Shown here piece after piece: positions 1 through 64,000 of a DNA stretch of 64,000 bases. The position numbers and the translations under genes are program-made. This stretch comes from Actinoplanes sichuanensis (GTDB lineage: Bacteria; Actinomycetota; Actinomycetes; Mycobacteriales; Micromonosporaceae). The stretch is taken from positions 4,216,001-4,280,000 of the forward strand of contig NZ_AP028461.1 in the NCBI RefSeq assembly GCF_033097365.1, read 5' to 3'. How positions within the stretch are numbered: the stretch's first letter is position 1; each line of letters opens with the position of its first letter. The notes under the pieces were generated by a model. That model saw nothing but the letters and a program-made list of their open reading frames with translations, made no database searches and had not been told where the DNA came from.

Positions 1-756
1 GACGACCACGTCTCCAGGCGCCCACTGATGGCCATAGAGGTAGCGGTCGCTGGTCGTGTGTTTCAGTAGCCTGTCCAGCAGGTCGTCGCTCTCGTGCTGG
101 TTAAGGCCGACGATGCTCTTGACCACCATCGAGCCGAGCAGCAAGGACCGGGCGCCGGTGACCGGGTGCACTGGGGCGAGTGGATGTGTGACCTCGGGCC
201 GGCCTGCGAGCGTTCCGGCTGCCGACGATGACCGGCCTCCCGTAGCCGCCGCTTGCTGTGCGCTGAGTTGCTGAATGGAGTGGACGGCCCGCAGGCTCCC
301 GATTCGGTCTCTTAAGTCTGCGGGGAGGTCGGCATGGGCTTGAGTGGCGTCGGTGAAGCGAGTTTCGCCGCCGTGGGTAGGTGTGATCACCGAGTACAGC
401 AGGGTCGCCAGGGTCAGGCGCGGCTTGAAGGAGTTGTCCGCGTGCCACTCCTCTTCCTGGTCGCCGTCGTAGATGCCGATGCGGGTGCCGTCCTCGACGA
501 TGTTGGAGATCGTGGTGATCCCGGGAAAGCCGCTGACCGCGTAGCGGCGGTCGACATCGGTATCGACCGTGCCGAACAGGCTGGCTGCAGCCAGTAGGTC
601 AGCGTGATTGAGGTGCTGTTCAGGGAAGATGAGAACCCGGAATCGGTGCAGAGCGGCAGTGAGGGCGCTGGCCATTGCGAAGGCTTCGGTGCGACTGAGG
701 TCGTGGTTGACCTGGGCTCCGAAGCTGCCGGCCAGCGGGCTGATCGAAAGTTCCAT
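1..756 (-). CDS. TauD/TfdA-family 2-oxoglutarate dioxygenase (3' end outside window)
   Basis: An open frame begins at ATG 756 behind a CAGGAG ribosome site and runs off the left edge (252 codons seen). It is a TauD/TfdA-type Fe(II)/2-oxoglutarate oxygenase: the first two iron ligands lie in WHADNSF (H105, D107), followed by HGGETRF (128-134), HPVTGARSLL (197-206) and WAPGDVVV (245-252). The distal His and the 2-oxoglutarate-binding Arg should lie beyond the edge. Family members hydroxylate, desaturate or cleave small amino acids, amines and sulfonates in the cytosol. The gene is 37 bases downstream of the aaRS-like gene on the same strand, so both are probably one transcript diverging from the repeat-peptide operon. 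The substrate is unknown; an amino acid used by the neighbouring ligase, or the peptide itself, is my inference. Confidence 0.85.
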   Translation of the reverse strand, partial: MELSISPLAGSFGAQVNHDLSRTEAFAMASALTAALHRFRVLIFPEQHLNHADLLAAASLFGTVDTDVDRRYAVSGFPGITTISNIVEDGTRIGIYDGDQEEEWHADNSFKPRLTLATLLYSVITPTHGGETRFTDATQAHADLPADLRDRIGSLRAVHSIQQLSAQQAAATGGRSSSAAGTLAGRPEVTHPLAPVHPVTGARSLLLGSMVVKSIVGLNQHESDDLLDRLLKHTTSDRYLYGHQWAPGDVVV

Positions 757-793
757 GTGGCGCTGCTCCTGAACGGTCAGGTGGGGCGGCGGA

Positions 794-1681
794 CTAGAAC
801 TGGGTGGATTGCAGGAAGGGGCTGATGTCGCGAGTGCCTGACGCCGCCGCACAGAGCCGCTCGATGCCGATCCCTAGGCCGACGCTGTTGGCCGGGACTC
901 GGCCGGCGTCGATTGCTTTCCAAGCCAGACGTTGTTCGTCGTCATACAGGCGGACGGCTTGCGCCCGCTCGATGAATGCTGCGCCGTCGGGTTCGTCCTC
1001 GTAGCCGTGCACGACCTCGATGCCGTCGATGAGGATCTCGAACCGGTTGAGGACGGCGGTGGTGCCGGGTGTGAGTCGTGCGCAGGGCTCGTCACCCCCG
1101 AGGGGGTAGTCAGTGAGCAGCACCGCGGCACCGCGGCTGCGTGTCTCCAGTTCCAGTTCGACGAATTGACCTAGGACGTCTTTGAACGGGGTGGCAGCGT
1201 CGGCGTGCAGATGTGTGGCCATCCGCTGCGGGAGGTCTCCGAGCGGTGACCTGCGTAGGTCGACGCCGAACACGTCCTGCACGTGTTGAGCGACGGAAAC
1301 CCTCTGCAGCGGGTAGCGCAGGTGTTGGCCGATCAGCTGCTCGGCCAACGTGATCAGGTACTCGAAACTCTCGCCGGCGGCGTACAGGTCGAGCATGCTG
1401 AACTCGCTCGCGTGCAGGTCGTCGGGTTTGTCGAGCCGGAAGCATGGTCCGATCTCGTACACGCGGGTGTGGTGTTCGAGGTTCACGCGCAGTGCGGGCC
1501 CGATCATGGCGCGCAGGAAGCGATCGCCGTGCAGTGTGACCGGCGCCCGACGCCCGGTGCCTAGGTCGGCACGCCGAGCCACGGGGGTAACAACCTGCAC
1601 GAAGCCGCTGCTGTGCAGGGTCTGGTGAAGGTGGAGCAGCACCTCGGATTTGACACGGATCGGGTCATGCGGCCTGGACAT
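794..1681 (-). CDS. Stand-alone class II LysRS/EpmA-like aminoacyl ligase
   Basis: 295 residues, about the size of EpmA (GenX/PoxA) and lacking the N-terminal anticodon-binding domain of lysyl-tRNA synthetase. Motif 2 is VYEIGPCFR (74-82, R82) followed by HASEFSMLDLY (90-100), matching the HNPEFTMLEWY region of LysRS/EpmA. Motif 3 is GLGIGIERL (268-276, R275). The substrate-recognition segment RFEILIDGIEVVHGYED keeps the Glu of GxELxNGF but has His for Asn. The family adenylates an amino acid; EpmA then transfers beta-lysine to a Lys side chain of EF-P. An AAGGAGA ribosome site 5 bases before ATG 1681 supports the start. Divergence from the repeat-peptide gene suggests (inference) that it acylates the peptide's Lys or makes an activated amino acid. 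It could instead be a tRNA-independent amide synthetase for a small molecule. Confidence 0.8.
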   Translation of the reverse strand: MSRPHDPIRVKSEVLLHLHQTLHSSGFVQVVTPVARRADLGTGRRAPVTLHGDRFLRAMIGPALRVNLEHHTRVYEIGPCFRLDKPDDLHASEFSMLDLYAAGESFEYLITLAEQLIGQHLRYPLQRVSVAQHVQDVFGVDLRRSPLGDLPQRMATHLHADAATPFKDVLGQFVELELETRSRGAAVLLTDYPLGGDEPCARLTPGTTAVLNRFEILIDGIEVVHGYEDEPDGAAFIERAQAVRLYDDEQRLAWKAIDAGRVPANSVGLGIGIERLCAAASGTRDISPFLQSTQF

Positions 1682-1876
1682 GCGGCTCTCCTTGGTTGGG
1701 GTTGGGCCCGCAGGAAGACGCGTTCGGGCCGGCGAGCAGCTGGGTGCCGCCGGATGTCCACACGCTAGCCGCGGGACCGAGCCCGGCAGTAGGCCCGGGC
1801 ATGGCCGCCGCGCGGCCGTTGGGGGCTGCTACCGACCAGACTGGATCGCATTCCCGCAGGTCAGTGCATGGCGGCG

Positions 1877-1930
1877 CGCAACGGTACGCAACACTGCGGC
1901 GCGTTTGGCGCAACGCTTCAAGCCGTTGCG
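1877..1930. promoter_or_regulatory. Candidate operator in the divergent promoter region (three CGCAACG boxes)
   Basis: The 429-base gap between the leftward ligase and the rightward peptide gene must carry both promoters. Inside it CGCAACG occurs at 1877-1883 and 1909-1915 and its inverse CGTTGCG at 1924-1930. The last two form an 8-base-spaced palindrome, and the first two are 32 bases apart (about three helical turns). This looks like a binding site for a cluster regulator, perhaps the TPR regulator at 10465-11787, but nothing in the sequence proves which protein binds. I saw no clear -35/-10 pair elsewhere in the gap. Confidence 0.35.
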
Positions 1931-2110
1931 GCCCCATCTGGCAGCGCCCTAGCGTGATGCTCCAGCCACCCGATGCGATCGATGTCCCGCCTCAATGAGG
2001 CTGCTCAGCGATGCCGGGTGGCCCCCGAGCCCGGCGTTCTGCCGCGACTCGGCAGCACCTCCCATCCAGTCACTGCGGCCCACCGTGCCGCACGAACGAG
2101 GGAGCACCAC

Positions 2111-2347
2111 ATGACCACCATGCCCAAGGCCGGGATGCGGCCCGATGCCGGGCTGAAGGCCGGGATGCGGCCCGATGCCGGGCTGAAGGCCGGGATGCGG
2201 CCCGATGCCGGGCTGAAGGCCGGGATGCGGCCCGATGCCGGGCTGAAGGCCGGGATGCGGCCCGATGCCGGGCTGAAGGCCGGGATGCGGCCCGATGCCG
2301 GGCTGAAGGCCGGGATGCGGCCCGATGCCGGGCTGAAGGCCGCCTGA
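2111..2347 (+). CDS. Multicore repeat peptide, putative RiPP precursor (7 x KAGMRPDAGL)
   Basis: A 78-residue frame: MTTMP, seven perfect copies of KAGMRPDAGL, then KAA and stop. GGAG at 2101-2104 sits 6 bases before ATG 2111, the best ribosome site of any frame through the repeat. It is the first gene of the rightward operon and is followed by oxidative and guanidine-modifying enzymes, as expected of a RiPP precursor. It is unusual in having essentially no leader peptide. Each repeat holds one Lys, one Arg, one Met, one Pro and one Asp. A LysRS/EpmA-like ligase could act on Lys; amidinotransferase and deiminase-fold enzymes could act on Lys or Arg (inference). Because 30 is divisible by 3, all six frames are open across the repeat, so coding in this frame rests on the ribosome site, position and Lys/Arg logic. 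Confidence 0.7.
   Translation: MTTMPKAGMRPDAGLKAGMRPDAGLKAGMRPDAGLKAGMRPDAGLKAGMRPDAGLKAGMRPDAGLKAGMRPDAGLKAA
2126..2335 (+). repeat. Perfect 30-bp tandem repeat, seven copies
   Basis: Seven copies of a 30-bp unit with no mismatch, beginning aaggccgggatgcgg and ending cccgatgccgggctg, plus a partial eighth unit (aaggccg) at 2336. The absence of even synonymous change implies very recent expansion or strong homogenisation by recombination or slippage. The array encodes the decapeptide repeats of the gene at 2111-2347. Copy number may differ between strains, and short-read assembly could have collapsed it. Confidence 0.97.
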
Positions 2348-2486
2348 TCCACCCTCGATGATCGCCCGTCCTATCCCAGGCATGCCCGGTGCTGTTGCAG
2401 CAGTCCGCGGTGGCCAGGCACAGCCGGGATGGGACGCGGCGCAGCTCGCACCGGAGAGTTCGTGCTATCTGCTGGGGAGAATCTTG

Positions 2487-3548
2487 ATGGTCAGCGTCAC
2501 CTCATCGGCTAAGGGAACGCCGTCACGAGGCAGAACGCGCAACGGAACGGGTGCATCGGGGCCGGTGCGCAAGGCGCTCGGCGCCGATCTCATCGGTCGT
2601 CTGGAGCGGTTGTGCGGACGGCCGACGGTCGGGCTGTTCGACGTCGCTCAGGACATCGTCGCGGTGGCGGTGACCGCGGTGGCAGGCAGCGTCCTCGGTC
2701 ATGTGGTCGGTCCGATGCTGGCGGTCTGTTACATCGGAGTACGGCAGCGGCACCTGTCGAACCTGGCCCACGAGTGCGTTCATTCCAAACTCATGGCCAC
2801 CCGTCGCAGCAACCGTGTCGTGGGCTACCTGCTGACAGGACTGCTCGGCGAGGGTTTCCTGCCCTACCGCAGCAGCCATTACGTGCACCACGCCAAGCTG
2901 GGTTCCGACGGTGATCCGATGTTCCAGTCGTACCGGGCCGGCAACATCCACGCCGCGGCACCGTCGCCGAGCCGGTGGTCGTTCATCTGGCGGGTCATCG
3001 TGCGTAACGCGATCTGGCGGTTGCCGAAGACGGCGGCACTGACGCTGGTCAGCAAGGACTCGGAGGAGACGTGGCGTGCCCCCGCGGCACGTGGCGCGCT
3101 GTGGGTCAGCGCCGCGACGGTGTCCTGGTCTTTCGGCGTGGCGGTCGATTTCCTGCTCTACTGGCTGATCCCGTTGATCTTCGTTCGGCCCGTGGTCACG
3201 TGGATCACGGATCTGGGCAACCACGCCGGGCTGATCGAAAACAGCGACCCGCTGCTACAGACCCGGGGCTGGTCGTCGCATCCGCTCACGCGGCACCTGC
3301 TCGGCGGTCACCTCGACGACATGTACCACCCGGTGCACCACTGGTGTCCGCAGATTCCCTGGCGCCGGCTTCCCGAAGCCGCGGATCTGGCTGCACGCCA
3401 CCTGGATCGGTGGAGTGAGGTGCCATGGTGCTCGGGCTACTTCTTCCGGCGCCGGTCCACCCCTGACCAGCCGTGCGTGATCGAGGACATCATCAACCGC
3501 CTCGCTGAACCCGCCGTGACGCCGCGCTCCTGCCGCATCGCCGGCTGA
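2487..3548 (+). CDS. Membrane fatty-acid-desaturase-like di-iron oxygenase
   Basis: The frame opens earlier (2358), but GGGGAG at 2474-2479 placed 7 bases before ATG 2487 fixes the start, giving 353 residues. The three histidine boxes of the membrane FA desaturase/hydroxylase family are present: HECVH (95-99), HYVHH (131-135) and HPVHH (281-285), with an extra NHAGL at 245-249. Hydrophobic segments near 55-85, 205-240 and around 112-125 fit a membrane protein with cytosolic iron site. The family inserts double bonds or hydroxyls into lipids, and some members act on carrier- or peptide-bound substrates. It lies 139 bases after the repeat peptide, with no obvious terminator between. A short inverted repeat (CCGACCG 3566-3572 / CGGTCGG 3587-3593) follows the gene. 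Substrate unknown: a lipid tail for the product or the peptide are both possible. Confidence 0.85.
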   Translation: MVSVTSSAKGTPSRGRTRNGTGASGPVRKALGADLIGRLERLCGRPTVGLFDVAQDIVAVAVTAVAGSVLGHVVGPMLAVCYIGVRQRHLSNLAHECVHSKLMATRRSNRVVGYLLTGLLGEGFLPYRSSHYVHHAKLGSDGDPMFQSYRAGNIHAAAPSPSRWSFIWRVIVRNAIWRLPKTAALTLVSKDSEETWRAPAARGALWVSAATVSWSFGVAVDFLLYWLIPLIFVRPVVTWITDLGNHAGLIENSDPLLQTRGWSSHPLTRHLLGGHLDDMYHPVHHWCPQIPWRRLPEAADLAARHLDRWSEVPWCSGYFFRRRSTPDQPCVIEDIINRLAEPAVTPRSCRIAG

Positions 3549-3656
3549 ACTCACCCACCCATCGCCCGACCGGTAAGCACGCCGTTCGGTCGGCACCTGC
3601 TGCTCAGGCACCGGACGAGCAACGATGCCGGCCCGCCGTCGAGGAGGCAATCGCCT

Positions 3657-4778
3657 ATGAAGCAGAACCCGCCCGCGAACAGCTACGACGAATGGTCACG
3701 CCTGCGTGAAGTCGTCGTCGGTCGCGCGGACCACTACACCGAGCACCACACCGATTCCTCCTGGATGCTGTTCTACTTCGAGAATGTGGCCCCGGTTCTC
3801 GGCGACACCGCCGCAGAGCGTGATCTGCTGTCCATCCCGGCGCAACTGGTCGACGAGCTCAACGAGGACATCGCCGGTCTGGTGGACACCCTCACCGGAT
3901 GCGGGGTAACCGTCCTGCGGCCGGCAGCTCCCGGCAAGGACGTCGACATCCGCAGCCCGTACTGGGATGCCCGCGCTACGCCGCCGCTCAACGTCCGTGA
4001 TCAGAGCATCGTCCTGGGCAAGACGATCGTCGAGACCGCCCCGCACATCCGCGCCCGCCTGTTCGAGAATGACCTGCTCAAACCGATTTTCTACCGCTAC
4101 TACGAGCAGGGCGGCAACTGGCTGAGCATGCCCCGGCCCGCCCTGGCCGCAGGCTCCCTCGACGACGCCTATTTCCGGCGCCGCGGCGTCGATGTATCCA
4201 CCGCCACCAGCGCCGAGACCGCCCAGCCTATCGACGGTCTCGGCCTGGAGATGGTCTTCGACGGCGCGCAGTGCATCCGGCTGGGCCGCGATGTGCTGGT
4301 CAACGTCGCCAACACCAATCACGACCTGGCGTTGCGGTGGCTGCGCGACAACTTCCCACAGCTGTGCTTCCACCGGCTCGACGCGATGGCCGACAACCAC
4401 ATCGACAGCATCATCGTGCCGTTGCGGCCAGGTCTGATGATGCTGCGTTCACCGCAGTACCTGCCCTACCTGCCGCAAGCACTGCGCTCGTGGGATGTCA
4501 TCTATCCGCCGCCGATGTCCGGGCCCGAACCCGACTACGGCGACTTCGGGTTCGTCATCCCGACCGCCAGCCGCTACATCGACATCAACGTGTTGTCGAT
4601 CGACGAGACCACCGTCGTCGTCAATTCCCACTACCCCGAGTTGATCCGGGTGCTGGAGCAGCGCGGCTTCACCGTGGCGCCGGTGCGTCACCGGCATCGC
4701 CGGCTGTTCGGCGGCGGCTTCCACTGCTTCACCCTCGACACCGTCCGCGACGGCGGCTGCGAGGACTACCTGACCTGA
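3657..4778 (+). CDS. Amidinotransferase (glycine/inosamine-phosphate amidinotransferase family)
   Basis: 373 residues, the usual length of the L-arginine:amine amidinotransferase family (GATM, StrB). The guanidine-modifying fold is recognisable from PYWDARATPPLNVRD (101-115), MVFDGAQCIRLGRD (199-212), the catalytic DNHIDS (246-251, H248 and D250) and the nucleophile in GGGFHCFTLD (C357). All catalytic residues are intact. The reaction moves the amidino group of arginine to a primary amine, leaving ornithine. GAGGAGG at 3640-3646 precedes ATG 3657. In this operon it could guanidinylate a small amine precursor, or the free amine of a lysine or of an amino acid attached to the repeat peptide (inference). 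StrB-like activity in an aminoglycoside pathway is unlikely since no sugar genes are present. Confidence 0.92.
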   Translation: MKQNPPANSYDEWSRLREVVVGRADHYTEHHTDSSWMLFYFENVAPVLGDTAAERDLLSIPAQLVDELNEDIAGLVDTLTGCGVTVLRPAAPGKDVDIRSPYWDARATPPLNVRDQSIVLGKTIVETAPHIRARLFENDLLKPIFYRYYEQGGNWLSMPRPALAAGSLDDAYFRRRGVDVSTATSAETAQPIDGLGLEMVFDGAQCIRLGRDVLVNVANTNHDLALRWLRDNFPQLCFHRLDAMADNHIDSIIVPLRPGLMMLRSPQYLPYLPQALRSWDVIYPPPMSGPEPDYGDFGFVIPTASRYIDINVLSIDETTVVVNSHYPELIRVLEQRGFTVAPVRHRHRRLFGGGFHCFTLDTVRDGGCEDYLT

Positions 4779-4856
4779 TCTGGGCAGGCCCGCCCCGGCC
4801 GCCGGTCAGACCGCCGGCCCCATGGATTCGCGCAGCCCGACCGTAAGGAGACCCCC

Positions 4857-6134
4857 GTGACCAACGCCTGGCCCCCGGGCCGCACGTTCTGGACGACCGA
4901 GTTCCCCGAACGCACCAACGACCGCACCACGCCGTTCCTGTTCAAAGGCATCGTGCCGCCCGCAGCGGCGATCGCCGACGACGTACTCGACGGATTCGCC
5001 GTGATCCGCCACGCACACACCGCCGACACCGGCATTTCGGCGCACGCCCGCGTCTACGTCGGTGAGGAGCGGCGCGACGACCTGCTGGACCGGGTACTCG
5101 CCGCCCCCGCCTGGACCGACGGCGGTTTCGTCACCTGGATGCAGGAGTTAGTCGCCGCCGAGCGGTTCAGCGTGGTCATCAACAACCTGGAAACCATCAG
5201 CCCGGCCCTGGCCGCCGGCCTGGGCCACCTGCTCGCCTCGCTGTTCGACGGGTGGGGCGTGCCACTGGGCGGCGCGGAACTGGTGGCGTTCGCCGGCAAC
5301 TACAGCGGCACCGCTTTCGGGGTCCACGAAGGCTACGAGGACGCCTTCCTGACCCACTACGGTCCGGGCGTCAAGCACTTCTACACCTGGTCGAACGAGG
5401 AGTACCAGAAGCTCACCGGCGGCCAGGACCCTCTTTACGGCGACTACCTGTGGTTGCTCGATCACGCCAAGCACTTCGTCCTCGAGCCTGGCGACGCCCT
5501 GTTCCTACCCCGGCGGGTCTTCCACGTCGGACGCCAGGACGAATTCTCGGTGTCCATCGCCATGCCGCTCTACACCTACCCGGACGCGGCGATCCTGCGC
5601 GCAGCCGTCCTGCCCGACCTGCTGGAGGCCCACCTGACCGGCGGACCAGACACCGAGCTGGGCCAGCCCTCACCGATGACTGAGTTCACCGCGGGGACCA
5701 CGCCGGTCACCCGGCGACTAACCGCTCTGGCCACCCGGACGCTCAACAGCGCCGGCCGGCACGCTGAACGGGCCGTCGAACGGCACCTGCGGCAGCGGTG
5801 GAACACCCTGCTCAGCAACGGCGGCTGGGAGATGGTGCAAGACGACCTGGCCCGCGCCGAGGCAGCCACCGCGTTCGACCCCAACCAGGTCACGGCCGGC
5901 GCCACCGTCGCCGTGACCGCCCCCTACCGGCTGATCGTCGACGGCGACCAGGCGTTCCTACGCGGATGCGAGATCACCACGGACCCCGACGTGCTCACCC
6001 CCGAGCTGGTCACAGCCGTCAACACCGCGCCGCTCACCCTGCCCGCCGACGACAACGTCCTGACCGCCGTCCGTGCGCTCGGCGCCACCGGCGGCCTGAC
6101 CGCGACCCCTGCACCGAAGGAGACCTCAGCATGA
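4857..6134 (+). CDS. JmjC/cupin-like protein
   Basis: 425 residues from GTG 4857, behind AAGGAG. The middle part resembles bacterial JmjC/cupin_8 oxygenases: FAGNYSGTAFGVHEGYEDAF (145-164), a long strand region ending in FVLEPGDALFLPRRVFHVG (207-225, H223) and a C-terminal mostly helical region (about 260-400) with RRW-type basic patch. In typical JmjC proteins the iron motif is HxD/E; here the aligned triplet is H157-E158-G159 with E161/D162 close by, so metal binding or 2-oxoglutarate hydroxylation is not assured. Bacterial relatives such as YcfD hydroxylate a ribosomal-protein arginine, which makes a peptide Arg a reasonable substrate here (inference). The stop overlaps the next start by four bases (ATGA), so the two products are translationally coupled and probably act together. 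Confidence 0.7.
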   Translation: MTNAWPPGRTFWTTEFPERTNDRTTPFLFKGIVPPAAAIADDVLDGFAVIRHAHTADTGISAHARVYVGEERRDDLLDRVLAAPAWTDGGFVTWMQELVAAERFSVVINNLETISPALAAGLGHLLASLFDGWGVPLGGAELVAFAGNYSGTAFGVHEGYEDAFLTHYGPGVKHFYTWSNEEYQKLTGGQDPLYGDYLWLLDHAKHFVLEPGDALFLPRRVFHVGRQDEFSVSIAMPLYTYPDAAILRAAVLPDLLEAHLTGGPDTELGQPSPMTEFTAGTTPVTRRLTALATRTLNSAGRHAERAVERHLRQRWNTLLSNGGWEMVQDDLARAEAATAFDPNQVTAGATVAVTAPYRLIVDGDQAFLRGCEITTDPDVLTPELVTAVNTAPLTLPADDNVLTAVRALGATGGLTATPAPKETSA

Positions 6135-6976
6135 TCACGCTCACCACGCCCGCCACCTTCTCGCTGGTCGACGGCTACCTCGACGACCATCCCGACACCC
6201 GTCGCTACCTGCACGCCACCCTTCTCGGCGAGCAGACCTCCGGCAACGATCTGGTCGACCAGCACCTCGCCCCGATGATCGATGCCGTGTATCGGCAGAT
6301 CCGCGACCTGGTCGACCCGGACACGCTCACCGCAGCCCAGGCGCGGATGTACATCGCCGAGCTGGCCGTCTTCGCCCGCTACAACGCCCAATTCCTCCGG
6401 CTGGCCGCCGACACCGTGGCCGGCTTCTCCCCGGAACTGGCCCACGAACTGCGCCGCAACTACCTGGAGGAAGGTGGCGAACGCGGCAAGGTCCCCGCCC
6501 ACTACATCCTCTACACCAACGCCCTGCTCAAAGACCTCGACCTGATGGTGAACGGCCACGTCCCCGCAGCGGAGACCGCCACTCTCGTGCTGCTGCACCA
6601 GGTACTGGTCAACTCGCACATGCCCAGCGTGATCGCCGGCGGCTACTACGCCACCGAAGGCGTCGCGATCGCCGAGACCGAGATCCTGCGCGACATCACC
6701 AACCGCTACGGCCAGCTGACCCGCCAGTCCAGCGGCGCCGACCTGCCGGCCCTGGACTACTACTACCGGCTGCACCTCGACGACGACCACGAGGCCGCCC
6801 AGGTCGGCGGTCTGAGCGTGGAGGCCGCCCACATCGAAGGCCTCGCCCAGTTCATCCGCAAGAGCGACCTCTACGGCTTCGACCTGCCGCAAGCCGTCGA
6901 AGGTTTCCTACAGATCCTCACCGCGATGACACACTGGTGGACCCAATTGGCCTACCGTGCGAAGGATCTCAACTGA
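6131..6976 (+). CDS. Haem-oxygenase-like diiron oxygenase (HDO)
   Basis: 281 residues, all-helical, of the iron-containing redox (HDO, PF14518-like) family that includes SznF, UndA and BesC. Likely ligands: E114 in NYLEEGGERG with H124 ten residues later (the same spacing as E215/H225 of SznF), E176 in YYATEG or E182, then H215 and D219/H220 in YYRLHLDDDHE. The usual final HxxxDxxH His is replaced by an adjacent His, which should be checked. The family uses O2 to N-hydroxylate guanidines, cleave C-C bonds or make alkenes. It overlaps the cupin-like gene by four bases. In SznF an HDO and a cupin domain of one polypeptide hydroxylate and nitrosate an arginine guanidine, so this split pair beside two guanidine enzymes suggests N-oxidation of an arginine or guanidino group (inference). 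Confidence 0.8.
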   Translation: MITLTTPATFSLVDGYLDDHPDTRRYLHATLLGEQTSGNDLVDQHLAPMIDAVYRQIRDLVDPDTLTAAQARMYIAELAVFARYNAQFLRLAADTVAGFSPELAHELRRNYLEEGGERGKVPAHYILYTNALLKDLDLMVNGHVPAAETATLVLLHQVLVNSHMPSVIAGGYYATEGVAIAETEILRDITNRYGQLTRQSSGADLPALDYYYRLHLDDDHEAAQVGGLSVEAAHIEGLAQFIRKSDLYGFDLPQAVEGFLQILTAMTHWWTQLAYRAKDLN

Positions 6977-7401
6977 TGTCCGATACCCGCGCCGACGTCG
7001 ACGTCTGGACCGGCGGCTGCCTCTGCCAGAACATCCGCTTCCAGGTCACCGGCGAACCGGACTACCCCCACGTGTGCTCCTGCCAGCACTGCCAGAAACG
7101 TGGCGGCGGTCCCATGCAGTCCTGGGTCGGCTACCCGCTGGAGGGCCTGCGCTGGATCGGTGACGGCGGCGAGCCGACCTGGTACGACACGTTCCCCGGC
7201 GAAACCAAACGAGGCTTCTGCCCCACATGCGGCAGCCACATCGCCGCCTTCGACTACGGCGACAGCACGATCGGCATCAACCTCACCGCCCTCGACCAGC
7301 AAGACGACCCGCGCTTGGTTCCGGTCAACCAGTCGTTCCGCGGCGACGCGGTGCCGTGGCTCGCCCAGGTGCCCGACACCCAGCACAGCACCACCAGCTG
7401 A
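6976..7401 (+). CDS. GFA-domain zinc protein
   Basis: 141 residues; the ATG at 6976 overlaps the previous TGA by one base, so it is translationally coupled to the diiron gene. It is a complete GFA-family fold (PF04828) with zinc-binding cysteines in GGCLCQNIRF, CSCQHCQK and FCPTCGSHI. The family is named for glutathione-dependent formaldehyde-activating enzyme, but most members have no proven activity, and actinobacteria use mycothiol rather than glutathione. Roles to consider here are thiol-adduct or aldehyde handling (formaldehyde is released by some oxidative demethylations), or a structural zinc protein of the modifying complex. Function inferred only from context. Confidence 0.88.
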   Translation: MSDTRADVDVWTGGCLCQNIRFQVTGEPDYPHVCSCQHCQKRGGGPMQSWVGYPLEGLRWIGDGGEPTWYDTFPGETKRGFCPTCGSHIAAFDYGDSTIGINLTALDQQDDPRLVPVNQSFRGDAVPWLAQVPDTQHSTTS

Positions 7402-7405
7402 ACCA

Positions 7406-7453
7406 CCCGGGGGATGGTAGGCCACAGCCGACGCTGGCCTGCCATCCCCCGGG
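7406..7453 (+). terminator. Strong 19-bp hairpin between GFA and deiminase-like genes
   Basis: Arms cccgggggatggtaggcca (7406-7424) and tggcctgccatcccccggg (7435-7453) pair along 19 bp with one G-U and a 10-base loop. There is no T tract, as is common for actinobacterial terminators. It may end or attenuate the front part of the operon (peptide to GFA), separating it from the deiminase-antiporter-nitroreductase part, or protect the 3' end of the upstream RNA. Confidence 0.75.
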
Positions 7454-7557
7454 AACCGCTGGTGAAGACACCGTGCCGAGCTGCCTCCGCCGTACCACCA
7501 GCCCACCTTTAACAGGGGAACCCGGCCCCGAACCGGCACCACCTGGAGGCACCCACC

Positions 7558-8427
7558 ATGTCCCTCACCGTGCACGCCACCACCGAATACGGAACCCTGC
7601 ACCGTGTTGCGATGCGCTACGCCGGCGACCTCACCCCCGACGTGGACAGCCCCGACATCCACCCCGTCCTCGCCCGGCAGAAAACCACCAGCCGGTGGGC
7701 GCCGTACACGCCGGCGAAGGTCCGCGAACAGCAGCACGCGTTGATCACGGTGCTGCGCGAACGCGGCACCGACGTCGTCCTGCTCGCCGACGCTTCCGGC
7801 TGCACGACCCAGCACTACCCTCGCGACATCGGCTTCGTCATCGACAACGTCCTGTTCGCCGCCCGCCTGAACTCCACCCACCGCCTACCCGAAACCACAG
7901 CCCTCAACGACCCCGCAACAGCAATCCCGACCCCCGCCATGCTTAGCACGGGCACCATCGAGGGCGGCGACGTCATGCTGCACGACCGATGCGTGCTGGT
8001 CGGCTTGAGCGAGGAAACCTCCCGCGACGGCATCACCGCGCTGCAGACCGCCCTCGGTGAGCACCACATCGACCGCGAGGTGGTACCGGTCCAATTCGCC
8101 ACCGGCGGCATCGTCCACCTCGACGACCACTTCAACATCGTCGCCCCGGGCACCGCCCTGATCCACCGCAGCGTGTTCCCCGCCCAGCAGATCAGCTGGT
8201 TCGCCAGCCGCTTCGACCTGATCGACGTCACCGACGAAGAAGCACTCGCCGTACAGGTCAACGTCCTGCCGATCGCCCCCGGCCTCATTGTGGCCACGGA
8301 CGGCAACGACCGCATCACCGCGGAACTGACCGCCCGCGGCATCGAGGTGATCCACGTCGACTACTCCGAAGTGACCCGCATCCCCGGCTCACTGCGCTGC
8401 ACCACCCTGCCGCTGCTGCGCACCTGA
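7558..8427 (+). CDS. Arginine-deiminase/dimethylargininase-like guanidine hydrolase
   Basis: 289 residues of the guanidine-modifying superfamily (arginine deiminase, DDAH). Signature pieces are YPRDIGFV (88-95, D90), IEGGDVML (134-141, E135), HLDDHFNIV (187-195, catalytic H187 and D189) and the nucleophile in GSLRCTTLPL (C281). All catalytic positions are filled. The family turns a guanidine into a urea (citrulline plus ammonia or amine). The ribosome site ggaggcacccacc precedes ATG 7558. Having both an amidinotransferase and a guanidine hydrolase in one operon points to guanidine chemistry at the heart of the product: one may make and one trim it, or this enzyme may act on the repeat Arg or recycle arginine-derived by-products (inference). 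Confidence 0.88.
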   Translation: MSLTVHATTEYGTLHRVAMRYAGDLTPDVDSPDIHPVLARQKTTSRWAPYTPAKVREQQHALITVLRERGTDVVLLADASGCTTQHYPRDIGFVIDNVLFAARLNSTHRLPETTALNDPATAIPTPAMLSTGTIEGGDVMLHDRCVLVGLSEETSRDGITALQTALGEHHIDREVVPVQFATGGIVHLDDHFNIVAPGTALIHRSVFPAQQISWFASRFDLIDVTDEEALAVQVNVLPIAPGLIVATDGNDRITAELTARGIEVIHVDYSEVTRIPGSLRCTTLPLLRT

Positions 8428-8534
8428 GAGTGCGCGCCGACATCACCGCAGGCGTCGCAGCCGCCGACCGATCGCCCGACACCGCGGCCTGCCGCTGCTC
8501 GACGACGCAACCACCCGTGCCTCTGGGAGGTCTC

Positions 8535-9815
8535 GTGCTGCCCACACATCCGATGCTGTCCGTACTGCTTGCCGTGCCGGCCGTGATGCTGGCCTGCCAC
8601 GCCGGGGGCTGGGCCCTCCGCCGACTCGGCCAACCAGCCGTCATCGGCGAAATCCTCGCCGGCATCATGCTCGGCCCCACCCTGCTCGGCTGGCTCGCCC
8701 CCGACCTGCAACACCACCTGCTGCCGCCCACCGCACTGCCGATCCTCTCGGCGCTGGGCACCCTCGCGCTGCTGACCTTCCTCTTTCTGATCGGCGCCGA
8801 ACTCGACCTGAGCGCTCTACGCGACGCCAAATCCGCCGTCATCAGCGTCAGCCTCACCAGCGTCCTGGCACCACTGGCCCTCGGCGCCGGACTCGCCTGG
8901 GCGATGTACCCGCACCTGGCCCCGGACAGTGTCGGCCGGCTGCCATTCATTCTGTTCATCGCCGTGGCATTGAGCATCACCGCGTTCCCCGTGCTCGCCC
9001 GCATCCTGGCAGACCGAGGCCTAGAGAACACCCACCTCGGCGCCTTCGTCATGGCCTGCGCCGCAGCCAACGACGCGATCGCCTGGTGCCTGCTCACCGC
9101 CGTCATCGCCCTGGTCGTCACCGCCACCCCGCTGGCGGCCCTCACCGCGGCTGGCTTGACCGCGGCCCTAGCAACCACGCTCATCCTGCTTCGCCCGCTG
9201 CTGCACAAGCTGCTCAACCGTGCGGCCCGCACCTCCGACGACCTTGTCCTGGTCATGATGTGCGCCGGACTGTTGCTCACTGCCTACGCCACCGACCGCA
9301 TCGGCGTACACCCGGCGCTCGGCGCGTTCCTGTTCGGCGCGAACATCCCGCGCGGACTTCCGTCCATCGAGCGCAGCACCGCTCGTCTCCGCGCCGTGTT
9401 CGTTCCCGTGCTGCTGCCCCTCTATTTCGCCGACATCGGCCTGCATACCAACCTCGTTGACGTGCCGTCCGGACAATGGGGCTGGGCTCTGGCCATCGTC
9501 TGCGTCGCCGTCCTCGGCAAGTGGGGCGGTGCGGCCGCCGCCGCCCGACTCACCGGAGCCGACTGGCGACGCGCCGCAGCCATCGGCACCCTCATGAATT
9601 GCCGCGGCGTGACCGAACTCGTCGTACTCGGCATCGGACGCCAGATCGGCATCATCACCCCCGACCTGTTCAGCCTCCTGGTCCTCATGACCGTCGTGAC
9701 CACCGCCGCCACCAGCCCCGTTCTCAGCCGCCTCGGCGACGAGATCGCAGCACCACACCGACCGCAACCCCATCGCGGAATCCGCTCTATGGCCCGCAAC
9801 ACCCGGAAGGGGTAA
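8535..9815 (+). CDS. CPA2-type cation/proton antiporter (Na_H_exchanger family)
   Basis: The frame is open from 8430, but GGGAGG at 8525-8530 places the start at GTG 8535, giving 426 residues with about 12 membrane helices and little soluble tail. Family features include GQPAVIGEILAGIMLGP near the N-terminus, the ALSITAFPVLARIL segment and AACAANDAIAWCLL with the acidic pair region (ND) used for ion exchange, then a C-terminal MNCRGVTELVVL motif. No regulatory TrkA domain follows. Antiporters of this type occur in natural-product clusters (for example next to enediyne and polyketide genes) where they are assumed to export or confer resistance. It is the only transporter in the island, so it may move the mature product or protect the cell from it (inference). 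Confidence 0.88.
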   Translation: MLPTHPMLSVLLAVPAVMLACHAGGWALRRLGQPAVIGEILAGIMLGPTLLGWLAPDLQHHLLPPTALPILSALGTLALLTFLFLIGAELDLSALRDAKSAVISVSLTSVLAPLALGAGLAWAMYPHLAPDSVGRLPFILFIAVALSITAFPVLARILADRGLENTHLGAFVMACAAANDAIAWCLLTAVIALVVTATPLAALTAAGLTAALATTLILLRPLLHKLLNRAARTSDDLVLVMMCAGLLLTAYATDRIGVHPALGAFLFGANIPRGLPSIERSTARLRAVFVPVLLPLYFADIGLHTNLVDVPSGQWGWALAIVCVAVLGKWGGAAAAARLTGADWRRAAAIGTLMNCRGVTELVVLGIGRQIGIITPDLFSLLVLMTVVTTAATSPVLSRLGDEIAAPHRPQPHRGIRSMARNTRKG

Positions 9816-9817
9816 CG

Positions 9818-10390
9818 ATGACGGCTGACCCGGTCCTCGAAGCGATCCTCACCCGCCGCAGTTGTGTACGGCTCACCGGCCCGGCCCCGGACCGCGACGA
9901 TCTGATCGACCTCATCCAGGCCTCAGCCACCGCACCAGATCACGGCCTGATCCGTCCATGGCGCCTGATCATCCTGGAAGGCGACGACCGACAGGTCCTG
10001 GGTAAGGCGATGCGTGACGCTGCAGCAGACCCCGAACAAGGCGACCGTGCCGCCACCAGGCCGCTGCGAGCTCCCCTGTTGCTGTCGATCGTCTTCTGCC
10101 CCGAACGCGACCACCCGACCGTACGAGAGTGGGAACAGTTGGCGGCGGTGGCAGGGATGGCGCAGACCCTCCAAATCCTCCTACACAGCCGAGGGTGGGG
10201 CACCATATGGCGCACCGGATCCATCGTCGAGGCACCCCAGGTCCGCGAATACCTCGAACTCACCGCGACTGAACAGCTTCTCGGCTGGCTGTACATCGGT
10301 ACCTCGCCAACGGGTGCGCCCATCCCCGTGCGCAAGCCCGTCGATGTCGTTTCTCGAATCAGCCGGCCCCGCCACGCCGCGCGGGTATGA
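9818..10390 (+). CDS. Nitroreductase-family flavoprotein
   Basis: 190 residues starting at ATG 9818, two bases after the antiporter stop and behind ggaagggg, so same transcript. N-terminal ILTRRSCVRL and SATAPDHGLIRPWRLIIL match the FMN-binding start and dimer face of the nitroreductase family (YdjA-like short subgroup), and the C-terminal GWLYIGT fits the last strand. These enzymes use FMN and NAD(P)H to reduce nitro or nitroso groups, quinones, or to oxidise heterocycles in RiPP maturation. If the HDO/cupin pair makes an N-oxidised or N-nitroso group, a nitroreductase could reduce it or give self-protection; this is inference. Last gene of the rightward operon. Confidence 0.82.
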   Translation: MTADPVLEAILTRRSCVRLTGPAPDRDDLIDLIQASATAPDHGLIRPWRLIILEGDDRQVLGKAMRDAAADPEQGDRAATRPLRAPLLLSIVFCPERDHPTVREWEQLAAVAGMAQTLQILLHSRGWGTIWRTGSIVEAPQVREYLELTATEQLLGWLYIGTSPTGAPIPVRKPVDVVSRISRPRHAARV

Positions 10391-10464
10391 CGCAAGGTGA
10401 GATCGGTGACATGCTGCAAGCCGTGATGTGAGGACTAGGGATCACTCGGCGAGAAGCCCGAGAC

Positions 10465-11787
10465 TCAGAAGTCGTGTAGTTGCTGGCCTTCGGCAGCGCG
10501 GGAGAGCCGGTCCGCCAGGCGCCGGCTTTTCAGGTGCCGTGACGCTTCGACCGCGCGCTTCATCAGCACCATGCGCTCACTGTCGTCGCCGCGTAGCCGA
10601 GCGAGCTCCGCGCCGGTAATCAACAACTCGACGTTGTCGCGAGTACGCTCCGCCGGCATGTTGAGGGCGGCGTGCAGGGCGTGGGTTCCCGGTGCTGCCA
10701 GACCTGCCATGGCCAGCGCCCAGGCGGCCTGACTTTCCAGTTCGGGCCGATCGAGCCAGCTAAGCCACCGAGGACCAGCCCCGATGCTGGCACGCTCAAA
10801 TGCCTCTCGTGCCCGTGCCACGGCGACCAGGGTCTGCTCGGGATCGTCGTTCAGCGCCCACGCCCTGGCCTCTGTGACAGCCGCATACGCCCGCACCAAG
10901 GCGGGGGCGCTCGCGGCCGCGAAGACCGCGCTGCGGGCATGAGTGAGGACATCCGACCGGGCATCCTGTGCGGCAGCAAGTCGGGCTTGATGGATATAAC
11001 CGCGAGCCAGCCGGCCCCGGTCACCTATCGCCTGCGCCATCCGGATCGCTTGCAAGTCGTAACGCATAGCCAGGCCGGGAAGCTGATCGTCGTAGGCCAT
11101 GCTCGCTAAAGCCAGAACAGCGTCGGCGACGCTGCCGTAGAGCCATTGACCTCGCCGAGCCGAGAACGCTCCATGCAGGAGCGGTGTCGCATGCGTGTCC
11201 AGAAACGCCGCGAAAACCCCCCGGAACCGGCCCCCGCCATGGCGCGCATCCTGTCGCCCGTACAGATCGGTGTGAGCCTCCAGCAGCTCGATATCAGCCT
11301 CCAGCACCCGGCGATGCCCGTGTCCTTGTGTGCTGGCGTCGGGACCCATGACGAGAGCCTGATGAAGAACCGGCGCGTGCGTGTCACCGAAAGACATCTT
11401 CCGAACAGCCATCCGCCCGGACACGGAGTCGAGTTGCCACAGCTTCGGAAGAACCCTGACGGCATGGCGAAGGTCTTCGTACCTCAGAGCGTCAGCGGCG
11501 ACGTCCATTTCTTCGCTCGGCCATCCCAAGCTCTCCGGGCTAATCCGCCGGCGCATTGCGGCTGACAACACGAAGCACGCCGGGTCCGCCAGGTCGGGGC
11601 CGGGGACCGCGTTGTCGCACCATCGCGAAACTGTGCTGGTACTCACCGCTCGCGGCGTGCCGTTTACCAGGCAGCGCTCCCGAATCCTTTGAGCGAACCC
11701 TGAGACCGACCAGTTGAGCTCGACCAGCAGGGCGCACAGGGCGTCGTTGCGACTGTTCCCGCTCGATTGCCGGGCGCGTTGCATCAC
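10465..11787 (-). CDS. XRE/TPR-type transcriptional regulator
   Basis: 440 residues, converging on the nitroreductase gene. The N-terminal 75 residues contain a helix-turn-helix-like stretch (FAQRIRERCLVNGTPRAVST then TVSRWCDNAVPGP), and the rest (about 110-440) is helical with Ala-rich TPR-like pairs. This architecture is common in actinomycete pleiotropic regulators of the NsdA/BldD-neighbour type. Its place at the end of the island suggests it controls the divergent promoter, but there is no direct evidence. The start could be either of the two adjacent ATGs. After the nitroreductase stop only 74 bases separate the two genes, with no clear hairpin. Confidence 0.75.
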   Translation of the reverse strand: MMQRARQSSGNSRNDALCALLVELNWSVSGFAQRIRERCLVNGTPRAVSTSTVSRWCDNAVPGPDLADPACFVLSAAMRRRISPESLGWPSEEMDVAADALRYEDLRHAVRVLPKLWQLDSVSGRMAVRKMSFGDTHAPVLHQALVMGPDASTQGHGHRRVLEADIELLEAHTDLYGRQDARHGGGRFRGVFAAFLDTHATPLLHGAFSARRGQWLYGSVADAVLALASMAYDDQLPGLAMRYDLQAIRMAQAIGDRGRLARGYIHQARLAAAQDARSDVLTHARSAVFAAASAPALVRAYAAVTEARAWALNDDPEQTLVAVARAREAFERASIGAGPRWLSWLDRPELESQAAWALAMAGLAAPGTHALHAALNMPAERTRDNVELLITGAELARLRGDDSERMVLMKRAVEASRHLKSRRLADRLSRAAEGQQLHDF

Positions 11788-12026
11788 ATCACTCCCGTCT
11801 GTGTCTATGGCAGTTGACCGCCATACCTTCTGCCTGCCGCGCGCTGCCGTCCGGGCGGCCAGTTGTGCGCGTAGCTCATGCTGCCGCCCCTTCAGATCGG
11901 CGAGAACCTACTTCAACTGGCAGCCGTCGACCTGAGCAGCTCCCATAAGTCCATTTCGTACACGCTTCGCTCGCCGTGATGGTCGCGGGCAGCCGGAGAC
12001 GTCGCGATAGGTGGTACACGCTGGCT

Positions 12027-12122
12027 CTACTTCCGGTCTGCGCTGAGGAGTTCGGTGTGCGAGCAGTACCTCTTGTCGTACTGGTCGACGATTCGGCCCT
12101 CGTCAGAGATCACGTAGAGACG
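12027..12122 (-). pseudogene. Carbon-nitrogen hydrolase (nitrilase-family) fragment
   Basis: A 31-codon piece reading RLYVISDEGRIVDQYDKRYC and then SHTELLSADRK before a stop. It matches the segment of carbon-nitrogen hydrolases that contains the catalytic Lys region (rIvdrYdKr). No start, no glutamate or cysteine motif and no continuation on either side was found, so it is a decayed fragment. The 680 bases between the two TPR regulators hold only this and the next fragment. Confidence 0.55.
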
Positions 12123-12225
12123 CGCTGCACTTCATCGCTGATCTCTTGGCTACAGGAGGCGGAGGCAACTGTCGGTCAATGAGCCGGCAACCTGGTACAA
12201 GGGCCACGATGACCCGTTTTGGGGT

Positions 12226-12315
12226 CTAGTGGAAGGGCGGCAGCAGCCGCGCGAACGCGTCGACCAGATCGTTGTTGACGTCCTGCACGAGTTCGATATC
12301 GACGTCGGTGGTCAT
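12226..12315 (-). pseudogene. N-terminal stub of a GNAT acetyltransferase
   Basis: ATG 12315 opens a 29-codon frame (DIELVQDVNNDLVDAFARLL and then PPFH, stop) that resembles the first helix of short GNAT acetyltransferases (..vteeLveafarLvPqLs). It ends where the acetyl-CoA fold should begin, and no continuation is visible in other frames. It may be a broken gene once adjacent to the nitrilase fragment in the same orientation. A functional microprotein cannot be excluded. Confidence 0.45.
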
Positions 12316-12470
12316 GGGACGCTCCATCCAGGAATGAGAGAGAGGTTCTGGTCGAGACGGCATGTGGTGCGTCCCGGTTGATGTATCCAGCGTCATCGCA
12401 CGACGGTGAGTTGAGAAGCCCTCCGGTGTTGCGGCAACATCGACGACATCAGATCGAAGGGGGTGGCCGG

Positions 12471-13853
12471 ATGGACGCCGACAGCGACGCCGTACGCCAC
12501 GTCTTCGGCGTGGCCCTACACCACCTGCGTACCGAGGCAGGGCTGAGCCTGCGCGCTCTAGCCGTGCAAGCCCGCTACGACCACACCCGGCTGAGCCGCG
12601 CCGAACACGGCGAGCACCTGCCAGCCGCCGACTGGGTCAAGGACATCGACACCGCCCTGCACGCCGGCGGTCTGCTGACGCTGCTGCGCTCCCTCGCCCC
12701 CGCTTCACTGTCGACTCCGAAAGGACCTACGGCCCTACCTCTAGCTGACCTTCGGGTAGATGATGGCCCCAGCGATAGCGTGACCTTACAGATGCACACA
12801 CCGGACGGAAGGACGGTGCAGGTGAAGCTGTCCCGGCGCCAGCTCGGCGAACTCATGGCCGGTGGTCTGCTGCACACGATGCTGCCCGCAGGCGTCACCG
12901 ACCCGGACCAGGCCGACCGCGTCGCCAAGGTGATCGCCGAAGAACACCCGGTCGATCCGGAGGTTCTCTCCTACTTCGACCGGCTGCTGACCGAGCACTT
13001 CACCGCGGACAAGATGATCGGCCCCCGGCAGTTGCTAGGCACAACGCTCGCGCAGGTCCGGGTCCTCGATCAACTCCGGCGCACCGCATCACCCGACACC
13101 ACCGAGCCTCTTCTGCGGCTACTCGCGCAGTACGGCGAGTTCGCCGGCTGGCTCCAGCAAGATCTCGGCGATACCACGGCCGCCCGGCACTGGTCGGACC
13201 GTGCGAGCGGATGGGCACAAGCCGCAGGCGACTACACCATGGTCGCGTACCTGATGATCCGCAAATCCAACATCGCGCTGCTGGACAACGACGCACGCGA
13301 GGTGATCGAACTAGCGGCCGGCGCCCGCAAGGTACCCGGCGCGACCAACCCTCGTCTCCACGCCCTCGCCGCCCAACAGCAAGCCCGCGGCTGGGCACTC
13401 TACGGCGACGCCACCCGCTTCCAGCAACACATCGAGGGCGCCGCCACCCTATTAGGTCACCACCCCGCCGACCACGACCCAAACGCACCGGTCTACCTGC
13501 ACCAATACAACCTCGACGTGCTGCAGGAACAATCCGCTGGCGGCTACCGCGACTGCGGGCAGGCAGCAACAGCCGTCCGCATCCTCGAAAACAAGATCAC
13601 GGCGACCGGCGAGCACCTACGCCGCGACCAAGGACACCTGCTGGCCAAACTCGCCAACACCGTGCTCGCCACGAAAGACCCGGAACCAGACCGAGCTGTC
13701 GCACTGGGCATCCGCAGCGCCATGGCCGCACAGCTCACCGGCTCAGCACGCATCACCAAAGAGCTACACACGCTGAACAACCTGCTGGCCGCCCGTTTCC
13801 CAACAACACCGGGCCGACGTGAGCTTCATGACGCGGTCGTCGCGCTCGGCTGA
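12471..13853 (+). CDS. XRE-family regulator with TPR-like C-terminal domain
   Basis: Start at ATG 12471 behind gaaggggg (the frame is open upstream to 12378). 460 residues. The helix-turn-helix is clear: FGVALHHLRTEAGLSLRALA then RYDHTRLSRAEHGEHLP (residues about 13-62). A middle part (about 100-190) carries a linker with VKLSRRQLGELM, and the C-terminal half is an Ala-rich TPR-like array. Such proteins are typical actinomycete regulators next to biosynthetic or signalling genes. No partner peptide or kinase is adjacent, and its target is unknown. The 225 bases after it show no gene. Confidence 0.85.
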   Translation: MDADSDAVRHVFGVALHHLRTEAGLSLRALAVQARYDHTRLSRAEHGEHLPAADWVKDIDTALHAGGLLTLLRSLAPASLSTPKGPTALPLADLRVDDGPSDSVTLQMHTPDGRTVQVKLSRRQLGELMAGGLLHTMLPAGVTDPDQADRVAKVIAEEHPVDPEVLSYFDRLLTEHFTADKMIGPRQLLGTTLAQVRVLDQLRRTASPDTTEPLLRLLAQYGEFAGWLQQDLGDTTAARHWSDRASGWAQAAGDYTMVAYLMIRKSNIALLDNDAREVIELAAGARKVPGATNPRLHALAAQQQARGWALYGDATRFQQHIEGAATLLGHHPADHDPNAPVYLHQYNLDVLQEQSAGGYRDCGQAATAVRILENKITATGEHLRRDQGHLLAKLANTVLATKDPEPDRAVALGIRSAMAAQLTGSARITKELHTLNNLLAARFPTTPGRRELHDAVVALG

Positions 13854-14078
13854 CCGCACGCTGCCGGTCCGCACCGCGACGCACGACCGCGACGCTAACG
13901 ACATGTAGGGGGCCCATCCCAGCCCCGGCCGACCACCAGCGACATAGAAGCGGGGTTATTCGGGGACAAGATCAATTCACTCAACTGCCGTAGACAAGGC
14001 GCGGCCGAGGGCGCCAAACGCGAACGGGGAGCGAAGGGCTACCTGCCGGGTGGCGGCGTCGAGCGGTACCGTCGGCCG

Positions 14079-14606
14079 ATGAACGGCAGGTTGGCGGACT
14101 TGGCGAGTCTGCTTCGGGACCGCGATGAGATCGAGCGGCGGATCGCCGGGATCACCGGGCGGTCCGCTCGGCAGGGCGATATCGGAGAGTTCATCGCGGC
14201 GCATGTGTTCGACATCGAGCTCACGTCGACGACGGTCGAGGCCGGCTACGACGGATGGTTCCGTTCCGGCCCGCTCGAGGGCCGCACAGTGAACGTCAAG
14301 ACGTACGGCAGCGCGGCCGCTGGTATCGACATCAGCTCGCACGCTTGCGACTACTACCTCGTCCTGACCGGCCCACCGAAGCCGACCGGCCCCGTGCAGC
14401 ACCACCGCTGGTCGATTTCGGCGATCTATCTGTTCGAAACGCAGCGGCTGCTCGCTGAGTTCATCAGCCGTGGCGTCAGGATCGGAGTCGCGACCAGTCT
14501 GCGGGCCGGGGACCTGGCGGCAGCCCAGCTCTATCCCGTGCATGGCGCGCACGCCCTACTGAACCTGACCGCGGAACAGCGGGAAGGGCTAGCACGATTC
14601 GCGTGA
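14079..14606 (+). CDS. Orphan protein with PD-(D/E)XK-nuclease-like pattern
   Basis: 175 residues from ATG 14079 with no strong ribosome site. I do not recognise a named family with certainty (it resembles DUF6998-type proteins). The order GEFIAAHVF (54-62), GYDGWF with D79, then EGRTVNVKTYG (Lys 94 region) is the E...D...(x)xK order of a PD-(D/E)XK nuclease core, and the later QRLLAEFISRG helix would fit that fold. It could be a restriction-like or repair endonuclease, or an inactive relative. It stands alone between a regulator and transposon debris, which is common for mobile defence genes. No methylase is adjacent. Confidence 0.55.
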   Translation: MNGRLADLASLLRDRDEIERRIAGITGRSARQGDIGEFIAAHVFDIELTSTTVEAGYDGWFRSGPLEGRTVNVKTYGSAAAGIDISSHACDYYLVLTGPPKPTGPVQHHRWSISAIYLFETQRLLAEFISRGVRIGVATSLRAGDLAAAQLYPVHGAHALLNLTAEQREGLARFA

Positions 14607-14830
14607 GGAACAACGCCATCATGGACACGATGCCCTCGGGTCGTGCCCCTCCGACCTAAACGAACCAGACAACCCCGCTGCACAACGACCTGTCGCATCC
14701 GCCCCGTCCGGATAACGCGATTGATGCCACCGTATCGGGCAGTCGCCGTTGGGCATCTCAGCTCATCCAGATCTATCCATTTGCCTACGACTCGATCCCG
14801 CCAGCACCTGAGCGTGATCTCAGCGTAGCG

Positions 14831-15262
14831 GTGAGGAGGCGGCATGACCTGACCGACCGGCAGTGGGCCGTGCCAGCCACGCTCCTGCCTGCCGCGTCCA
14901 TGACTGGTCGTCCGCCGAAGTGGGACAAACGACAGCTTATCGACGCGATTCGGTGGCGGATCCGGATGGGCACGCCGTGGCATGACGTCCCTGCCGTGTA
15001 CCCGTCCTGGCAGACGGTCTACGGCCTGTTCCGCCGTTGGCAACGCGACGGCACCTGGGACCGGATCCTCGCGGCACTGAAGGCCGCCGCCGATGCCAAC
15101 GGCCGGATCGTCTGGACGGTCAGCGTCGATTCGACGATCAGCCGCGCCCACCAGCACGCCGCCGGCGCCCGCACCAACGGCCACCTGCAGAAAGAGCTAC
15201 CCGGCGGCGTCCACGACGAACCCGCCGACCATGCACGCTCGGCCGCTCCCGCGGCGGTTTGA
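14831..15262 (+). pseudogene. IS5-family transposase, truncated first half
   Basis: GTG 14831 begins the typical IS5/IS427 orfA protein: HDLTDRQWAV, GRPPKWDKRQLIDAIRWRI (DUF4096) and SWQTVYGLFRRWQRDGTWD, then VDSTISRAHQHAAGA carrying the first catalytic Asp. The second half should start with GGLTTKTH, which is visible in the +1 frame near 15255, but it ends after a few residues in the 106-bp inverted-repeat element. The remaining DDE residues are missing, so it cannot transpose by itself. Confidence 0.8.
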
Positions 15263-15297
15263 CGACCAAGACACACCCGCCGGCTCGGCGCGACCGA

Positions 15298-15403
15298 GGG
15301 ACTGAGTCGAAAATAGTCGTCTGTCGACGGGGGCCAGGACAGCTTGGTAGCCAAGTTGTTGGAGCTGGTTTACGAGGCGGCCGGCTTGTTTCGACTCAGT
15401 CCC
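15298..15403. repeat. 106-bp element with perfect 15-bp terminal inverted repeats (MITE-like)
   Basis: GGGACTGAGTCGAAA at 15298-15312 is repeated in inverse at 15389-15403, enclosing 76 bases. It begins where the IS5-type transposase homology stops. The internal part has a smaller hairpin (CTTGG..CCAAG around 15342-15355). It fits a miniature transposable element or a solo end-pair left by a deleted insertion sequence. No clear target-site duplication was identified. Confidence 0.7.
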
Positions 15404-15510
15404 CACGTCACAGGTAGGCCGTGTTTCATAGCGGCGTCGATGTTGCGGTACGGCTGTAATCGATAGCTGAAGAGGCCTGTCGCGGTTGAACTCGACCCGC
15501 GCAGTCCCGG

Positions 15511-15537
15511 GGCAGCCGCCCCGGCGGGGCGGCTGCC
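15511..15537 (-). terminator. 12-bp GC hairpin downstream of the small membrane gene
   Basis: ggcagccgcccc (15511-15522) and ggggcggctgcc (15526-15537) pair perfectly around a GGC loop. It lies 40 bases beyond the stop of the leftward gene at 15577, so it probably ends that transcript and also insulates it from the transposon debris. No T tract. Confidence 0.7.
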
Positions 15538-15576
15538 TGCTCACTCGGTGTGCGCCTGCCGCTTTCCCGCGAGAAA

Positions 15577-15939
15577 TCAGGCCAGGTGGGCTTGGGCTTC
15601 GGCCGCTGTTGGATAGGCCGGGACTGGGCGTGCCAACAACGCGGCTAGCACTGCGGAAACGGCGGCGCCCAGCAGGCTCGGGGCTCCCAGAGTGCCGTCC
15701 ACCGCGTAGGAGAAGGTGGAGACGATGAGCACCCCCGCCGCGTAAGCGAATGTAATCGGCAAAGCGGCGGCAGCCGCTCTTGCCGGGAGCGACGCGGCCA
15801 GCGCGAGCGCCGCGCAGAGGATCAGGTCGGGGATCAGGAACATGTTGTCCGATCGCCAGGAGTCGTGCGCGAAGAGGAAGACGAACGTGCTGATGCTGAG
15901 TGTGGCCGCGGCCAGGCGGCCTACCAGGAGAACTCGCAT
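15577..15939 (-). CDS. Small four-helix membrane protein
   Basis: 120 residues with four hydrophobic segments (about 5-26, 34-55, 58-78, 87-102) separated by short turns and no recognisable catalytic motif. The family is not one I can name; it looks like a small integral membrane protein of the type often controlled by a divergent TetR repressor. Its ATG at 15939 coincides with the edge of the first TetR operator, so its transcript is probably leaderless or nearly so and is expected to be repressed when the operator is filled. Confidence 0.7.
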   Translation of the reverse strand: MRVLLVGRLAAATLSISTFVFLFAHDSWRSDNMFLIPDLILCAALALAASLPARAAAAALPITFAYAAGVLIVSTFSYAVDGTLGAPSLLGAAVSAVLAALLARPVPAYPTAAEAQAHLA

Positions 15940-15955
15940 GTCTACACTGTAGACA
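15939..15955. promoter_or_regulatory. TetR-type operator 1
   Basis: TGTCTACACTGTAGACA, a perfect palindrome with 8-base arms around one central base, touching the start codon of the leftward membrane gene. A bound repressor here would block that gene directly. Confidence 0.8.
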
Positions 15956-15970
15956 TGACTGGCGACGCCT

Positions 15971-15985
15971 GTCTACGGCGTAGAC
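15971..15985. promoter_or_regulatory. TetR-type operator 2
   Basis: GTCTACGGCGTAGAC, a perfect 6-base-arm palindrome with the same core as operator 1. Its centre is 31 bases (three helical turns) from that of operator 1 and it ends 8 bases before the TetR start codon, so it would give autoregulation. Confidence 0.8.
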
Positions 15986-15993
15986 TTCGCGCC

Positions 15994-16659
15994 GTGCCGA
16001 AACGTTCGCTGAGCCCTGATGCCATCGCCGCTGCCGCGCTTGCGCTCGGGGACCGGGATGGGCAGGCGGCGATGTCCATGCGGCGGATCGCGGCTGAGCT
16101 CGGGTGCGATCCGATGGCGATCTACCGGCACTTCCCGAATCGTGAGGCGCTGCTCGACGCGGTCGCCGACCTGGCCCTGGCCGGCGTCGTCACCGACCAG
16201 AGCGCAGGCGCGGGGCCGGGCGAGGGCTCGGGATTCGGGTGGGAAGGGCGACTCACCACTCTGCTCAGTGATGTCCGCGAGGCGGCATTGCGGCATCCGG
16301 GGATCGCCGGGCATATCGCGTCCCGGCCGCCGCTCGGGGTCAACGGGCTCCGGCTTCATGGGGTGCTCGACGAAGCGCTGGTGGCCGCCGGGCTCAGCCG
16401 AGCCGACGTGGTGAAGGCTACGCAGGCGCTGATCGCCTATCTGGCCGCAGCGCTCGCAATGGCGGTGCGGGCCGGCGAGCGGGACGAGCGCTGGCACCAG
16501 GTGAGCGAGGCGCTCGGGCACAAGACGGACAGCGGGGCTCCTGACCGCGAGGTAGATAGCGCACACCTGCCGATTGTCGGGTCGGCAGAGCAGTTCGCGT
16601 TCGGGCTACGGCTCCTGGTCAATGGGATCCGGGTCGAAGGACAGCGAAACAGCGTCTGA
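15994..16659 (+). CDS. TetR-family repressor
   Basis: The frame is open from 15865 but that part covers the operators; GTG 15994 gives 221 residues beginning PKRSLSPDAIA. The TetR DNA-binding domain is complete (MSMRRIAAELGCDPMAIYRH then FPNREALLDAVADL, residues about 30-62), followed by a helical ligand-binding domain of the TetR_C (AcrR-like, C-terminal 33-type) kind. The two matching palindromes upstream and the divergent membrane gene make it the probable repressor of both. Ligand unknown. Confidence 0.9.
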   Translation: MPKRSLSPDAIAAAALALGDRDGQAAMSMRRIAAELGCDPMAIYRHFPNREALLDAVADLALAGVVTDQSAGAGPGEGSGFGWEGRLTTLLSDVREAALRHPGIAGHIASRPPLGVNGLRLHGVLDEALVAAGLSRADVVKATQALIAYLAAALAMAVRAGERDERWHQVSEALGHKTDSGAPDREVDSAHLPIVGSAEQFAFGLRLLVNGIRVEGQRNSV

Positions 16660-16703
16660 TACAAACGCCCGCGCGTGTGCTGACACCCCGAGACTGATAG
16701 GCA

Positions 16704-17354
16704 GTGCGAATGAACGACCGGGAACTACTCGACCGCATCGAGGGCACGCCGTGGATCGAGGACCTGCTGGGACGCTTCGATTTCGAGCTCTATCGCCGCG
16801 ACTACGGACCCGTCGAGCCGGTGGCGCTGGCCGGTGGTGAGCCGCTGGAGATGATCGCCGGGGATGGCTCGGGCGGAGCGTTTCTTCTGGCCGGAAGCGG
16901 TCCACAACGGCCGATGTTGTACGTCGGCTCGGAAGGCGAAGGTGGTCTTGTCGCCACCGGGCTGCGGGACGGACTGGCCCTGATCATCGGAGTATCGAGC
17001 CTCCACGACGCCACGGCTTTCCCGGTCGACGAGGACGAGGGACGCAAGCTGCGGGACTGGCTCGCGACAGCCGACGCGGAGATCCGCGAGGACTGGCCTG
17101 AGCTGAATGCGGACCGCACCCGGTTGCGGGCCGCCCTCGACTTGCGACAGGTCGACGACACTCTGCTGCGATCCCTGCACGAGGCCGCCGCCGATCTGCG
17201 ATACCGCCCCTTCAACGAGGAAGGACTGCCCTACCGTTCGATGCTGAGCTGGCTGGACGAGCCCTGGCACGGCCCGGACCGCCCGATCACCGCCACCGCA
17301 GCGGTGCCCGCCCGCGCGGACGAGCAGCTCCCCGGCCAGTCCTCTCTCTTCTGA
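16704..17354 (+). CDS. Hypothetical protein, SMI1/immunity-like
   Basis: 216 residues (GTG 16704 or ATG 16710, the latter preceded by gataggcag). The middle, EPLEMIAGDGSGGAFLLAGS and PMLYVGSEGEGGLVATGLRD, has the alternating strand pattern and the acidic character of SUKH/SMI1-like immunity proteins, but I see no definitive motif. The C-terminal part (about 130-200) is helical. It stands alone between a TetR gene and ISL3 debris. A lone immunity gene without its toxin is one possible reading; a general hypothetical is equally possible. Confidence 0.6.
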   Translation: MRMNDRELLDRIEGTPWIEDLLGRFDFELYRRDYGPVEPVALAGGEPLEMIAGDGSGGAFLLAGSGPQRPMLYVGSEGEGGLVATGLRDGLALIIGVSSLHDATAFPVDEDEGRKLRDWLATADAEIREDWPELNADRTRLRAALDLRQVDDTLLRSLHEAAADLRYRPFNEEGLPYRSMLSWLDEPWHGPDRPITATAAVPARADEQLPGQSSLF

Positions 17355-17479
17355 ATCCGCCTAGCCCGGCGGGTGGCGTGTACTCCTCAGCCGGCGGGTC
17401 ATCGCAAGCATCAGAGCGCGCCCGGCGGTGGCACACGCATCAACGACCACGGGGAGCTGGTCCGCTACCTCAACCAAAG

Positions 17480-17690
17480 GTCGCGCCGATGCGATCCACA
17501 CATCAGACTCACCGCGCCGGCTGGTGTCGTGGCTGATGATCAAACCCGCAGCAATTGGACGATCTCCTGGCCTCCTGCGCTCACCTGACCGTCCTTGCCG
17601 AGCGCGTGCAGCAGTTCGCCGACCTTCTCACCGGCCGCCACGGCGACGACCCAGCAGCCGACGCAATTGGCAGCGGCCTGCCACCGGATC
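17480..17690 (+). pseudogene. ISL3-family transposase fragment
   Basis: Two pieces in different frames: DSPRRLVSWLMIKPAAI, then LDDLLASCAHLTVLAERVQQ followed by FADLLTGR. Both correspond to the part of ISL3 transposases between the HTH-like segment and the last catalytic Glu. Start, DDE residues and both ends are missing. It fills most of the 400-base gap between the SMI1-like gene and the response regulator, and nothing else is visible in that gap. Confidence 0.5.
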
Positions 17691-17760
17691 CGGCATCTGG
17701 CTGCGACTCTGGCACCAGCGGCTCCGTCAAGGTGGGGCGAACAGGGAGCCGGCGCGGCAC

Positions 17761-18396
17761 TCACGATGCCCCGTCTCGGGGCGAGCCCGCGGGTCGGCCG
17801 TGGGGGTCGTACTCGTGCACCAGTCTGCGTACGTCGTCGACCGGCTCGTCGATGGCCGCCCACTTGGCTCGGATCCGGGTCAGGTACGACCGTACGGTGG
17901 GGATGGTCACGCCCATCCGCCGTGCGGTGGCCGCGAGGGTGCTGCCCGTGCCGTACAGGTAGAGTGCCCGCGCCTCCTGGGGCGACAGTTCGGGCGGGTC
18001 GTCATTGATGATGCTCATCAGCTCGGCGGTCAGTGCCAGTTGGCCGTCGTGACCGCCGCGCACGGCCTCGGCCAGCTTGGCCGCGTCGTCGTCCTTGATG
18101 AGATATCCGCTGGCCCCCGCCCGGATCGTGGACCGTACATGGTGCCGATCCCCGTGCACCGAGAAGACGATCACCCGCACGCCGGTGCGCCGCAGCACCG
18201 AGACGTTGGCCGCCGGATCGGTGCCGTCCTCGAGTCGTAGGTCCAGCAGGACGACATCGGTCGGAGGGGCTGCGGCGAGGTGCTCGCTCATGCTGGTGGC
18301 GCTGTGCACCAGTTCGATGTCGTCGCTTTCCGCCAGCAGCGCCCGCAGCCCGGCGGCCACCAGCTTGTCGTTGTCGACGACCGCCACCCGGATCAT
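17761..18396 (-). CDS. NarL/FixJ-type response regulator
   Basis: Starts at ATG 18396, which overlaps the stop of the kinase gene (ATGA), rather than four codons earlier. 211 residues. Receiver domain: DNDKLV at the N-terminus, phospho-acceptor in VVLLDLRLEDG, the Ser of FSVHG and the Lys of GYLIKDD. The LuxR-type helix-turn-helix is LSPQEARALYLYGTGS followed by TLAATARRMGVTIPTVRSYL. Partner of the histidine kinase encoded just upstream. Target genes unknown; the TPR membrane protein divergent from the kinase is the nearest candidate. Confidence 0.93.
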   Translation of the reverse strand: MIRVAVVDNDKLVAAGLRALLAESDDIELVHSATSMSEHLAAAPPTDVVLLDLRLEDGTDPAANVSVLRRTGVRVIVFSVHGDRHHVRSTIRAGASGYLIKDDDAAKLAEAVRGGHDGQLALTAELMSIINDDPPELSPQEARALYLYGTGSTLAATARRMGVTIPTVRSYLTRIRAKWAAIDEPVDDVRRLVHEYDPHGRPAGSPRDGAS

Positions 18397-19676
18397 GCCG
18401 GCCACCACAGGTCGACCCGGGTGCCCTGGCCGGGATGGCTGTCCACACCGGCGCTCCCGCCGACCTCGGTCATCCGGGCGGTGATCGAGTGCCGGATGCC
18501 GTACCCCGGTGGGGTCTGCTCCGGGTCGAAGCCGTTGCCCTGGTCGACCACCGCCACCGTGACCGTCCCGCTGTGTTGCCGGTCGGTCAGGGCGGTCAGC
18601 CGGACCCGGTTGGTGCCGGCATGGTGGGCGACGTTGGCCAATGCCTCACCGGCCGCGTGCCGGAAGGCGTGCAGCACCTCCGGCGGCAGCGTGTCCGGCA
18701 GGTTGGCGAAGTGGTACTCCACCCGCAGGCCGGCGGTGGCGATGTCGTTGCCGGCCTCGATCAGGGCCAGCGACAGCTCGGTCAGGGTGCCGTCGGGGTG
18801 GTCCGGGGTGGCGCCGCGCAGCACGTTCGCGCTGATCGCGGCCTGCTGACGGACCCGTGGGTCGGGATGTCCGGCCGGTCCGGGCCCGGCGACCGCGGTC
18901 AGCAGCCGCAACGGACCGTCGTGCAGGGCCCGGTGGCGGCGCACCTGTTCGTGGAACTGACGCACCCGCTCCTCGGCCTGACTACGCCGGGCCGCGAGCC
19001 GCTCCCGGGCGACGATCACCTGCTCGGTGGCCACGTCCACGGCCGCCGCCAGGGCGCGCAGCCGGCGCATGAACAGGCAGCAGCAGGCGGCCGTGACGAC
19101 CTGCCAGCCGATCACGTTGAGCACCGAGGTCACATCGATGTCGTCGGGGGCGGCGCGTTCGGCCACGGCGAACCCGATCGCCAGGGTCAGGCAGCCGGCG
19201 ACCGTCCCGGTCCACGACGCAGTGGCCAGGGCCACTGCCACCGCCGCCGAGACGGCGACCGGTTCGAAGTCGGGCACCGCCACCGTCGCGAACGCCGCGT
19301 CGCTCAGGCCCCACGGCAGAACGGCCACCGCCACCGCGGTGACCGCGATGTCCCCGGCCAGCACCGAGCGCGGGATCGGGGCGCGCACCGCCACCGTGGG
19401 CAGGAACACGACGTTCCACAGTGCCACGACGCTGTAGGTGGCCGCGGCCAGGGTGGGGTCGGTGAATCCGCTGGCCCGGGCCAACGACACGATACTCAGG
19501 ACGACCATCCCCAGGGTGCCGACGCGGGACAGCAAGATCACCCCTGTGGTGATCGCCCGGATCCGCTGATGCAGGTCGACCACCCGGGGAAGCACGGCGT
19601 CGTCGCCCGGATCGGCGTTCACGACCGCAGCATGCCACGCGCTCACGGCGTGGTCCATGCCGCACCGATGCGGCAT
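18393..19676 (-). CDS. Membrane sensor histidine kinase (HisKA_3 type)
   Basis: Up to 427 residues; MDHAVSAW seven codons in is an alternative start. The N-terminal half has about six hydrophobic segments (45-245) with short loops and no large extracellular sensor, then a coiled region and the HisKA_3 phosphoacceptor in RALHDGPLRLL. ATP-binding boxes are EALANVAHHAGTNRVRL (N box), VDQGNGFD (G1) and GYGIRHSI (G2). It overlaps the response-regulator gene by four bases, forming a standard two-component pair. Signal unknown; a membrane-embedded sensor implies something in or at the membrane. Confidence 0.93.
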   Translation of the reverse strand: MPHRCGMDHAVSAWHAAVVNADPGDDAVLPRVVDLHQRIRAITTGVILLSRVGTLGMVVLSIVSLARASGFTDPTLAAATYSVVALWNVVFLPTVAVRAPIPRSVLAGDIAVTAVAVAVLPWGLSDAAFATVAVPDFEPVAVSAAVAVALATASWTGTVAGCLTLAIGFAVAERAAPDDIDVTSVLNVIGWQVVTAACCCLFMRRLRALAAAVDVATEQVIVARERLAARRSQAEERVRQFHEQVRRHRALHDGPLRLLTAVAGPGPAGHPDPRVRQQAAISANVLRGATPDHPDGTLTELSLALIEAGNDIATAGLRVEYHFANLPDTLPPEVLHAFRHAAGEALANVAHHAGTNRVRLTALTDRQHSGTVTVAVVDQGNGFDPEQTPPGYGIRHSITARMTEVGGSAGVDSHPGQGTRVDLWWPA

Positions 19677-19802
19677 AGACGTCCCTACATGGACCGTCCA
19701 GGCTTGTCGGTAGGGACTGACTTACCCGCTGCGCCGGCGAAGGTCCACGCCGGGCCCGGTGCAGCAACGGCATTCGACCACACCAGCGAGAGGAGTACGG
19801 CT

Positions 19803-21737
19803 GTGCCGTCGCCGAGTGAAGGACCCCGTCTGCTCTCGCTGGCCGCCACGATCGCCCATCGGACGGTCCTGGCGATCGAGCGCGGTGAGGGCGGCACCAG
19901 CACCGACGGCGCGTTTGTCGTGCAAGTGATCGCGTTCGTCCGGCACGGCGCTGATCTCGGCGTACTCGATGAGATCTTGATTGCCACCCGAGACCGGCTC
20001 ACCCGGCCGGGCCGTGGTCACGCCGATCGCATCCGATCCATCCTGGATTGGATCGAACTGATCTACCCGGTGCTGCTCGCCGGACATCCCGTTCCGGCGC
20101 GGCTCGACGCTCTGCCGGCCGCACCGGACCCGGGACCCGAAGCAGATGCGGCACGCCGGGAGGCACTCGGTGAGGCGGCGTTCCGGCAGATGGCCGCCGC
20201 CCAGCGCCGGGGGGACGGCGACCAGGAACTCGCGTGGCAGCGGCTGGCGCACGAGAACGGACACCCGCTGGCCGTAGCAGTCTCCGTCCGACGGCGCCCG
20301 ATGGTCGACCTGTCCGTTCGCGGCCGCGATCCCCGGATCGCGGCGCTGCTGAACGGGAGCGGGGTCGCCGCCGGCTATCTGTACCTGGGCCGGTGGAAGA
20401 GGGCAGTGGTGGCGCTGGTGGCGACCACCCTGGTGCTCTGGTTCGCGGCCGCGCACAGCGCCTCGCAGAGTCCCGGTTTCTGGGTCACGGTCGCTGTGCT
20501 CGGCGTCGGCGCCACGACCTTCGACGCCTGGCGGTTGGCCCGGCCGCCGCACGCCGCGGCGGTCCGCGGCCGGCTGCCACGCCGGCCGCTGGCGACCGCG
20601 GCGACGCTGGCGCTGCTGATCGTCGCCGGGTTTGTCGGCTACCAGGCGGCCGGCCGGTCGGCCCTGGCCGACGCGCGCGCCGCCCACGCGGCGGGTGACT
20701 GTCCGGCGGCGTTGGCCGAGTACGCGAGCGTCCAGGCCCGCTATGAGCTCACCCTCACCTCCGTCACCGCCGACGCTCGCGCGGACCAGCGTGAGTGCCG
20801 GGACCTGTTGGCCGCCGAGGCCTACTCGGAGCCCGAGGACTTCGATGCGCAGCTGAGCAGATATCCGAACGGGTTGCTGCTCGCGCGGGCTCGAGCCGGT
20901 CGCGCGGAGGCGTATCTGCAGCGCGGCAGGACTTTCCACACGATGGCGGACGACCAGACAGACGGAGCCCGGGCGGCGGAACTGCGACGCAAAGCCGTCG
21001 CCGACCTCCAAGAGGTCCTCACCGACCATCCGGGCACCGCCCAGGCCGCCGCGGTCCCGTCCGATCTCGAGACGGCCTACGCCTCGGTGATCGCGAAAGC
21101 TCAGGGCCAGCCGTGCCGCGTACTCGATGAGCTGACCTACCTGGGCACGGTGTCGCTGCCGGAGGCGAAGGCGGGAGCCGCACGGGCCCGCGCCGCCCAT
21201 CCCGATGCGCTGTACGACTGCGGGCTGAAAGAGATCGCCGCCGGCGAGTACGACGCGGCCATCGGGCATCTGGACTCGTTCATCACCGACTACCCGCGTG
21301 ACGCCCGGGTCGGGCAGGCCCGGCAGAAGCGGATCGCCGCCGAGGTCGCCAAGATCACGGCCGGCGAGACCGGAGACATCGCCCCGCTGGAACGCACCGG
21401 CTCCGGCCCGTCCGGCACTGCCATCGTGGAGGTGGTCAACGACTCGCCGTACGCACTGGAGATCCTGTACAGCGGACCGGTCGCCGACCGGCTCACGATC
21501 CCGGCCTGCGCTTCCTGCCAGGTGCGCACGACGACGCCCCTGCTCGGTGGATACTTCGGCACGACGTGCGGCGGCACCGGTGTGCCCGCCAGGACCGTAC
21601 GGCTCAAGCCCGGCAGCTATCAGGTCGTCGTCCAGACCTCCGCGAGCGGCGGCCCGAGGCCGTACTCCGGGTCGTGGAAGCTGTCGGGCGGCGCCCGCTA
21701 CGACAACTGCTACTACGCCAGCCGCACCTTCGGCTGA
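19803..21737 (+). CDS. TPR-like membrane-anchored protein of unknown function
   Basis: GTG 19803 behind GAGAGGAG gives 644 residues; the frame is open far upstream only as antisense of the kinase gene. Residues 1-140 are soluble and helical. Two or three hydrophobic segments at about 190-265 (WKRAVVALVATTLVLWFAAA, WVTVAVLGVGATTF, LATAATLALLIVAGFVGYQ) anchor it. The following 270-530 region is a row of TPR-like helices (ADARAAHAAGDCPAALAEYA and similar). The last 110 residues are a beta-rich domain with four Cys (CASCQV, CGGTG, NCYYASR) that is probably extracytoplasmic and disulfide-bonded. I do not recognise a named family. It diverges from the two-component system, which may regulate it. 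Confidence 0.75.
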   Translation: MPSPSEGPRLLSLAATIAHRTVLAIERGEGGTSTDGAFVVQVIAFVRHGADLGVLDEILIATRDRLTRPGRGHADRIRSILDWIELIYPVLLAGHPVPARLDALPAAPDPGPEADAARREALGEAAFRQMAAAQRRGDGDQELAWQRLAHENGHPLAVAVSVRRRPMVDLSVRGRDPRIAALLNGSGVAAGYLYLGRWKRAVVALVATTLVLWFAAAHSASQSPGFWVTVAVLGVGATTFDAWRLARPPHAAAVRGRLPRRPLATAATLALLIVAGFVGYQAAGRSALADARAAHAAGDCPAALAEYASVQARYELTLTSVTADARADQRECRDLLAAEAYSEPEDFDAQLSRYPNGLLLARARAGRAEAYLQRGRTFHTMADDQTDGARAAELRRKAVADLQEVLTDHPGTAQAAAVPSDLETAYASVIAKAQGQPCRVLDELTYLGTVSLPEAKAGAARARAAHPDALYDCGLKEIAAGEYDAAIGHLDSFITDYPRDARVGQARQKRIAAEVAKITAGETGDIAPLERTGSGPSGTAIVEVVNDSPYALEILYSGPVADRLTIPACASCQVRTTTPLLGGYFGTTCGGTGVPARTVRLKPGSYQVVVQTSASGGPRPYSGSWKLSGGARYDNCYYASRTFG

Positions 21738-21939
21738 AGCATGCCTTGACGCAACGTCGCAAGCGGGCGGCCGACGAAGCCGAGATGCGGTGGTGCCCCA
21801 CCGAATCCGTAGACCGCAATGGTCGACACCGTCGGGTCACGTCCACCGAAGTGGTGTATGACCTGGACTTTCCGGGACGAACGAGGCGGCCACCGCAGAT
21901 CCTTCGGATTGTTCGAAGATCACGAAGGAGAGACCTGCG

Positions 21940-22577
21940 ATGGCCGCAGAACCGAGTTTGGACCTTGCCGGTTTGCTGGGCGCGCATTTGGAATCGGCGA
22001 GCCCTGATGTGCTGCAGTCCCTGGTCAAGACGTTCGCCGACGCGTTGATGTCCGCTGAGGCCGACGCCCTCTGCGGTGCCGGTCACGGCGAGCGCACCGT
22101 CGAGCGGACCAACTCGCGCAACGGTTACCGTCAGCGGGAGTGGGACACCAGGGCCGGCACCATCGAGCTGGCCATCCCGAAACTGCGTACGGGCTCGTAC
22201 TTTCCGGACTGGCTGCTGGAACACCGTCGCCGCGCTGAGCAGGCCCTGGTCAGCGTCGTGGCGACCTGTATCTGCTCGGGGTGTCGACGCGGCGGATGCA
22301 ACGTCTGGTGGAGCAACTCGGCGTCAAGTCGCTGTCCAAGAGTCAGGTATCGGAGATGGCCCGGCACCTCGACGTCCAGGTCGAGGCGTTCCGTAACCGG
22401 CCGCTGGACCAAGGTCCGTACACGTTCGTGTGGACCGACGCGCTGGTCATCAAGGTCCGCGAGCACGGCCGCACGGTCAACGTCCATGCGCTGGTCGCGG
22501 TGGGCGTCAACGCTGACGGCGGCCGTGAGGTGCTAGGCCTCGACAACCACAGAGCCCGTATAGACGAACGCTCTTGA
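21940..22577 (+). pseudogene. IS256-family transposase, frameshifted and truncated
   Basis: ATG 21940 starts a recognisable IS256/mutator transposase (NSRNGYRQREWDTRAGTIEL, IPKLRTGSYFPDWLLEHRRR). The frame breaks near 22267 by loss of one base in what should read ATCYLLGVSTRR; the rest continues in another frame (RRMQRLVEQLGVKSLSKSQV, FVWTDALVIKVREHGRTVNV with the first catalytic Asp, EVLGLD) and stops abruptly at 22577. The second Asp, Glu and the C-terminal half are missing. The stretch 21740-21940 before it holds no gene. Confidence 0.88.
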
Positions 22578-22649
22578 GCGCGCCCCGCCGCCGCGCTGGC
22601 TGCGATCTACGGCCTACCTCGTCTGCCATGCCGCCACGAACTCACACCA

Positions 22650-22960
22650 TCCGCACCGGCCCGAAACGCTTGGCGGCGGCCTCCGTGCCGATGCCTCATA
22701 CCTCCCGGGCCACCTCGCCGGGGTCGGGTGGCCAGAGCGCCGCCGCGTTGTCCGAGAGCCGGGTGACCAGCGTGTCATCGGCGGCGAATGCCGGGTCGCT
22801 GCTGGCGTTGAGGTGGCCGGTGACCTGTGCGGTGAGCGCTCCGGTGGCGGTGACCCGGAGCCTGACGGTGTTGTCGTCACCGGCGAAGGCCGCGATCGTG
22901 CGGCCGTCCGAGGAGAAGCCGACGCTGTCAATGTTGTCTGGGCGTATACCGAACTGCCGC
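22650..22960 (-). pseudogene. WD40-repeat protein C-terminal fragment
   Basis: On the minus strand two WD40-like blades are readable (VGFSSDGRTIAAFAGDDNTV, RLRVTATGALTAQVTGH, AFAADDTLVTRLSDNAAALW) followed by PPDPGEVAREV, the usual C-terminal exit of actinobacterial WD40 proteins; a frame change occurs soon after. The N-terminal kinase or receptor part is absent, and the sequence gives way at about 22960 to a STAS fragment in the opposite strand. A rearrangement remnant. Confidence 0.6.
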
Positions 22961-22961
22961 A

Positions 22962-23196
22962 CCTGGCACGCACCGTCGTCGATGTAGAGCTCGATGCGGA
23001 GGTCCACGCCCACGACGGCGAGCTCATCGTCGATCTGGAGCACACCCGTTTCATCGACTCGCACCTGGTCGCCAGTCTCGTCGCCGGATACCAGGCGGCC
23101 CTGACGGCAGAGCGTGGGTTCACGGTCGTCAACGCCCACGGCATCGTCCGGCAGGTTCTCGACGTCACCGGCCGGGCGGGGCTGCTCTGCGCCTGA
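22962..23196 (+). pseudogene. STAS-domain (anti-sigma-factor antagonist) C-terminal fragment
   Basis: The plus frame reads ARTVVDVELDAEVHAHDGEL, then IVDLEHTRFIDSHLVASLV with the Asp/Ser pair of the STAS phosphosite, and VNAHGIVRQVLDVTGRAGLL before the stop at 23196. This is about the last 75 residues of a typical stand-alone STAS protein. The first part is replaced by the antisense of the WD40 fragment, so no valid start remains. Confidence 0.65.
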
Positions 23197-23400
23197 ACCC
23201 GGCCCCAAGGAGACGCGAGGTCGCAGAGATGTCCGCCAGTGGGGTCTTTGGCACGTCGAGGACCGGTCGGGTGCAGATCAGGAGCAGATTCCCCGCGGCT
23301 ATGGATACGTCCTGAAGGCCGTCACTAACCTGGACACGCGTTTCGCGGCCAGCGGTTGAAAAGACAGCCGCATCAATGGTGTGCGACCGTGGAGGTGGGC

Positions 23401-24627
23401 ATGGCCATCGCACCGGAGACCGCCGCGGGCCTCGATGCCCGCGCCCAGCGGCTGCTGGGCGTGGTCCAGCAGTTATCTGCCGCTCATACCGATCAGGCGG
23501 TTCGTGACATCACCCGGCACGCCGCCCGCCACCTGCTCGACGCCGACGGCGCCACCTTCGTCCTGCGCGACGGCGACCAGTGCCACTACGTCGACGAGGA
23601 CGCCATCGCACCGCTGTGGAAAGGTCAACGATTCCCCCTGAGCGCCTGCATCAGCGGCTGGGCAATGCTCAACCGGCAGAGCGTCGTCATCCCCGACATC
23701 TACGCCGACCCGAGAATCCCGCACGACGCCTACCGGCCCACCTTCGTCCGCAGCCTGATCATGGTGCCCATCCGAGCCCGTGACCCGATCGGCGCCATCG
23801 GCGTCTACTGGGCCGACCAGCATGCCGCCGGCCCCGACGAGGTCGCCCTCGTGCAAGCCCTCGCCGACACCACCTGCGTCGCCATCGAGAACGTGCGCCT
23901 CATCAACGACCTCGAGACCCGGGTCCGGGCCCGCACCGCGCAACTGGAGCGACTGCTCAGCATCGTCAGCCACGAACTCCGCAATCCCCTGCTGGCCGTG
24001 CTCGGCACCCTGGAAATCCTCGGCGACCAGCGACTGCCCGCCGACGTCGAGCCGTCGATACGCCTGATGCAACGCAACGCCGACCGCATGCTGCACATCG
24101 CCAACGACCTGATCGACCTCGACCGGCAACGATCCGGCACCTTCACCGTACGGCCCGAGCCCACCACCACCGGCGCCATCGCCCGCCAGGTCGCCGACAC
24201 CGCCGGCCCCGTCGCCCATACCGCCGGCATCCACCTGGTCATCGACGTCGCCGACCATCGAATCACCGTCGACCCGCACCGCATCTGCCAGGCCCTGATC
24301 AACCTGGTCACCAACGCGATCAAATTCTCCCCGCCCGGCGGCACCGTCACCTTCACCGGGCACAGCGACCAGGCCGGAACCTCCTTCACCGTCGCCGACC
24401 ACGGCCGCGGCATCCCCGGGGGCCAACTCGAGCGGATCTTCGAATGGCAGGCCCAGGTCACCCCGGACACCGACAGCCGCATCGCTCACGGCGCCGGCCT
24501 CGGACTGGCCATCACCCAGGCCATCGTCCATGCCCACCATGGCACCATCACCGTGCACAGCGACCCCCACCAGGGAACCCGCTTCACCGTCCATCTACCG
24601 CCCGGTGAAGGTGACGCCTTCTGTTGA
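23401..24627 (+). CDS. GAF-domain histidine kinase
   Basis: ATG 23401 follows gtggaggtg and gives 408 residues. A GAF domain (about 35-175: FVLRDGDQCHYVDED, SACISGWAMLNRQSVVIPDI, RSLIMVPIRARDPIGAIGVY) is followed by HisKA (SIVSHELRNPLLAVLGTLEI, phosphoacceptor H about 196) and a complete ATPase domain (LINLVTNAIKFSPPGG, DHGRGIPGG, GAGLGLAITQAI). No membrane segment, so it is cytosolic. No intact response regulator is adjacent: the downstream hybrid kinase and the response regulator at 26.2 kb are both broken, so it may now be an orphan or signal elsewhere. Confidence 0.92.
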   Translation: MAIAPETAAGLDARAQRLLGVVQQLSAAHTDQAVRDITRHAARHLLDADGATFVLRDGDQCHYVDEDAIAPLWKGQRFPLSACISGWAMLNRQSVVIPDIYADPRIPHDAYRPTFVRSLIMVPIRARDPIGAIGVYWADQHAAGPDEVALVQALADTTCVAIENVRLINDLETRVRARTAQLERLLSIVSHELRNPLLAVLGTLEILGDQRLPADVEPSIRLMQRNADRMLHIANDLIDLDRQRSGTFTVRPEPTTTGAIARQVADTAGPVAHTAGIHLVIDVADHRITVDPHRICQALINLVTNAIKFSPPGGTVTFTGHSDQAGTSFTVADHGRGIPGGQLERIFEWQAQVTPDTDSRIAHGAGLGLAITQAIVHAHHGTITVHSDPHQGTRFTVHLPPGEGDAFC

Positions 24628-24687
24628 ACACCGCCTCGTGAAGGACGGCACACACTTGAGGGACTCCTCACAAGGTATCGGCTGACT

Positions 24688-26151
24688 GTGCCACTCCTCC
24701 GGGGATGTCCCTCCCGGGCCCCGCCCAGCGAACCCGCGAGTCCGGCAGCCGTTACTTCGCCGCGGTCAGCCATCGGGCGATGGGCACTGGGGGAACCGCT
24801 GTACGCCAAACGCGAGGACGGCAGCGTGTTGCCCGCCGAGATCAGCCTGTCCGGCCTGCACACCGACACGGGACTGCTGGTCTCCGCCGCGGTACGCGAC
24901 ATCAGCGACCGGCTGCGCGCCGAACCGAACGCGCCCGGCTCCGTGAAGAGGCCGAACGGGCGAAGCTACAGCACACGCAGCGCATCAAAAACCTCGGCCA
25001 GCTCGCCGCCGGGATCGCCCGCGACTTCAACAACCTGCTCGCCGTCATCATCAACTACACCGAATTCGTCACCGACACCAACGCCGAGCACCTCGACGAA
25101 GCCGACGGGCAGCGCTGGATCGGTGAGGTAAACCGCGATGCCCCTCAGATCCTGCGGGCCACCCGCCGAGGCGCCGATCTGACCCGCCAACTGCTCGCCT
25201 TCGCTCGCCAGGACGTCACCCGCCCCGAAGTCATCAAGGTCGCTGACGTCATCCACAACGTCGAAACCATGCTGCGCCGCTCGCTGTGCGGACACATCCT
25301 GCTCACCACCCACTGCCCCGGCGACTGCGGGCCCGTACTGTTCGACCCGGGTCAGCTGGAGCAGGTCCTGGTCAACCTCGCCGTCAACGCCTGCGACGCC
25401 ATGCCCGGTGGCGGTGCGCTCACCGTCGACACCGCCAGCGTGCTCGTCGACGCCGGCTACCTCACCCAGCGCCCTGAACTCGCCGTCGGCGAGTACACCC
25501 GGCTATGCGTCAGCGACACCGGCATGCCCCAATCCGTCATCGACCGGGTCTTCGAGCCGTTCTTCACCACCAAGGCCCTCGGCCAGGGCACAGGCCTCGG
25601 CCTGGCCATGGTGTACGGGCTGGTCACCGCCGCCGGCGGCACCGGGCGCATCTACTCCGAAGAAGGCCTGGGCACCACCATCACCATCATGCTGCCCGTC
25701 ACCGCCCAGCATCCCGCCACCCCTACGCGCGACCGCTCGTCGCGCACGATACGCGGGCACGGCGAGACCGTCCTGCTGGTCGAGGACGAGCCCGCCCTTC
25801 GGCAGGTGTCAGCGCCTGCTCACCGCCGGCGGCTATCAGGTGCCGGCCCCCGACGACAGCACCGCCGCCCTCGACACCGCCCGCCACCACGACGAGCGCA
25901 TCGACCTGCTGCTGACCGATGTCGTCATGCCGCACCTGCTCGGCACCGCCCTCGCCGGGCAGGTCACCGCAATGTACCCCGAGACGAAAGTGCTGTTCAT
26001 TTCCGGCTACGCCACCCCGGTGCTGGCCGCGCACGGGACCATCGGCCCGGACGTCACCCTGCTGGAGAGGCCCTTCACCCGCACCCACCTGATCGCCGCA
26101 GTACATGAGGCTATGCACGGTGATTCACCGGAAGCGACATCGCGGCGGTAA
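24688..26151 (+). pseudogene. PAS-hybrid histidine kinase/receiver, frameshifted and lacking the phosphoacceptor His
   Basis: Three frames together encode one protein. Frame 1 has a PAS end (YAKREDGSVLPAEISLSGLH, VSAAVRDISDRLRAE). It shifts near 24930 to frame 2 with ERAKLQHTQRIKNLGQLAAG and IARDFNNLLAVIINY, then an ATPase domain (LVNLAVNACDAMPGGGALTV, FEPFFTTKALGQGTGLGLAM) and the receiver start LLVEDEPALRQV. It shifts again near 25808 to frame 3 with RLLTAGGYQVPAPDD, LLLTDVVMPHLLG and VLFISGYATPV. The catalytic box should read GIAHDFNN but is GIARDFNN, so the phosphoacceptor is gone as well. No initiating start with ribosome site was found. A clear pseudogene. Confidence 0.85.
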
Positions 26152-26160
26152 TCGTCACGA

Positions 26161-26435
26161 TCAGCCAGCCATCCCCTCCGTCAGACCACCACTGATGATC
26201 ACTACGGGGATGTCACACGGCAGCGGATCGTCGCGCAGTGCGCGGCACAACCCCAGCCGTCGAGGACCGGCATGTCAAGGTCGGTGACCACGAGATCGGG
26301 TCGCCGCGAGCGGGCCGCCTCCAGCGCGGTGGCACCGTCGCCGGCGGCGATCACCTCGAAATCGGCCCGACGTAGCAACCGCTGCAGCAGTTGCGTGATG
26401 CCGGCGTCGTCCTCGGCGAGGAGTATCACGGACAT
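26161..26435 (-). pseudogene. CheY-like response regulator, frameshifted and truncated
   Basis: ATG 26435 opens a receiver (SVILLAEDDAGITQLLQRLL, RRPDLVVTDLDMPVLDGWG with the phospho-Asp). The frame then breaks by one base; the other frame gives LCRALRDDPLPCDIPVVIIS and GGLTEGMAG, stop at 26161. The Lys-containing last third is missing. It lies convergent with the hybrid-kinase pseudogene. Confidence 0.8.
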
Positions 26436-26524
26436 GACATGACTCCCGGCGACGCGGGTGACCTCCGGTGCGGTCATCGACCTCCAGTCTGCGTCCCCGA
26501 GAGGCCTACAACCGGCGATCCCGT

Positions 26525-26858
26525 TCATGAAATCCCCACGGGCCTGTTGCAACGCCGGTGTCCGCAGATCGGAAAGCCGGGCCGCACGGTGCAGACATAG
26601 GGCGAGGTGGTGAACAGCACGACCAGCTCACCTATGTGGTGACCGGCCTCGACGGCCGGCCGGAACCGGCTGGCCGGGTTGATGGTGTACTCGTCGCGGC
26701 GCCCCACAGGTTCGCGGCGCGGACGACCGCCGGCTTGCAGGTCGGCGGCGACGGCATCCCTGTTCGGTAGTCACGTCCTCGGTGGCGACGTCGCGAGGCA
26801 GGACGGTCGGAACACGCGCAACGGCCAGTGGCACCTGAGCAGACCGTTTCGGTTTCAT
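26525..26858 (-). pseudogene. Winged-helix (MarR-like) regulator remnant
   Basis: Two frames add up to the familiar actinobacterial winged-helix protein: AQVPLAVARVPTVLPRDVAT, then after a shift near 26770 RDAVAADLQAGGRP, VGRRDEYTINPASRFRPAVE and AGHHIGELVVLFT. The pattern (recognition helix, wing with GRRxxYxINP, AGHxIGELLxLF tail) is typical, but the frame is broken and part of the recognition helix is missing. Nothing else is visible between 26436 and 26869. Confidence 0.6.
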
Positions 26859-26869
26859 GGTCTCCCGGT

Positions 26870-28687
26870 TCAGGGGTCGGGAAGCTTCAGGTCGGGATCG
26901 GTACTGAGGCGTTTATACGTTTCGTAGCTGGTGCCGTCATTGAGGGCGAGATCATTGGCGGAGCAGGTGTACGGGTACGTCTCGTCCTGTTTCGGGTAGA
27001 CGGTGACCGGTAGCTGGTCGCCGTTCTCGGTGATCTCGAGGGTCTGCCGGCTGACGATTCCGTCGAGGGTGAGCACACCGTTGTCGGTCCTCGCCCGCTG
27101 GTCGCGAGTGCCTCGGATGGTCTCGGCGTACTTGTTGCCGTTGATGGTGGCGGTCAGCGCAGAGGCTCGGCTGTAGTCATCGGTGGAATTGCCGTCCGGC
27201 CGGATGCGTCTGATGACGTCCTTGGCTCCGGTGACCGAGAAGACCTCCGTCCGGATCTTGAGCCTCTTGCTGAAAGCCACCGACTGCCAGGTCCCGACCA
27301 GACAATCGTCGAGGTCCGTGTCGCCGGGCCCGAGGCCGCCGGGGCGCGAGGTCTGCCCGATCCCGGAGGAGGACGGCGACGCGGTGCCGGACGTTGTCAT
27401 CTGACCCGCTAGGCCGGCGTCGGTCGTGAGACTCGTCGTCGTGTCGTTACCCGCAGCGATCAGGTCGGGGTAGAGCCTCAGCAGGGTGCCGGCGAGCGCG
27501 AGGACGACCACGGCGGCGACGGTGACTGCCACAGTGCGCCGCCAGCCCCGGCGAGCACCAGACGCGGGCCCGGGATGGGCCGGCAGCGGTGTGGCGGCAG
27601 GCGGCGGGGCTTCGGCCGCCCAGGCATGGGCGAGGATGGTGGACCTGTCCGGCCCTGCAGGGTCACCGCCCGTATCGGTGGTCACGGTCGCATCGTCGAG
27701 GTTCGGCCGGGTCGGGGCGGCGACGGTCGGGGCCGGCGCGACCGCCGTAGGAGGCAGACCGTCGGTGTCGTCACTGTCGGTGTTGCGCCGTAGGAACGGC
27801 AGCCATGCGCGCGGGCCTGGGCTCGTGCCGCCACCACGGTCGGCGGCGTCCAGGTTCGCGATGACGTTCTGCAGCAGGGTACGGGCCTGTTCGATGTTCA
27901 GCCGTCGGGCCGGATCCTTCTCCAGCAGGCCTTTGATCAGCGGCCACAACCGCCCGGCGTAGGCCGGTACGGCAGGACGATGCTCGAGCACGGCCATCAG
28001 CGTGGCCGGGGTGCTATCGCGCTGGAACGGGGATACGCCGATGACGGCGGTGTACAGGGTCACCCCGAGGGCCCACAGGTCGGACGCGGCGGTAGCGGGC
28101 AGCCCGTTGATACGCTCCGGCGCCAGATAGGCCGGAGACCCGACCATCTGGCCGGTGGCCGTCAGCGCGGTCCGGTCGTAGATGGTGGCGATACCGAAGT
28201 CGGTGAGCACCACCCGGTCCTCGGCGAGCAGGATGTTGGCCGGTTTGACGTCGCGATGCGCCACCCCTTCGCGGTGCGCCGCGCGGAGCGCGTCGAGCAC
28301 CTGGAGCCCGACCTCGGCGGCCTGCCGTTCACTGAGCAGCCCCTGCGCTGCGATGACGTCGGCGAGAGAACGGCCGTCGATCAACTCCATGACGATCCAC
28401 GGCCGGCCGGCCTCCTCGATCACGTCATGGACCGTGATGATGCCGGGATGCCGTAGCCGGGCCGCTGCCTGCGCCTCCCGGATGACCCGGCGCACCACCG
28501 GATCGGACGGATCCATCGCAGCGTCGCCCGCCGCGGGCAGCCACACTTCCTTGAGCGCCACCCGCCGTGCGAGCAGAGTGTCCTCGGCCTGCCACACCGC
28601 ACCCATGCCACCGCGCCCGAGCATCCGGCCCAACCGGTAACGCCCCCCGACCGTCCGCCCCGAGCCCGTGCCGCCGCCCTCGCTCAT
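26870..28687 (-). CDS. Membrane Ser/Thr protein kinase (PknB-like, no PASTA)
   Basis: 605 residues from ATG 28687 (MSEGGGTG); a start nine codons earlier is possible. Kinase domain: GRGGMGAVW loop, ALKEV (catalytic Lys), HRDVKPANIL loop and DFGIA; all catalytic residues are present. A Pro/Ala-rich linker follows (about 285-395), then one membrane helix (TVAVTVAAVVVLALAGTLL) and an extracytoplasmic domain of about 180 residues with Cys but no PASTA repeats. The external domain probably senses a cell-surface signal. Neighbouring genes on both sides are pseudogenes, so no partner is evident. Confidence 0.93.
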   Translation of the reverse strand: MSEGGGTGSGRTVGGRYRLGRMLGRGGMGAVWQAEDTLLARRVALKEVWLPAAGDAAMDPSDPVVRRVIREAQAAARLRHPGIITVHDVIEEAGRPWIVMELIDGRSLADVIAAQGLLSERQAAEVGLQVLDALRAAHREGVAHRDVKPANILLAEDRVVLTDFGIATIYDRTALTATGQMVGSPAYLAPERINGLPATAASDLWALGVTLYTAVIGVSPFQRDSTPATLMAVLEHRPAVPAYAGRLWPLIKGLLEKDPARRLNIEQARTLLQNVIANLDAADRGGGTSPGPRAWLPFLRRNTDSDDTDGLPPTAVAPAPTVAAPTRPNLDDATVTTDTGGDPAGPDRSTILAHAWAAEAPPPAATPLPAHPGPASGARRGWRRTVAVTVAAVVVLALAGTLLRLYPDLIAAGNDTTTSLTTDAGLAGQMTTSGTASPSSSGIGQTSRPGGLGPGDTDLDDCLVGTWQSVAFSKRLKIRTEVFSVTGAKDVIRRIRPDGNSTDDYSRASALTATINGNKYAETIRGTRDQRARTDNGVLTLDGIVSRQTLEITENGDQLPVTVYPKQDETYPYTCSANDLALNDGTSYETYKRLSTDPDLKLPDP

Positions 28688-28739
28688 GACGGTGAATCTA
28701 TCGAACCGGTCCACAAAGGTGGCACCATCGGGCCATCCC

Positions 28740-29175
28740 GCATCCGCAACGGGTCCGCGACGGCAGCCACCACCAGGAACGAACCCGCCGCTGCACCAGG
28801 CACGCGAACAGCCCCAACGGAACGAGGGCGGCGGCCCGCGGCAGCAGGTTCAGGAAACTGGTGTTGAACATCGCGATGATCACAATGGCGAGCAGGTCGC
28901 CGACCACCGCGAGTGTCAGCAGGAGGTACGCAACGCGGCCGGCAGATGCGTGGAGATCAACGCCGGCACCACAAGGGCGAACGCGATGTCGGCGGCGGTC
29001 GGCCACCGCCCACCCCCCGCAACGGCCCGCCCGCCACACCGGCGTTGACCGCGACTTGGATCAGCGCGGGCACGGCCATGCCGCTGACCCACCGCGGCGA
29101 CCGGCAGCACCGCCCGCCTGGGATCACGTAGGTCCCCGGCAACGAACTCGCGTTTGAGTTCGAAACCCCGGGTTG
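28740..29175 (-). pseudogene. nhaA: nhaA Na+/H+ antiporter remnant
   Basis: On the minus strand, pieces of NhaA appear in order but in different frames: [58 protein letters not shown] and PAALRTS, then [20 protein letters not shown] and IAMFNTS. The conserved VDDL of the ion site reads VGDL. The N-terminal half and the C-terminal helices are missing and at least two shifts are needed. A decayed antiporter between the kinase and arsenic-island ArsR. Confidence 0.8.
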
Positions 29176-29199
29176 GGTCGCCGCGAGCATCCGGACCGA

Positions 29200-29526
29200 T
29201 CAACGACTGACCTGGTCGTCGGATGGGGGCGGGCAGCAGCAGTTCAGGTAGCTCTGCAGGTCGGCGAGCCGGGCGCTGATCGCCGTTGAGTCGGCGCGGT
29301 AGTGGACGAGTTTGCCGTCGCGACGGGAGGTGACCAGGCCGCTGCGGCGCAGGATGGCGAGTTGTTCGCTGGCGCTGGATTGGCCGAGGCCGCAACCGGT
29401 GGCGATCTCGCCGACGGTGCGTTCGTCGCCGTCGGCGAACAGCAGCATGATCTGCTGGCGGGTCTCGCTGGCGAGGGCTTTGAGGAAGTCCTGCGTGAGC
29501 CCGTCGAGCGGGATGGGTGTGGTCAT
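29200..29526 (-). CDS. ArsR-family repressor with C-terminal Cys cluster
   Basis: 108 residues from ATG 29526 (ggaag before it); an in-frame ATG lies seven codons upstream. Winged helix: [58 protein letters not shown]. It ends in [13 protein letters not shown], three consecutive Cys that suit a soft-metal(loid) sensor of the As/Sb type. It diverges from the flavin monooxygenase gene over a 44-base gap containing a large imperfect palindrome, so it should repress that operon and itself until metalloid binds. Confidence 0.88.
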
Positions 29527-29544
29527 CGGCTTCCAGTGTCCCCT

Positions 29545-29593
29545 CATACCATCATTTCGTCATTTCCCGATGTGACGATACATTGCTGGTATG
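29545..29593. promoter_or_regulatory. Candidate ArsR operator and divergent promoter
   Basis: CATACC at 29545-29550 and GGTATG at 29588-29593 are the outer arms of an imperfect palindrome with inner TCGTCA / TGACGA. It covers the gap between the ArsR and monooxygenase genes and includes the monooxygenase ATG at 29591, so that mRNA may be leaderless. Confidence 0.6.
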
Positions 29594-30661
29594 ACTTCCG
29601 CTGACCTCGTCGTCATCGGTGGTGGCCAGTCCGGCCTGGCCACCGCACACGCCGCTCTGCGCCGCGGCCTGCGGCCGCTGGTCCTGGACGCGTCACCCGA
29701 GCCGGGCGGGTCGTGGCCGTCGTACTACGACAGCCTGACCCTGTTCTCCCCGGCCCGGTTCTCCGCATTGCCGGGCCGGGCCTTCCCTGGTGACCCGGAC
29801 CGGTATCCGCTACGCGACGAGGTCATCGAGTACCTGGCCGCTTACACCGCCGGCCTCGACGCTGAGATCCGCTTCAGCACCCGGGTCGAACAGGTCACCA
29901 CGGCCGACGACGGCACCTTCACCGTCGCGATGGCCGGCAGCTCGCCGGTACAGGCCCATGCTGTGGTGGCGGCCAGCGGTGGTTTCGGCACGCCGTACCG
30001 GCCGTCGTTGCCGGGTTTGGAGTCGTTCACCGGCCGGGTGCTGCACGCCGCCCAGTACCGCAACCCGGACGGCTTCGCCGGAGCGCGGGTGGTGGTGGTC
30101 GGTGGCGGGAACTCGGCGGTGCAGATCGCGGTCGAGCTCGCCGGGCTCGCGAGGGTCACCGTGGCGACGCGTGGGCCGTTGCGGTTTCAGCGGCAGCGGA
30201 TTCTGGGCCGGGATTTCCACTGGTGGCTGACCCGTACGGGCTTGGACAGCTCGGTGCTGGGTCCGCGGCTGGTGTCCGGGTCGGTGCCGGTGATCGACGA
30301 CGGCCGGTACCGGGCCGCGATCCGGGCGGGGCGCCCGGATCAGCGGCCGTTGTTCGAGCGGCTCGACGGTGACCGGGTGGTGTGGGCCGACGGTGCGGCG
30401 GAGCCGGTGGATGTGGTGTTGCTGGCTACCGGTTATCGGCCGGACCTGCCGTATCTGGCCGGGCTCGGCGCCGTGGATGCGTCGGGGGCTGCCTTGCATG
30501 ATGGCGGGGTGTCGACGGTGGTGCCGGGGTTGGGGTTCGTGGGGTTGGAGCGGCAGCGTAGTTTCGCCTCGGCGACGCTGCGCGGTGCCGGCCGGGATGC
30601 CGCTTTCGTGCTGGACCGGCTGCTGCGTCGTGTGGGTCGGCATGTCGCGGTGGCCCGGTGA
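29591..30661 (+). CDS. ArsO-like flavin-dependent monooxygenase
   Basis: 356 residues. FAD-binding GGGQSGLAT at the N-terminus, EPGGSWPSYYDSL, a second nucleotide-binding GGGNSAVQIA (about 175), and the LATGYRPDLPYLAG motif near 275 are typical of class B flavin monooxygenases, and the length and context fit the ArsO group found in arsenic operons. The role of ArsO in arsenic resistance is not settled. It starts 65 bases from the divergent ArsR start and its stop overlaps the next GTG by four bases. Confidence 0.87.
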   Translation: MTSADLVVIGGGQSGLATAHAALRRGLRPLVLDASPEPGGSWPSYYDSLTLFSPARFSALPGRAFPGDPDRYPLRDEVIEYLAAYTAGLDAEIRFSTRVEQVTTADDGTFTVAMAGSSPVQAHAVVAASGGFGTPYRPSLPGLESFTGRVLHAAQYRNPDGFAGARVVVVGGGNSAVQIAVELAGLARVTVATRGPLRFQRQRILGRDFHWWLTRTGLDSSVLGPRLVSGSVPVIDDGRYRAAIRAGRPDQRPLFERLDGDRVVWADGAAEPVDVVLLATGYRPDLPYLAGLGAVDASGAALHDGGVSTVVPGLGFVGLERQRSFASATLRGAGRDAAFVLDRLLRRVGRHVAVAR

Positions 30662-31488
30662 GTACGGCTGCGGTCGCGGTTCTGCTGGTCGCGTCGATGC
30701 TGGCCGTCGGCACGGCGGCGATCGTGGAGGACTTCCGTGCCTTGGTGCGGCGGCGCGGGCTGGTGGCGGTCGCTGTCGCTGCCAACGTGGTGGTGCTGCC
30801 GGGGTTGGCGGTCGCCTTGGTGACGGCTGCGGGTCTGGCTCCGGAGGTGGCGCTCGGGGTGGTGCTGGCCGCGGCGGCTCCCGGTGGTGGCACCGGTGCG
30901 TTGTTGACGTTGCATGCTCGCGGGGATCTGGCGGTCAGCACCGGCCTGCAGGTCCTGCTCGGCCCGCTGGGGCTGGTGTCCGTGCCGGTGTGGGCGGCGG
31001 CCGTGGGCCAGGGCGCGGTTCCGGCCGGTGGTGTGGGCCTGCTGGTGGTTGGCGGTGGGTTGCTGGGTCAGGTGGTGCCGCTGGCGGTGGGGATGTGGCT
31101 GCGCCGGTCGCGGCCGCAGACAGCCGCACGGATTCATCCGGTGACCCGGCGGGTGGCGGACGTGCTGCTGGCCGTCCTGGTGCTGTATTTCCTGATCACG
31201 GGCGTCGGGCGGCTGCCACAGGTCGGCTGGGCGGGCGTCACGGTGATCGCGGTCCTGGTGATCGTGAGCGTGGCGCCGGTGGTGCTGCCGTGGTGCGGTT
31301 CGGTGGCACAGCGGCGAGCGGTGGCGATGACGACGGGGGTGCGGAACCTGACGCTGGGCCTGTTCTTCGCAGCCGCCGCGTCACCGACAGTGGTGCTCGC
31401 CGTCCTGGCGTACGGGCTGCTCATGTACGGGATCTGTGTTCCGGTGGCGTTGACCTTGGCCCGGTCGAAACCGATCGCCGCGGCATGA
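30658..31488 (+). CDS. BASS/ACR3-like membrane transporter
   Basis: 276 residues from GTG 30658, overlapping the monooxygenase stop (GTGA). About nine hydrophobic helices; GGGTGALLTLHARGDLAVST resembles the crossover region of the bile acid:Na+ symporter superfamily that includes ACR3 arsenite exporters, but it is shorter than ACR3 and lacks its typical Cys. Translational coupling to ArsO suggests it exports a (metallo)organic product. The substrate is not determinable from sequence. Confidence 0.8.
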   Translation: MSTAAVAVLLVASMLAVGTAAIVEDFRALVRRRGLVAVAVAANVVVLPGLAVALVTAAGLAPEVALGVVLAAAAPGGGTGALLTLHARGDLAVSTGLQVLLGPLGLVSVPVWAAAVGQGAVPAGGVGLLVVGGGLLGQVVPLAVGMWLRRSRPQTAARIHPVTRRVADVLLAVLVLYFLITGVGRLPQVGWAGVTVIAVLVIVSVAPVVLPWCGSVAQRRAVAMTTGVRNLTLGLFFAAAASPTVVLAVLAYGLLMYGICVPVALTLARSKPIAAA

Positions 31489-31498
31489 CGCGTCTCCG

Positions 31499-31640
31499 TC
31501 AGCTAGCCCGGGCGCGGGGAGGTGCGGTGTCGGCCCGGGCGAGGATCCCAGCGACAGCGACCAGGCCCGCGCCACCGATGACCGACAGGACGGTCCGGTA
31601 GTCGCCGGAGGCGGTGAGCAGGAAGGCTGCGGCCGCCGTC
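31499..31640 (-). pseudogene. MFS transporter C-terminal fragment
   Basis: The minus strand reads AAAAFLLTASGDYRTVLSVI followed by GGAGLVAVAGILARAD and a hydrophilic tail, stop at 31499: the last membrane helix and tail of a major-facilitator transporter. Upstream it abuts plus-strand arsenate-reductase-like sequence at about 31640, so the rest was lost by deletion. Confidence 0.55.
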
Positions 31641-32260
31641 GACACCGACGAAGCGCTCGAGGCCGCCTGCACCGACCTCGCCGATCGCATCAACCGGATC
31701 ACGCCCTCCCTCACCATCGGAGCCGACCATGGCTGACCTCACCCCACCTCCACGTCTCCGTGGACCAGCAACTCGCGCTGCACGCCGCCGCCGTCAGGCT
31801 GACCGGCAAGTTCACCGGCCTCTACAGCTCGGAAACCATAGAGCGGTTCCTGCACACCGGCTACGACCAGTTCGCACCTCCCACACCATCCCGAACTACC
31901 TGCCGCTGCTGACCGAACGCTTCGCCCGCCAGCGCCTACAGGCCCTGGCCCGCGCCGAAGGTCACGACCGCGGCGGCAAACCGGTCGTGCTGTTCCTGTG
32001 CACCCACAACGCCGGCCGCTCCCAGATGGTCCTCGGCTTCTTCACCGCGCTCGCCGGCGACCGGGCGATCGCCTGGTCCGGCGGCTCGGAACCCGGCACT
32101 CAGGTCGACCCGGCCGTGATCACGGCGATGACCGAACGCGGCCGAGCAGGTCCGCCCCATCCGCGACGACCTCGAACGCCGCGTCCGCCGACTGCTCGAC
32201 CAGCTCGCCATCCCCCCGCTCCGACCACGTCCACCGACACGACCTGGAGTCACACCCCTG
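31640..32260 (+). pseudogene. Arsenate reductase/protein-tyrosine-phosphatase (arsC-type), broken
   Basis: A short tail ALEAACTDLADRINRITPSL (possibly of another reductase) precedes ATG 31729. From there, frames must be changed in the CCCC run near 31742 (HVSVDQQLALHAAAVRLTG, YSSETIERFLHTGYDQF) and again near 31880 (TIPNYLPLLTERFARQRLQA). The active-site loop VVLFLCTHNAGRSQM is intact, with RAIAWSGGSEPG after it. Then at about 32140 the middle of the domain (second and third Cys, general acid) is deleted, resuming at EQVRPIRDDLERRVRRLLDQ in another frame. Not functional. Confidence 0.82.
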
Positions 32261-32370
32261 TCATGCACCCCGCTGCTGGTAACCGTTGTTGGGCCGACGG
32301 CCCATCAGTCCTTGTCGAACGGGCCGACAGGACCTGCATAGGCCGACGACGACGGGTGGACGCTGCAGGG

Positions 32371-32676
32371 GTGAACACTTCAACGGCGATTGCAGCAACC
32401 CCGATCGAATCGGCGGCGCTGCTGGACGTGGCCGCCGACCCGGTGCGGTGGCGGCTGCTCGCCCATCTGGGCGACGGCCGGACCCGATGCGTCTGCGATC
32501 TGCATCCGGTCGCCGCGGTAGCACCGAATCTGCTGTCGTACCACCTCAAGGTGCTGCGCGAGGCAGGCCTGGTGACCGCCCGGCGACGCGGGCGCTGGAT
32601 CGACTACACCATCGCCGGCGACGCCGCCGTCCGGCTCCGCAACGCGCTGCCCGCCTTCCCCGGCAGGCCGCGATGA
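32371..32676 (+). CDS. ArsR-family repressor with CVC metalloid site
   Basis: GTG 32371 gives 101 residues. ADPVRWRLLAHLGDGRTRCV and CDLHPVAAVAPNLLSYHLKV contain the winged helix with the ELCVCDL-like alpha3 motif (RCVCDL), the classic As(III)-binding Cys pair. It overlaps the next gene by four bases, so it is the first gene of the ArsP operon and presumably its repressor. A second ArsR of different type sits at 29200, indicating two separately captured operons. Confidence 0.88.
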   Translation: MNTSTAIAATPIESAALLDVAADPVRWRLLAHLGDGRTRCVCDLHPVAAVAPNLLSYHLKVLREAGLVTARRRGRWIDYTIAGDAAVRLRNALPAFPGRPR

Positions 32677-33737
32677 CCAGCAGCCCGATACACACACCGG
32701 GCGTCGGCGGTTGGCACCGCCCGGCCGCCCAGGGTGGAGCCTTGGCGGCCGTGGCCTGCGTGTGGCTGGCCGCGTACCAACTGAACCAGCCGTGGTGGGA
32801 TCTGGTCGTCTACGAATGGCTGGACCTGGACGCCGGATCCCGGCTGGGTTCGGGCGTGCACTTCTTCCTCTACGACAGCGTCAAGATCCTGCTGCTGCTC
32901 ACCGGCATCATCTTCGTGATCACGATCGGACGCTCCTACCTCAGCCTGGAACGCACCCGAGCCCTGCTGGGCGGGCGCCGCGAAGGCGTCGCCAACCTCG
33001 CCGCAGCGGGACTCGGTGTCGCCACCCCGTTCTGTTCCTGCTCCGCGGTGCCGGCGTTCATCGGCTTCGTCGCCGCCGGAGTCCCCCTCGGCGTCACCCT
33101 GTCGTTCCTGATCGCCAGCCCGCTCATCAACGAGGTCGCCGTCGTGCTGCTCTACGGCATGTTCGGCGCCCGTATCGCCGTCCTCTACGTGATCTCCGGA
33201 CTGCTGATCGCCACGATCTCTGGATACATTCTCGGCCGGATCAGCCCGGCGCGCTGGGTGGAGGACTTCGTCTACCAGACCACGCTGCGCGGCACGCCCG
33301 TCGTGCCGGGGCAACAGCTGACCTGGCCGGACCGCGTCACGATGGGCCGCGAGGAGGTCGTCACGATCCTGCGGAAGGTGTGGCCCTACCTGCTCGCCGG
33401 CATCGGCCTCGGAGCGGTGATCCACGGCTGGGCACCCGCGGACTTCTTCACCCGCGCCGCCGGACCGGAGAACCCGTTCGGCCCGCTGGTCGCCGTGGCG
33501 ATCGGGGCGCCGCTGTACTCCAACGCCGCAGGCATCCTGCCGCTGGTCGAGGTCCTCTACGCCAAAGGCATGGCGATCGGCACCGTCCTCGCCTTCATGA
33601 TGAGCGTCGTCGCACTCTCGCTACCCGAACTGATCCTGCTACGCCGCGTCCTCAAACCACCGCTACTCGCCGCCTTCGTCGGCGTGGTCGCCACCAGCAT
33701 CGTGGTCACCGGCTACCTGTTCAACGCCATCCTCTGA
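32673..33737 (+). CDS. ArsP-type permease (PF03773, DUF318)
   Basis: 354 residues from ATG 32673 (ATGA overlap with ArsR). Eight or more membrane helices, with the family signature CSCSAVPAFIGFVAAGVPLG and SFLIASPLINEVAVVLLYG near 115-150, and a second half with GAPLYSNAAGILPLVEVL. ArsP members export trivalent organoarsenicals; others in DUF318 are of unknown substrate. With ArsR upstream and a small thioredoxin downstream this is the usual actinobacterial arrangement. Confidence 0.9.
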   Translation: MTSSPIHTPGVGGWHRPAAQGGALAAVACVWLAAYQLNQPWWDLVVYEWLDLDAGSRLGSGVHFFLYDSVKILLLLTGIIFVITIGRSYLSLERTRALLGGRREGVANLAAAGLGVATPFCSCSAVPAFIGFVAAGVPLGVTLSFLIASPLINEVAVVLLYGMFGARIAVLYVISGLLIATISGYILGRISPARWVEDFVYQTTLRGTPVVPGQQLTWPDRVTMGREEVVTILRKVWPYLLAGIGLGAVIHGWAPADFFTRAAGPENPFGPLVAVAIGAPLYSNAAGILPLVEVLYAKGMAIGTVLAFMMSVVALSLPELILLRRVLKPPLLAAFVGVVATSIVVTGYLFNAIL

Positions 33738-33750
33738 AAGGAACGGCACC

Positions 33751-33993
33751 ATGATCGTCAAGATCCTCGGGCCTGGCTGCACCAACTGCCACACCCTGGA
33801 GAGACTCACCCGCGACGCGCTCACCGAACTGAACCTGACCGCCGAGGTCACCAGCGTCACCGACTATCCGACCATCGTCGGCTACGGCGTCATGAGCACA
33901 CCCGCCCTCGTCGTCAACGACCACGTCGTCCTGGCCGGACACATCCCCACCACGGACCAACTACGGGACCTGCTGATCAACGCAGCTGTCTGA
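33751..33993 (+). CDS. Small thioredoxin-fold protein (thioredoxin_3)
   Basis: 80 residues, 13 bases after the permease with gaaagg before the ATG. Redox motif GPGCTNCHTL (CxxC) and the cis-Pro in GVMSTPALVVND. This group commonly accompanies DUF318 permeases and may deliver reducing power or metalloid thiolates to them. The following 490 bases (to 34486) hold only a weak trace, a minus-strand tail RPLLVVAGALWFNRRDFKT (stop 34240) like the end of a membrane permease. Confidence 0.92.
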   Translation: MIVKILGPGCTNCHTLERLTRDALTELNLTAEVTSVTDYPTIVGYGVMSTPALVVNDHVVLAGHIPTTDQLRDLLINAAV

Positions 33994-34486
33994 CCGCCAC
34001 CAATTGACGGGCTCCCCATCCGATCGCCGTACGCCGCCGGTGAATCGGTCGACCGTCGGGACCACCGCGGACGAATCGAGACAACAGCAGCCGACTTCCG
34101 TATCCCGCCACCACCACGATCATGGATTCACCGGCCCCCGGCAGGACCGGCCGATCAGATGAAGATCACCATACGAGCGTTCGTGTCATCTCGGTACGTC
34201 CAAGGAATCAGTGGCCGACGTGCGGCGCAAGAGGTTCGGTCAGGTCTTGAAGTCGCGGCGGTTGAACCAGAGCGCACCGGCGACGACCAACAAAGGCCGA
34301 CCTCAGCGCCGACCCTGGCATCGATCTCCGCCACGGGCAGGCACGGACCCTTCCGGCGACGGTCCCGCTCGATCGGGCGGAGCCCCCTCACGGCGTCGTT
34401 CCCGGGCCCGGTCCCGGCTGCCGGCAGTCTCCGCCCCGGCCGGAAGAGGTCGGCGATGGTCGCGATGTCGCGGGTGAACAGCCATG

Positions 34487-36661
34487 TCATGGTGGCCATC
34501 CGGCGAGGCCGAACGGGGATGGGGGCTTCGCGTTGACGCGATAGGTGCCAGGCCCGACGAGGACGGGCCGCCGGGCGCCGGGAGGGGCCAGGCCGGCGTT
34601 CTGGCCTACAGGGATCCTCAGATACAGCAGAGTGCGACCGTCGCCGGGTTCGGGGGCGGCACAGAGGATGTCAGGTGACTGCGGGCCGGGGCGAAGCCAA
34701 TGGCAGTCGCCGTCCGGTTGAAGAGGGATGCCGTCCTCCGGCAGCCTGTCCCAGGCCGTCTCGGGGAGGTCAACGGCCTGCTGCGCAAAGATCAACAGGC
34801 CACCTCGGGACAGCGGCCCGGTAAGGATCGTTGGTTCGTCGGCGGTGCCGGTCTTCGCCGTGTCGGCACCGCGAGCGTCTCGCAGCTGGTGGAAGGTGTC
34901 GGCGGAGCAGCCATACAACCAGGCTGCCGCCGCCATGGGGTCTCTGACCCAACCGGGCACGGGTATCGCGTGCCGATCGGGTTCGGCGCAACTGCGGGGA
35001 TCCTCATCGGTCAGCATCAGCACTTTGACATCGGCCAGATCGTCGAGGTCCCGGTAGAGGCCCAGGACGTGTGTCGGGTCGGCGGGATCTTGGGTGCGGG
35101 CGAGGAGGTCCCATCGGGCACGACGAAGGTAGGCGCTCCATCCGATGACGGCGATCGCCGCGCGCCGTACAGCACGGTCGTGCTGGCGGCTGATCGCGTC
35201 GGTGGTGCTCTGTTCAATGAGGTCGGCGGTGACGCCGGTGCCGCGCCAGGCGTAGAGCCGGAATCCGTCGGACCACTCGGCGGCTGGTTCGCCGGGATGG
35301 TGCAGGCGTCGGGCGCCCGGTGTGCCGGGCTGCCGGGTGGAGCCGATTTCCTCGAGGCGCAGCGTCGTCGGCGGATCGGCGATGACGACGAACTCGGTGT
35401 GGGGCCACCACCATCCCGCCTGTGACACACCGGCAAAGTCCTGCACACCGGAGTCGGTACCGCCGGTAAGCGATAGGCGCCCGTCGATGTGATTCACCGG
35501 GTAGGCGACGGGACCATTCGGCGTCATCTCGGCGAGCACCTGTTCGATGGTGATGGCTATCGTGTCGACGGGCTCCGAGACCCACTGGCGCTTCGGCGTT
35601 CCGGTGTTCCCCCCATCTGCTGTGGGCTGCAGGGCTCGCAGCAGCCGCAGGTGGGCGCGGTCGACGTACTTCAGGGAAACGGGCGGACCCCACCGCCACC
35701 GCATCACGGCCCCGACGATCGCGGCGAAACCGACGGCAGGGATCAGAGTCCAGGCCAGCAGCGCGGCGATCCAATCCTGCGTCAGCGGAGCCGAACCCCC
35801 GACGATCACGCTCACGATGAACCCGAGAACACAGCCGACAAGAGCAGACCCACCAGCAAACGGGATCACCGCGATACCCTCAGCGAAAGGCGGCGTGAAC
35901 TCGCGGCCGGTATTGGCGAACACCGCCATGAACAGCACGATCATCAGCAGACCGCCGACGACCGCACCGATCCAGGCGCCGCGACCATGACCGGCTTCAT
36001 GGCCGGCCGATGGTGGAAGGCTGTTCGGGCTCAGCACGCCCACCATGCCTAGTACCAGCACACAACAGGGCAACGCTACGGCCGCCGCGTAGACAACCGC
36101 GCCGTACACCGTGGACCGGACTGCCCGCGTCAGGAACGTGATCATCGCGGTGAACCGGGTGAGCATACGAGTATGCCCCCGGGCGAGGTCGGTGGCCAAA
36201 ATGGCTCCCTGCAGCGGCGACGCCACCCAGTAAACTCGGCCCGGCCAGCGCAACCCACCACGGGTGTAACAGCGACGGATCGCCTCGACCACTGTCGCAC
36301 GACCGGCGTCGTCCAGTACCGCCCTGTCGAGGGCAGGTTTCTCGCGTCCATCACCCGGATCCAGAACGTCGGCACCGCTCAGAGGCACCACGGAACTCCC
36401 TCCCGCCACCCTCCAAACCATCGTCGCACGCATCTGCGAGCAGGCGCCGCATCGTTTCAACAACACCGGTGATGATCGAGAACAGGGCGTCGAACTCGTG
36501 CGTCCACCCTGGAATGACGCCACCGAGGCGGGCGCCATGTCGGCGCTCAAGGAGCCCCCGGTAGGACATGATCCGATCACCCAATTTCTGTAGTCATCGC
36601 TCATTGTGACCGCCGCCATTCGCTGTACCCGGCCGACGAGCGCAAAGGCGAAGAACAGCAT
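34487..36661 (-). CDS. DUF6745-family protein with membrane insert
   Basis: Open frame of 724 codons; the true start is uncertain because the first 100 residues look non-native, and ATGs near residues 78 and 85 or later are possible. RATVVEAIRRCYTRGGLRW and GRVYWVASPLQGAI (about 122-157) are the DUF6745 N-terminal pattern, and PHTEFVVIADPPTTLRLEE, RRLHHPGEPAAEWSDGFRLY and AWRGTGVTADLIE are its C-terminal one. Between them three to four hydrophobic helices (190-330) form a membrane insert not seen in most relatives. Function of the family is unknown; it often lies beside leucine-rich-repeat proteins, as here. Confidence 0.75.
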   Translation of the reverse strand: MLFFAFALVGRVQRMAAVTMSDDYRNWVIGSCPTGGSLSADMAPASVASFQGGRTSSTPCSRSSPVLLKRCGACSQMRATMVWRVAGGSSVVPLSGADVLDPGDGREKPALDRAVLDDAGRATVVEAIRRCYTRGGLRWPGRVYWVASPLQGAILATDLARGHTRMLTRFTAMITFLTRAVRSTVYGAVVYAAAVALPCCVLVLGMVGVLSPNSLPPSAGHEAGHGRGAWIGAVVGGLLMIVLFMAVFANTGREFTPPFAEGIAVIPFAGGSALVGCVLGFIVSVIVGGSAPLTQDWIAALLAWTLIPAVGFAAIVGAVMRWRWGPPVSLKYVDRAHLRLLRALQPTADGGNTGTPKRQWVSEPVDTIAITIEQVLAEMTPNGPVAYPVNHIDGRLSLTGGTDSGVQDFAGVSQAGWWWPHTEFVVIADPPTTLRLEEIGSTRQPGTPGARRLHHPGEPAAEWSDGFRLYAWRGTGVTADLIEQSTTDAISRQHDRAVRRAAIAVIGWSAYLRRARWDLLARTQDPADPTHVLGLYRDLDDLADVKVLMLTDEDPRSCAEPDRHAIPVPGWVRDPMAAAAWLYGCSADTFHQLRDARGADTAKTGTADEPTILTGPLSRGGLLIFAQQAVDLPETAWDRLPEDGIPLQPDGDCHWLRPGPQSPDILCAAPEPGDGRTLLYLRIPVGQNAGLAPPGARRPVLVGPGTYRVNAKPPSPFGLAGWPP

Positions 36662-36779
36662 CGAGGAGCGGGCGAGGCAGTGACCACGGCGGACGCATCA
36701 ATTCGCGATCATCGACGTGACGTGGCCGTCGTCCTCCAGAGAGAATCCGAGCCGATACCAGAGCAATGCCGTGAGCGAG

Positions 36780-36965
36780 CAGCCACACCACCCGGCGCCG
36801 AACCAGATCGGAGGAAATCCGCGCCGGTCTCGCGTTTGGAGATCGCGTTGAACGACTCGGCCAAGGCGTTCTCGGCCGAGCTGCCGACCTTGCTCATCGG
36901 CCGCCGGCCCCGACCGCCACACAAGCAGCAGCGAAGGCAATCGATGTGTACTGCTTGGTTCAAGG
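36780..36965 (-). pseudogene. IS3-family transposase fragment
   Basis: The minus strand reads MSKVGSSAENALAESFNAIS then KRET, matching the catalytic Glu segment (..NALAESFnatlKrE) of IS3 orfB. Nothing of the DD region or ends is left. It sits in the 610-base gap between the DUF6745 and TPR genes, which is otherwise empty. Confidence 0.6.
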
Positions 36966-37272
36966 AGTCATAGTGGAAGTCGCGCCGGCCATGCCGCCGC
37001 AGATTCGCCGAGCGGCGATGAGGGCGTCGATGATCAGGGTGTGGTCGTCGGCTGCTCGGCGAACTCGCTGACGGCGGAACGGTTTCCATGTCCAGCCGTG
37101 TCCAACATTGCAGATCGGAGCTGGCCCATGGACCGACAATCAAGATCTCCCCGTCGGCGCGCACCACGGTCTGTGGTCTACCGAGGGGCTCTTACCCCGG
37201 CCGGTAGCGGCGACCATACTGCAGGGTGCCGCAGTGGTGACCGGCCATCGTCTGCAATGGGGAGACATCACG

Positions 37273-38682
37273 ATGTTCGACCGATTCCGGAAGGCGAAGC
37301 CCGAACCCGTCGAGGCCGACCCACGCCCATTGATCGCTCTTGGCGTACAGGCCCTCCAGAACGGGGAGAAGGAACTGGCGGCCCAGTTGCTGACCCGGGC
37401 CGCAGCCACCACGGATCCGACCCTGCTCAGCGACATCGGCAGCCTGCTGTTGGAATGCGGCCGCCGGGACAACGCCTACACGGCCTTCCGCCGCGGTGCC
37501 GACCAAGGCGAGGCTGCGGCCATGCACAACCTGGGAGTGCTGTATAAGCAGGACGGCCTCCTCGACGAGGCCGAGCGGTGGTGGCGGGCCGCCTGCGAGC
37601 ACGGCAACACCGAGACCCACAACAGTCTGGCGAACCTTCTTCGGCTTCGGGGCGATCCGGCCGGAGCTCTGCGACACTACCGGCTCGGAGCCGAGGCCGG
37701 ATCACCCGACGCGATGGCCAACATGGTCTTGACGCTGGTCGCCGCAGGTGACCGGCAGGGTGCCGGCACCTGGGTGGAGTCGCTGATATCGCTGGGTCAT
37801 CCGGCGGGAGACTTTCTCCGCCAGGTCGTCTCCGGCGCGGCGGACCGTGGTGAGGACGAGCCCGATTCCGCATCGCAGCCCCCACCGGGACCGCAGAACC
37901 AATCAGCGAGGCGGCCCGAACCCCGTCGGGACCCGATCTTTCTCGACGTCAGCGACCCGCTCACCACGGCGGAGAAGCTGCGGATTCAGGTTCAGAACAG
38001 CGACGACCCCCACCTGCTGGCCATGGCTGTGGAGGCCGCCCGTATCGCGGTCGAAGCCAGCCGGGACGATGTCGCAGCCACCGCGATGGCACAGGGGATC
38101 CTGTGCGTGCTTCTTCGCACCACCGCGGCACGCACCGGCGACCGGTCCGCACTGGACGAGGCGGTGCAGAGCGGGCGGAAAGGTCTCGCCGCCGCCGTGT
38201 CCAGCAACAGCCTCCCGGGCAGGGCCGCCGGCGCACTGGCCACCACCCTGATCGACCTGTACCAGATCACCCACGATCCCGACGCGCTCAGCGAGGCGGT
38301 CACGACCGCCCGTTTCGCCGGCTCGCAGCACTACCCGGACGACACCGAACACGCAGGTGCCCTGAGCAATCTCGTCAACGCGCTGGTACTGCTCCACCAG
38401 CAGAACCGAGACATCACCGTGCTCACCGAGGCGGTGCTCCACGCCCGCCGGTCGGTCGCGTTGGTCACTCCGGCCCACCCCCGATACCCGACGGTCGCCG
38501 TGGTGGCAGCCCAGGCACTCACACAATATTGTCTGGCCACCCAGACGCTCGATGCCTTCGAGGAGGCACGCGCACTGGCTCACCAGGCTCTGGCCACGAC
38601 CTCGGCCGGACATCCCAACCGGCCGACGATCGCCAACCTCGTCGCCATGCTCGACGAGGCAGCCCGCCGCCGCGCTTCTTGA
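37273..38682 (+). CDS. Sel1/TPR-repeat protein
   Basis: ATG 37273 (MFDRFRKAKPEP) follows ggggagacatcacg; the longer frame upstream is not supported. 469 residues. Residues 20-170 are Sel1/TPR helices (LLTRAAATTDPTLLSDIGSL, AMHNLGVLYKQDGLLDEAER). A Pro/Gln-rich linker at about 190-225 follows, then a second TPR array (about 240-465) of the kind found in actinobacterial CHAT/effector proteins. No enzymatic domain is visible. It is one of four repeat-protein genes in this region with similar short charged starts. Confidence 0.8.
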   Translation: MFDRFRKAKPEPVEADPRPLIALGVQALQNGEKELAAQLLTRAAATTDPTLLSDIGSLLLECGRRDNAYTAFRRGADQGEAAAMHNLGVLYKQDGLLDEAERWWRAACEHGNTETHNSLANLLRLRGDPAGALRHYRLGAEAGSPDAMANMVLTLVAAGDRQGAGTWVESLISLGHPAGDFLRQVVSGAADRGEDEPDSASQPPPGPQNQSARRPEPRRDPIFLDVSDPLTTAEKLRIQVQNSDDPHLLAMAVEAARIAVEASRDDVAATAMAQGILCVLLRTTAARTGDRSALDEAVQSGRKGLAAAVSSNSLPGRAAGALATTLIDLYQITHDPDALSEAVTTARFAGSQHYPDDTEHAGALSNLVNALVLLHQQNRDITVLTEAVLHARRSVALVTPAHPRYPTVAVVAAQALTQYCLATQTLDAFEEARALAHQALATTSAGHPNRPTIANLVAMLDEAARRRAS

Positions 38683-38924
38683 GCGAGGGCACCGATCGGC
38701 CGAGGGCAAGCCACCGGCGATCACGGCCCCTTTCGAGAGTTCCGTGAGACGTTCGCTCGAAAGATCACGCGATGGCCGCGCTCTATGCCGGACGGGATGT
38801 CCGGCGCAGACGATCACGCCAACCGCGTTACACCGCTATCGGGGACCCCACCGCCGACCACGGCGCAGTGTTGAGCGGGAAAGGCGCCGACCTCAAGACT
38901 GAGGTTTCACTCCTTTCAGGAGGA

Positions 38925-39572
38925 TCACCAAAACGATCCTGGCGGTTCCAGCCGCGGGCATCCGGTGTGTGGCGTCGAGAGATAGCCGGGTGCCGGTTGC
39001 GGCAGTGACGCCACACACGTGGCGGAACAAGCGTTGACCAGTAACGGCAGCACGTCGGTGGCGACGCGCAAGGAGATCCACACCTGGTGCAGCTCGCGAT
39101 TGACGGGACCGTCGCAGACACTGCAGGTACGGACCGCGTCCACGCCCCGGACAGCAGGGTCGAGACGGTCGGGCCGGTCGATGGTCGTGACCGGCGACAG
39201 ATGCGGAAACGATGACCCGTTCCGGAAATTGCCGTACAGCACCCGCGTACTCACCGAACTGTCGCGCAGCCGGAGGCAGCGGGTCACCTCGTACGGAAAC
39301 CATCGCAGCCGATGTGATTGATACGGCCAGAACTCCTCCAGGTTCGTCATGGCGCCGATCTCCGGCGGCAGCCGCACCAGACGAGTGTTGTAAAGGACCA
39401 GCCTTCTGACCTCGGTCAGTTTGGCAATGGTCGGCGGGAGGGTGACGACCTTGAGGCGTTCATCGAAACTCATCTCAGTGAACGGCTGAAATACCTCCCT
39501 ACCGTCGGCGGCGGCCTCGTCGATCAGCGTGAGCAGCCGACGCCATCCCGGGCTGTCGGTGTCCTGTGGCAT
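38925..39572 (-). CDS. Leucine-rich-repeat protein with zinc-ribbon-like tail
   Basis: I place the start at ATG 39572 (MPQDTDSPGWRRLL), since upstream codons overlap the TPR gene's end antisense-free but look non-native. 215 residues: EMSFDERLKVVTLPPTIAKL, TEVRRLVLYNTRLVRLPPEI and GAMTNLEEFWPY are LRR blades; WFPYEVTRC follows; the tail CSVCDGPVNRELHQVW looks like a zinc ribbon half. This LRR-ribbon type is often next to DUF6745 genes in actinomycetes. Probably a protein-interaction module of unknown pathway. Confidence 0.72.
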   Translation of the reverse strand: MPQDTDSPGWRRLLTLIDEAAADGREVFQPFTEMSFDERLKVVTLPPTIAKLTEVRRLVLYNTRLVRLPPEIGAMTNLEEFWPYQSHRLRWFPYEVTRCLRLRDSSVSTRVLYGNFRNGSSFPHLSPVTTIDRPDRLDPAVRGVDAVRTCSVCDGPVNRELHQVWISLRVATDVLPLLVNACSATCVASLPQPAPGYLSTPHTGCPRLEPPGSFW

Positions 39573-39705
39573 GGCGTCGAAGGCCACCGTCCGGTGCCGG
39601 GCTGCTGCGGCGTCGCCGGTGCATCGGCAGCGATCCGGATCCGCGCCTGGCTGGCCTGCCGGGCCAGCAGCAGGACCGCTGGGTAGCCGAGGATCCCCAC
39701 CAAGC

Positions 39706-41598
39706 TCATTCATGCGCGTCGACCATGCCAGGGGCCTCCGCCATCTGTGCGCACAGTTCGGTGAGGACCGCGTGATGGTGCCGGACCAGCTCGATCGTCT
39801 CGTTGAACCCGCCCGGATGGGCGGCGGCGAGCCGCCGGTAGCGGGCCAGCGCCTCGCCCGCCGCGCTGAGCGCCGCCGGGTACCGACCCGCTTGATGCAG
39901 CGCGACGGAGTTCAGGTGGTTGGCCCGAGCCAGCTGTATCTCAAGCCGATCGAGGTGTGGCGTGGCCAGCCCGAGGTAGAGGGCAGTCGCTTGCTCTGCT
40001 GCCTGTGATGCCCGCAGCGGATCCTTGGACACGACCTGCGTGGCGAGGTCGAGCAGGGTGGTGGCGTACTGCTCCTGGTGGGTCACCGGATCGGTAGCGG
40101 CCAGGCCCCGGTATCGGGCGACCGCCTCCTCGACGGCCGTCACGCCGGCGTCGGGAGCGAGCGCCGCGAGCCGGGCCACCTGTTCCCTCGCCTTATCGAC
40201 GTCGGCTGCGTGCTGCGCCGGTGACCCGGCGGCCAGTTCTGTGAAACGTGCCAGGGACTGCTCGGCGGGCACCAGAGCCTCGTCGTATCGGCCCGCGTTG
40301 GTCAACGCGCTCGCCAGGTTGGCCAGCGACATCGCCAGTGCCGGCCGGAATTGCTCTGGTTGGTCCTCGGCCAGCGCCCGGAAGAGCTCGACGGCCTCCG
40401 TCATCCGCTCAACCGCCTCGTCGTACCGGTGCTTCTCGCGCAGCATGTTTCCGACGTTGTTCAGGGCGATGGCCAGTGCCGGCCGGTGGGAGGCAGGGTC
40501 TTCCGCGGCAAGCCGACGGTTCCGGTCGACCTCCTGCCCGGCGGCCACGATGGCGTCCGCCACCGCACCCGACGCGAGCAAGTCCAGCGCGGAGGGCTCA
40601 GCCGGAACACCTGCCAGCGCCGAGACTGCGAGCAGCCCGGACCACGAGGCGCCCGGGTCGGCCGCACGCATCTGCCGGAACACACCGACCGCTTGCCGGG
40701 CCAGGTAGGCGGCCTCGTCTGCGCGGTCGGCCTCCGCGAGATACCGGGCCAGCTTCAACATTGCGTCGAGCATCGCTAACAGAGCGTTTCGGGTGTGGTC
40801 GTCCTGCGGTTCCGGCAACGGCGTCGTGGCTGCTTCCCGCCTTACCATCGCAGACTCGGCCGTTCGCCCCTGATTCTCCAGCGATGTGGCCACCCCGTCC
40901 GCCACCAGCAGGTACATCGACCGGTAGTCCGGGTCCGCGGCGAACAGCGCCCGATAGATCTCCAGCACCCCGATCCTGACCTCGAGTGCCTCGTCGGCAT
41001 GTCCCGTCTCCCAGAGGACGACGCCGTAGTTCCACAGCGCCTCGGCGTAAGCGGCGTCGGGCACCACTATCGCTGAGGTGCCGGCTTCGGCACGGTACAG
41101 CCGAACCGCCTCCTCGAGCGGCGCAATCGCCTGCGCCGTCGAGCCGTCGAGGTGCTGCATGAAGCCGAGTCGGTTCAGCGCAGCGGCCAGGCCCGCGCGG
41201 TGCCCGGCCGGGTCGGTGTCGTCGACGGCCCGGTACAGCATCACCGCCTCCGCAGCCGCTTCCACGGCGTCGGGCATGCGTTCTGCTCTGCACCATGCCC
41301 ACGCCATCACGTGCAGTTGCCCGGCCAGCGCGGGCCTGTATCGCGGCGGGTCCACCGCGGCGAGCCGACGGCTCTCCTCGACCGCGAGCTGGCACATGCC
41401 GACGGCGGTGCTGATCAGCTCGGTCTCGACCATCAGGCCGCCCACTTCCCCGAGAAGCCGCACGAACTCAGGGTCCGGCCCGGTGTTGACTGCCGGGTTC
41501 GAGTCGATCTCGGACCGACCCGAATCGGCCACCGGCGGTGCCTCCGCGTCGCCTGCACCCCTATTCTCACCTTGCCACCAGCGCACCAGCGCCTCCAT
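39706..41598 (-). CDS. Large TPR-repeat protein
   Basis: ATG 41598 (MEALVRWWQGENRG) is the likely start although the frame opens at 41688. 630 residues made up of TPR units with the actinobacterial consensus (ALNRLGFMQHLDGSTAQAIA, LNNVGNMLREKHRYDEAVER, LANLASALTNAGRYDEALVP). No kinase, NB-ARC or CHAT domain is fused. It begins with the same WW-and-charged pattern as the next gene and is probably its paralogue or partner. The 400 bases between the two genes contain nothing recognisable. Confidence 0.8.
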   Translation of the reverse strand: MEALVRWWQGENRGAGDAEAPPVADSGRSEIDSNPAVNTGPDPEFVRLLGEVGGLMVETELISTAVGMCQLAVEESRRLAAVDPPRYRPALAGQLHVMAWAWCRAERMPDAVEAAAEAVMLYRAVDDTDPAGHRAGLAAALNRLGFMQHLDGSTAQAIAPLEEAVRLYRAEAGTSAIVVPDAAYAEALWNYGVVLWETGHADEALEVRIGVLEIYRALFAADPDYRSMYLLVADGVATSLENQGRTAESAMVRREAATTPLPEPQDDHTRNALLAMLDAMLKLARYLAEADRADEAAYLARQAVGVFRQMRAADPGASWSGLLAVSALAGVPAEPSALDLLASGAVADAIVAAGQEVDRNRRLAAEDPASHRPALAIALNNVGNMLREKHRYDEAVERMTEAVELFRALAEDQPEQFRPALAMSLANLASALTNAGRYDEALVPAEQSLARFTELAAGSPAQHAADVDKAREQVARLAALAPDAGVTAVEEAVARYRGLAATDPVTHQEQYATTLLDLATQVVSKDPLRASQAAEQATALYLGLATPHLDRLEIQLARANHLNSVALHQAGRYPAALSAAGEALARYRRLAAAHPGGFNETIELVRHHHAVLTELCAQMAEAPGMVDAHE

Positions 41599-41991
41599 AT
41601 GCTGTCGATGCAACAGGTGACGATCTGTAGCCAGATCCCCACCGTGGTCATCCGGACCGCCACCGGTTGACCCGGCCCGGGGCGCCATGCTTGTCGAGCC
41701 GCGACAACCGGAGACTCAGCATCACTACATCGCTTGACGTCGACGGGTGGCCTGAGCGATCGGCTGCGGTCCGGACTCCAAGTGCCCGACTCGCAGGTGA
41801 AACTTGAGCCGTGTAGGGGGGCATGCTAGCGGCGGCGCATGCGCGGACAGAGCAATATTGGACACGGCTGGACAGTGCGGAGGGATCCCCCGACCTCAGG
41901 ATCCAAGGTTCGAGTGTCCAAGCTCCCGGTGCAAGGCCCCTTTGACCACACGGGCGGGCCCTTCTCATCGCGGTGAGCTACCGGTGGTTGC

Positions 41992-43332
41992 TCAGGACGG
42001 ACCTCCGCGCTGTCTGATCCGCTCCCGCCACGTGACCAGGTCACCGCCGTAGGCACCGATGCCAACCGCGTCCACCAACCCGTCCAGCAGCTCCGCCCAG
42101 AACGTCGGCACGGCACCGCCCCGCTCGGACACGAGCGCGAACATCACGTGGGCCTCCACACAGATGCGTACCCCCTCGGTGGGTGCAGCCGGCAGCGTGG
42201 CCAGCCCCACCCGCCCGAGCGCCTCGGCCCGCTCCGCCGCTCGCGCCGGTTCGCAGCGTTGTGACGGGGACACCATCGCGGTGCCCGGCTCGTCGGTGGC
42301 CAGGTCCAGCACGTCGGCTACACCGTCGACGCCGCACTCCGCGGCACGCCGCAGCGCGACCCCGAGGGAGAGGCCGAGGCGCTGCTGCTCTGCCGGCAGG
42401 TCCTGGACCACGGCGAGTTCCTCATCCGCGGCGGCTGCGTCGATCGCACGCGCCTGGCGGATCCGTGCCGCACCCGTCCCCGGCTGACCGGCCGCCACCA
42501 GATGCGCCCCGTGTCGCGCGACCGCTGCCGCCAGCCACCACCGGTGCCCGTCCCCGCCGTGCTCCACCAGACCCTGCGCGAGCTGCACGGCGATGCCGTC
42601 CGCCGACAGAGCCAGCCCCAGCCTGTCTCGGGCGGCATGGACCCGACCGGCCACCCGGCACGACTCCAACAGCGAGGTCAAGTAGGCCGTTGCCTGCGGG
42701 GTGGTGCCGAAGGCGGCAAGATTGGCCATGAAACTCCGGACAGCCTCGTCGGCGGATGCGCACGCCAGGTCCGGGTCGCCGGAGCGGGACAGGATCCCCG
42801 CGTTCATCCCCAGCACTCTGATCAGGTCGGGCAGATGCTGAGACCCGTCCGGGCCGGCGACCAGGTCGCGGTAGGAGGCCAGCGCCAAGTCGCTCTCCAC
42901 CACCGCACTGGACGCCCAGCCCAGCAGCGACATCGAGGCGGCGTGGCGGACCCGGACATCGGCGATCAGTGGCACCATGCCCGGCTCGCCGGCCGCCTGA
43001 AGCCGCTCGTACGCCGCCCGGCTCTCCTGCAGAGCATCGACGGCCTCGAGAGCGCGGCCCAACCGGTTCAGGATCGAGGCCAACCCGTACAACATCGCCG
43101 CAAGTTCCTGCAGATGGACCGGTTCGCTGTACGCCGCAACGAGCTCACGGCCCAGCGCCACACCCTCCAGGACGCCATCCAGCGACTGCTCGGCATGCCC
43201 GGCGGCCTGCAGTTGCAGAGCCCGCTCCTTCAGCTGGACCATGCGGGCAACTCGAGGATCCTCCCGCCAATCCGGCGGCGGGGCCGGCTCCGCCAGCGGA
43301 TGGTCCCGATCACCGCGCTTCCACCAGGCCAT
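41992..43332 (-). CDS. TPR-like repeat protein (paralogue)
   Basis: ATG 43332 (MAWWKRGDRDHPLAEP) gives 446 residues; codons upstream to 43581 are low-complexity and unlikely. Helical repeats include LQELAAMLYGLASILNRLGR and ALEAVDALQESRAAYERLQA, then irregular Ala-rich helices to the end. Same orientation and similar N-terminus as the TPR gene downstream, suggesting duplication. Role unknown. Confidence 0.78.
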   Translation of the reverse strand: MAWWKRGDRDHPLAEPAPPPDWREDPRVARMVQLKERALQLQAAGHAEQSLDGVLEGVALGRELVAAYSEPVHLQELAAMLYGLASILNRLGRALEAVDALQESRAAYERLQAAGEPGMVPLIADVRVRHAASMSLLGWASSAVVESDLALASYRDLVAGPDGSQHLPDLIRVLGMNAGILSRSGDPDLACASADEAVRSFMANLAAFGTTPQATAYLTSLLESCRVAGRVHAARDRLGLALSADGIAVQLAQGLVEHGGDGHRWWLAAAVARHGAHLVAAGQPGTGAARIRQARAIDAAAADEELAVVQDLPAEQQRLGLSLGVALRRAAECGVDGVADVLDLATDEPGTAMVSPSQRCEPARAAERAEALGRVGLATLPAAPTEGVRICVEAHVMFALVSERGGAVPTFWAELLDGLVDAVGIGAYGGDLVTWRERIRQRGGPS

Positions 43333-44314
43333 GCGTATCCCTCTCGATAATGACTCCGCTGTGCACCAACGGACCTTCAGGGTCTGTGGATCTTTGGCTT
43401 GTGGGTCTGCGGACGTTTTCGTGGGGTGGTGTTCATGATCGTCCGGGTATTGGTGGCGGAAGCCGCGGCGGCGGGCACGACCATGGCGACCAGGCCAGTG
43501 GCGGAGTGGTGGCCGCAGCCTTGGCGGGTCAGCAGTCGTGGAGGGGTGTTGTTGGCCTCGACCCGGCGCCGGACAGGCCACAGTCGAGCATGTTGTGGAT
43601 CTGGTAGAGGTGTCGGCGGACGGCGAGTTTCGAGATGGATCTCGGCACCGAGAGCCTGACCGTCCTCGCCAACAAAATCATCAACGACGTACGGCTCGCG
43701 GACATGACCCGCTGGCGGTGGCCGGTGCTGTTCAGGCTGCCCTCGACCCGCCGCGAACTCAACCCCGTCAACTCCTGACCGACACCACGATCCCCAACCT
43801 GGTGGCCACCGCTGCCGGTAACCACGCCGCCACCACCGGGCGGTCACCTGCCGAGAACATGTGATGGCTGCACGGCTACCACAGTTCCCGACTACGCCTT
43901 TCCGAACTTCCTCATCACGTGCTACAGCGATGAGCGCCGGCGCCCTTTCTCAGCGGGACACCGGCCAGCGCAGCACCACGGCATCGAACTCGGCTCTCGG
44001 CCAGAACATCACCACCGGGCCCAGCGCACGGCCGCCCTGCCCAGCCACGGTGTCCCGCATACCGACGGACGATCATCCCGGCCGTCAGCATCGGCCAGAG
44101 GCTGTTCTCCAATACACGGCCGAGCCTGGTTTGCGACGCCGTCAGCCGAGCATCGTGGAGGACCGCCCGGGAACGGTGGAAACGGCAGAGCGGTGATCAC
44201 CGAGCGCCAGACCGCGCCTCGTCACACCGCTCGACAGACAGTCCCGAGCAGATGCCGCCGTCCGAGTTGGCGGAGGACGGCATCGGTCGCGCCATGGGCC
44301 CGGCGTAAGCGGCG
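43333..44314. other. About 980 bases without a supported gene
   Basis: Short open frames exist on both strands. The only one with plausible codon use is plus 43635-43778 (MDLGTESLTVLANKIINDVR and about 27 more residues to the stop), which I cannot assign and which lacks a ribosome site. No repeats, hairpins or RNA gene were identified. Confidence 0.5.
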
Positions 44315-45019
44315 TTATGCCAGTGTGTAGCCGAGAAGGCCCTCGACCCGCTGGCCCTCGCAGTTGGAGTCATTGGAATCGAAATGCTCCGCCCCAGCCA
44401 GGCACCGGTACAGGCGCTTGGCGGCGACGCTCGCCGGTGGCGTCTGGTGGATGAAGCCCAGGCGGGTGCCGTACCGCTGGCCCTCGCAGTTGACGTCAGA
44501 GGAGGTGAACGTGTCACGGGAGCCGCTGGCGCACTGGTACAGCGCGACGGTGCCCGGCCTCTGTGTGCTGTGCAGCCTGCCGAGGTCGCCTTCGTAGGTG
44601 GCGCGGAAGGTGCGCCAGGTGGTGCTGAGATGTTCACCGTTGCTGATGTAGCGGTTGAGCATCATCGTGTCCGGCAGGTAGAAGGGTTCGCCGGTGCAGG
44701 TGACCCATACGGTGTGCTGGTACTGAGGGTAGCCATGGATCGTGAACGCGAGAAGTTCTGTCTGGGTCACGCGGCAGTCGGTAGTGTTCCAGGTAAGGCT
44801 TGCCGATTGGAACGCCGTGCGGGTTGCGCTGTCCAGTGACGCTGGCTGGCTCACGGAGGGATCAGATACCCCCACGAAGGTGTTGCTGACAGGCCCCAGG
44901 GCAGCGGCGGAAGCAGGGCTTGCCGGCGCGACTACAACGGCAAGCACGAGCCCGGCGGCCAGGACGGCCGCACCGACCTGGCGGCTCATGCCTTTGAGTG
45001 AACGGCGAACAGACGCCAC
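44315..45019 (-). CDS. Secreted protein with two C-terminal CEGQR repeats
   Basis: 234 residues with a clear signal peptide (RRSLKGMSRQVGAAVLAAGL, then VLAVVVAPASPASA, cleavage expected after ASA). Residues 45-150 are an unassigned beta-rich domain with a C..C pair. The last 75 residues hold two copies of a DUF5648-like repeat: LYQCASGSRDTFTSSDVNCE and LYRCLAGAEHFDSNDSNCEG, each ending GxLG(Y/F). Such repeats are sugar- or surface-binding in some hydrolases. Probably released outside the cell; no enzyme is attached. Confidence 0.82.
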   Translation of the reverse strand: MASVRRSLKGMSRQVGAAVLAAGLVLAVVVAPASPASAAALGPVSNTFVGVSDPSVSQPASLDSATRTAFQSASLTWNTTDCRVTQTELLAFTIHGYPQYQHTVWVTCTGEPFYLPDTMMLNRYISNGEHLSTTWRTFRATYEGDLGRLHSTQRPGTVALYQCASGSRDTFTSSDVNCEGQRYGTRLGFIHQTPPASVAAKRLYRCLAGAEHFDSNDSNCEGQRVEGLLGYTLA

Positions 45020-46093
45020 GGCAAATCCCTTCTATCCCCGGCTTCTGCGTAACCGGGCCGATGAGAGAGACAGTGTTTCGCGGCCGCCCGCCCTGATCCG
45101 ACGATGTTGGACATCAATGGACACGGGGTAACGACGATCTACAAACATGACCACGGCACGCACCGCGCCGTGACTGACGACCTGCGCCGGCCGCCAGTGC
45201 ACCCGAGCCGGCATGGATTGCCGGACCCGGGCGCGCCGACCAGCAGCACCGACGTCGGCGCCTGCACGGCTGGCAGCACCGCAGCGGTCACGTCCGGGCG
45301 CAGGTGTCAGCCGTGCGCGCGGCACCAGGCGAAAGCCGGCGGGCTTGGCCCGCGACTACGAGATCAGCTCCGCGAGACCCCCTACGCTTACCTGCGCCCC
45401 GAAGTGTCCGCGAGCTGGCTGCATGCGCCACCGGGAGAGGTGCTGCTCCTGTCGGGCGCCGGCAGCCCGAATCCGCGGGCGGCCAGCAGACACCGGCTCC
45501 CTGCCTCGTTGCAGCAGGGCGACGATCGACGCAGACCGCTGCCCGAGCCACCCGATCGGCTGCGAAATCCGATGGTCCGTAATGGTGGAAACCCTCGCGT
45601 CGTTTAGGTTCTGGACGAACACGGTCAGGGAAGGGGCCTGTCGACTTATATGGCTGAGGCGGTCACGATCGATCAACTCATCGCAGGAACCCACGGCGAC
45701 CTCGCAACTGATGTTGGACAGCATCAGTGAGGAGATCGCCGCAGCGGCAGCGGGAGGGTTCCCCACGTTACGGGTGACTGCCGACAGCTTCTTCCGGACG
45801 ACCCGTGTCCCGATAGCAGTAGCCCAGGCCTTCCCATCCTCGTGCTGTACCGGCGCGGAGCCCAGCCGCCCAGAACATCTGCATTGCCCGCACCGAGAAA
45901 TGCGAGGCGAAGTTTGCATCCCGGACAGTTGAACTCAACTTCGGGACTCCGGCCGTTCTTGGTACGGCTCAGCGTTCGGCGACGACAAGGTCAAACGCTT
46001 CGCGTCGTTGGTGTAGCGCTTCGGCGAGTCCGGGACTGGGGCCGCCGTCAGCCGAGTTCGGTCACCCGATCACCTGATCCCCGCGACACCCGG
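45020..46093. other. Gap with a possible MEDS/STAS-sensor remnant
   Basis: Most of this kilobase is featureless. On the plus strand near 45690-45800 SQLMLDSISEEIAAAAAGGF and PTLRVTADSFF resemble the centre of a MEDS sensory domain (..aalaaeIaaAraaGyrgLRvtgDmsW), and the surroundings are out of frame. I treat it as a possible decayed sensor gene, with low confidence. Confidence 0.3.
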
Positions 46094-47263
46094 TCACAGG
46101 TCGGTCACTGCGACCACGGCTTCGGCGAGGACCCCCAGAGCGTTCTGCACGGCCTCGCGCGCGGATTTGATGTCGACGGCATGGGCCTTCTGCGCCTCGG
46201 CGGGCTGCCCCGGCGCGTCGGCCAGGGTTCGGGCGGTGACCGCGTCCTCAATCAGTTCGAGTAGGTCCTCGGCTTGATGCCGGACCTGGTCGGCGGATGC
46301 CTTGATGGCGCTGATCCGGTGCGGTCCGTCGGCACACACCTTCTCCAACCGATCACGGGACAGCACGGAGGTGTGCTTGGCTGCTCCGGACACGACCGTG
46401 ATCACTGAGGCGGCGGGCGGGCGGGCGGCGGAGAGCAGGGAGTGGACCCGACGCGGCCGCGCGGAGATCGACGAGGACACCGGCACCACCGCCGGGGCAG
46501 CCGGGAACGGATGAGGGGTCTCGCCCCGCAGCATCGCGCGGTGAAGGCGCTGGAGCTCGGCACCGGGTTCGACGCCGAGGGCGATGGAAAGGCGGTCACG
46601 GATCCAGGCATACCTCGCCACGGCCTCAGCGGTGCGGCCGACTGATTGCAGGGCGCGCAGGTAGGCTACGGCCAGAGACTCGACCAGCGGATACTCGCCG
46701 GTGAGGTCGGCGAGCCGGCCGATCACGCCGGCCGCGTTGCCCACGTCGATCTCGGCGTCGGCCCATGCCGCGACGATGCCGAGGCGCTCCTGCGCCCAGG
46801 AGGCCCGCATCCGATCGGACCAGTCGCCGGTCAGCCCGGCCAGGGGCTCACCCCGCCACAGACCAACAGCCTCGCGCAGCAGGGTGACACGCTGCTCGGA
46901 GTCACCGCTCGGATGGCGGGCCTGCCCGGTGAGGCGGCGCATCCGGTGCAGGTCGATCCGTTCGGTGTCGACGATCAGTTCATACCCACCGTCGCCACGG
47001 ACGAGGTGCACGGCGACACCCGAGAGCCGAGCCGCCGTGGCGAGGACGGCCCGGACCCGGGAGAGATGTGCGCGTGCCGACGTTCGTGCGTCGCCGGGCG
47101 GTTGCTGGCCCCAGATCCGGTCGACCAGGGTGGGCCATGCAACCGGGCGATTGGCATCCACGAGCAGAGCCGCGAGGACGTGCCGCTGTCGTGGCTGGAG
47201 CGCTCCGATCGGCCGGTCACCGGCTCGAATCTCGATCGGGCCGAGGACGCGGAACTCAGTCAT
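46094..47263 (-). CDS. SARP-type (AfsR/DnrI family) transcriptional regulator
   Basis: GGGAGG six bases before ATG 47263 fixes the start; the frame is open to 47359. 389 residues. The OmpR-like winged helix is MTEFRVLGPIEIRAGDRPIG, LQPRQRHVLAALLVDANRPV, LVDRIWGQQPP, followed by a bacterial transcriptional activation (BTAD) domain (about 95-250: LLREAVGLWRGEPLAGLTGD, AVARYAWIRDRLSIALGVEP). After 260 a Ser/Pro linker leads to an unusual C-terminal helical tail (about 300-389) rich in coiled-coil heptads. SARPs activate secondary metabolism, but no biosynthetic gene is adjacent; the closest targets are the RHS toxin operon or the secreted repeat protein. Confidence 0.85.
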   Translation of the reverse strand: MTEFRVLGPIEIRAGDRPIGALQPRQRHVLAALLVDANRPVAWPTLVDRIWGQQPPGDARTSARAHLSRVRAVLATAARLSGVAVHLVRGDGGYELIVDTERIDLHRMRRLTGQARHPSGDSEQRVTLLREAVGLWRGEPLAGLTGDWSDRMRASWAQERLGIVAAWADAEIDVGNAAGVIGRLADLTGEYPLVESLAVAYLRALQSVGRTAEAVARYAWIRDRLSIALGVEPGAELQRLHRAMLRGETPHPFPAAPAVVPVSSSISARPRRVHSLLSAARPPAASVITVVSGAAKHTSVLSRDRLEKVCADGPHRISAIKASADQVRHQAEDLLELIEDAVTARTLADAPGQPAEAQKAHAVDIKSAREAVQNALGVLAEAVVAVTDL

Positions 47264-47445
47264 GCACGCCTCCCTGAAATCGATACTTAACGATTTCATG
47301 GGGTTGATGTCCGATGCAATCACCGGAAGTGACAGGGGCTTGAACCCAACCGACGACACGGTGGCCGGGTCCGGTTTGCCGCGTTACCCCCGCGACACGC
47401 CCGTTCCACCGGCCCAGGTAACCGGGAATCTCCCGGAACAGCGCG

Positions 47446-48333
47446 TCAGATCTCCCCGCTCACCAGTAACTGATGCAGGTGCTCGCTGACGAAGGCCTGC
47501 CGATAGGAGTCGTTGAGGAGACCGACCTCCTCGGCCTCGCTCTTCGCGACCTTGCGCAAGGTTCCCGACGGGCTCTCGGCGGCCCCGAAATCACCGAGAT
47601 CCACGTTCGGGAAGATCGGATCGGGGCCGTGGTAGATATCCGGGTCGGACGGGAACGAGCTCAGCAACCGCTCGTCGTGTCCGACCACCTTCCACTTCCC
47701 GCTGATGATGAGCTGATCATCGGTGTACACCGACCTCGTGGCAGCCGAATCGATCGACGCCGCGGTGAGGCGAGGAATCGCGGCCGGCCGCCCGAACAAG
47801 CCGATCGCCGTGCCGAAACGGTTCCTCGCCGTCACCACCGCCATCCGGTAACCGGATTCACGCACTCGTATCGCCAGGATGTCTCCGACTCTCGGTCTGA
47901 CGGTGGACCGAGACACCACCGCCGCCAGCCGGCTGACATCGGGGCCGCGCACGTCCTCGAAGGCGACATCGTCGTCCTGAAGAACGTCGAGGACGGCCGC
48001 CGCGAACTCATCCGGCGAGGTGGCGCGCCCCCGCACCGCGCCGACGGCGACCAGGAACGAGGCCGTCTCGGCGAATATCGCGTCGTTCAGTTCCGGTACG
48101 CGCGAGTCCCGCTGCGGCTGGTATCGCTTCCGGCCGACCTCGGCGCTGAACCCGGCGACACCGGCCGGCAGGTCGCCGCCCTCGGAGACCGAGAGCAGCG
48201 CCAAGCCGATGATCTCCAGGAACTCACCGAGCGTCGGAAGACCGCCGATGTCATCCTGGTACGAGCTGATCACCCTCCTCAACCGGAGGCGCACCTCCGG
48301 CCGGCTGTCATCGGTCGGAGAGACACCGGCCAT
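47446..48333 (-). CDS. Immunity protein of the RHS toxin
   Basis: Start at ATG 48333, which overlaps the toxin stop (TGATG). 295 residues. A helical N-terminal half (about 10-115) precedes a beta-rich part with VGDILAIRVRESGYRMAVVT and GTAIGLFGRPAAIPRL, like the Imm26 fold, then a tail. Translational coupling to the last codons of the toxin is the main evidence of its role: neutralising the C-terminal nuclease in the producing cell. No membrane segment, as expected for a nuclease antidote. Confidence 0.8.
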   Translation of the reverse strand: MAGVSPTDDSRPEVRLRLRRVISSYQDDIGGLPTLGEFLEIIGLALLSVSEGGDLPAGVAGFSAEVGRKRYQPQRDSRVPELNDAIFAETASFLVAVGAVRGRATSPDEFAAAVLDVLQDDDVAFEDVRGPDVSRLAAVVSRSTVRPRVGDILAIRVRESGYRMAVVTARNRFGTAIGLFGRPAAIPRLTAASIDSAATRSVYTDDQLIISGKWKVVGHDERLLSSFPSDPDIYHGPDPIFPNVDLGDFGAAESPSGTLRKVAKSEAEEVGLLNDSYRQAFVSEHLHQLLVSGEI

Positions 48334-51300
48334 CAGCACACCCCTCCAGAGATCCGGCGCTCGTAGGCCTCGTACTCGGCGACTTTTGCCGGGTCCAGGG
48401 GGTTCTGGCGGTTACCGCGGTAGTTGTCGCCGTCACGGCCGATGATCGTACCGTGCTGCTCGGCCAGGCGCTGTTCCATGAGATGGGATTCGCCGTAGGT
48501 CCGGGTGCCCGGCATGACCCTGATCCTGTCGCCCTTCGCATAGTCGAATCGATCGTGGTTCTTCGCGTGGCGGGATTGCACTCCGGCCGCGTCTTCATTC
48601 GGACCGAACATCCCGGAGTAGTAGACGCGGTTGTCCTTGTCGACGAGCACATAGTTGCTGTATCCCGAGCGGTTCAGGTAGGTGAACCGCTCGTCTCCGT
48701 TGTTGTGGACGAGCACCGGGGTCTCGCCGGCCAGGACGTAATAGGTGTGAACGGTCGCGACGGTCAGGTCGTGCATCGTGCGAGCGGGGACCGTGTGGTT
48801 GCGAACCGTCTCGACCGTGACCACCGTGCCGTCGGCCGTCCGTAGCCGTTCTCCGGGCCGCAGGTCCGCGGCCTCCACCCAGGCCTGCCGGGTCTCGTCC
48901 CAGAACGGGTGGTGCCGGGTGGTTCGGATGACCGCGCCGCCGGTGACGGTCAGGTCGGTCATCTCCCGGTCCTGGTTGACGTGCTTGAGCGTGATCTCCC
49001 GAACGCTCGACTTCCCGGTCAGCGGGTCGGTGGCCACCACGGTGTCGCCGGCTTGAAGTTCCCCGATCGCAACGGCCGTCCCGTCGCCGGTGAGCACCAG
49101 GGTGTCAGCCGTGAACGAGTGACAGGACCGCGCCGGTGTGGGTGAATCGACCTTCTTGGCCGCCCCCGCCGCCGAGGGTGCCCGGGCCCCTCCCGGAAGC
49201 GGCCCGACCGCGCTGGTCAGCCCAGCCGCGATTGACTCGCCGAGGTTCTGCGACTCGCCGTTGACGGCCTTGGTGACGATGTCCTCGGCCGCTCCGGCGG
49301 CGACCTCGACGGCGCCCCGAGCCAGCAGCCCGGTGCCGAGCGTGGCGCTGCCGATCGCGCCGGACACCGCCCCGCCGGCGGCGGCTCCGAGCAGTTTGCG
49401 GGCGCTGAACTCACCGGCCCGGTACTGCTGGACGCCTTCCAACCCGGCGCTGATCAGGGAGCCGAAGGCGGCGCCGGCGGCGATGTGCACCCACCGCCCG
49501 TCGGGATCGGTGATCCGGACCGGGTTGTTCGAAGCGTACGTGTACGCGGCCAGGTTGCCCGGGTTGCCGACCCCTTCGGCAGGGGCGCCGTCGAGATACG
49601 CGCCGAGTTGCGGATCGGGCGTCTGCCAGAGTGCCGTCCGCGAGTCGTAGTAGCGGGCGCCGAAGTAGTGCAGCCCGGTCTCGCCGTCCAGTTCCTTGCC
49701 GGCGAAGCCGTAGGGGCTGGGAATCGCGGTGGTCCGCTCCCCCGCCCACGACTCGCCGGTCGGCAGGTACTTGGCGTGCTCGACGACCTTGCCGGTGTTG
49801 TCGGTGCCGTACGAGGTGGAGCCGAGATGGTCGGTCTGGAAGTAGAACTGCCCGTTCTCGGACGTCCCGCTGGACTGGACCAGCTTGGACACGAGCCGGT
49901 TCTCGCCGATGAAGATGTGCTTGTAGGCGCTCTTGTTGCGCTGGGTGAACGTCTGGCTCGGGTAGACCGAGACGTTGCCCGACCCGCCGTTCTTGACGAC
50001 CCGTTCGCCCGCCCCGTCGTAGACGTACTCGACCGACTTGCCCTTCGACGGGTTACAGGACGAGCCTGTGTCGGCGACCAGTTCGATGTCACTGTCGGTA
50101 TCGGTCTCGTCGGTGGCCACCCCGGAGCTCGTGCTGCACGTCATCTGGTTGGCGTCGTTGTAGGTGAGCTGCAGTTTCGCCTTGTTCGGCCCAGCGCGCG
50201 AGATCATGTTGCCGTTCAGGTCGTACTTGAAGGCGAATGGCCCGGCGGTACTCGGCGCGTGCGGCTTGTCTCCGGTGTAGGCGTACGCCTGCTGATAGCT
50301 CGTCTCGGTCTGCGGTGTGGCGACGGCGACGGCGGTGACCAGGTCATGGGTCTGGTTCTTGGCGGTGATGTTGCCGACCGTGTCGTAGGTCAGTGACAAC
50401 CTGTACTGGTCGGTCAGTCCCGAGGCGGGCCGGTAGGCTCCGGCCGAGCCGACGAGACGGTTCAGGTCGTCGTAGCTGAACGTCTGAGTGCTGGTACCGC
50501 CGAGACCGCCGACCGGCGCTGCCGACCCGGTGATCGAGGTGATGTTGCCGACCGGGTCGTAGTCATACGTCTGACTCTGGAACGTGACGTTGTCGGACTG
50601 GGAAGCCGCGAGCGTCGCGAGCCGCCGGTCGGTGGCGTCGTAGGCGTAGGTGGTGCGCACCCCGTTGCCGGTCTGCATGAGCACCCGCTGCTCGAAGACG
50701 TCGTAGTCGATCTTCGTGAGGTACGGGTAGTCGGTCCCGCCCTTGACCCCGGTGGCACCGTCGACGAGCCCGCCGTGGTTGTAGCGGTAGGTGAGGACCT
50801 CCCCGTCCGGGTAGGTCATCCGCTGGATGCGGTTCCACGTGTCGTACTCGTACTTCGTGGTGTAGGCGGTGGCCTTGTCCAGCCCGGCCGTCACGGTGCG
50901 TGTCTCGGCGACGGTCTCGCCGAGCGGCCCGTAACCGCGGGTCACGGTGCCGGCGGCGTCGGCCAGTTTGACGATCCGGCCCGCGCCGTTGTTCGCGGCG
51001 CCGGGGTCGCCGTAGGTGTAGGTGACGTCCGCGGACGGGGTGCTCGGGTGACGGATTCCGGTCAGGCGGTTGTGGTCGTAGTCGTACTCGATCGGCTTCT
51101 TGCGGGCGGCCAGGTTCGCGGTCTGCGTCGCGATCAGATTGCCGGCCAGGTCGTAGGTGTACTGTGTCTTCCCGGTGTCCGGCGTGACCATCGACGTGCG
51201 CTGCCCGAACGTGTCGTAGGTCGCCTTGGTGGTATTGCCGTTGTCGTCGGTGACCGTGGTGATCTGCCCCAGCGCGTCGTACGCATATGACGTCCACGCC

Positions 51301-54300
51301 CCGGGCTCCCGCACCGCTACCGGCCGCAGGTGCACGTCGGTGTAGGTCTGGCTGGTGACGCCCTTCGCGTCGGTGACCGCGGTCTCGAACTGGGTGCCAC
51401 CGGCACGGTCCGCGCCGAACCCGAAGGCGGCCGTGGTGACGGCCCCGTCCGGCAGTACCGTCCGGACGGCGCGGTCCAGCACGTCGTAACTGATCCGGGT
51501 CGGGGTGACCGGGTCGACCTTGGTGCTGAACCGGGTGTTGAGGACGCCCTTGGCCTCACTCACCGGGTACGACTGGGCGACGACCCGGCCCGCGAAGTCG
51601 TAGACGACGCGGCCGGAGACGGTCATCGCCTCGACACCACCGAGGGTGGCGTCCTTCTTGGTCTGGACGATCCGGCCGAGCCCGTCGGTGAAGGTGATGG
51701 TGTCGATCGAGTTGGTCTTGATCGAGCCGTCGGCGTTGCGGTCGACGTTGCGGGTGATCGCGTACGGGACGGCGGCCTCGGGGTGGTATTCGATGTCGAC
51801 GGTCGGATGGTTGGCGGCGGTCTCGTACGGGCCGGTGATCGAGTCGGCCCGGCCGTACTCGTCGTACAGTGTCCGCTGCTGATGCCCGTTGGTGTCGGTA
51901 CTGGTCTCGGGCCGCCCGAACTTCAGGTTGTGGCTGGTCTCCGACCGGTACCCGAAGCTGTCGGTGACCGAGGTGACGTGGGTGGTGAGCGCCGGGTCGT
52001 AGGTGTAGACGAGCTTGAACCGCTCCTTCTTCTCATTCTCCGGCTCGACGACGGTCAGTACGTTGCCGTACGCGTCGTAGGTCAGGTCGGTCTTGGCGAC
52101 GCCGCCGTCGGCCAGAACGGCCCGGTGCTGCTTGATGTCGCCGGTGGCACAGTCCACGGTGGCCTCGGTGTGACGCATCAGCACCCCGCCGCCGCGGACG
52201 TCGACGGCCTTGACCGCTCCGACGATCCCGGACGTCTTGCAGGCGGTGTCCTCGTACGTGTAGCGGATCTTCGTCTCGACGTCGTCGTCGGCGCCCGCCT
52301 CGCCGGCCTCGAACGACCGGATGAGATTGCCGACGTCGTCATAGCTCATCTGTGACGACGTGGTCTTGCCCGGCGTCTCGCGGCCCTCGTAGAAGTTCTG
52401 CGTCGTCGCGACCAGTTGCGGGAACACCACCAGCGTGGCGACCTCACGCTGCTGGTAGGTGTTGACCGACTCGACGAAGAGCCGGCCCTGCCCGTCCGCG
52501 GTCGCGGTCCGCGTCACCAGGCCGCGTGTGTAGTGGCTGTCGGTGGCGTACTCGCTGGTGGTGACCCGCTGCACGGCCGACCCGGCGGCCGGCTCCCGCT
52601 GCTCGGTGACCACGTTCGTGTAGCCGCGGAAGAGCCGCTCGAAGCGGTCGTAGACGCCGCCGGCGTAGCGGAACGTGCTGACCTGGGTGTCCTGCCCGTC
52701 CCCGGGCCGCCCGTCGAAGAGCGCCACCCGCGACAGTACGAACCGTGACTGCGGCTGGTCGTAGGTGTTGCCGTCGCGGGTGTAGTCGAGGTCGATCCGC
52801 GACCCCATCGGCCGGTTCACGGTCTTGAGCAGGTTGGTCCGGCCGGTGGTGTTCTGCGCGACCGTGAGCTGGTTGTCGCGGGTGGAGCGCAGCTGGTCGG
52901 CGTACCCGTCGCCGTTGATGTCGCGGAGCGCCTGTTCGGCGCGCCCGATGCCGCTGGAGACGCTGGCACCCGGGTTGGTGATCACGCAGCCGGCGATGAT
53001 CAGGAAGCAGGCGGAGAAGGTGACGTAGGCGCCCCCGCCGACCTGTGCGTTCGCGTCGTCGTTGATGCCGGCCGCGCCGCCGTGGAACGGCACCGGCTCG
53101 GCGAACCCGCTACCGGTGTTGATCGCGACCCGGATCGGGTTGCCCTCGAAGATCCGGTCGGCGAGCCCGTCTCCGGTCACGTCGAGCAGGCTCTCCTTGG
53201 TGGAACTGTGCCCGACGCTGTAGGAGGCGCCGCCCGCGAAGCCGTAGAAGTCGGTGTTGAAGCCGATGTTGGCGCCGCTGTTCTCGGTGGCGCCGTCGTT
53301 GAGAACGCCACCGGGCCACGGCTCCGGCGCGGCGAACCGGTAGCCCAGGTTCAGTGCAGCCCGCCCGTCGGCGTAGACCCGGTCGGGCAGGCCGTCACCG
53401 TTGATGTCGGCCAGGTCGAACGCGGTGTCCGAGGTGCCGGTGCCGAGGCTGCCACCAATGCCGAGCGGCGGCATGTCGTTGCCGCTCACCGCGGTGTTGG
53501 CGGTGTCCGAGGCGGGCGGTGCCATGTCGCCGAGGCCGGTGGTGATCGTGCGTGCGGCGCTGCCGGCGCTGGCGTTGCCGGCCATCGTGGAGGTACGCCG
53601 CACGGCGGAGTCCGGCAGGGTGGCCCGACGGTCGCCGAGGGCTCCGCTCGGTTCGGTGTACTGGATTCCGGAGCCGCCGACCACGTCCGGGAAACCGTCG
53701 CCGTTGAGGTCGAGATAGTCGGTGATGGCGCTGCTGTCGCCGGTGGACACGCTGCCGCCGACGCTGCCGACGGGTAGACCGGCACCGCCGGTCAGCGAGA
53801 TCTGCTTCGACCGTGCGGTCCGCGGCACAGCGGTGGCGGTGGCGAGGTCCTCGGCGGTCGGCACCACGATCGACTCGGTGCCGAGCCGGGAGCTCGCGGC
53901 AGACGCGGGGCCGGCCCAGAGCCGCTCGTCTGCGCTCCACCGGTTGGTGGCCGGATCCGGGGTGTAGGGGAACACCTTCGGCGGGGTGACCCTCGGGTCG
54001 GCGGCGAACTCGTCGCGCTGCGCCTGCGGGTCCACGGACTCCGGCAGCTGGTCACGGTACGATTCGTCGATCACCAGGTCGGCCTGGACGATCGGTTGTG
54101 CGGCCCGGTTGCGGTTGCCGTTGTAGCCGATCACACCCCATCCGCGGTACGGCTGAGCGAACGCACCCTCCGCGACGGTGCTGTGCAGGGCGCTGGGTGC
54201 ACCGGACAGTTCCTCCGGCGTGTAGCCGACCTGCACCGAGTGGCCGGCCGGGCGGGCGCCGCGGGTGCTGAAGTCGAAGAACAGCTCGTCGCCGGCGCTC

Positions 54301-57300
54301 ACCGGCACGGTCACGGTGAGCCCTTCGATGACGGTCTCTTTGGCCAGCAGCGCGCCCCGCTTCTTCACCGTGAAGATCACCGGCTGGTCGGACTCCACGT
54401 CCGGGACGACGGTCAGTGTGCCGTCGGCCGGGGCGGTCCACGCCTGCTGCGGGGCATCGAGGCCGTCGTCGGGGTACATGTCGATGCTGTACGGCGCGTC
54501 GACCTTCAGTTCCGGCGTGGTGTAGGCCGCCTGCGGGACCCAGGTGAGCTTGCTGAGGTCGATCGGCGAGTCGGTCCGGATCCGCCAGGTGAGTTCCTGG
54601 CCCTTCTCGACCGCGATGTCCAGGTCGACCGGGATCTCGCCGGAGTCGGCCGCGGCAAGGGTGCGGCTGAATACGACCTGGCCTGCCCGGGTGATCTCGG
54701 CGGTCACGTCGTCGGTGGTGGCCGCGCTCTTGGTCAGGTTCCCGGAGAGGTGCAGGGTTCCGGTGACCGGGGCGAGCACGTTGCCGGCCCGGCCGCCGAC
54801 GGTGAAGTCATCGGAGGCCGAGTAGGTGTACGGGTCGAGTCCGTTGACGTCGGTGGTGGCGGGCACGCCGGTGTAGGCGATCCGCGGGTCCCAGGTGACC
54901 CGGTCGGCGGTGCCGTCGAAACGGGACTGGACACGGAAGTAGAGGCGGTCACCGCGTTGGACGGCGACCGCACCGGTCGTGGGTGCGGCGTGGTCACCGG
55001 GATTCAGCACGGCCGACCAAAGTTCGCCGTCCTCGTGCTGGACGGCCACCCGTACCCCGTCGGCGGTCTGGTTCTGCTCTCGAACGAGAGTCACGTCACC
55101 GGTGATCGCCACGGTGCCGTCGTAGGGCGCTACCCAGCGACGGACCGTGTCGACCAGCGGATGCGAGTCGATTTCCCGTTCCCGGTCGGCGGTCAGGTCG
55201 CCGACCAGTCCCTCGGTGTCGACCGGCGCCGAACCGATCGGCGCCGGCGTCTGCGACGACAGGCCGTAGACCGGGGCGCCGTCCGCACCGATCCGGCCGA
55301 ACAGCACATTCCCGCCGTTCACCACGTCGGTGATGCCGTCGGCGTTCACGTCGGCCAGGTATCGCTCGGTGGTGGTGAACGTGTCGACGTGGTCGAGTTG
55401 CGCGGCCACCCCGCCGAGGTAGCTCTCCACGCCGACGGTGGACGAGTTACTGCGCTGGCCGTGGATGCCGGGCAGATTCCGCAGTGGCGTCACCTCGTCG
55501 GCGAACCGGGCCGCCCCGCCCGGCCGGGACAGGTTCTTGCGATAGACGACGCTGCCGTCGCGGGTGAACACCTTGTCCGGCAGGTTGTCGCCGTCCACGT
55601 CGGTCAAGGCGAGCAGGCCGGAGTCCTCGGTACGGTTGAAGCCGGTCTTCACACCCACCGAATTGGTCTTGGAACGGGTCGCGCCGAACCCGACGTAGAG
55701 GTGGCCGCCGGCGCTGTCGCTGGTGTTGGCGTTGATCGCCGACGCCTGCCCGGCGGCCGCGTCGATCGCCGCGACCTTACCGTTGCGCAGACCGTCGTCC
55801 GGCGACGTCCAGCCGGTCGCCTCGAATGCCTGGTAGGCGCCGGCAGCGTCGCGGATGTCGTCGTGATAGCCGAACGTGTGCTTGTGGAAGACGGTGTTGT
55901 CCGAGCCGAACTGGGTCAGCGAGGCCAGCAGCGACTTGCCGAACGCACCGGTGGTGTACTCGAGTTCGTAGGCACGCACCGGCAGGTCGTTGAGGGTGAT
56001 CTCGATCCGACGCAAAAGGTCGGCGGTGACCCGTTTGAAGCCGCCGCGCGCATCGATGGTCACGTCCCCGCGGCGGGGCTCCTCCAGCTCCCGGTCCCGG
56101 ATGAACCGCACCGCATACGGGCCCTCGACCGAGGCCGTGCCGGTATAGGTGATCTCGCGCAGATAGATCTCCCGGCCCGTGACGGTGCCGCCACCGGTGT
56201 CCTCCACGATGACCGTGTGGAACCGCATCACGTTGCCGCGCGCGTCCCGGACCTCGCGCAGCACCCACTGGAAGATGTTGCCGGCATCGTCGCGCAACGT
56301 CGACTCGGCGGTGCCGCCGTAGAACGATCGCCTGCCCGTCTTGTCGATCGTCTCCCACGAATAGTTCGACGGGCCCGTCCCGTGCCGGACGACCTTCGTG
56401 AAGGCGGTCTGCACCCGAGGCTGGAAGACCTTTTCCGCGGTACGGGCCACGCGCTGGCCCCGATGCGCGACCGGCCCCAGCTGCTCGCCACCCATCAGAT
56501 AGGTTTCGGTCTCCAGGCCGGTGTCGTAGCGCGGCACACCCCACCTGGTGTCCACCGTGACGGCTGTGGCCGCCAGGTTCCAGCCCACCCCCAGCCAGCC
56601 GTTCGCCGACGACGAGTCGTAGCCGACGGCGAGTTGCGGCTGAAGCCCGGCACGGCCGGGCGGAACCTCGATCGGGTACGACAGGCGCGCCTCACCGGTG
56701 CTCGCGGCAGCCGGCGGCGCCACCAGGTTGATCCCCTCGGCCGGGGAAGCCGCCTGAAGGTCCTTGATCTGCGTCGGGTTGAACTGGGTGCCCTGCGGCG
56801 ATTCAGGCAGCGCGAGCACCGCGTTGACCATGTCGGTGAAGTGGTCGGTGCGGGAGATGATCAGGTGGTTCTTCTCGTCGACCGTGACCCGCTCCAGGGC
56901 CTTCCAGCAGCCGGCCGTGTCATCGAACCAGAAGGTGTGCACGTCCTGCGGGGTGAAGGTGGACGACACCGACGCCGGGTCGTACGGCAGCGCGACCTCG
57001 ATCGGCTCGGCGAAGCGGTACGGGTGCGGAGTGAACCGCCAGCCCTTGCGCACGCCACCGGTGACGTTGGTCAGCTCAGCGGCCAGGCCGGGAAGATCCG
57101 CCACCGTCAGTGGCGTGACCCCGATCGTGACGGGGTTGTTCACCGCCTCCGGCCCGATGGTCAGGCGTGCTCCGTCATGCTCCACGGTGCGGGCCGGTGC
57201 GGTTGCCTCACCGGGCGTGACCGTCGCCCGAAACGACGGCCCGGTGACGGTGTGCACCGCCGGCCGTGTGGCGGCGCCGTTCGAGACGCACGTCTCCACG

Positions 57301-57452
57301 GGCGGGGCGCTCGCCGGGCTCACCGGCGGTCCCGAGGCGGTCACCGTCGGCGCGGGCTCGCCGCCGCCGGGCAGGGCGGTTGCCACGAGCACCAGGACGG
57401 TCAGGCAGGCCAGGATGCGGCACTGCGCCAGCGACAGTTTTCTCGTATGCAT
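48333..57452 (-). CDS. Secreted SpvB/RHS polymorphic toxin with HINT and GIY-YIG-like nuclease tip
   Basis: About 3039 residues (ATG 57452 or GTG 57455). Signal peptide: RILACLTVLVLVATALPGGG. A ZU5/beta-sandwich-like region (100-220) and a SpvB/TcdB-like core (RLSYPIEVPPGRAGLQPQLA, YDSSSANGWLGVGWNL, about 235-480) with FG-GAP-like DVNADGITD repeats follow. RHS YD repeats (about 1700-2550) end in the RHS core HYFGARYYDSRTALWQTPDP. After a helical linker comes a pretoxin HINT domain (SCHSFTADTLVLTGDG ... HHPFW ... VLVHNNG, about 2778-2917), which should cut off the tip. The last 120 residues (YSNYVLVD, RVYYSGMFG, VQSRHAKNHDR, GESHLMEQRL, NRQNPLDP) follow the GIY-YIG/Tox-URI2 order, predicting a DNase. 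The RHS shell would encapsulate it. The immunity gene follows with a one-base overlap. Confidence 0.9.
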   Translation of the reverse strand: MHTRKLSLAQCRILACLTVLVLVATALPGGGEPAPTVTASGPPVSPASAPPVETCVSNGAATRPAVHTVTGPSFRATVTPGEATAPARTVEHDGARLTIGPEAVNNPVTIGVTPLTVADLPGLAAELTNVTGGVRKGWRFTPHPYRFAEPIEVALPYDPASVSSTFTPQDVHTFWFDDTAGCWKALERVTVDEKNHLIISRTDHFTDMVNAVLALPESPQGTQFNPTQIKDLQAASPAEGINLVAPPAAASTGEARLSYPIEVPPGRAGLQPQLAVGYDSSSANGWLGVGWNLAATAVTVDTRWGVPRYDTGLETETYLMGGEQLGPVAHRGQRVARTAEKVFQPRVQTAFTKVVRHGTGPSNYSWETIDKTGRRSFYGGTAESTLRDDAGNIFQWVLREVRDARGNVMRFHTVIVEDTGGGTVTGREIYLREITYTGTASVEGPYAVRFIRDRELEEPRRGDVTIDARGGFKRVTADLLRRIEITLNDLPVRAYELEYTTGAFGKSLLASLTQFGSDNTVFHKHTFGYHDDIRDAAGAYQAFEATGWTSPDDGLRNGKVAAIDAAAGQASAINANTSDSAGGHLYVGFGATRSKTNSVGVKTGFNRTEDSGLLALTDVDGDNLPDKVFTRDGSVVYRKNLSRPGGAARFADEVTPLRNLPGIHGQRSNSSTVGVESYLGGVAAQLDHVDTFTTTERYLADVNADGITDVVNGGNVLFGRIGADGAPVYGLSSQTPAPIGSAPVDTEGLVGDLTADREREIDSHPLVDTVRRWVAPYDGTVAITGDVTLVREQNQTADGVRVAVQHEDGELWSAVLNPGDHAAPTTGAVAVQRGDRLYFRVQSRFDGTADRVTWDPRIAYTGVPATTDVNGLDPYTYSASDDFTVGGRAGNVLAPVTGTLHLSGNLTKSAATTDDVTAEITRAGQVVFSRTLAAADSGEIPVDLDIAVEKGQELTWRIRTDSPIDLSKLTWVPQAAYTTPELKVDAPYSIDMYPDDGLDAPQQAWTAPADGTLTVVPDVESDQPVIFTVKKRGALLAKETVIEGLTVTVPVSAGDELFFDFSTRGARPAGHSVQVGYTPEELSGAPSALHSTVAEGAFAQPYRGWGVIGYNGNRNRAAQPIVQADLVIDESYRDQLPESVDPQAQRDEFAADPRVTPPKVFPYTPDPATNRWSADERLWAGPASAASSRLGTESIVVPTAEDLATATAVPRTARSKQISLTGGAGLPVGSVGGSVSTGDSSAITDYLDLNGDGFPDVVGGSGIQYTEPSGALGDRRATLPDSAVRRTSTMAGNASAGSAARTITTGLGDMAPPASDTANTAVSGNDMPPLGIGGSLGTGTSDTAFDLADINGDGLPDRVYADGRAALNLGYRFAAPEPWPGGVLNDGATENSGANIGFNTDFYGFAGGASYSVGHSSTKESLLDVTGDGLADRIFEGNPIRVAINTGSGFAEPVPFHGGAAGINDDANAQVGGGAYVTFSACFLIIAGCVITNPGASVSSGIGRAEQALRDINGDGYADQLRSTRDNQLTVAQNTTGRTNLLKTVNRPMGSRIDLDYTRDGNTYDQPQSRFVLSRVALFDGRPGDGQDTQVSTFRYAGGVYDRFERLFRGYTNVVTEQREPAAGSAVQRVTTSEYATDSHYTRGLVTRTATADGQGRLFVESVNTYQQREVATLVVFPQLVATTQNFYEGRETPGKTTSSQMSYDDVGNLIRSFEAGEAGADDDVETKIRYTYEDTACKTSGIVGAVKAVDVRGGGVLMRHTEATVDCATGDIKQHRAVLADGGVAKTDLTYDAYGNVLTVVEPENEKKERFKLVYTYDPALTTHVTSVTDSFGYRSETSHNLKFGRPETSTDTNGHQQRTLYDEYGRADSITGPYETAANHPTVDIEYHPEAAVPYAITRNVDRNADGSIKTNSIDTITFTDGLGRIVQTKKDATLGGVEAMTVSGRVVYDFAGRVVAQSYPVSEAKGVLNTRFSTKVDPVTPTRISYDVLDRAVRTVLPDGAVTTAAFGFGADRAGGTQFETAVTDAKGVTSQTYTDVHLRPVAVREPGAWTSYAYDALGQITTVTDDNGNTTKATYDTFGQRTSMVTPDTGKTQYTYDLAGNLIATQTANLAARKKPIEYDYDHNRLTGIRHPSTPSADVTYTYGDPGAANNGAGRIVKLADAAGTVTRGYGPLGETVAETRTVTAGLDKATAYTTKYEYDTWNRIQRMTYPDGEVLTYRYNHGGLVDGATGVKGGTDYPYLTKIDYDVFEQRVLMQTGNGVRTTYAYDATDRRLATLAASQSDNVTFQSQTYDYDPVGNITSITGSAAPVGGLGGTSTQTFSYDDLNRLVGSAGAYRPASGLTDQYRLSLTYDTVGNITAKNQTHDLVTAVAVATPQTETSYQQAYAYTGDKPHAPSTAGPFAFKYDLNGNMISRAGPNKAKLQLTYNDANQMTCSTSSGVATDETDTDSDIELVADTGSSCNPSKGKSVEYVYDGAGERVVKNGGSGNVSVYPSQTFTQRNKSAYKHIFIGENRLVSKLVQSSGTSENGQFYFQTDHLGSTSYGTDNTGKVVEHAKYLPTGESWAGERTTAIPSPYGFAGKELDGETGLHYFGARYYDSRTALWQTPDPQLGAYLDGAPAEGVGNPGNLAAYTYASNNPVRITDPDGRWVHIAAGAAFGSLISAGLEGVQQYRAGEFSARKLLGAAAGGAVSGAIGSATLGTGLLARGAVEVAAGAAEDIVTKAVNGESQNLGESIAAGLTSAVGPLPGGARAPSAAGAAKKVDSPTPARSCHSFTADTLVLTGDGTAVAIGELQAGDTVVATDPLTGKSSVREITLKHVNQDREMTDLTVTGGAVIRTTRHHPFWDETRQAWVEAADLRPGERLRTADGTVVTVETVRNHTVPARTMHDLTVATVHTYYVLAGETPVLVHNNGDERFTYLNRSGYSNYVLVDKDNRVYYSGMFGPNEDAAGVQSRHAKNHDRFDYAKGDRIRVMPGTRTYGESHLMEQRLAEQHGTIIGRDGDNYRGNRQNPLDPAKVAEYEAYERRISGGVC

Positions 57453-57455
57453 CAC

Positions 57456-58062
57456 GGCCGACCCCGCACGCTCGATGACGAATCGGCGTAAGAATCGACC
57501 ATCATCATGGTATGCGGCGTTGCGAAAACGTTGTGGAAGTGCTTCCCCGGCTACCGATGACGGACCGGGAGGTCACCGACAACCTCATCGCCTTGCGCAG
57601 AGCCCGGGCTCGCAGAGCTGCATGGGCGGCGCGCCGGCCCACGGTGGTGAGCCGCAACGGTTCGTCGAAGCGCCGCTCGGCGAAACCCATGTCCTCGACG
57701 AGGACATCGACTCCCCTGAAAGCCGTTCACCGGCGACGACGTGCTGCGCGAACTCGCCTCGGCCGGAGGAGACCAACTATGACAGCGACCGGCTGGCGCG
57801 GCCGTCCGCCGACAGCCGGGCGGTCACGCCAACCCCTGCCTGAGGTCTCCGCGGGCGGAGTCCTTTCGGGTACCGAGGGGTCGCGATACCTTCGACCGGG
57901 CCGCCCACGTGCGGCCTGCTTCGCCGTGTCTGCGCCATCGCCAGTCACCGATCATTCAGGGCGATGTCTCCACGTTACGAGGAGAAGCTGAATCCTTCGA
58001 GGTCTTTCTACGGCGTACGCCGCGCGGCCTGTCCGGTGGGACAGGCCGCGGATGGCTTCTCG
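57456..58062. other. About 600 bases without a supported gene
   Basis: The upstream region of the toxin gene. Several short open frames overlap, for example minus 57505-57690 (MGFAERRFDEPLRLTTVGRR), with codon use unlike genes; I cannot assign any. It should contain the toxin promoter. An inverted repeat GGCCTGTCC..GGACAGGCC lies at about 58026-58048 just beyond the carbonic anhydrase stop and could be its terminator. Confidence 0.45.
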
Positions 58063-58686
58063 TCACACCGGCAGCAGCCGTCGCAGCGGGACCGCCTCGG
58101 TGACCCGGCCGGTACGCAGCGAGTACCGGGTGGGGGTGACCGTCAGCCGGCCGGCGCGGACCGCGGCGTCGATCAGTGAAGAGCGCTCGGACAGCAGTTC
58201 CCCGGTGTGGCACGCGTGCTGCTCGACCGTCTCCTCGAAGGTCTCGGCGCCGTCGAGCCGGGCCCGCACGACGTCGGGGGCGATGCGCTCGGCCACCTCC
58301 CGGATACAGCCGGACGGCACCGCGCCCTCGTCGACCATGGCGATCGCCGCGGCCACCGCGCCGCACCCGTCGTGGCCGACGATCACGATCGAGGGCACCT
58401 CCAGACACTGCACCGCGTACTCGATCGAGCCGAGGACCGCGCCGTCGACGACGTGCCCGGCGGTGCGGACCACGAAGAGGTCACCCAGGCCCTGGTCGAA
58501 GAGGATCTCGACCGGCACCCGCGAGTCGGCGCAGCCGAGCACGATCGCCGCCGGCGCCTGAGCGCCCACCAACTCGGACCGGCGCTCCGGGCCCCGGCGC
58601 ACGTCGGCCGTGCTCCGTCCCTCCACGTACCGGGCGTTGCCGGCCTGCAGAATCGCCCACGGCGATCGGGTGTCGTCTGTCGGCAT
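58063..58686 (-). CDS. Beta-carbonic anhydrase
   Basis: ATG 58686 behind CAGGAG gives 207 residues; the long upstream frame is antisense of the chemoreceptor. Zinc ligands and activity dyad: CADSRVP (C and D-R) and GHDGCGA (H and C). The length and motifs are those of a soluble cytosolic beta-class enzyme (CO2 to bicarbonate). It diverges from the PAS chemoreceptor over a 207-base gap; a functional link between CO2/pH and the receptor is possible but not shown. Confidence 0.95.
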
Positions 58687-58893
58687 GCAGAACTCCTGAC
58701 TAGAAGGGCGAGGGACGCCGGTTCGCGGCAGAGTGCTCGGCAGGAAGAAGTCGGCACGGGGCCGGGCGATATGAGGACATCGGTCATACGTCGGACTTTG
58801 GCCCGTTTCATCCGCACCTCGGGTGGTTTCCTTCAACGCTGTCGGTGCCGGCCGAATGACCTGGCAACTACCAGACGAGAGAAGCGGAGAGTC

Positions 58894-61002
58894 ATGGCGA
58901 CTTCCAGGGTCAACCCGACCGACACCGATACCCAGGAGGCCCTCCTGCGGCAGGCGGAAGACGATCGGGGAAAGGTGGCCGCCCTCAACCGCTCCCAGGC
59001 GGTGATCGAGTTCGACCTGACGGGCACGATCCTGGACGTCAACGAGAAATTTCTCGCGACCATGGGCTACACCCGTGAAGAGGTGATCGGGCAGCACCAC
59101 CGGATGTTCATGCCGGAGCGGGAGGCGCACGGCGCCGAGTACCGCGAGTTCTGGCGGGCGCTCGGGGCCGGCGAGTTCCAGGGCGGGGTGTACCCGCGGC
59201 TGGCCAAGAACGGCCGGCAGGTGTGGCTGCGCGCGACGTACAACCCGATCCTCGGCACCGACGGCAAGCCGGTGAAGGTGGTCAAGTTCGCCACCGACAT
59301 CACCGCCGACCGGCAGCGCACCGCCGAGTTCGAGGGTAAGATCGCGGCGGTGAGCCGGTCCCGGGCGCTGATCGAGTTCGACCTGGACGGCACGATCCTG
59401 GACGCGAACCAGAACTTCCTCGACACGATGGGCTACACCCTCGACGAGGTCGTCGGCCGGCACCACCGGATGTTCATGCCGCCGGGCACCACCGACCAGC
59501 CCGATTACGTCGAGTTCTGGAAGAAGCTGACCCGCGGCGAGTTCTCCTCCGGCGAGTTCAAGCGGATGGCCAAGGGCGGCCGGGAGGTGTGGCTGCTGGC
59601 CTCGTACAACCCGGTGCTCGGCGCGGACGGCAAGCCGTTCAAGGTGTTCAAGTTCGCCGCGGACATCACCGAGGAGCAACATCGGACCGCCGAGTTCGAG
59701 GGCAAGGTGGCCGCGATCAGCCGGTCGCAGGCGGTCATCGAGTTCGACCTGGACGGCACGATCCGTACCGCGAACCAGAACTTCCTCGACACCACCGGTT
59801 ACACCCTCGACGAGATCGTCGGACACCACCACCGGATGTTCGTCGACCCGGTCGAGGCCTCCGGAGCGGCGTACCAGCTGCTCTGGGAACGGCTTGCCCG
59901 TGGTGAGTTCCAGGGTGGGGAATACCGGCGCATCACCAAGAACGGCGAGGACGTGTGGCTGCAGGCCACCTACAACCCGATCCTGGACGCCGACGGACGG
60001 CCGGCCAAGGTGATCAAGTTCGCCATCGACGTCACGGCCGCCAAGCAGCGCACCGCCGAGTTCGAGGGCAAGGACACCGCGATCAGCCTCGCCCAGGCGG
60101 TCATCGAGTTCGACCTGGACGGCAACATCCTCGCCGCCAACGACAACTTCCAGCGGACCGTGGGCTACACCGCACGGGAGCTGATCGGGCAGCATCACTC
60201 GACGCTGTGCCCGCCGGACTACATCGTCTCGCCCGAGTACCGCGACTTCTGGCACCGGCTGGCGGCCGGCGAGATCCACAGCGGCCGATTCCACCGGGTC
60301 GGCAAGTACGGCCGGGAGGTGTGGATCCGGGCCAGCTACATCCCGATCCGGGACCTGCACGACAAGGTCTACAAGGTCGTCAAGTACGCGTACGACATCA
60401 CCGACCAGGTCGTGCTGGAGCATCAACTGGCTACCAAGACCCGCGACATGAAGACGTCGGTGACCGCGCTGACCGCGGCGATCGACGAGATCACCGCGGC
60501 CGCCACGCAGGCGACCACGCTGGCCGACACCACCCACCACAACGCGCAGGAGGGGTACGAGGAGCTGCGCAAGTCGATCGACGCGATCGACCTGATCCAG
60601 AAGTCGTCGGAGCAGATCGCGGCGATCGTCACGGTGATCGGGGAGATCGCGGGCCAGACCAACCTGCTCGCCTTCAACGCCTCGATCGAGGCCGCCCGCG
60701 CCGGCGAGCACGGCATCGGCTTCTCCGTCGTCGCCGGTGAGGTCCGCAAGCTCGCCGAGCGGTCCTCGGCCGCGGCCCGGGAGATCACCCAGCTGATCCA
60801 CGAGTCGGCGAGCCGGGTGAGCCAGGGCGCGACGGTCAGCCAGCGGGCGCAGAGCTCCTTCGGACACATCCTGTCCAACGTCGCCGAGACGAGCGACACG
60901 ATCCGCCGGATCGCGGCTTCGACCGAGGAGCAGCAGACGGTGTCGCACCAGGTCGCCGAGCTCATCAACGAGCTGGTCAACAGCAACAGCGACCACTCGT
61001 GA
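58894..61002 (+). CDS. Soluble chemoreceptor with four tandem PAS domains
   Basis: ATG 58894 behind agcggagag gives 702 residues. Four PAS units of about 122 residues (about 25-150, 148-272, 270-394, 392-515) share the blocks [24 protein letters not shown](M/V) and REVW...YNP(I/V)LG and are clearly tandem duplicates. Then a methyl-accepting signalling domain with the hairpin tip [20 protein letters not shown] and [20 protein letters not shown]. There is no membrane segment, so it is cytosolic. The tip is intact for CheA/CheW binding. The PAS units may bind flavin or haem (aerotaxis-like), but no ligand residue is decisive. The next gene, a triple CheW, overlaps by four bases. Confidence 0.94.
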
Positions 61003-62477
61003 CCACGACGGCGGTCTCCACCCTCTATGGGGTCTTCCGCACCGGTGAGCTGCGCATGGCCCTACCCCTGGAGAAGCTGCGGGAGGTGATCGTCCGACCG
61101 TCCGAGTTCAGCGCGCTGCCGACCGCGGGCGCCGGGCTGCTCGGGGCGGTCAACCTGCGGCACACCGTGATTCCGGTGATCGATCCGTGCCTGCTCGCCG
61201 GGCGTGCCTCGGCGGCGGACACGGGCGAGGTGATCATCATCGTCTCCAGCGAGGGCCGGCTGTTCGGGCTGCTCGCCGACGCCATCGAGGGCTCCACCCA
61301 CGTCGCGGCCGAGTCCCTGCTCGCGGTGCACATGGGCGGCGGCGGGCCGGCCCTGTTCTCGCACACCTTCGAGCGCGCCGACGACCAGGCCGTCATCGCG
61401 CTGCTGGACGCCGCCACCATCGTCGACATGCCGGGCATCCCGGCCATCGCCGACCCGGCCCAGCAGCAAGGCACGACCGACATCGCCGCGGGACAGCGGC
61501 AGGGCCCACGCCGGACCCTGCTGATGTTCGAGTGCGACGGCACCGGCCTGTCCATCGACGTCACCCACGTGCACTCGGTCGTGCCCGACCTGCAGTTGCA
61601 CTCGTCGCCGCTGGACGGCCCGATCTGCCGGGGTGTGGCTCACCTGGCCGGCCACGCCGTACCGGCCATCGACCCGGTCACCCTGCTCGGGCTGCCCGAA
61701 CGGTCGGCGGCCGGCGCTCACCGCGGCGTCGTGGTGGCCCTGCCGCAGGGGCTCATCGCTCTCACCGCGACCGACGTCACCGAGATCACCACCGTGCCCG
61801 CGGAGGACATCCTGCCGATGCCGATGGTGTCCAGCCCGGAGCGCGCCCTGCTGGCCGGGCTGCTCACCACGGACGGGCGGCAGTATCTGGTGCTGGACGG
61901 GCAGGCGCTGCGCGAGAACAGCGACCTGGCCGCCTTCGGCACGCTGAACATCCGGCTCGACTCGGGCCCCGCCGAGAGCGGCCGGACTCTGGGCGACACG
62001 GAGCGCGACGCGCAGCGGGTCGTCGCGAGCGTCCAGAAGTTCCTCACATACAGCGTCGGGATCGACGCCGCCACACCGCTGGAGCAGATCGACGAGATCC
62101 TGCCCTTCCCGAGCGTGCGTCTCAGCCTGGACGGGACGTCACTACTCGGCATGTTCACCCACCGCCGTAAGACGATTCCGCTGGTCAACCTCCCGGCCCT
62201 GCTCGGGCGCGGGCACACGCCGGAGCCGGAGGCCGACCGGGTGCTCCTGGTGACCCTGACCGGCGGCCCGACCGTCGGACTCGTCGTGCCCGAGCTGCGG
62301 GCCATCGAGCAGTCGCTCTGGCAGGAGCCGGAGAGCGCCGCCGGCGGGGTCCGGGAACGGCTGGTCAGCATCGGCACGCCCGAAGACCACCGGCTCCTGC
62401 CGTACGTCGACCTGATCGCCCTCGCCGCCGAGCACTTCTCGGGCGACGGGGCCGGCATCAGGGCGGGCCGGCGATGA
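60999..62477 (+). CDS. Triple-CheW coupling protein
   Basis: 492 residues from GTG 60999, overlapping the receptor stop (GTGA). Three CheW-like beta-barrel domains: about 5-155 ([34 protein letters not shown]), about 170-310 ([40 protein letters not shown]) and about 345-485 ([37 protein letters not shown]). Normal CheW has one domain; triple forms may bridge several receptors or CheA molecules and stiffen arrays. No CheA, CheR, CheB or flagellar gene lies in the window, so this pair may serve a hub coded elsewhere or a non-motility output. Confidence 0.93.
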
Positions 62478-62531
62478 GAGTGGCCGCCGGTCGCCGGTGA
62501 GGCGGGAAGACCGGGCGACATCCGGCGTTCG

Positions 62532-62915
62532 TCAGATGCGCCCGCCGCCCCGCCGGCCGGGCGGCTCGCCGTCCAGTCGCTGCTGCTCGCGCTCGGCGCG
62601 GGCGCGTTCAAGTCGCGCAGCTGCGGCTGGATCCGATCGTTCTTACCGCACTCGACGGTCTGAGCGTCCCCGGTCGGGTCCGCGCGGTTGGCGAAGCCCT
62701 TGGCCTGCTCGTCGGCGCTGGTCTCGTAGATGATCGCCTCCACGAGGCGTCGCGCGTCCGGCCCGGGGTGTCGGTCGCGGCGCGTTCCAGGGCGATGCCC
62801 ACCTTGTCCAGCGAGCCGTTCTTGTAGTCGTCGCCGTCGGCCATCAGTTCGGCGGTCCAGCCGGGCACGCTGGCACGTCCGCGGTGGCGTTCCAGTCCCG
62901 GTCGGTGCGTAGGTG
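62532..62915 (-). pseudogene. Frameshifted orphan gene
   Basis: Four minus-strand frame pieces make one plausible small protein: HLRTDRDWNATADV, then PGWTAELMADGDDYKNGSLD and KVGIALERAATDTPG, then RRLVEAIIYETSADEQAKGF and VECGKNDRIQPQLRDL, then ERARAEREQQRLDGEPPGRR up to a stop at 62532. Three shifts are required near 62870, 62770 and 62600. I do not recognise the family. Either a decayed gene or a local run of sequence errors. The remaining bases to 63055 are empty. Confidence 0.5.
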
Positions 62916-63055
62916 ATCCAGTCAGCCCGGCGACAATATCCCCCGGATCATGCGTACGAGCAGGGCGATGAGTCATACCGGACCCAGCGACCGAGCAGTC
63001 CCGGCGGGGACGACTCACTAGGTAACGGGGTGGGTGTGCTCGGCTGACCCGGCTC

Positions 63056-64000
63056 TCAGTACCGGAAACTGGAGACGGTGGTGTCCAGGTCCTGGGAGAT
63101 CCGCGCCAGCTCATCCGCGGCCGTCTGAGTCGACTGGGCGGCCGCGCGCGTGGAATCGGACAACTTGACGACCTCGTCGAGCTGGCTGCTGATCTGCGAG
63201 GTGCCGGTCGCGGCCCGGCTGAGATCGCTGGACATGCTGTTCGTCGTGGCGCTCTGCTGCTCCACGGCCGAGGCGATCGTGTTCTGGTAGTCGTTGATCC
63301 GCCCGATGACCTGCCCGATCCCGGAGATGGCGTCGACCGCGATGCGCGTGTCCGACTGGATCGCCTCGATCCGGCGGCTGATCTCCTCGGTGGCCTTGGC
63401 CGTCTCCTGGGCAAGGTCCTTGACCTCCCCGGCCACCACCGCGAATCCCTTACCGGTCTCACCCGCCCGGGCCGCCTCGATGGTCGCGTTCAGTGCCAGG
63501 AGATTCGTCTGCTCGGCGATCGCGGTGATCGCCTTGACCACGCTGTCGATCTCGGCCGACGAAGCACCGAGCTTGGCCATCACCTGTTCGGCCCGTCCGG
63601 CGCTCTGCACCGCCTCACTGGCGACCGTGGCGGCCTCGGTTGCGCTCATCGCGATCTCCCGGATCGCCGCGCCCATCTGCTCCGCACCACCGGCCACGGC
63701 GTGCACCCCTGCCGTGACCTCGTCGGCCGCCGCGTCGATGAGCTGGATCTTGGACGAGTTCTGCTCGGTGTTGCCGCTCAGATTCTGGCTGGCCGACTGC
63801 AGCTCACCGGCCCGCGCGGACAGGCTCGCCGACGCCGCGGCGAGGGTACTCATCGTCGCCCGCATCTGCGTGGCCACACGATGCACGGACCGCGACATCC
63901 GGCCGATCTCGTTCCCGGCCGAATCCGCCTGACGCTCGGTGAGATCACCATCGGCCATCGCGGCCAGGACAGCTCCGAGCCCGTCGAGCCGGCGGCTCAA
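63056..64000 (-). CDS. Methyl-accepting chemotaxis protein (5' end outside window)
   Basis: 314 residues of an open frame continuing past the right edge. It begins within a HAMP domain ([37 protein letters not shown]) and continues through the methylation helices to the signalling tip [20 protein letters not shown] and [18 protein letters not shown]. The C-terminus ends [10 protein letters not shown] with no pentapeptide tether. The HAMP implies a membrane receptor whose sensor domain lies outside the window. It converges on the four-PAS receptor operon. Confidence 0.95.

Follow-up and report, generated by a model that had tools for sequence, protein, structure and literature searches.

The repeat gene and its neighbours

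The window, the whole stretch of 64,000 nucleotides of Actinoplanes sichuanensis DNA that was analysed, encodes a repeat precursor peptide of 78 residues, MTTMP-(KAGMRPDAGL)7-KAA (2111..2347, + strand). The seven identical KAGMRPDAGL units described in the earlier note were confirmed by the ORF translation and by TRF, which delimited a DNA array of seven perfect units of 30 bases and one partial unit (2126..2342, + strand; period 30, 7.2 copies, 100% matches), the seven units being identical at the DNA level as well. No further copy of the unit was found elsewhere in the 12.14-Mb genome at up to 3 mismatches. Such identity within an array is peculiar to the one in the window and, for the seven-residue core, to that of another locus, L038.

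Two genes precede the precursor gene on the opposite strand. The first encodes a TauD-like 2OG dioxygenase (1..756, - strand), which is cut by the window start and complete in locus L008 (15839-16756) and which matches two NCBIfam families below their cut-offs, PtlD (E 8.4e-39) and taurine dioxygenase (E 5.5e-36). In L008 it overlaps by ATGA a gene outside the window for an AlkC-type DNA glycosylase (14718-15842, - strand). The second (794..1681, - strand; Pfam tRNA-synt_2) encodes a LysRS/EpmA-like class II ligase that lacks an anticodon domain, and the TauD gene is conserved beside it in actinobacterial clusters. Among the NCBIfam families the ligase matches EpmA/genX best, at 76.4 bits against a cut-off of 286.9, and its profile matches LysRS and EpmA structures (3g1z and 3a5z). 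Downstream of the precursor gene follows a hydroxylase with the FA_desaturase fold (2487..3548, + strand; Pfam FA_desaturase), whose best NCBIfam match is the L-Arg gamma-hydroxylase GntB of guanitoxin biosynthesis, yet at 112.4 bits against a cut-off of 380 it is not an equivalog. The next gene encodes an amidinotransferase of the StrB/HsvA/SxtG/AGAT family (3657..4778, + strand), which has no Pfam match and was recognized with phmmer against the PDB (1bwd, E 6.8e-43). Further along are an arginine deiminase/DDAH-like hydrolase (7558..8427, + strand; Pfam), a cation:proton antiporter of the Na/H exchanger type (8430..9815, + strand; Pfam) and a nitroreductase family protein (9818..10390, + strand; Pfam), the latter two being accessory and absent from some clusters. 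A putative regulator (10465..11787, - strand), without a Pfam match but with relatives annotated as "transcriptional regulator," is conserved, as judged by tblastn, at the right-hand edge of many clusters in actinobacteria. No RiPP-maturase family was found among the window proteins scanned with Pfam and NCBIfam.

The gene at 4857..6134 (+ strand), previously labelled cupin-like, instead encodes a JmjC_2 protein (Pfam, 24 bits, cut-off 22) with the architecture of YcfD-type ribosomal oxygenases; in fold it matches the arginyl hydroxylase YcfD and ROX over the whole length, at about 14% identity. The HxD...H iron triad of the YcfD-type 2OG arginyl hydroxylase is absent, and the gene lies in a biosynthetic cluster. 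H157-x-G159 replaces HxD in 16 of the 16 rows of the family alignment, with the distal H223 retained, while the genome's four other JmjC_2 proteins have HWD. E161 is also invariant, so that H157-x3-E161...H223 is conserved throughout in terms of sequence positions alone, and this Glu could serve as a metal ligand in place of the missing Asp.

The JmjC gene overlaps by ATGA the gene for a heme-oxygenase-like diiron oxidase (HDO; 6131..6976, + strand; DUF3865 by Pfam), which in turn overlaps by TGATG that of a GFA family zinc protein (6976..7401, + strand; Pfam). The HDO has the helical fold and the conserved Glu/Asp/His metal ligand set of this class, and HrmI, CADD and BesC have the nearest folds among the characterised members. 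HrmI is a Lys N6-oxygenase, and the reactions of characterised HDO relatives are N-oxygenation or fragmentation of Lys, or have Arg as substrate.

Distribution of the repeat arrays

We compared 41 loci that contain an HDO relative, scoring the presence of genes by tblastn conservation. The array in the window is not due to chance, since 38 of these 41 loci have such an array. JmjC and HDO genes are both present at all 38, and one mark of a RiPP, a ribosomal precursor gene conserved together with tailoring enzymes, is found here. The hosts include Streptomyces, Kitasatospora, Amycolatopsis, Nocardia, Xenorhabdus, a Parvularcula MAG and Nostoc plasmids, and span Actinomycetota, Pseudomonadota and Cyanobacteriota, with 12 PLSDB records documenting the plasmid occurrence. 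Enzyme clusters without a repeat ORF, which the earlier note had named as refuting its proposal, were sought, but every locus with both JmjC and HDO had the array, and in one family of which 375 genomes were screened, HDO genes and arrays occurred in the same six.

The units conform to the consensus K-x-G-[MVI]-R-P-[DG], with a variable x in other arrays and 4 to 10 copies per array. Only 3 to 24 residues precede the first unit in 34 of the 37 distinct arrays, and no separate N-terminal leader peptide was found in these; the remaining 3 have no assigned ATG. These results support the earlier proposal that the cluster represents a new RiPP-type family whose multi-unit precursor has almost no leader. 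The enzyme set named with that proposal was upheld in part. The shared core consists of the array, JmjC, HDO and GFA, nearly always with the LysRS/EpmA-like ligase, while much of the remainder is an actinobacterial outer layer, comprising the genes for the GntB-like hydroxylase (33/33 actinobacterial array loci, 0/5 other array loci), the amidinotransferase, the deiminase-like protein, TauD and the AlkC glycosylase. JmjC tracks the array best, being absent from the three HDO loci without one. The HDO and the ligase also occur outside the peptide system, because locus L033 has both without array, JmjC or GFA.

Relation to described pathways

The pathway is not described in the literature searched, and to that extent the earlier claim that no described class has such enzymes holds. 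It needs qualification in that thiovarsolins, the closest precedent in the parts of the literature available to us, likewise combine a repeat precursor with genes for an HDO and an amidinotransferase. In the accessible portion of the source, the precursor from the var cluster of Streptomyces varsoviensis is described as having imperfect repeats, the heme-oxygenase-like VarO acts on Arg, release is attributed to endogenous peptidases, and deletion of the amidinotransferase gene left production unaffected (PMC6511847). However, thiovarsolins require YcaO and TfuA, have an APR core and derive from a precursor, VarA, with a predicted leader, and the same portion names no JmjC, LysRS-like, GFA, GntB-like or AlkC partner (PMC6511847). 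Here, the unit is K-x-G-h-R-P-D rather than the APR/GPR core, and there is no YcaO gene near the cluster (around 4218126); the nearest of three in the genome is at C1:4601996, about 384 kb away. In the mangotoxin pathway, as far as the consulted part of the source goes, the HDO MboA acts on a tripeptide of Leu, Ala and Arg and there is an arginine deiminase related to amidinotransferases, but the peptide, unlike ours, is made non-ribosomally by ATP-grasp ligases and has no repeats (PMC13185094).

A proposed pathway and its alternatives

Among the actinobacterial clusters, 30 of 33 carry an AlkC gene, and one Nostoc cluster, in Nostoc carneum, carries a Tag gene. Both identities are assigned from sequence comparison; for AlkC, the Pfam family DNA_alkylation scores below cut-off, and the match to 5vi0 (E 5.9e-49) covers residues 21-388 of the 391 given, including the C-terminal part. 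The presence of these genes suggests that the cluster product is a DNA-alkylating compound. A base-excision enzyme within a genotoxin cluster is likewise the arrangement in self-resistance by YtkR2, AlkZ and TxnU, but in the parts of that literature consulted, the enzymes are of the YtkR2/AlkD, AlkZ and TxnU/LldU types, with AlkC appearing as a comparison enzyme.

We consider it fairly probable that the cluster encodes a new RiPP-type pathway in which Lys and/or Arg is oxidised on the units and the result is released as a small DNA-alkylating product. The repeat ORF would be a nearly leaderless precursor whose units each serve as recognition site and core at once, and the translationally coupled JmjC, HDO and GFA enzymes would process the units. 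The side chain of Lys and/or Arg would be oxidised by the HDO and by the JmjC protein, a paralogue of the protein-arginine hydroxylase YcfD, and GFA may take care of a by-product that is a reactive one-carbon compound or aldehyde. The chain would then be cut by host peptidases, as in the thiovarsolin proposal, to give a small basic amino acid or short peptide in several copies, with tailoring by the ligase, the amidinotransferase, the GntB-like and TauD oxygenases and the deiminase. The producer would be protected from the resulting alkylating agent through base excision by AlkC or, in N. carneum, Tag.

The peptide could instead be a carrier, the EpmA-like ligase loading a free amino acid onto the Lys of each unit, where the oxidases would act while the repeats persist as an unconsumed scaffold. 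EpmA charges a Lys of EF-P, and a ligase of the same kind lies here beside a possible Lys-bearing protein substrate. Of 212 units, 210 have the Lys, and position x is free; EpmA is the best family match of the ligase, whose profile also hits EpmA structures. However, the ligase falls below the EpmA cut-off, its substrate would be a repeat peptide and its partners are different. The link between ligase and array is not strict, as the array of L038 has no ligase and L033 has the reverse, JmjC follows the array better, and L020 has lost Lys from two of its four units yet kept G-M-R-P. We regard such a carrier as unlikely.

We would give little more than an outside chance to the formation of an N-N bond on the ribosomal peptide, in which the HDO, whose nearest characterised fold is HrmI, would N-hydroxylate the Lys of each unit, the ligase would esterify the hydroxylamine with an amino acid, and the JmjC protein would act as a cupin-type rearrangement enzyme giving a hydrazine. 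After further oxidation and proteolysis, the product would be a small DNA alkylator of the diazonium or hydrazine type, which would explain AlkC and Tag. Hydrazine synthetases of the PyrN/Spb40 type, in the portion of the source available, combine a Lys-oxidising enzyme, an aminoacyl-tRNA synthetase-like ligase and a cupin-type protein whose Zn site is H-x3-E...H (PMC8664883), a spacing to which H157-x3-E161...H223 of the JmjC protein may correspond. Their ligase, however, is MetRS-like rather than LysRS/EpmA-like class II, their N-hydroxylase is not there named an HDO, and their substrates are free amino acids (PMC8664883).

The invariant HxG of the JmjC family, set against HWD in the paralogues, bears on a BesD/BesC-like scheme in which this enzyme would halogenate or radical-activate Lys, the HDO would fragment it and GFA would clear formaldehyde. 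HxG is a mark of halogenases, BesC, one of the nearest folds of the HDO, fragments 4-chlorolysine with formation of formaldehyde, and the GFA gene is coupled to that of the HDO. On the other hand, E161 could stand in for the missing Asp, and the formaldehyde activity of GFA is a matter of the family name only, making this scheme quite improbable. That the repeat ORF is a leader/attenuator or a hitch-hiking structural repeat and no biosynthetic substrate is very improbable, since, although perfect DNA repeats such as those in the window and the cores of L038 can come from slippage, the protein units are conserved over three phyla with synonymous DNA changes and 4 to 10 copies, and the array lies within the JmjC/HDO cluster at 38 of 38 array loci even as the gene order varies (before the FADS gene, before JmjC or after HDO).

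The proposed oxidative pathway would add a RiPP-type class that extends over three phyla and onto plasmids without YcaO nearby, and it would tie a YcfD-like oxygenase and an EpmA-like ligase, both from families that are known to modify components of translation, to natural-product biosynthesis. The K-x-G-h-R-P-D motif together with JmjC and HDO is an easy handle for mining. Should N-N bond formation prove true, the class would be one of RiPPs that serve as ribosomally encoded precursors of genotoxins. Provided that the product does alkylate DNA, a ribosomal peptide would be turned into a small genotoxin, and the repair enzyme would be a built-in pointer to the target.

The array and its neighboring genes

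The repeat peptide that the earlier note had placed at 2111 to 2347 of the window is borne out, its translation reading MTTMP-(KAGMRPDAGL)7-KAA. The DNA array is a perfect repeat with a period of 30 bases and 7.2 copies, and no second site for the KAGMRPDAGL unit was found in the 12.14-Mb genome with up to three mismatches allowed. The neighboring genes listed in that note also stood, and their identities could be sharpened to a LysRS/EpmA-like ligase, a GntB-like hydroxylase of the FA_desaturase fold (FADS), an AGAT-type amidinotransferase, a JmjC_2 protein (JmjC), a DUF3865 heme-oxygenase-like diiron oxidase (HDO), GFA, a deiminase/DDAH-like protein, a Na/H exchanger, a nitroreductase and a conserved putative regulator. 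Beyond the left edge of the window, the next gene, which overlaps TauD by ATGA, encodes an AlkC-family DNA glycosylase (14718 to 15842 of L008, the same locus extended leftward) that matches 5vi0 at an E value of 5.9e-49 and scores 19.3 bits against Pfam DNA_alkylation, under the cut-off of 21. A tandem repeat of 366 bases (58978 to 60171 of the window; 3.3 copies, 75%) lies distant from the cluster. We found no description of the array and gene set in the open literature searched, and we rate the cluster as RiPP-like in logic and new in its precursor, enzymes and distribution.

Distribution of the array and its partners

The repeat peptide itself, used as a protein query, returned no relatives. 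The HDO had 189 relatives at an E value of 0.001, 120 of which were listed; scanning genome contigs with aligned HDO sequences brought up 24 loci, and 12 PLSDB plasmids (ten from Streptomyces and two from Nostoc, all fetched) carry the cluster. With the window, one same-genus remnant and three further loci, these make up a table of 41 loci, 38 of which contain a repeat array (37 distinct arrays, L039 and L078 sharing one). Whole-genome repeat-peptide searches confirmed the arrays of L025, L031, L034 and L016. JmjC and HDO are both present in all 38 array loci, GFA is matched in 37 (the exception, L029, stops at a contig end), and the LysRS-like ligase is found in 37, being absent from the Nostoc carneum locus L038 and in two pieces in L024.

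The GFA gene is interrupted in three of the 37 matched loci, with similarity to intact gfa stopping at the identical base in each (about 10920 in L023 and about 7920 in L080 and L084). Integrase/recombinase genes come next after the break in L080 and L084, and the L023 insertion, compared at its first bases alone, opens with bases resembling theirs. The interruptions suggest a site-specific element that targets gfa.

Three loci have no array. L012, in the same-genus genome G020, is a remnant of the cluster, where a GFA gene adjoins an HDO fragment that is broken and has an internal TGA; the repeat-peptide search of its genome was empty, but was run without a positive control. L033, in an Acidobacteriota MAG, has HDO, the LysRS-like ligase, a homologue of PLP (Orn/Arg-type) decarboxylases and a PhyH oxygenase, without JmjC or GFA, and the sole match to the repeat peptide in its genome (24% at an E value of 0.0034) lacks the motif. 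L036, in an Acidimicrobiales MAG, has GFA and a split HDO match. Because JmjC is present in 38/38 array loci versus 0/3 array-less ones, while the latter keep HDO or GFA, it is JmjC that tracks the array, and GFA and HDO do so less strictly. Judging by L033, the HDO-ligase pair may play another, peptide-free part.

In a draw of 375 genomes of one family, HDO was found in six, and arrays of at least two K-x-G-h-R-P units in the identical six; random placement gives this coincidence a probability of 2.7e-13 if shared ancestry is ignored, and the test partly shares its data with the contig scan, three of the six genomes appearing to be records L013, L014 and L020. The repeat-peptide query matched 17 genomes of the same draw, and the nine genomes read of the 11 others held no K-x-G-h-R-P units. 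The cluster is rare in the phylum (2/396 genomes, its own counted), and among 67 genomes of the genus only its own and one remnant were found.

Variation within the repeat unit

After a K-x-G anchor, x-R-P follows in 210 of 212 occurrences, and with RP as the anchor, K and G are found in 210 of 212. In the two others Gln replaces the conserved Lys; both are among the four units of L020 and retain G-M-R-P-D, which makes this locus a natural experiment on which residue of the unit matters. Comparing units pairwise inside each array gave 227 synonymous differences at Gly, 239 at Arg and 261 at Pro and no amino-acid changes, though the search pattern itself included all three positions. The Lys position shows 22 synonymous versus 4 amino-acid differences, and the free position x shows 19 versus 311. 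At the fourth position Met predominates in Streptomyces-type clusters, and the arrays of Nocardia, Xenorhabdus, Parvularcula and Nostoc usually have Val or Ile there; exceptions are L041, a locus on a Streptomyces plasmid (Val, Gln and Glu), L025 (one Leu) and L032 (one Ala). Units are spaced 8 to 12 residues apart, five false upstream segments excluded, and 3 to 24 residues precede the first. Cores are identical in DNA throughout in the window array and L038 only, which points to recent homogenization in these two. The L038 array (7429 to 7602) has four identical-core units and then a frame shift inside the next, leading into an unrelated tail.

Proposed mechanism, tailoring and product

The nearest worked precedent is thiovarsolin, which has a precursor with up to five repeats, a heme-oxygenase-like enzyme, VarO, that dehydrogenates Arg, an amidinotransferase gene, and release credited to endogenous peptidases (PMC6511847); repeats, an HDO-like enzyme and an amidinotransferase gene are thus common to both systems. 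Because of this precedent we favor a scheme in which the units would be modified directly, then freed by host proteolysis and then tailored. A carrier role for the repeat peptide is less favored, as the ligase is less closely associated with the array across loci than JmjC is. Peptide-templated N-N bond formation appears improbable. That scheme would combine the HrmI-like HDO with the aaRS-like ligase and the cupin-type H-x3-E...H protein in the manner of PyrN-type enzymes (PMC8664883), but the window ligase is of a different class from theirs.

FADS and the amidinotransferase are present in 33/33 actinobacterial array loci versus 0/5 others. AlkC is present in 30 of the 33, and none was seen in L024, L028 and L029; in L025, a Nocardia draft, its gene (15660 to 16971) is split across two overlapping frames by a frameshift or sequencing error. 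Relatives of a SAM-dependent methyltransferase of L040, without counterpart in the window, occur in the actinobacterial clusters L013, L014, L018, L019, L021, L035, L040, L041, L073 and L081 to L083. Xenorhabdus bovienii and X. budapestensis have, out of the gene set compared, the array, JmjC, HDO, GFA and ligase together with a protein fusing a LysE-type exporter domain to a solute-binding domain, encoded next to the clusters (L031, 5567 to 7177, by Pfam; L032, 5007 to 6608, by tblastn). Two further proteins, an Orn/Arg-type decarboxylase and one resembling 2OG oxygenases, are encoded in Parvularcula and Nostoc commune, the second scoring under Pfam cut-offs in N. commune. In Nostoc carneum, the array, JmjC, HDO and GFA are accompanied by a glutamine amidotransferase, an adenylation-carrier-reductase protein and Tag, a glycosylase.

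Taken together, LysE, the decarboxylase and the amidinotransferase suggest a small basic product. Going by the titles of references, AlkC and AlkD are 3-methyladenine glycosylases and Tag is 3-methyladenine-DNA glycosylase I. Since a single type of biosynthetic cluster has, in two of its lineages, different glycosylases that deal with one kind of lesion, our best guess from the gene content is that the product would be a small DNA alkylator. The constancy of the core and the variation of the outer genes by lineage suggest that the core turns the peptide into an oxidized basic amino-acid unit, which is then tailored in a way that differs from lineage to lineage.
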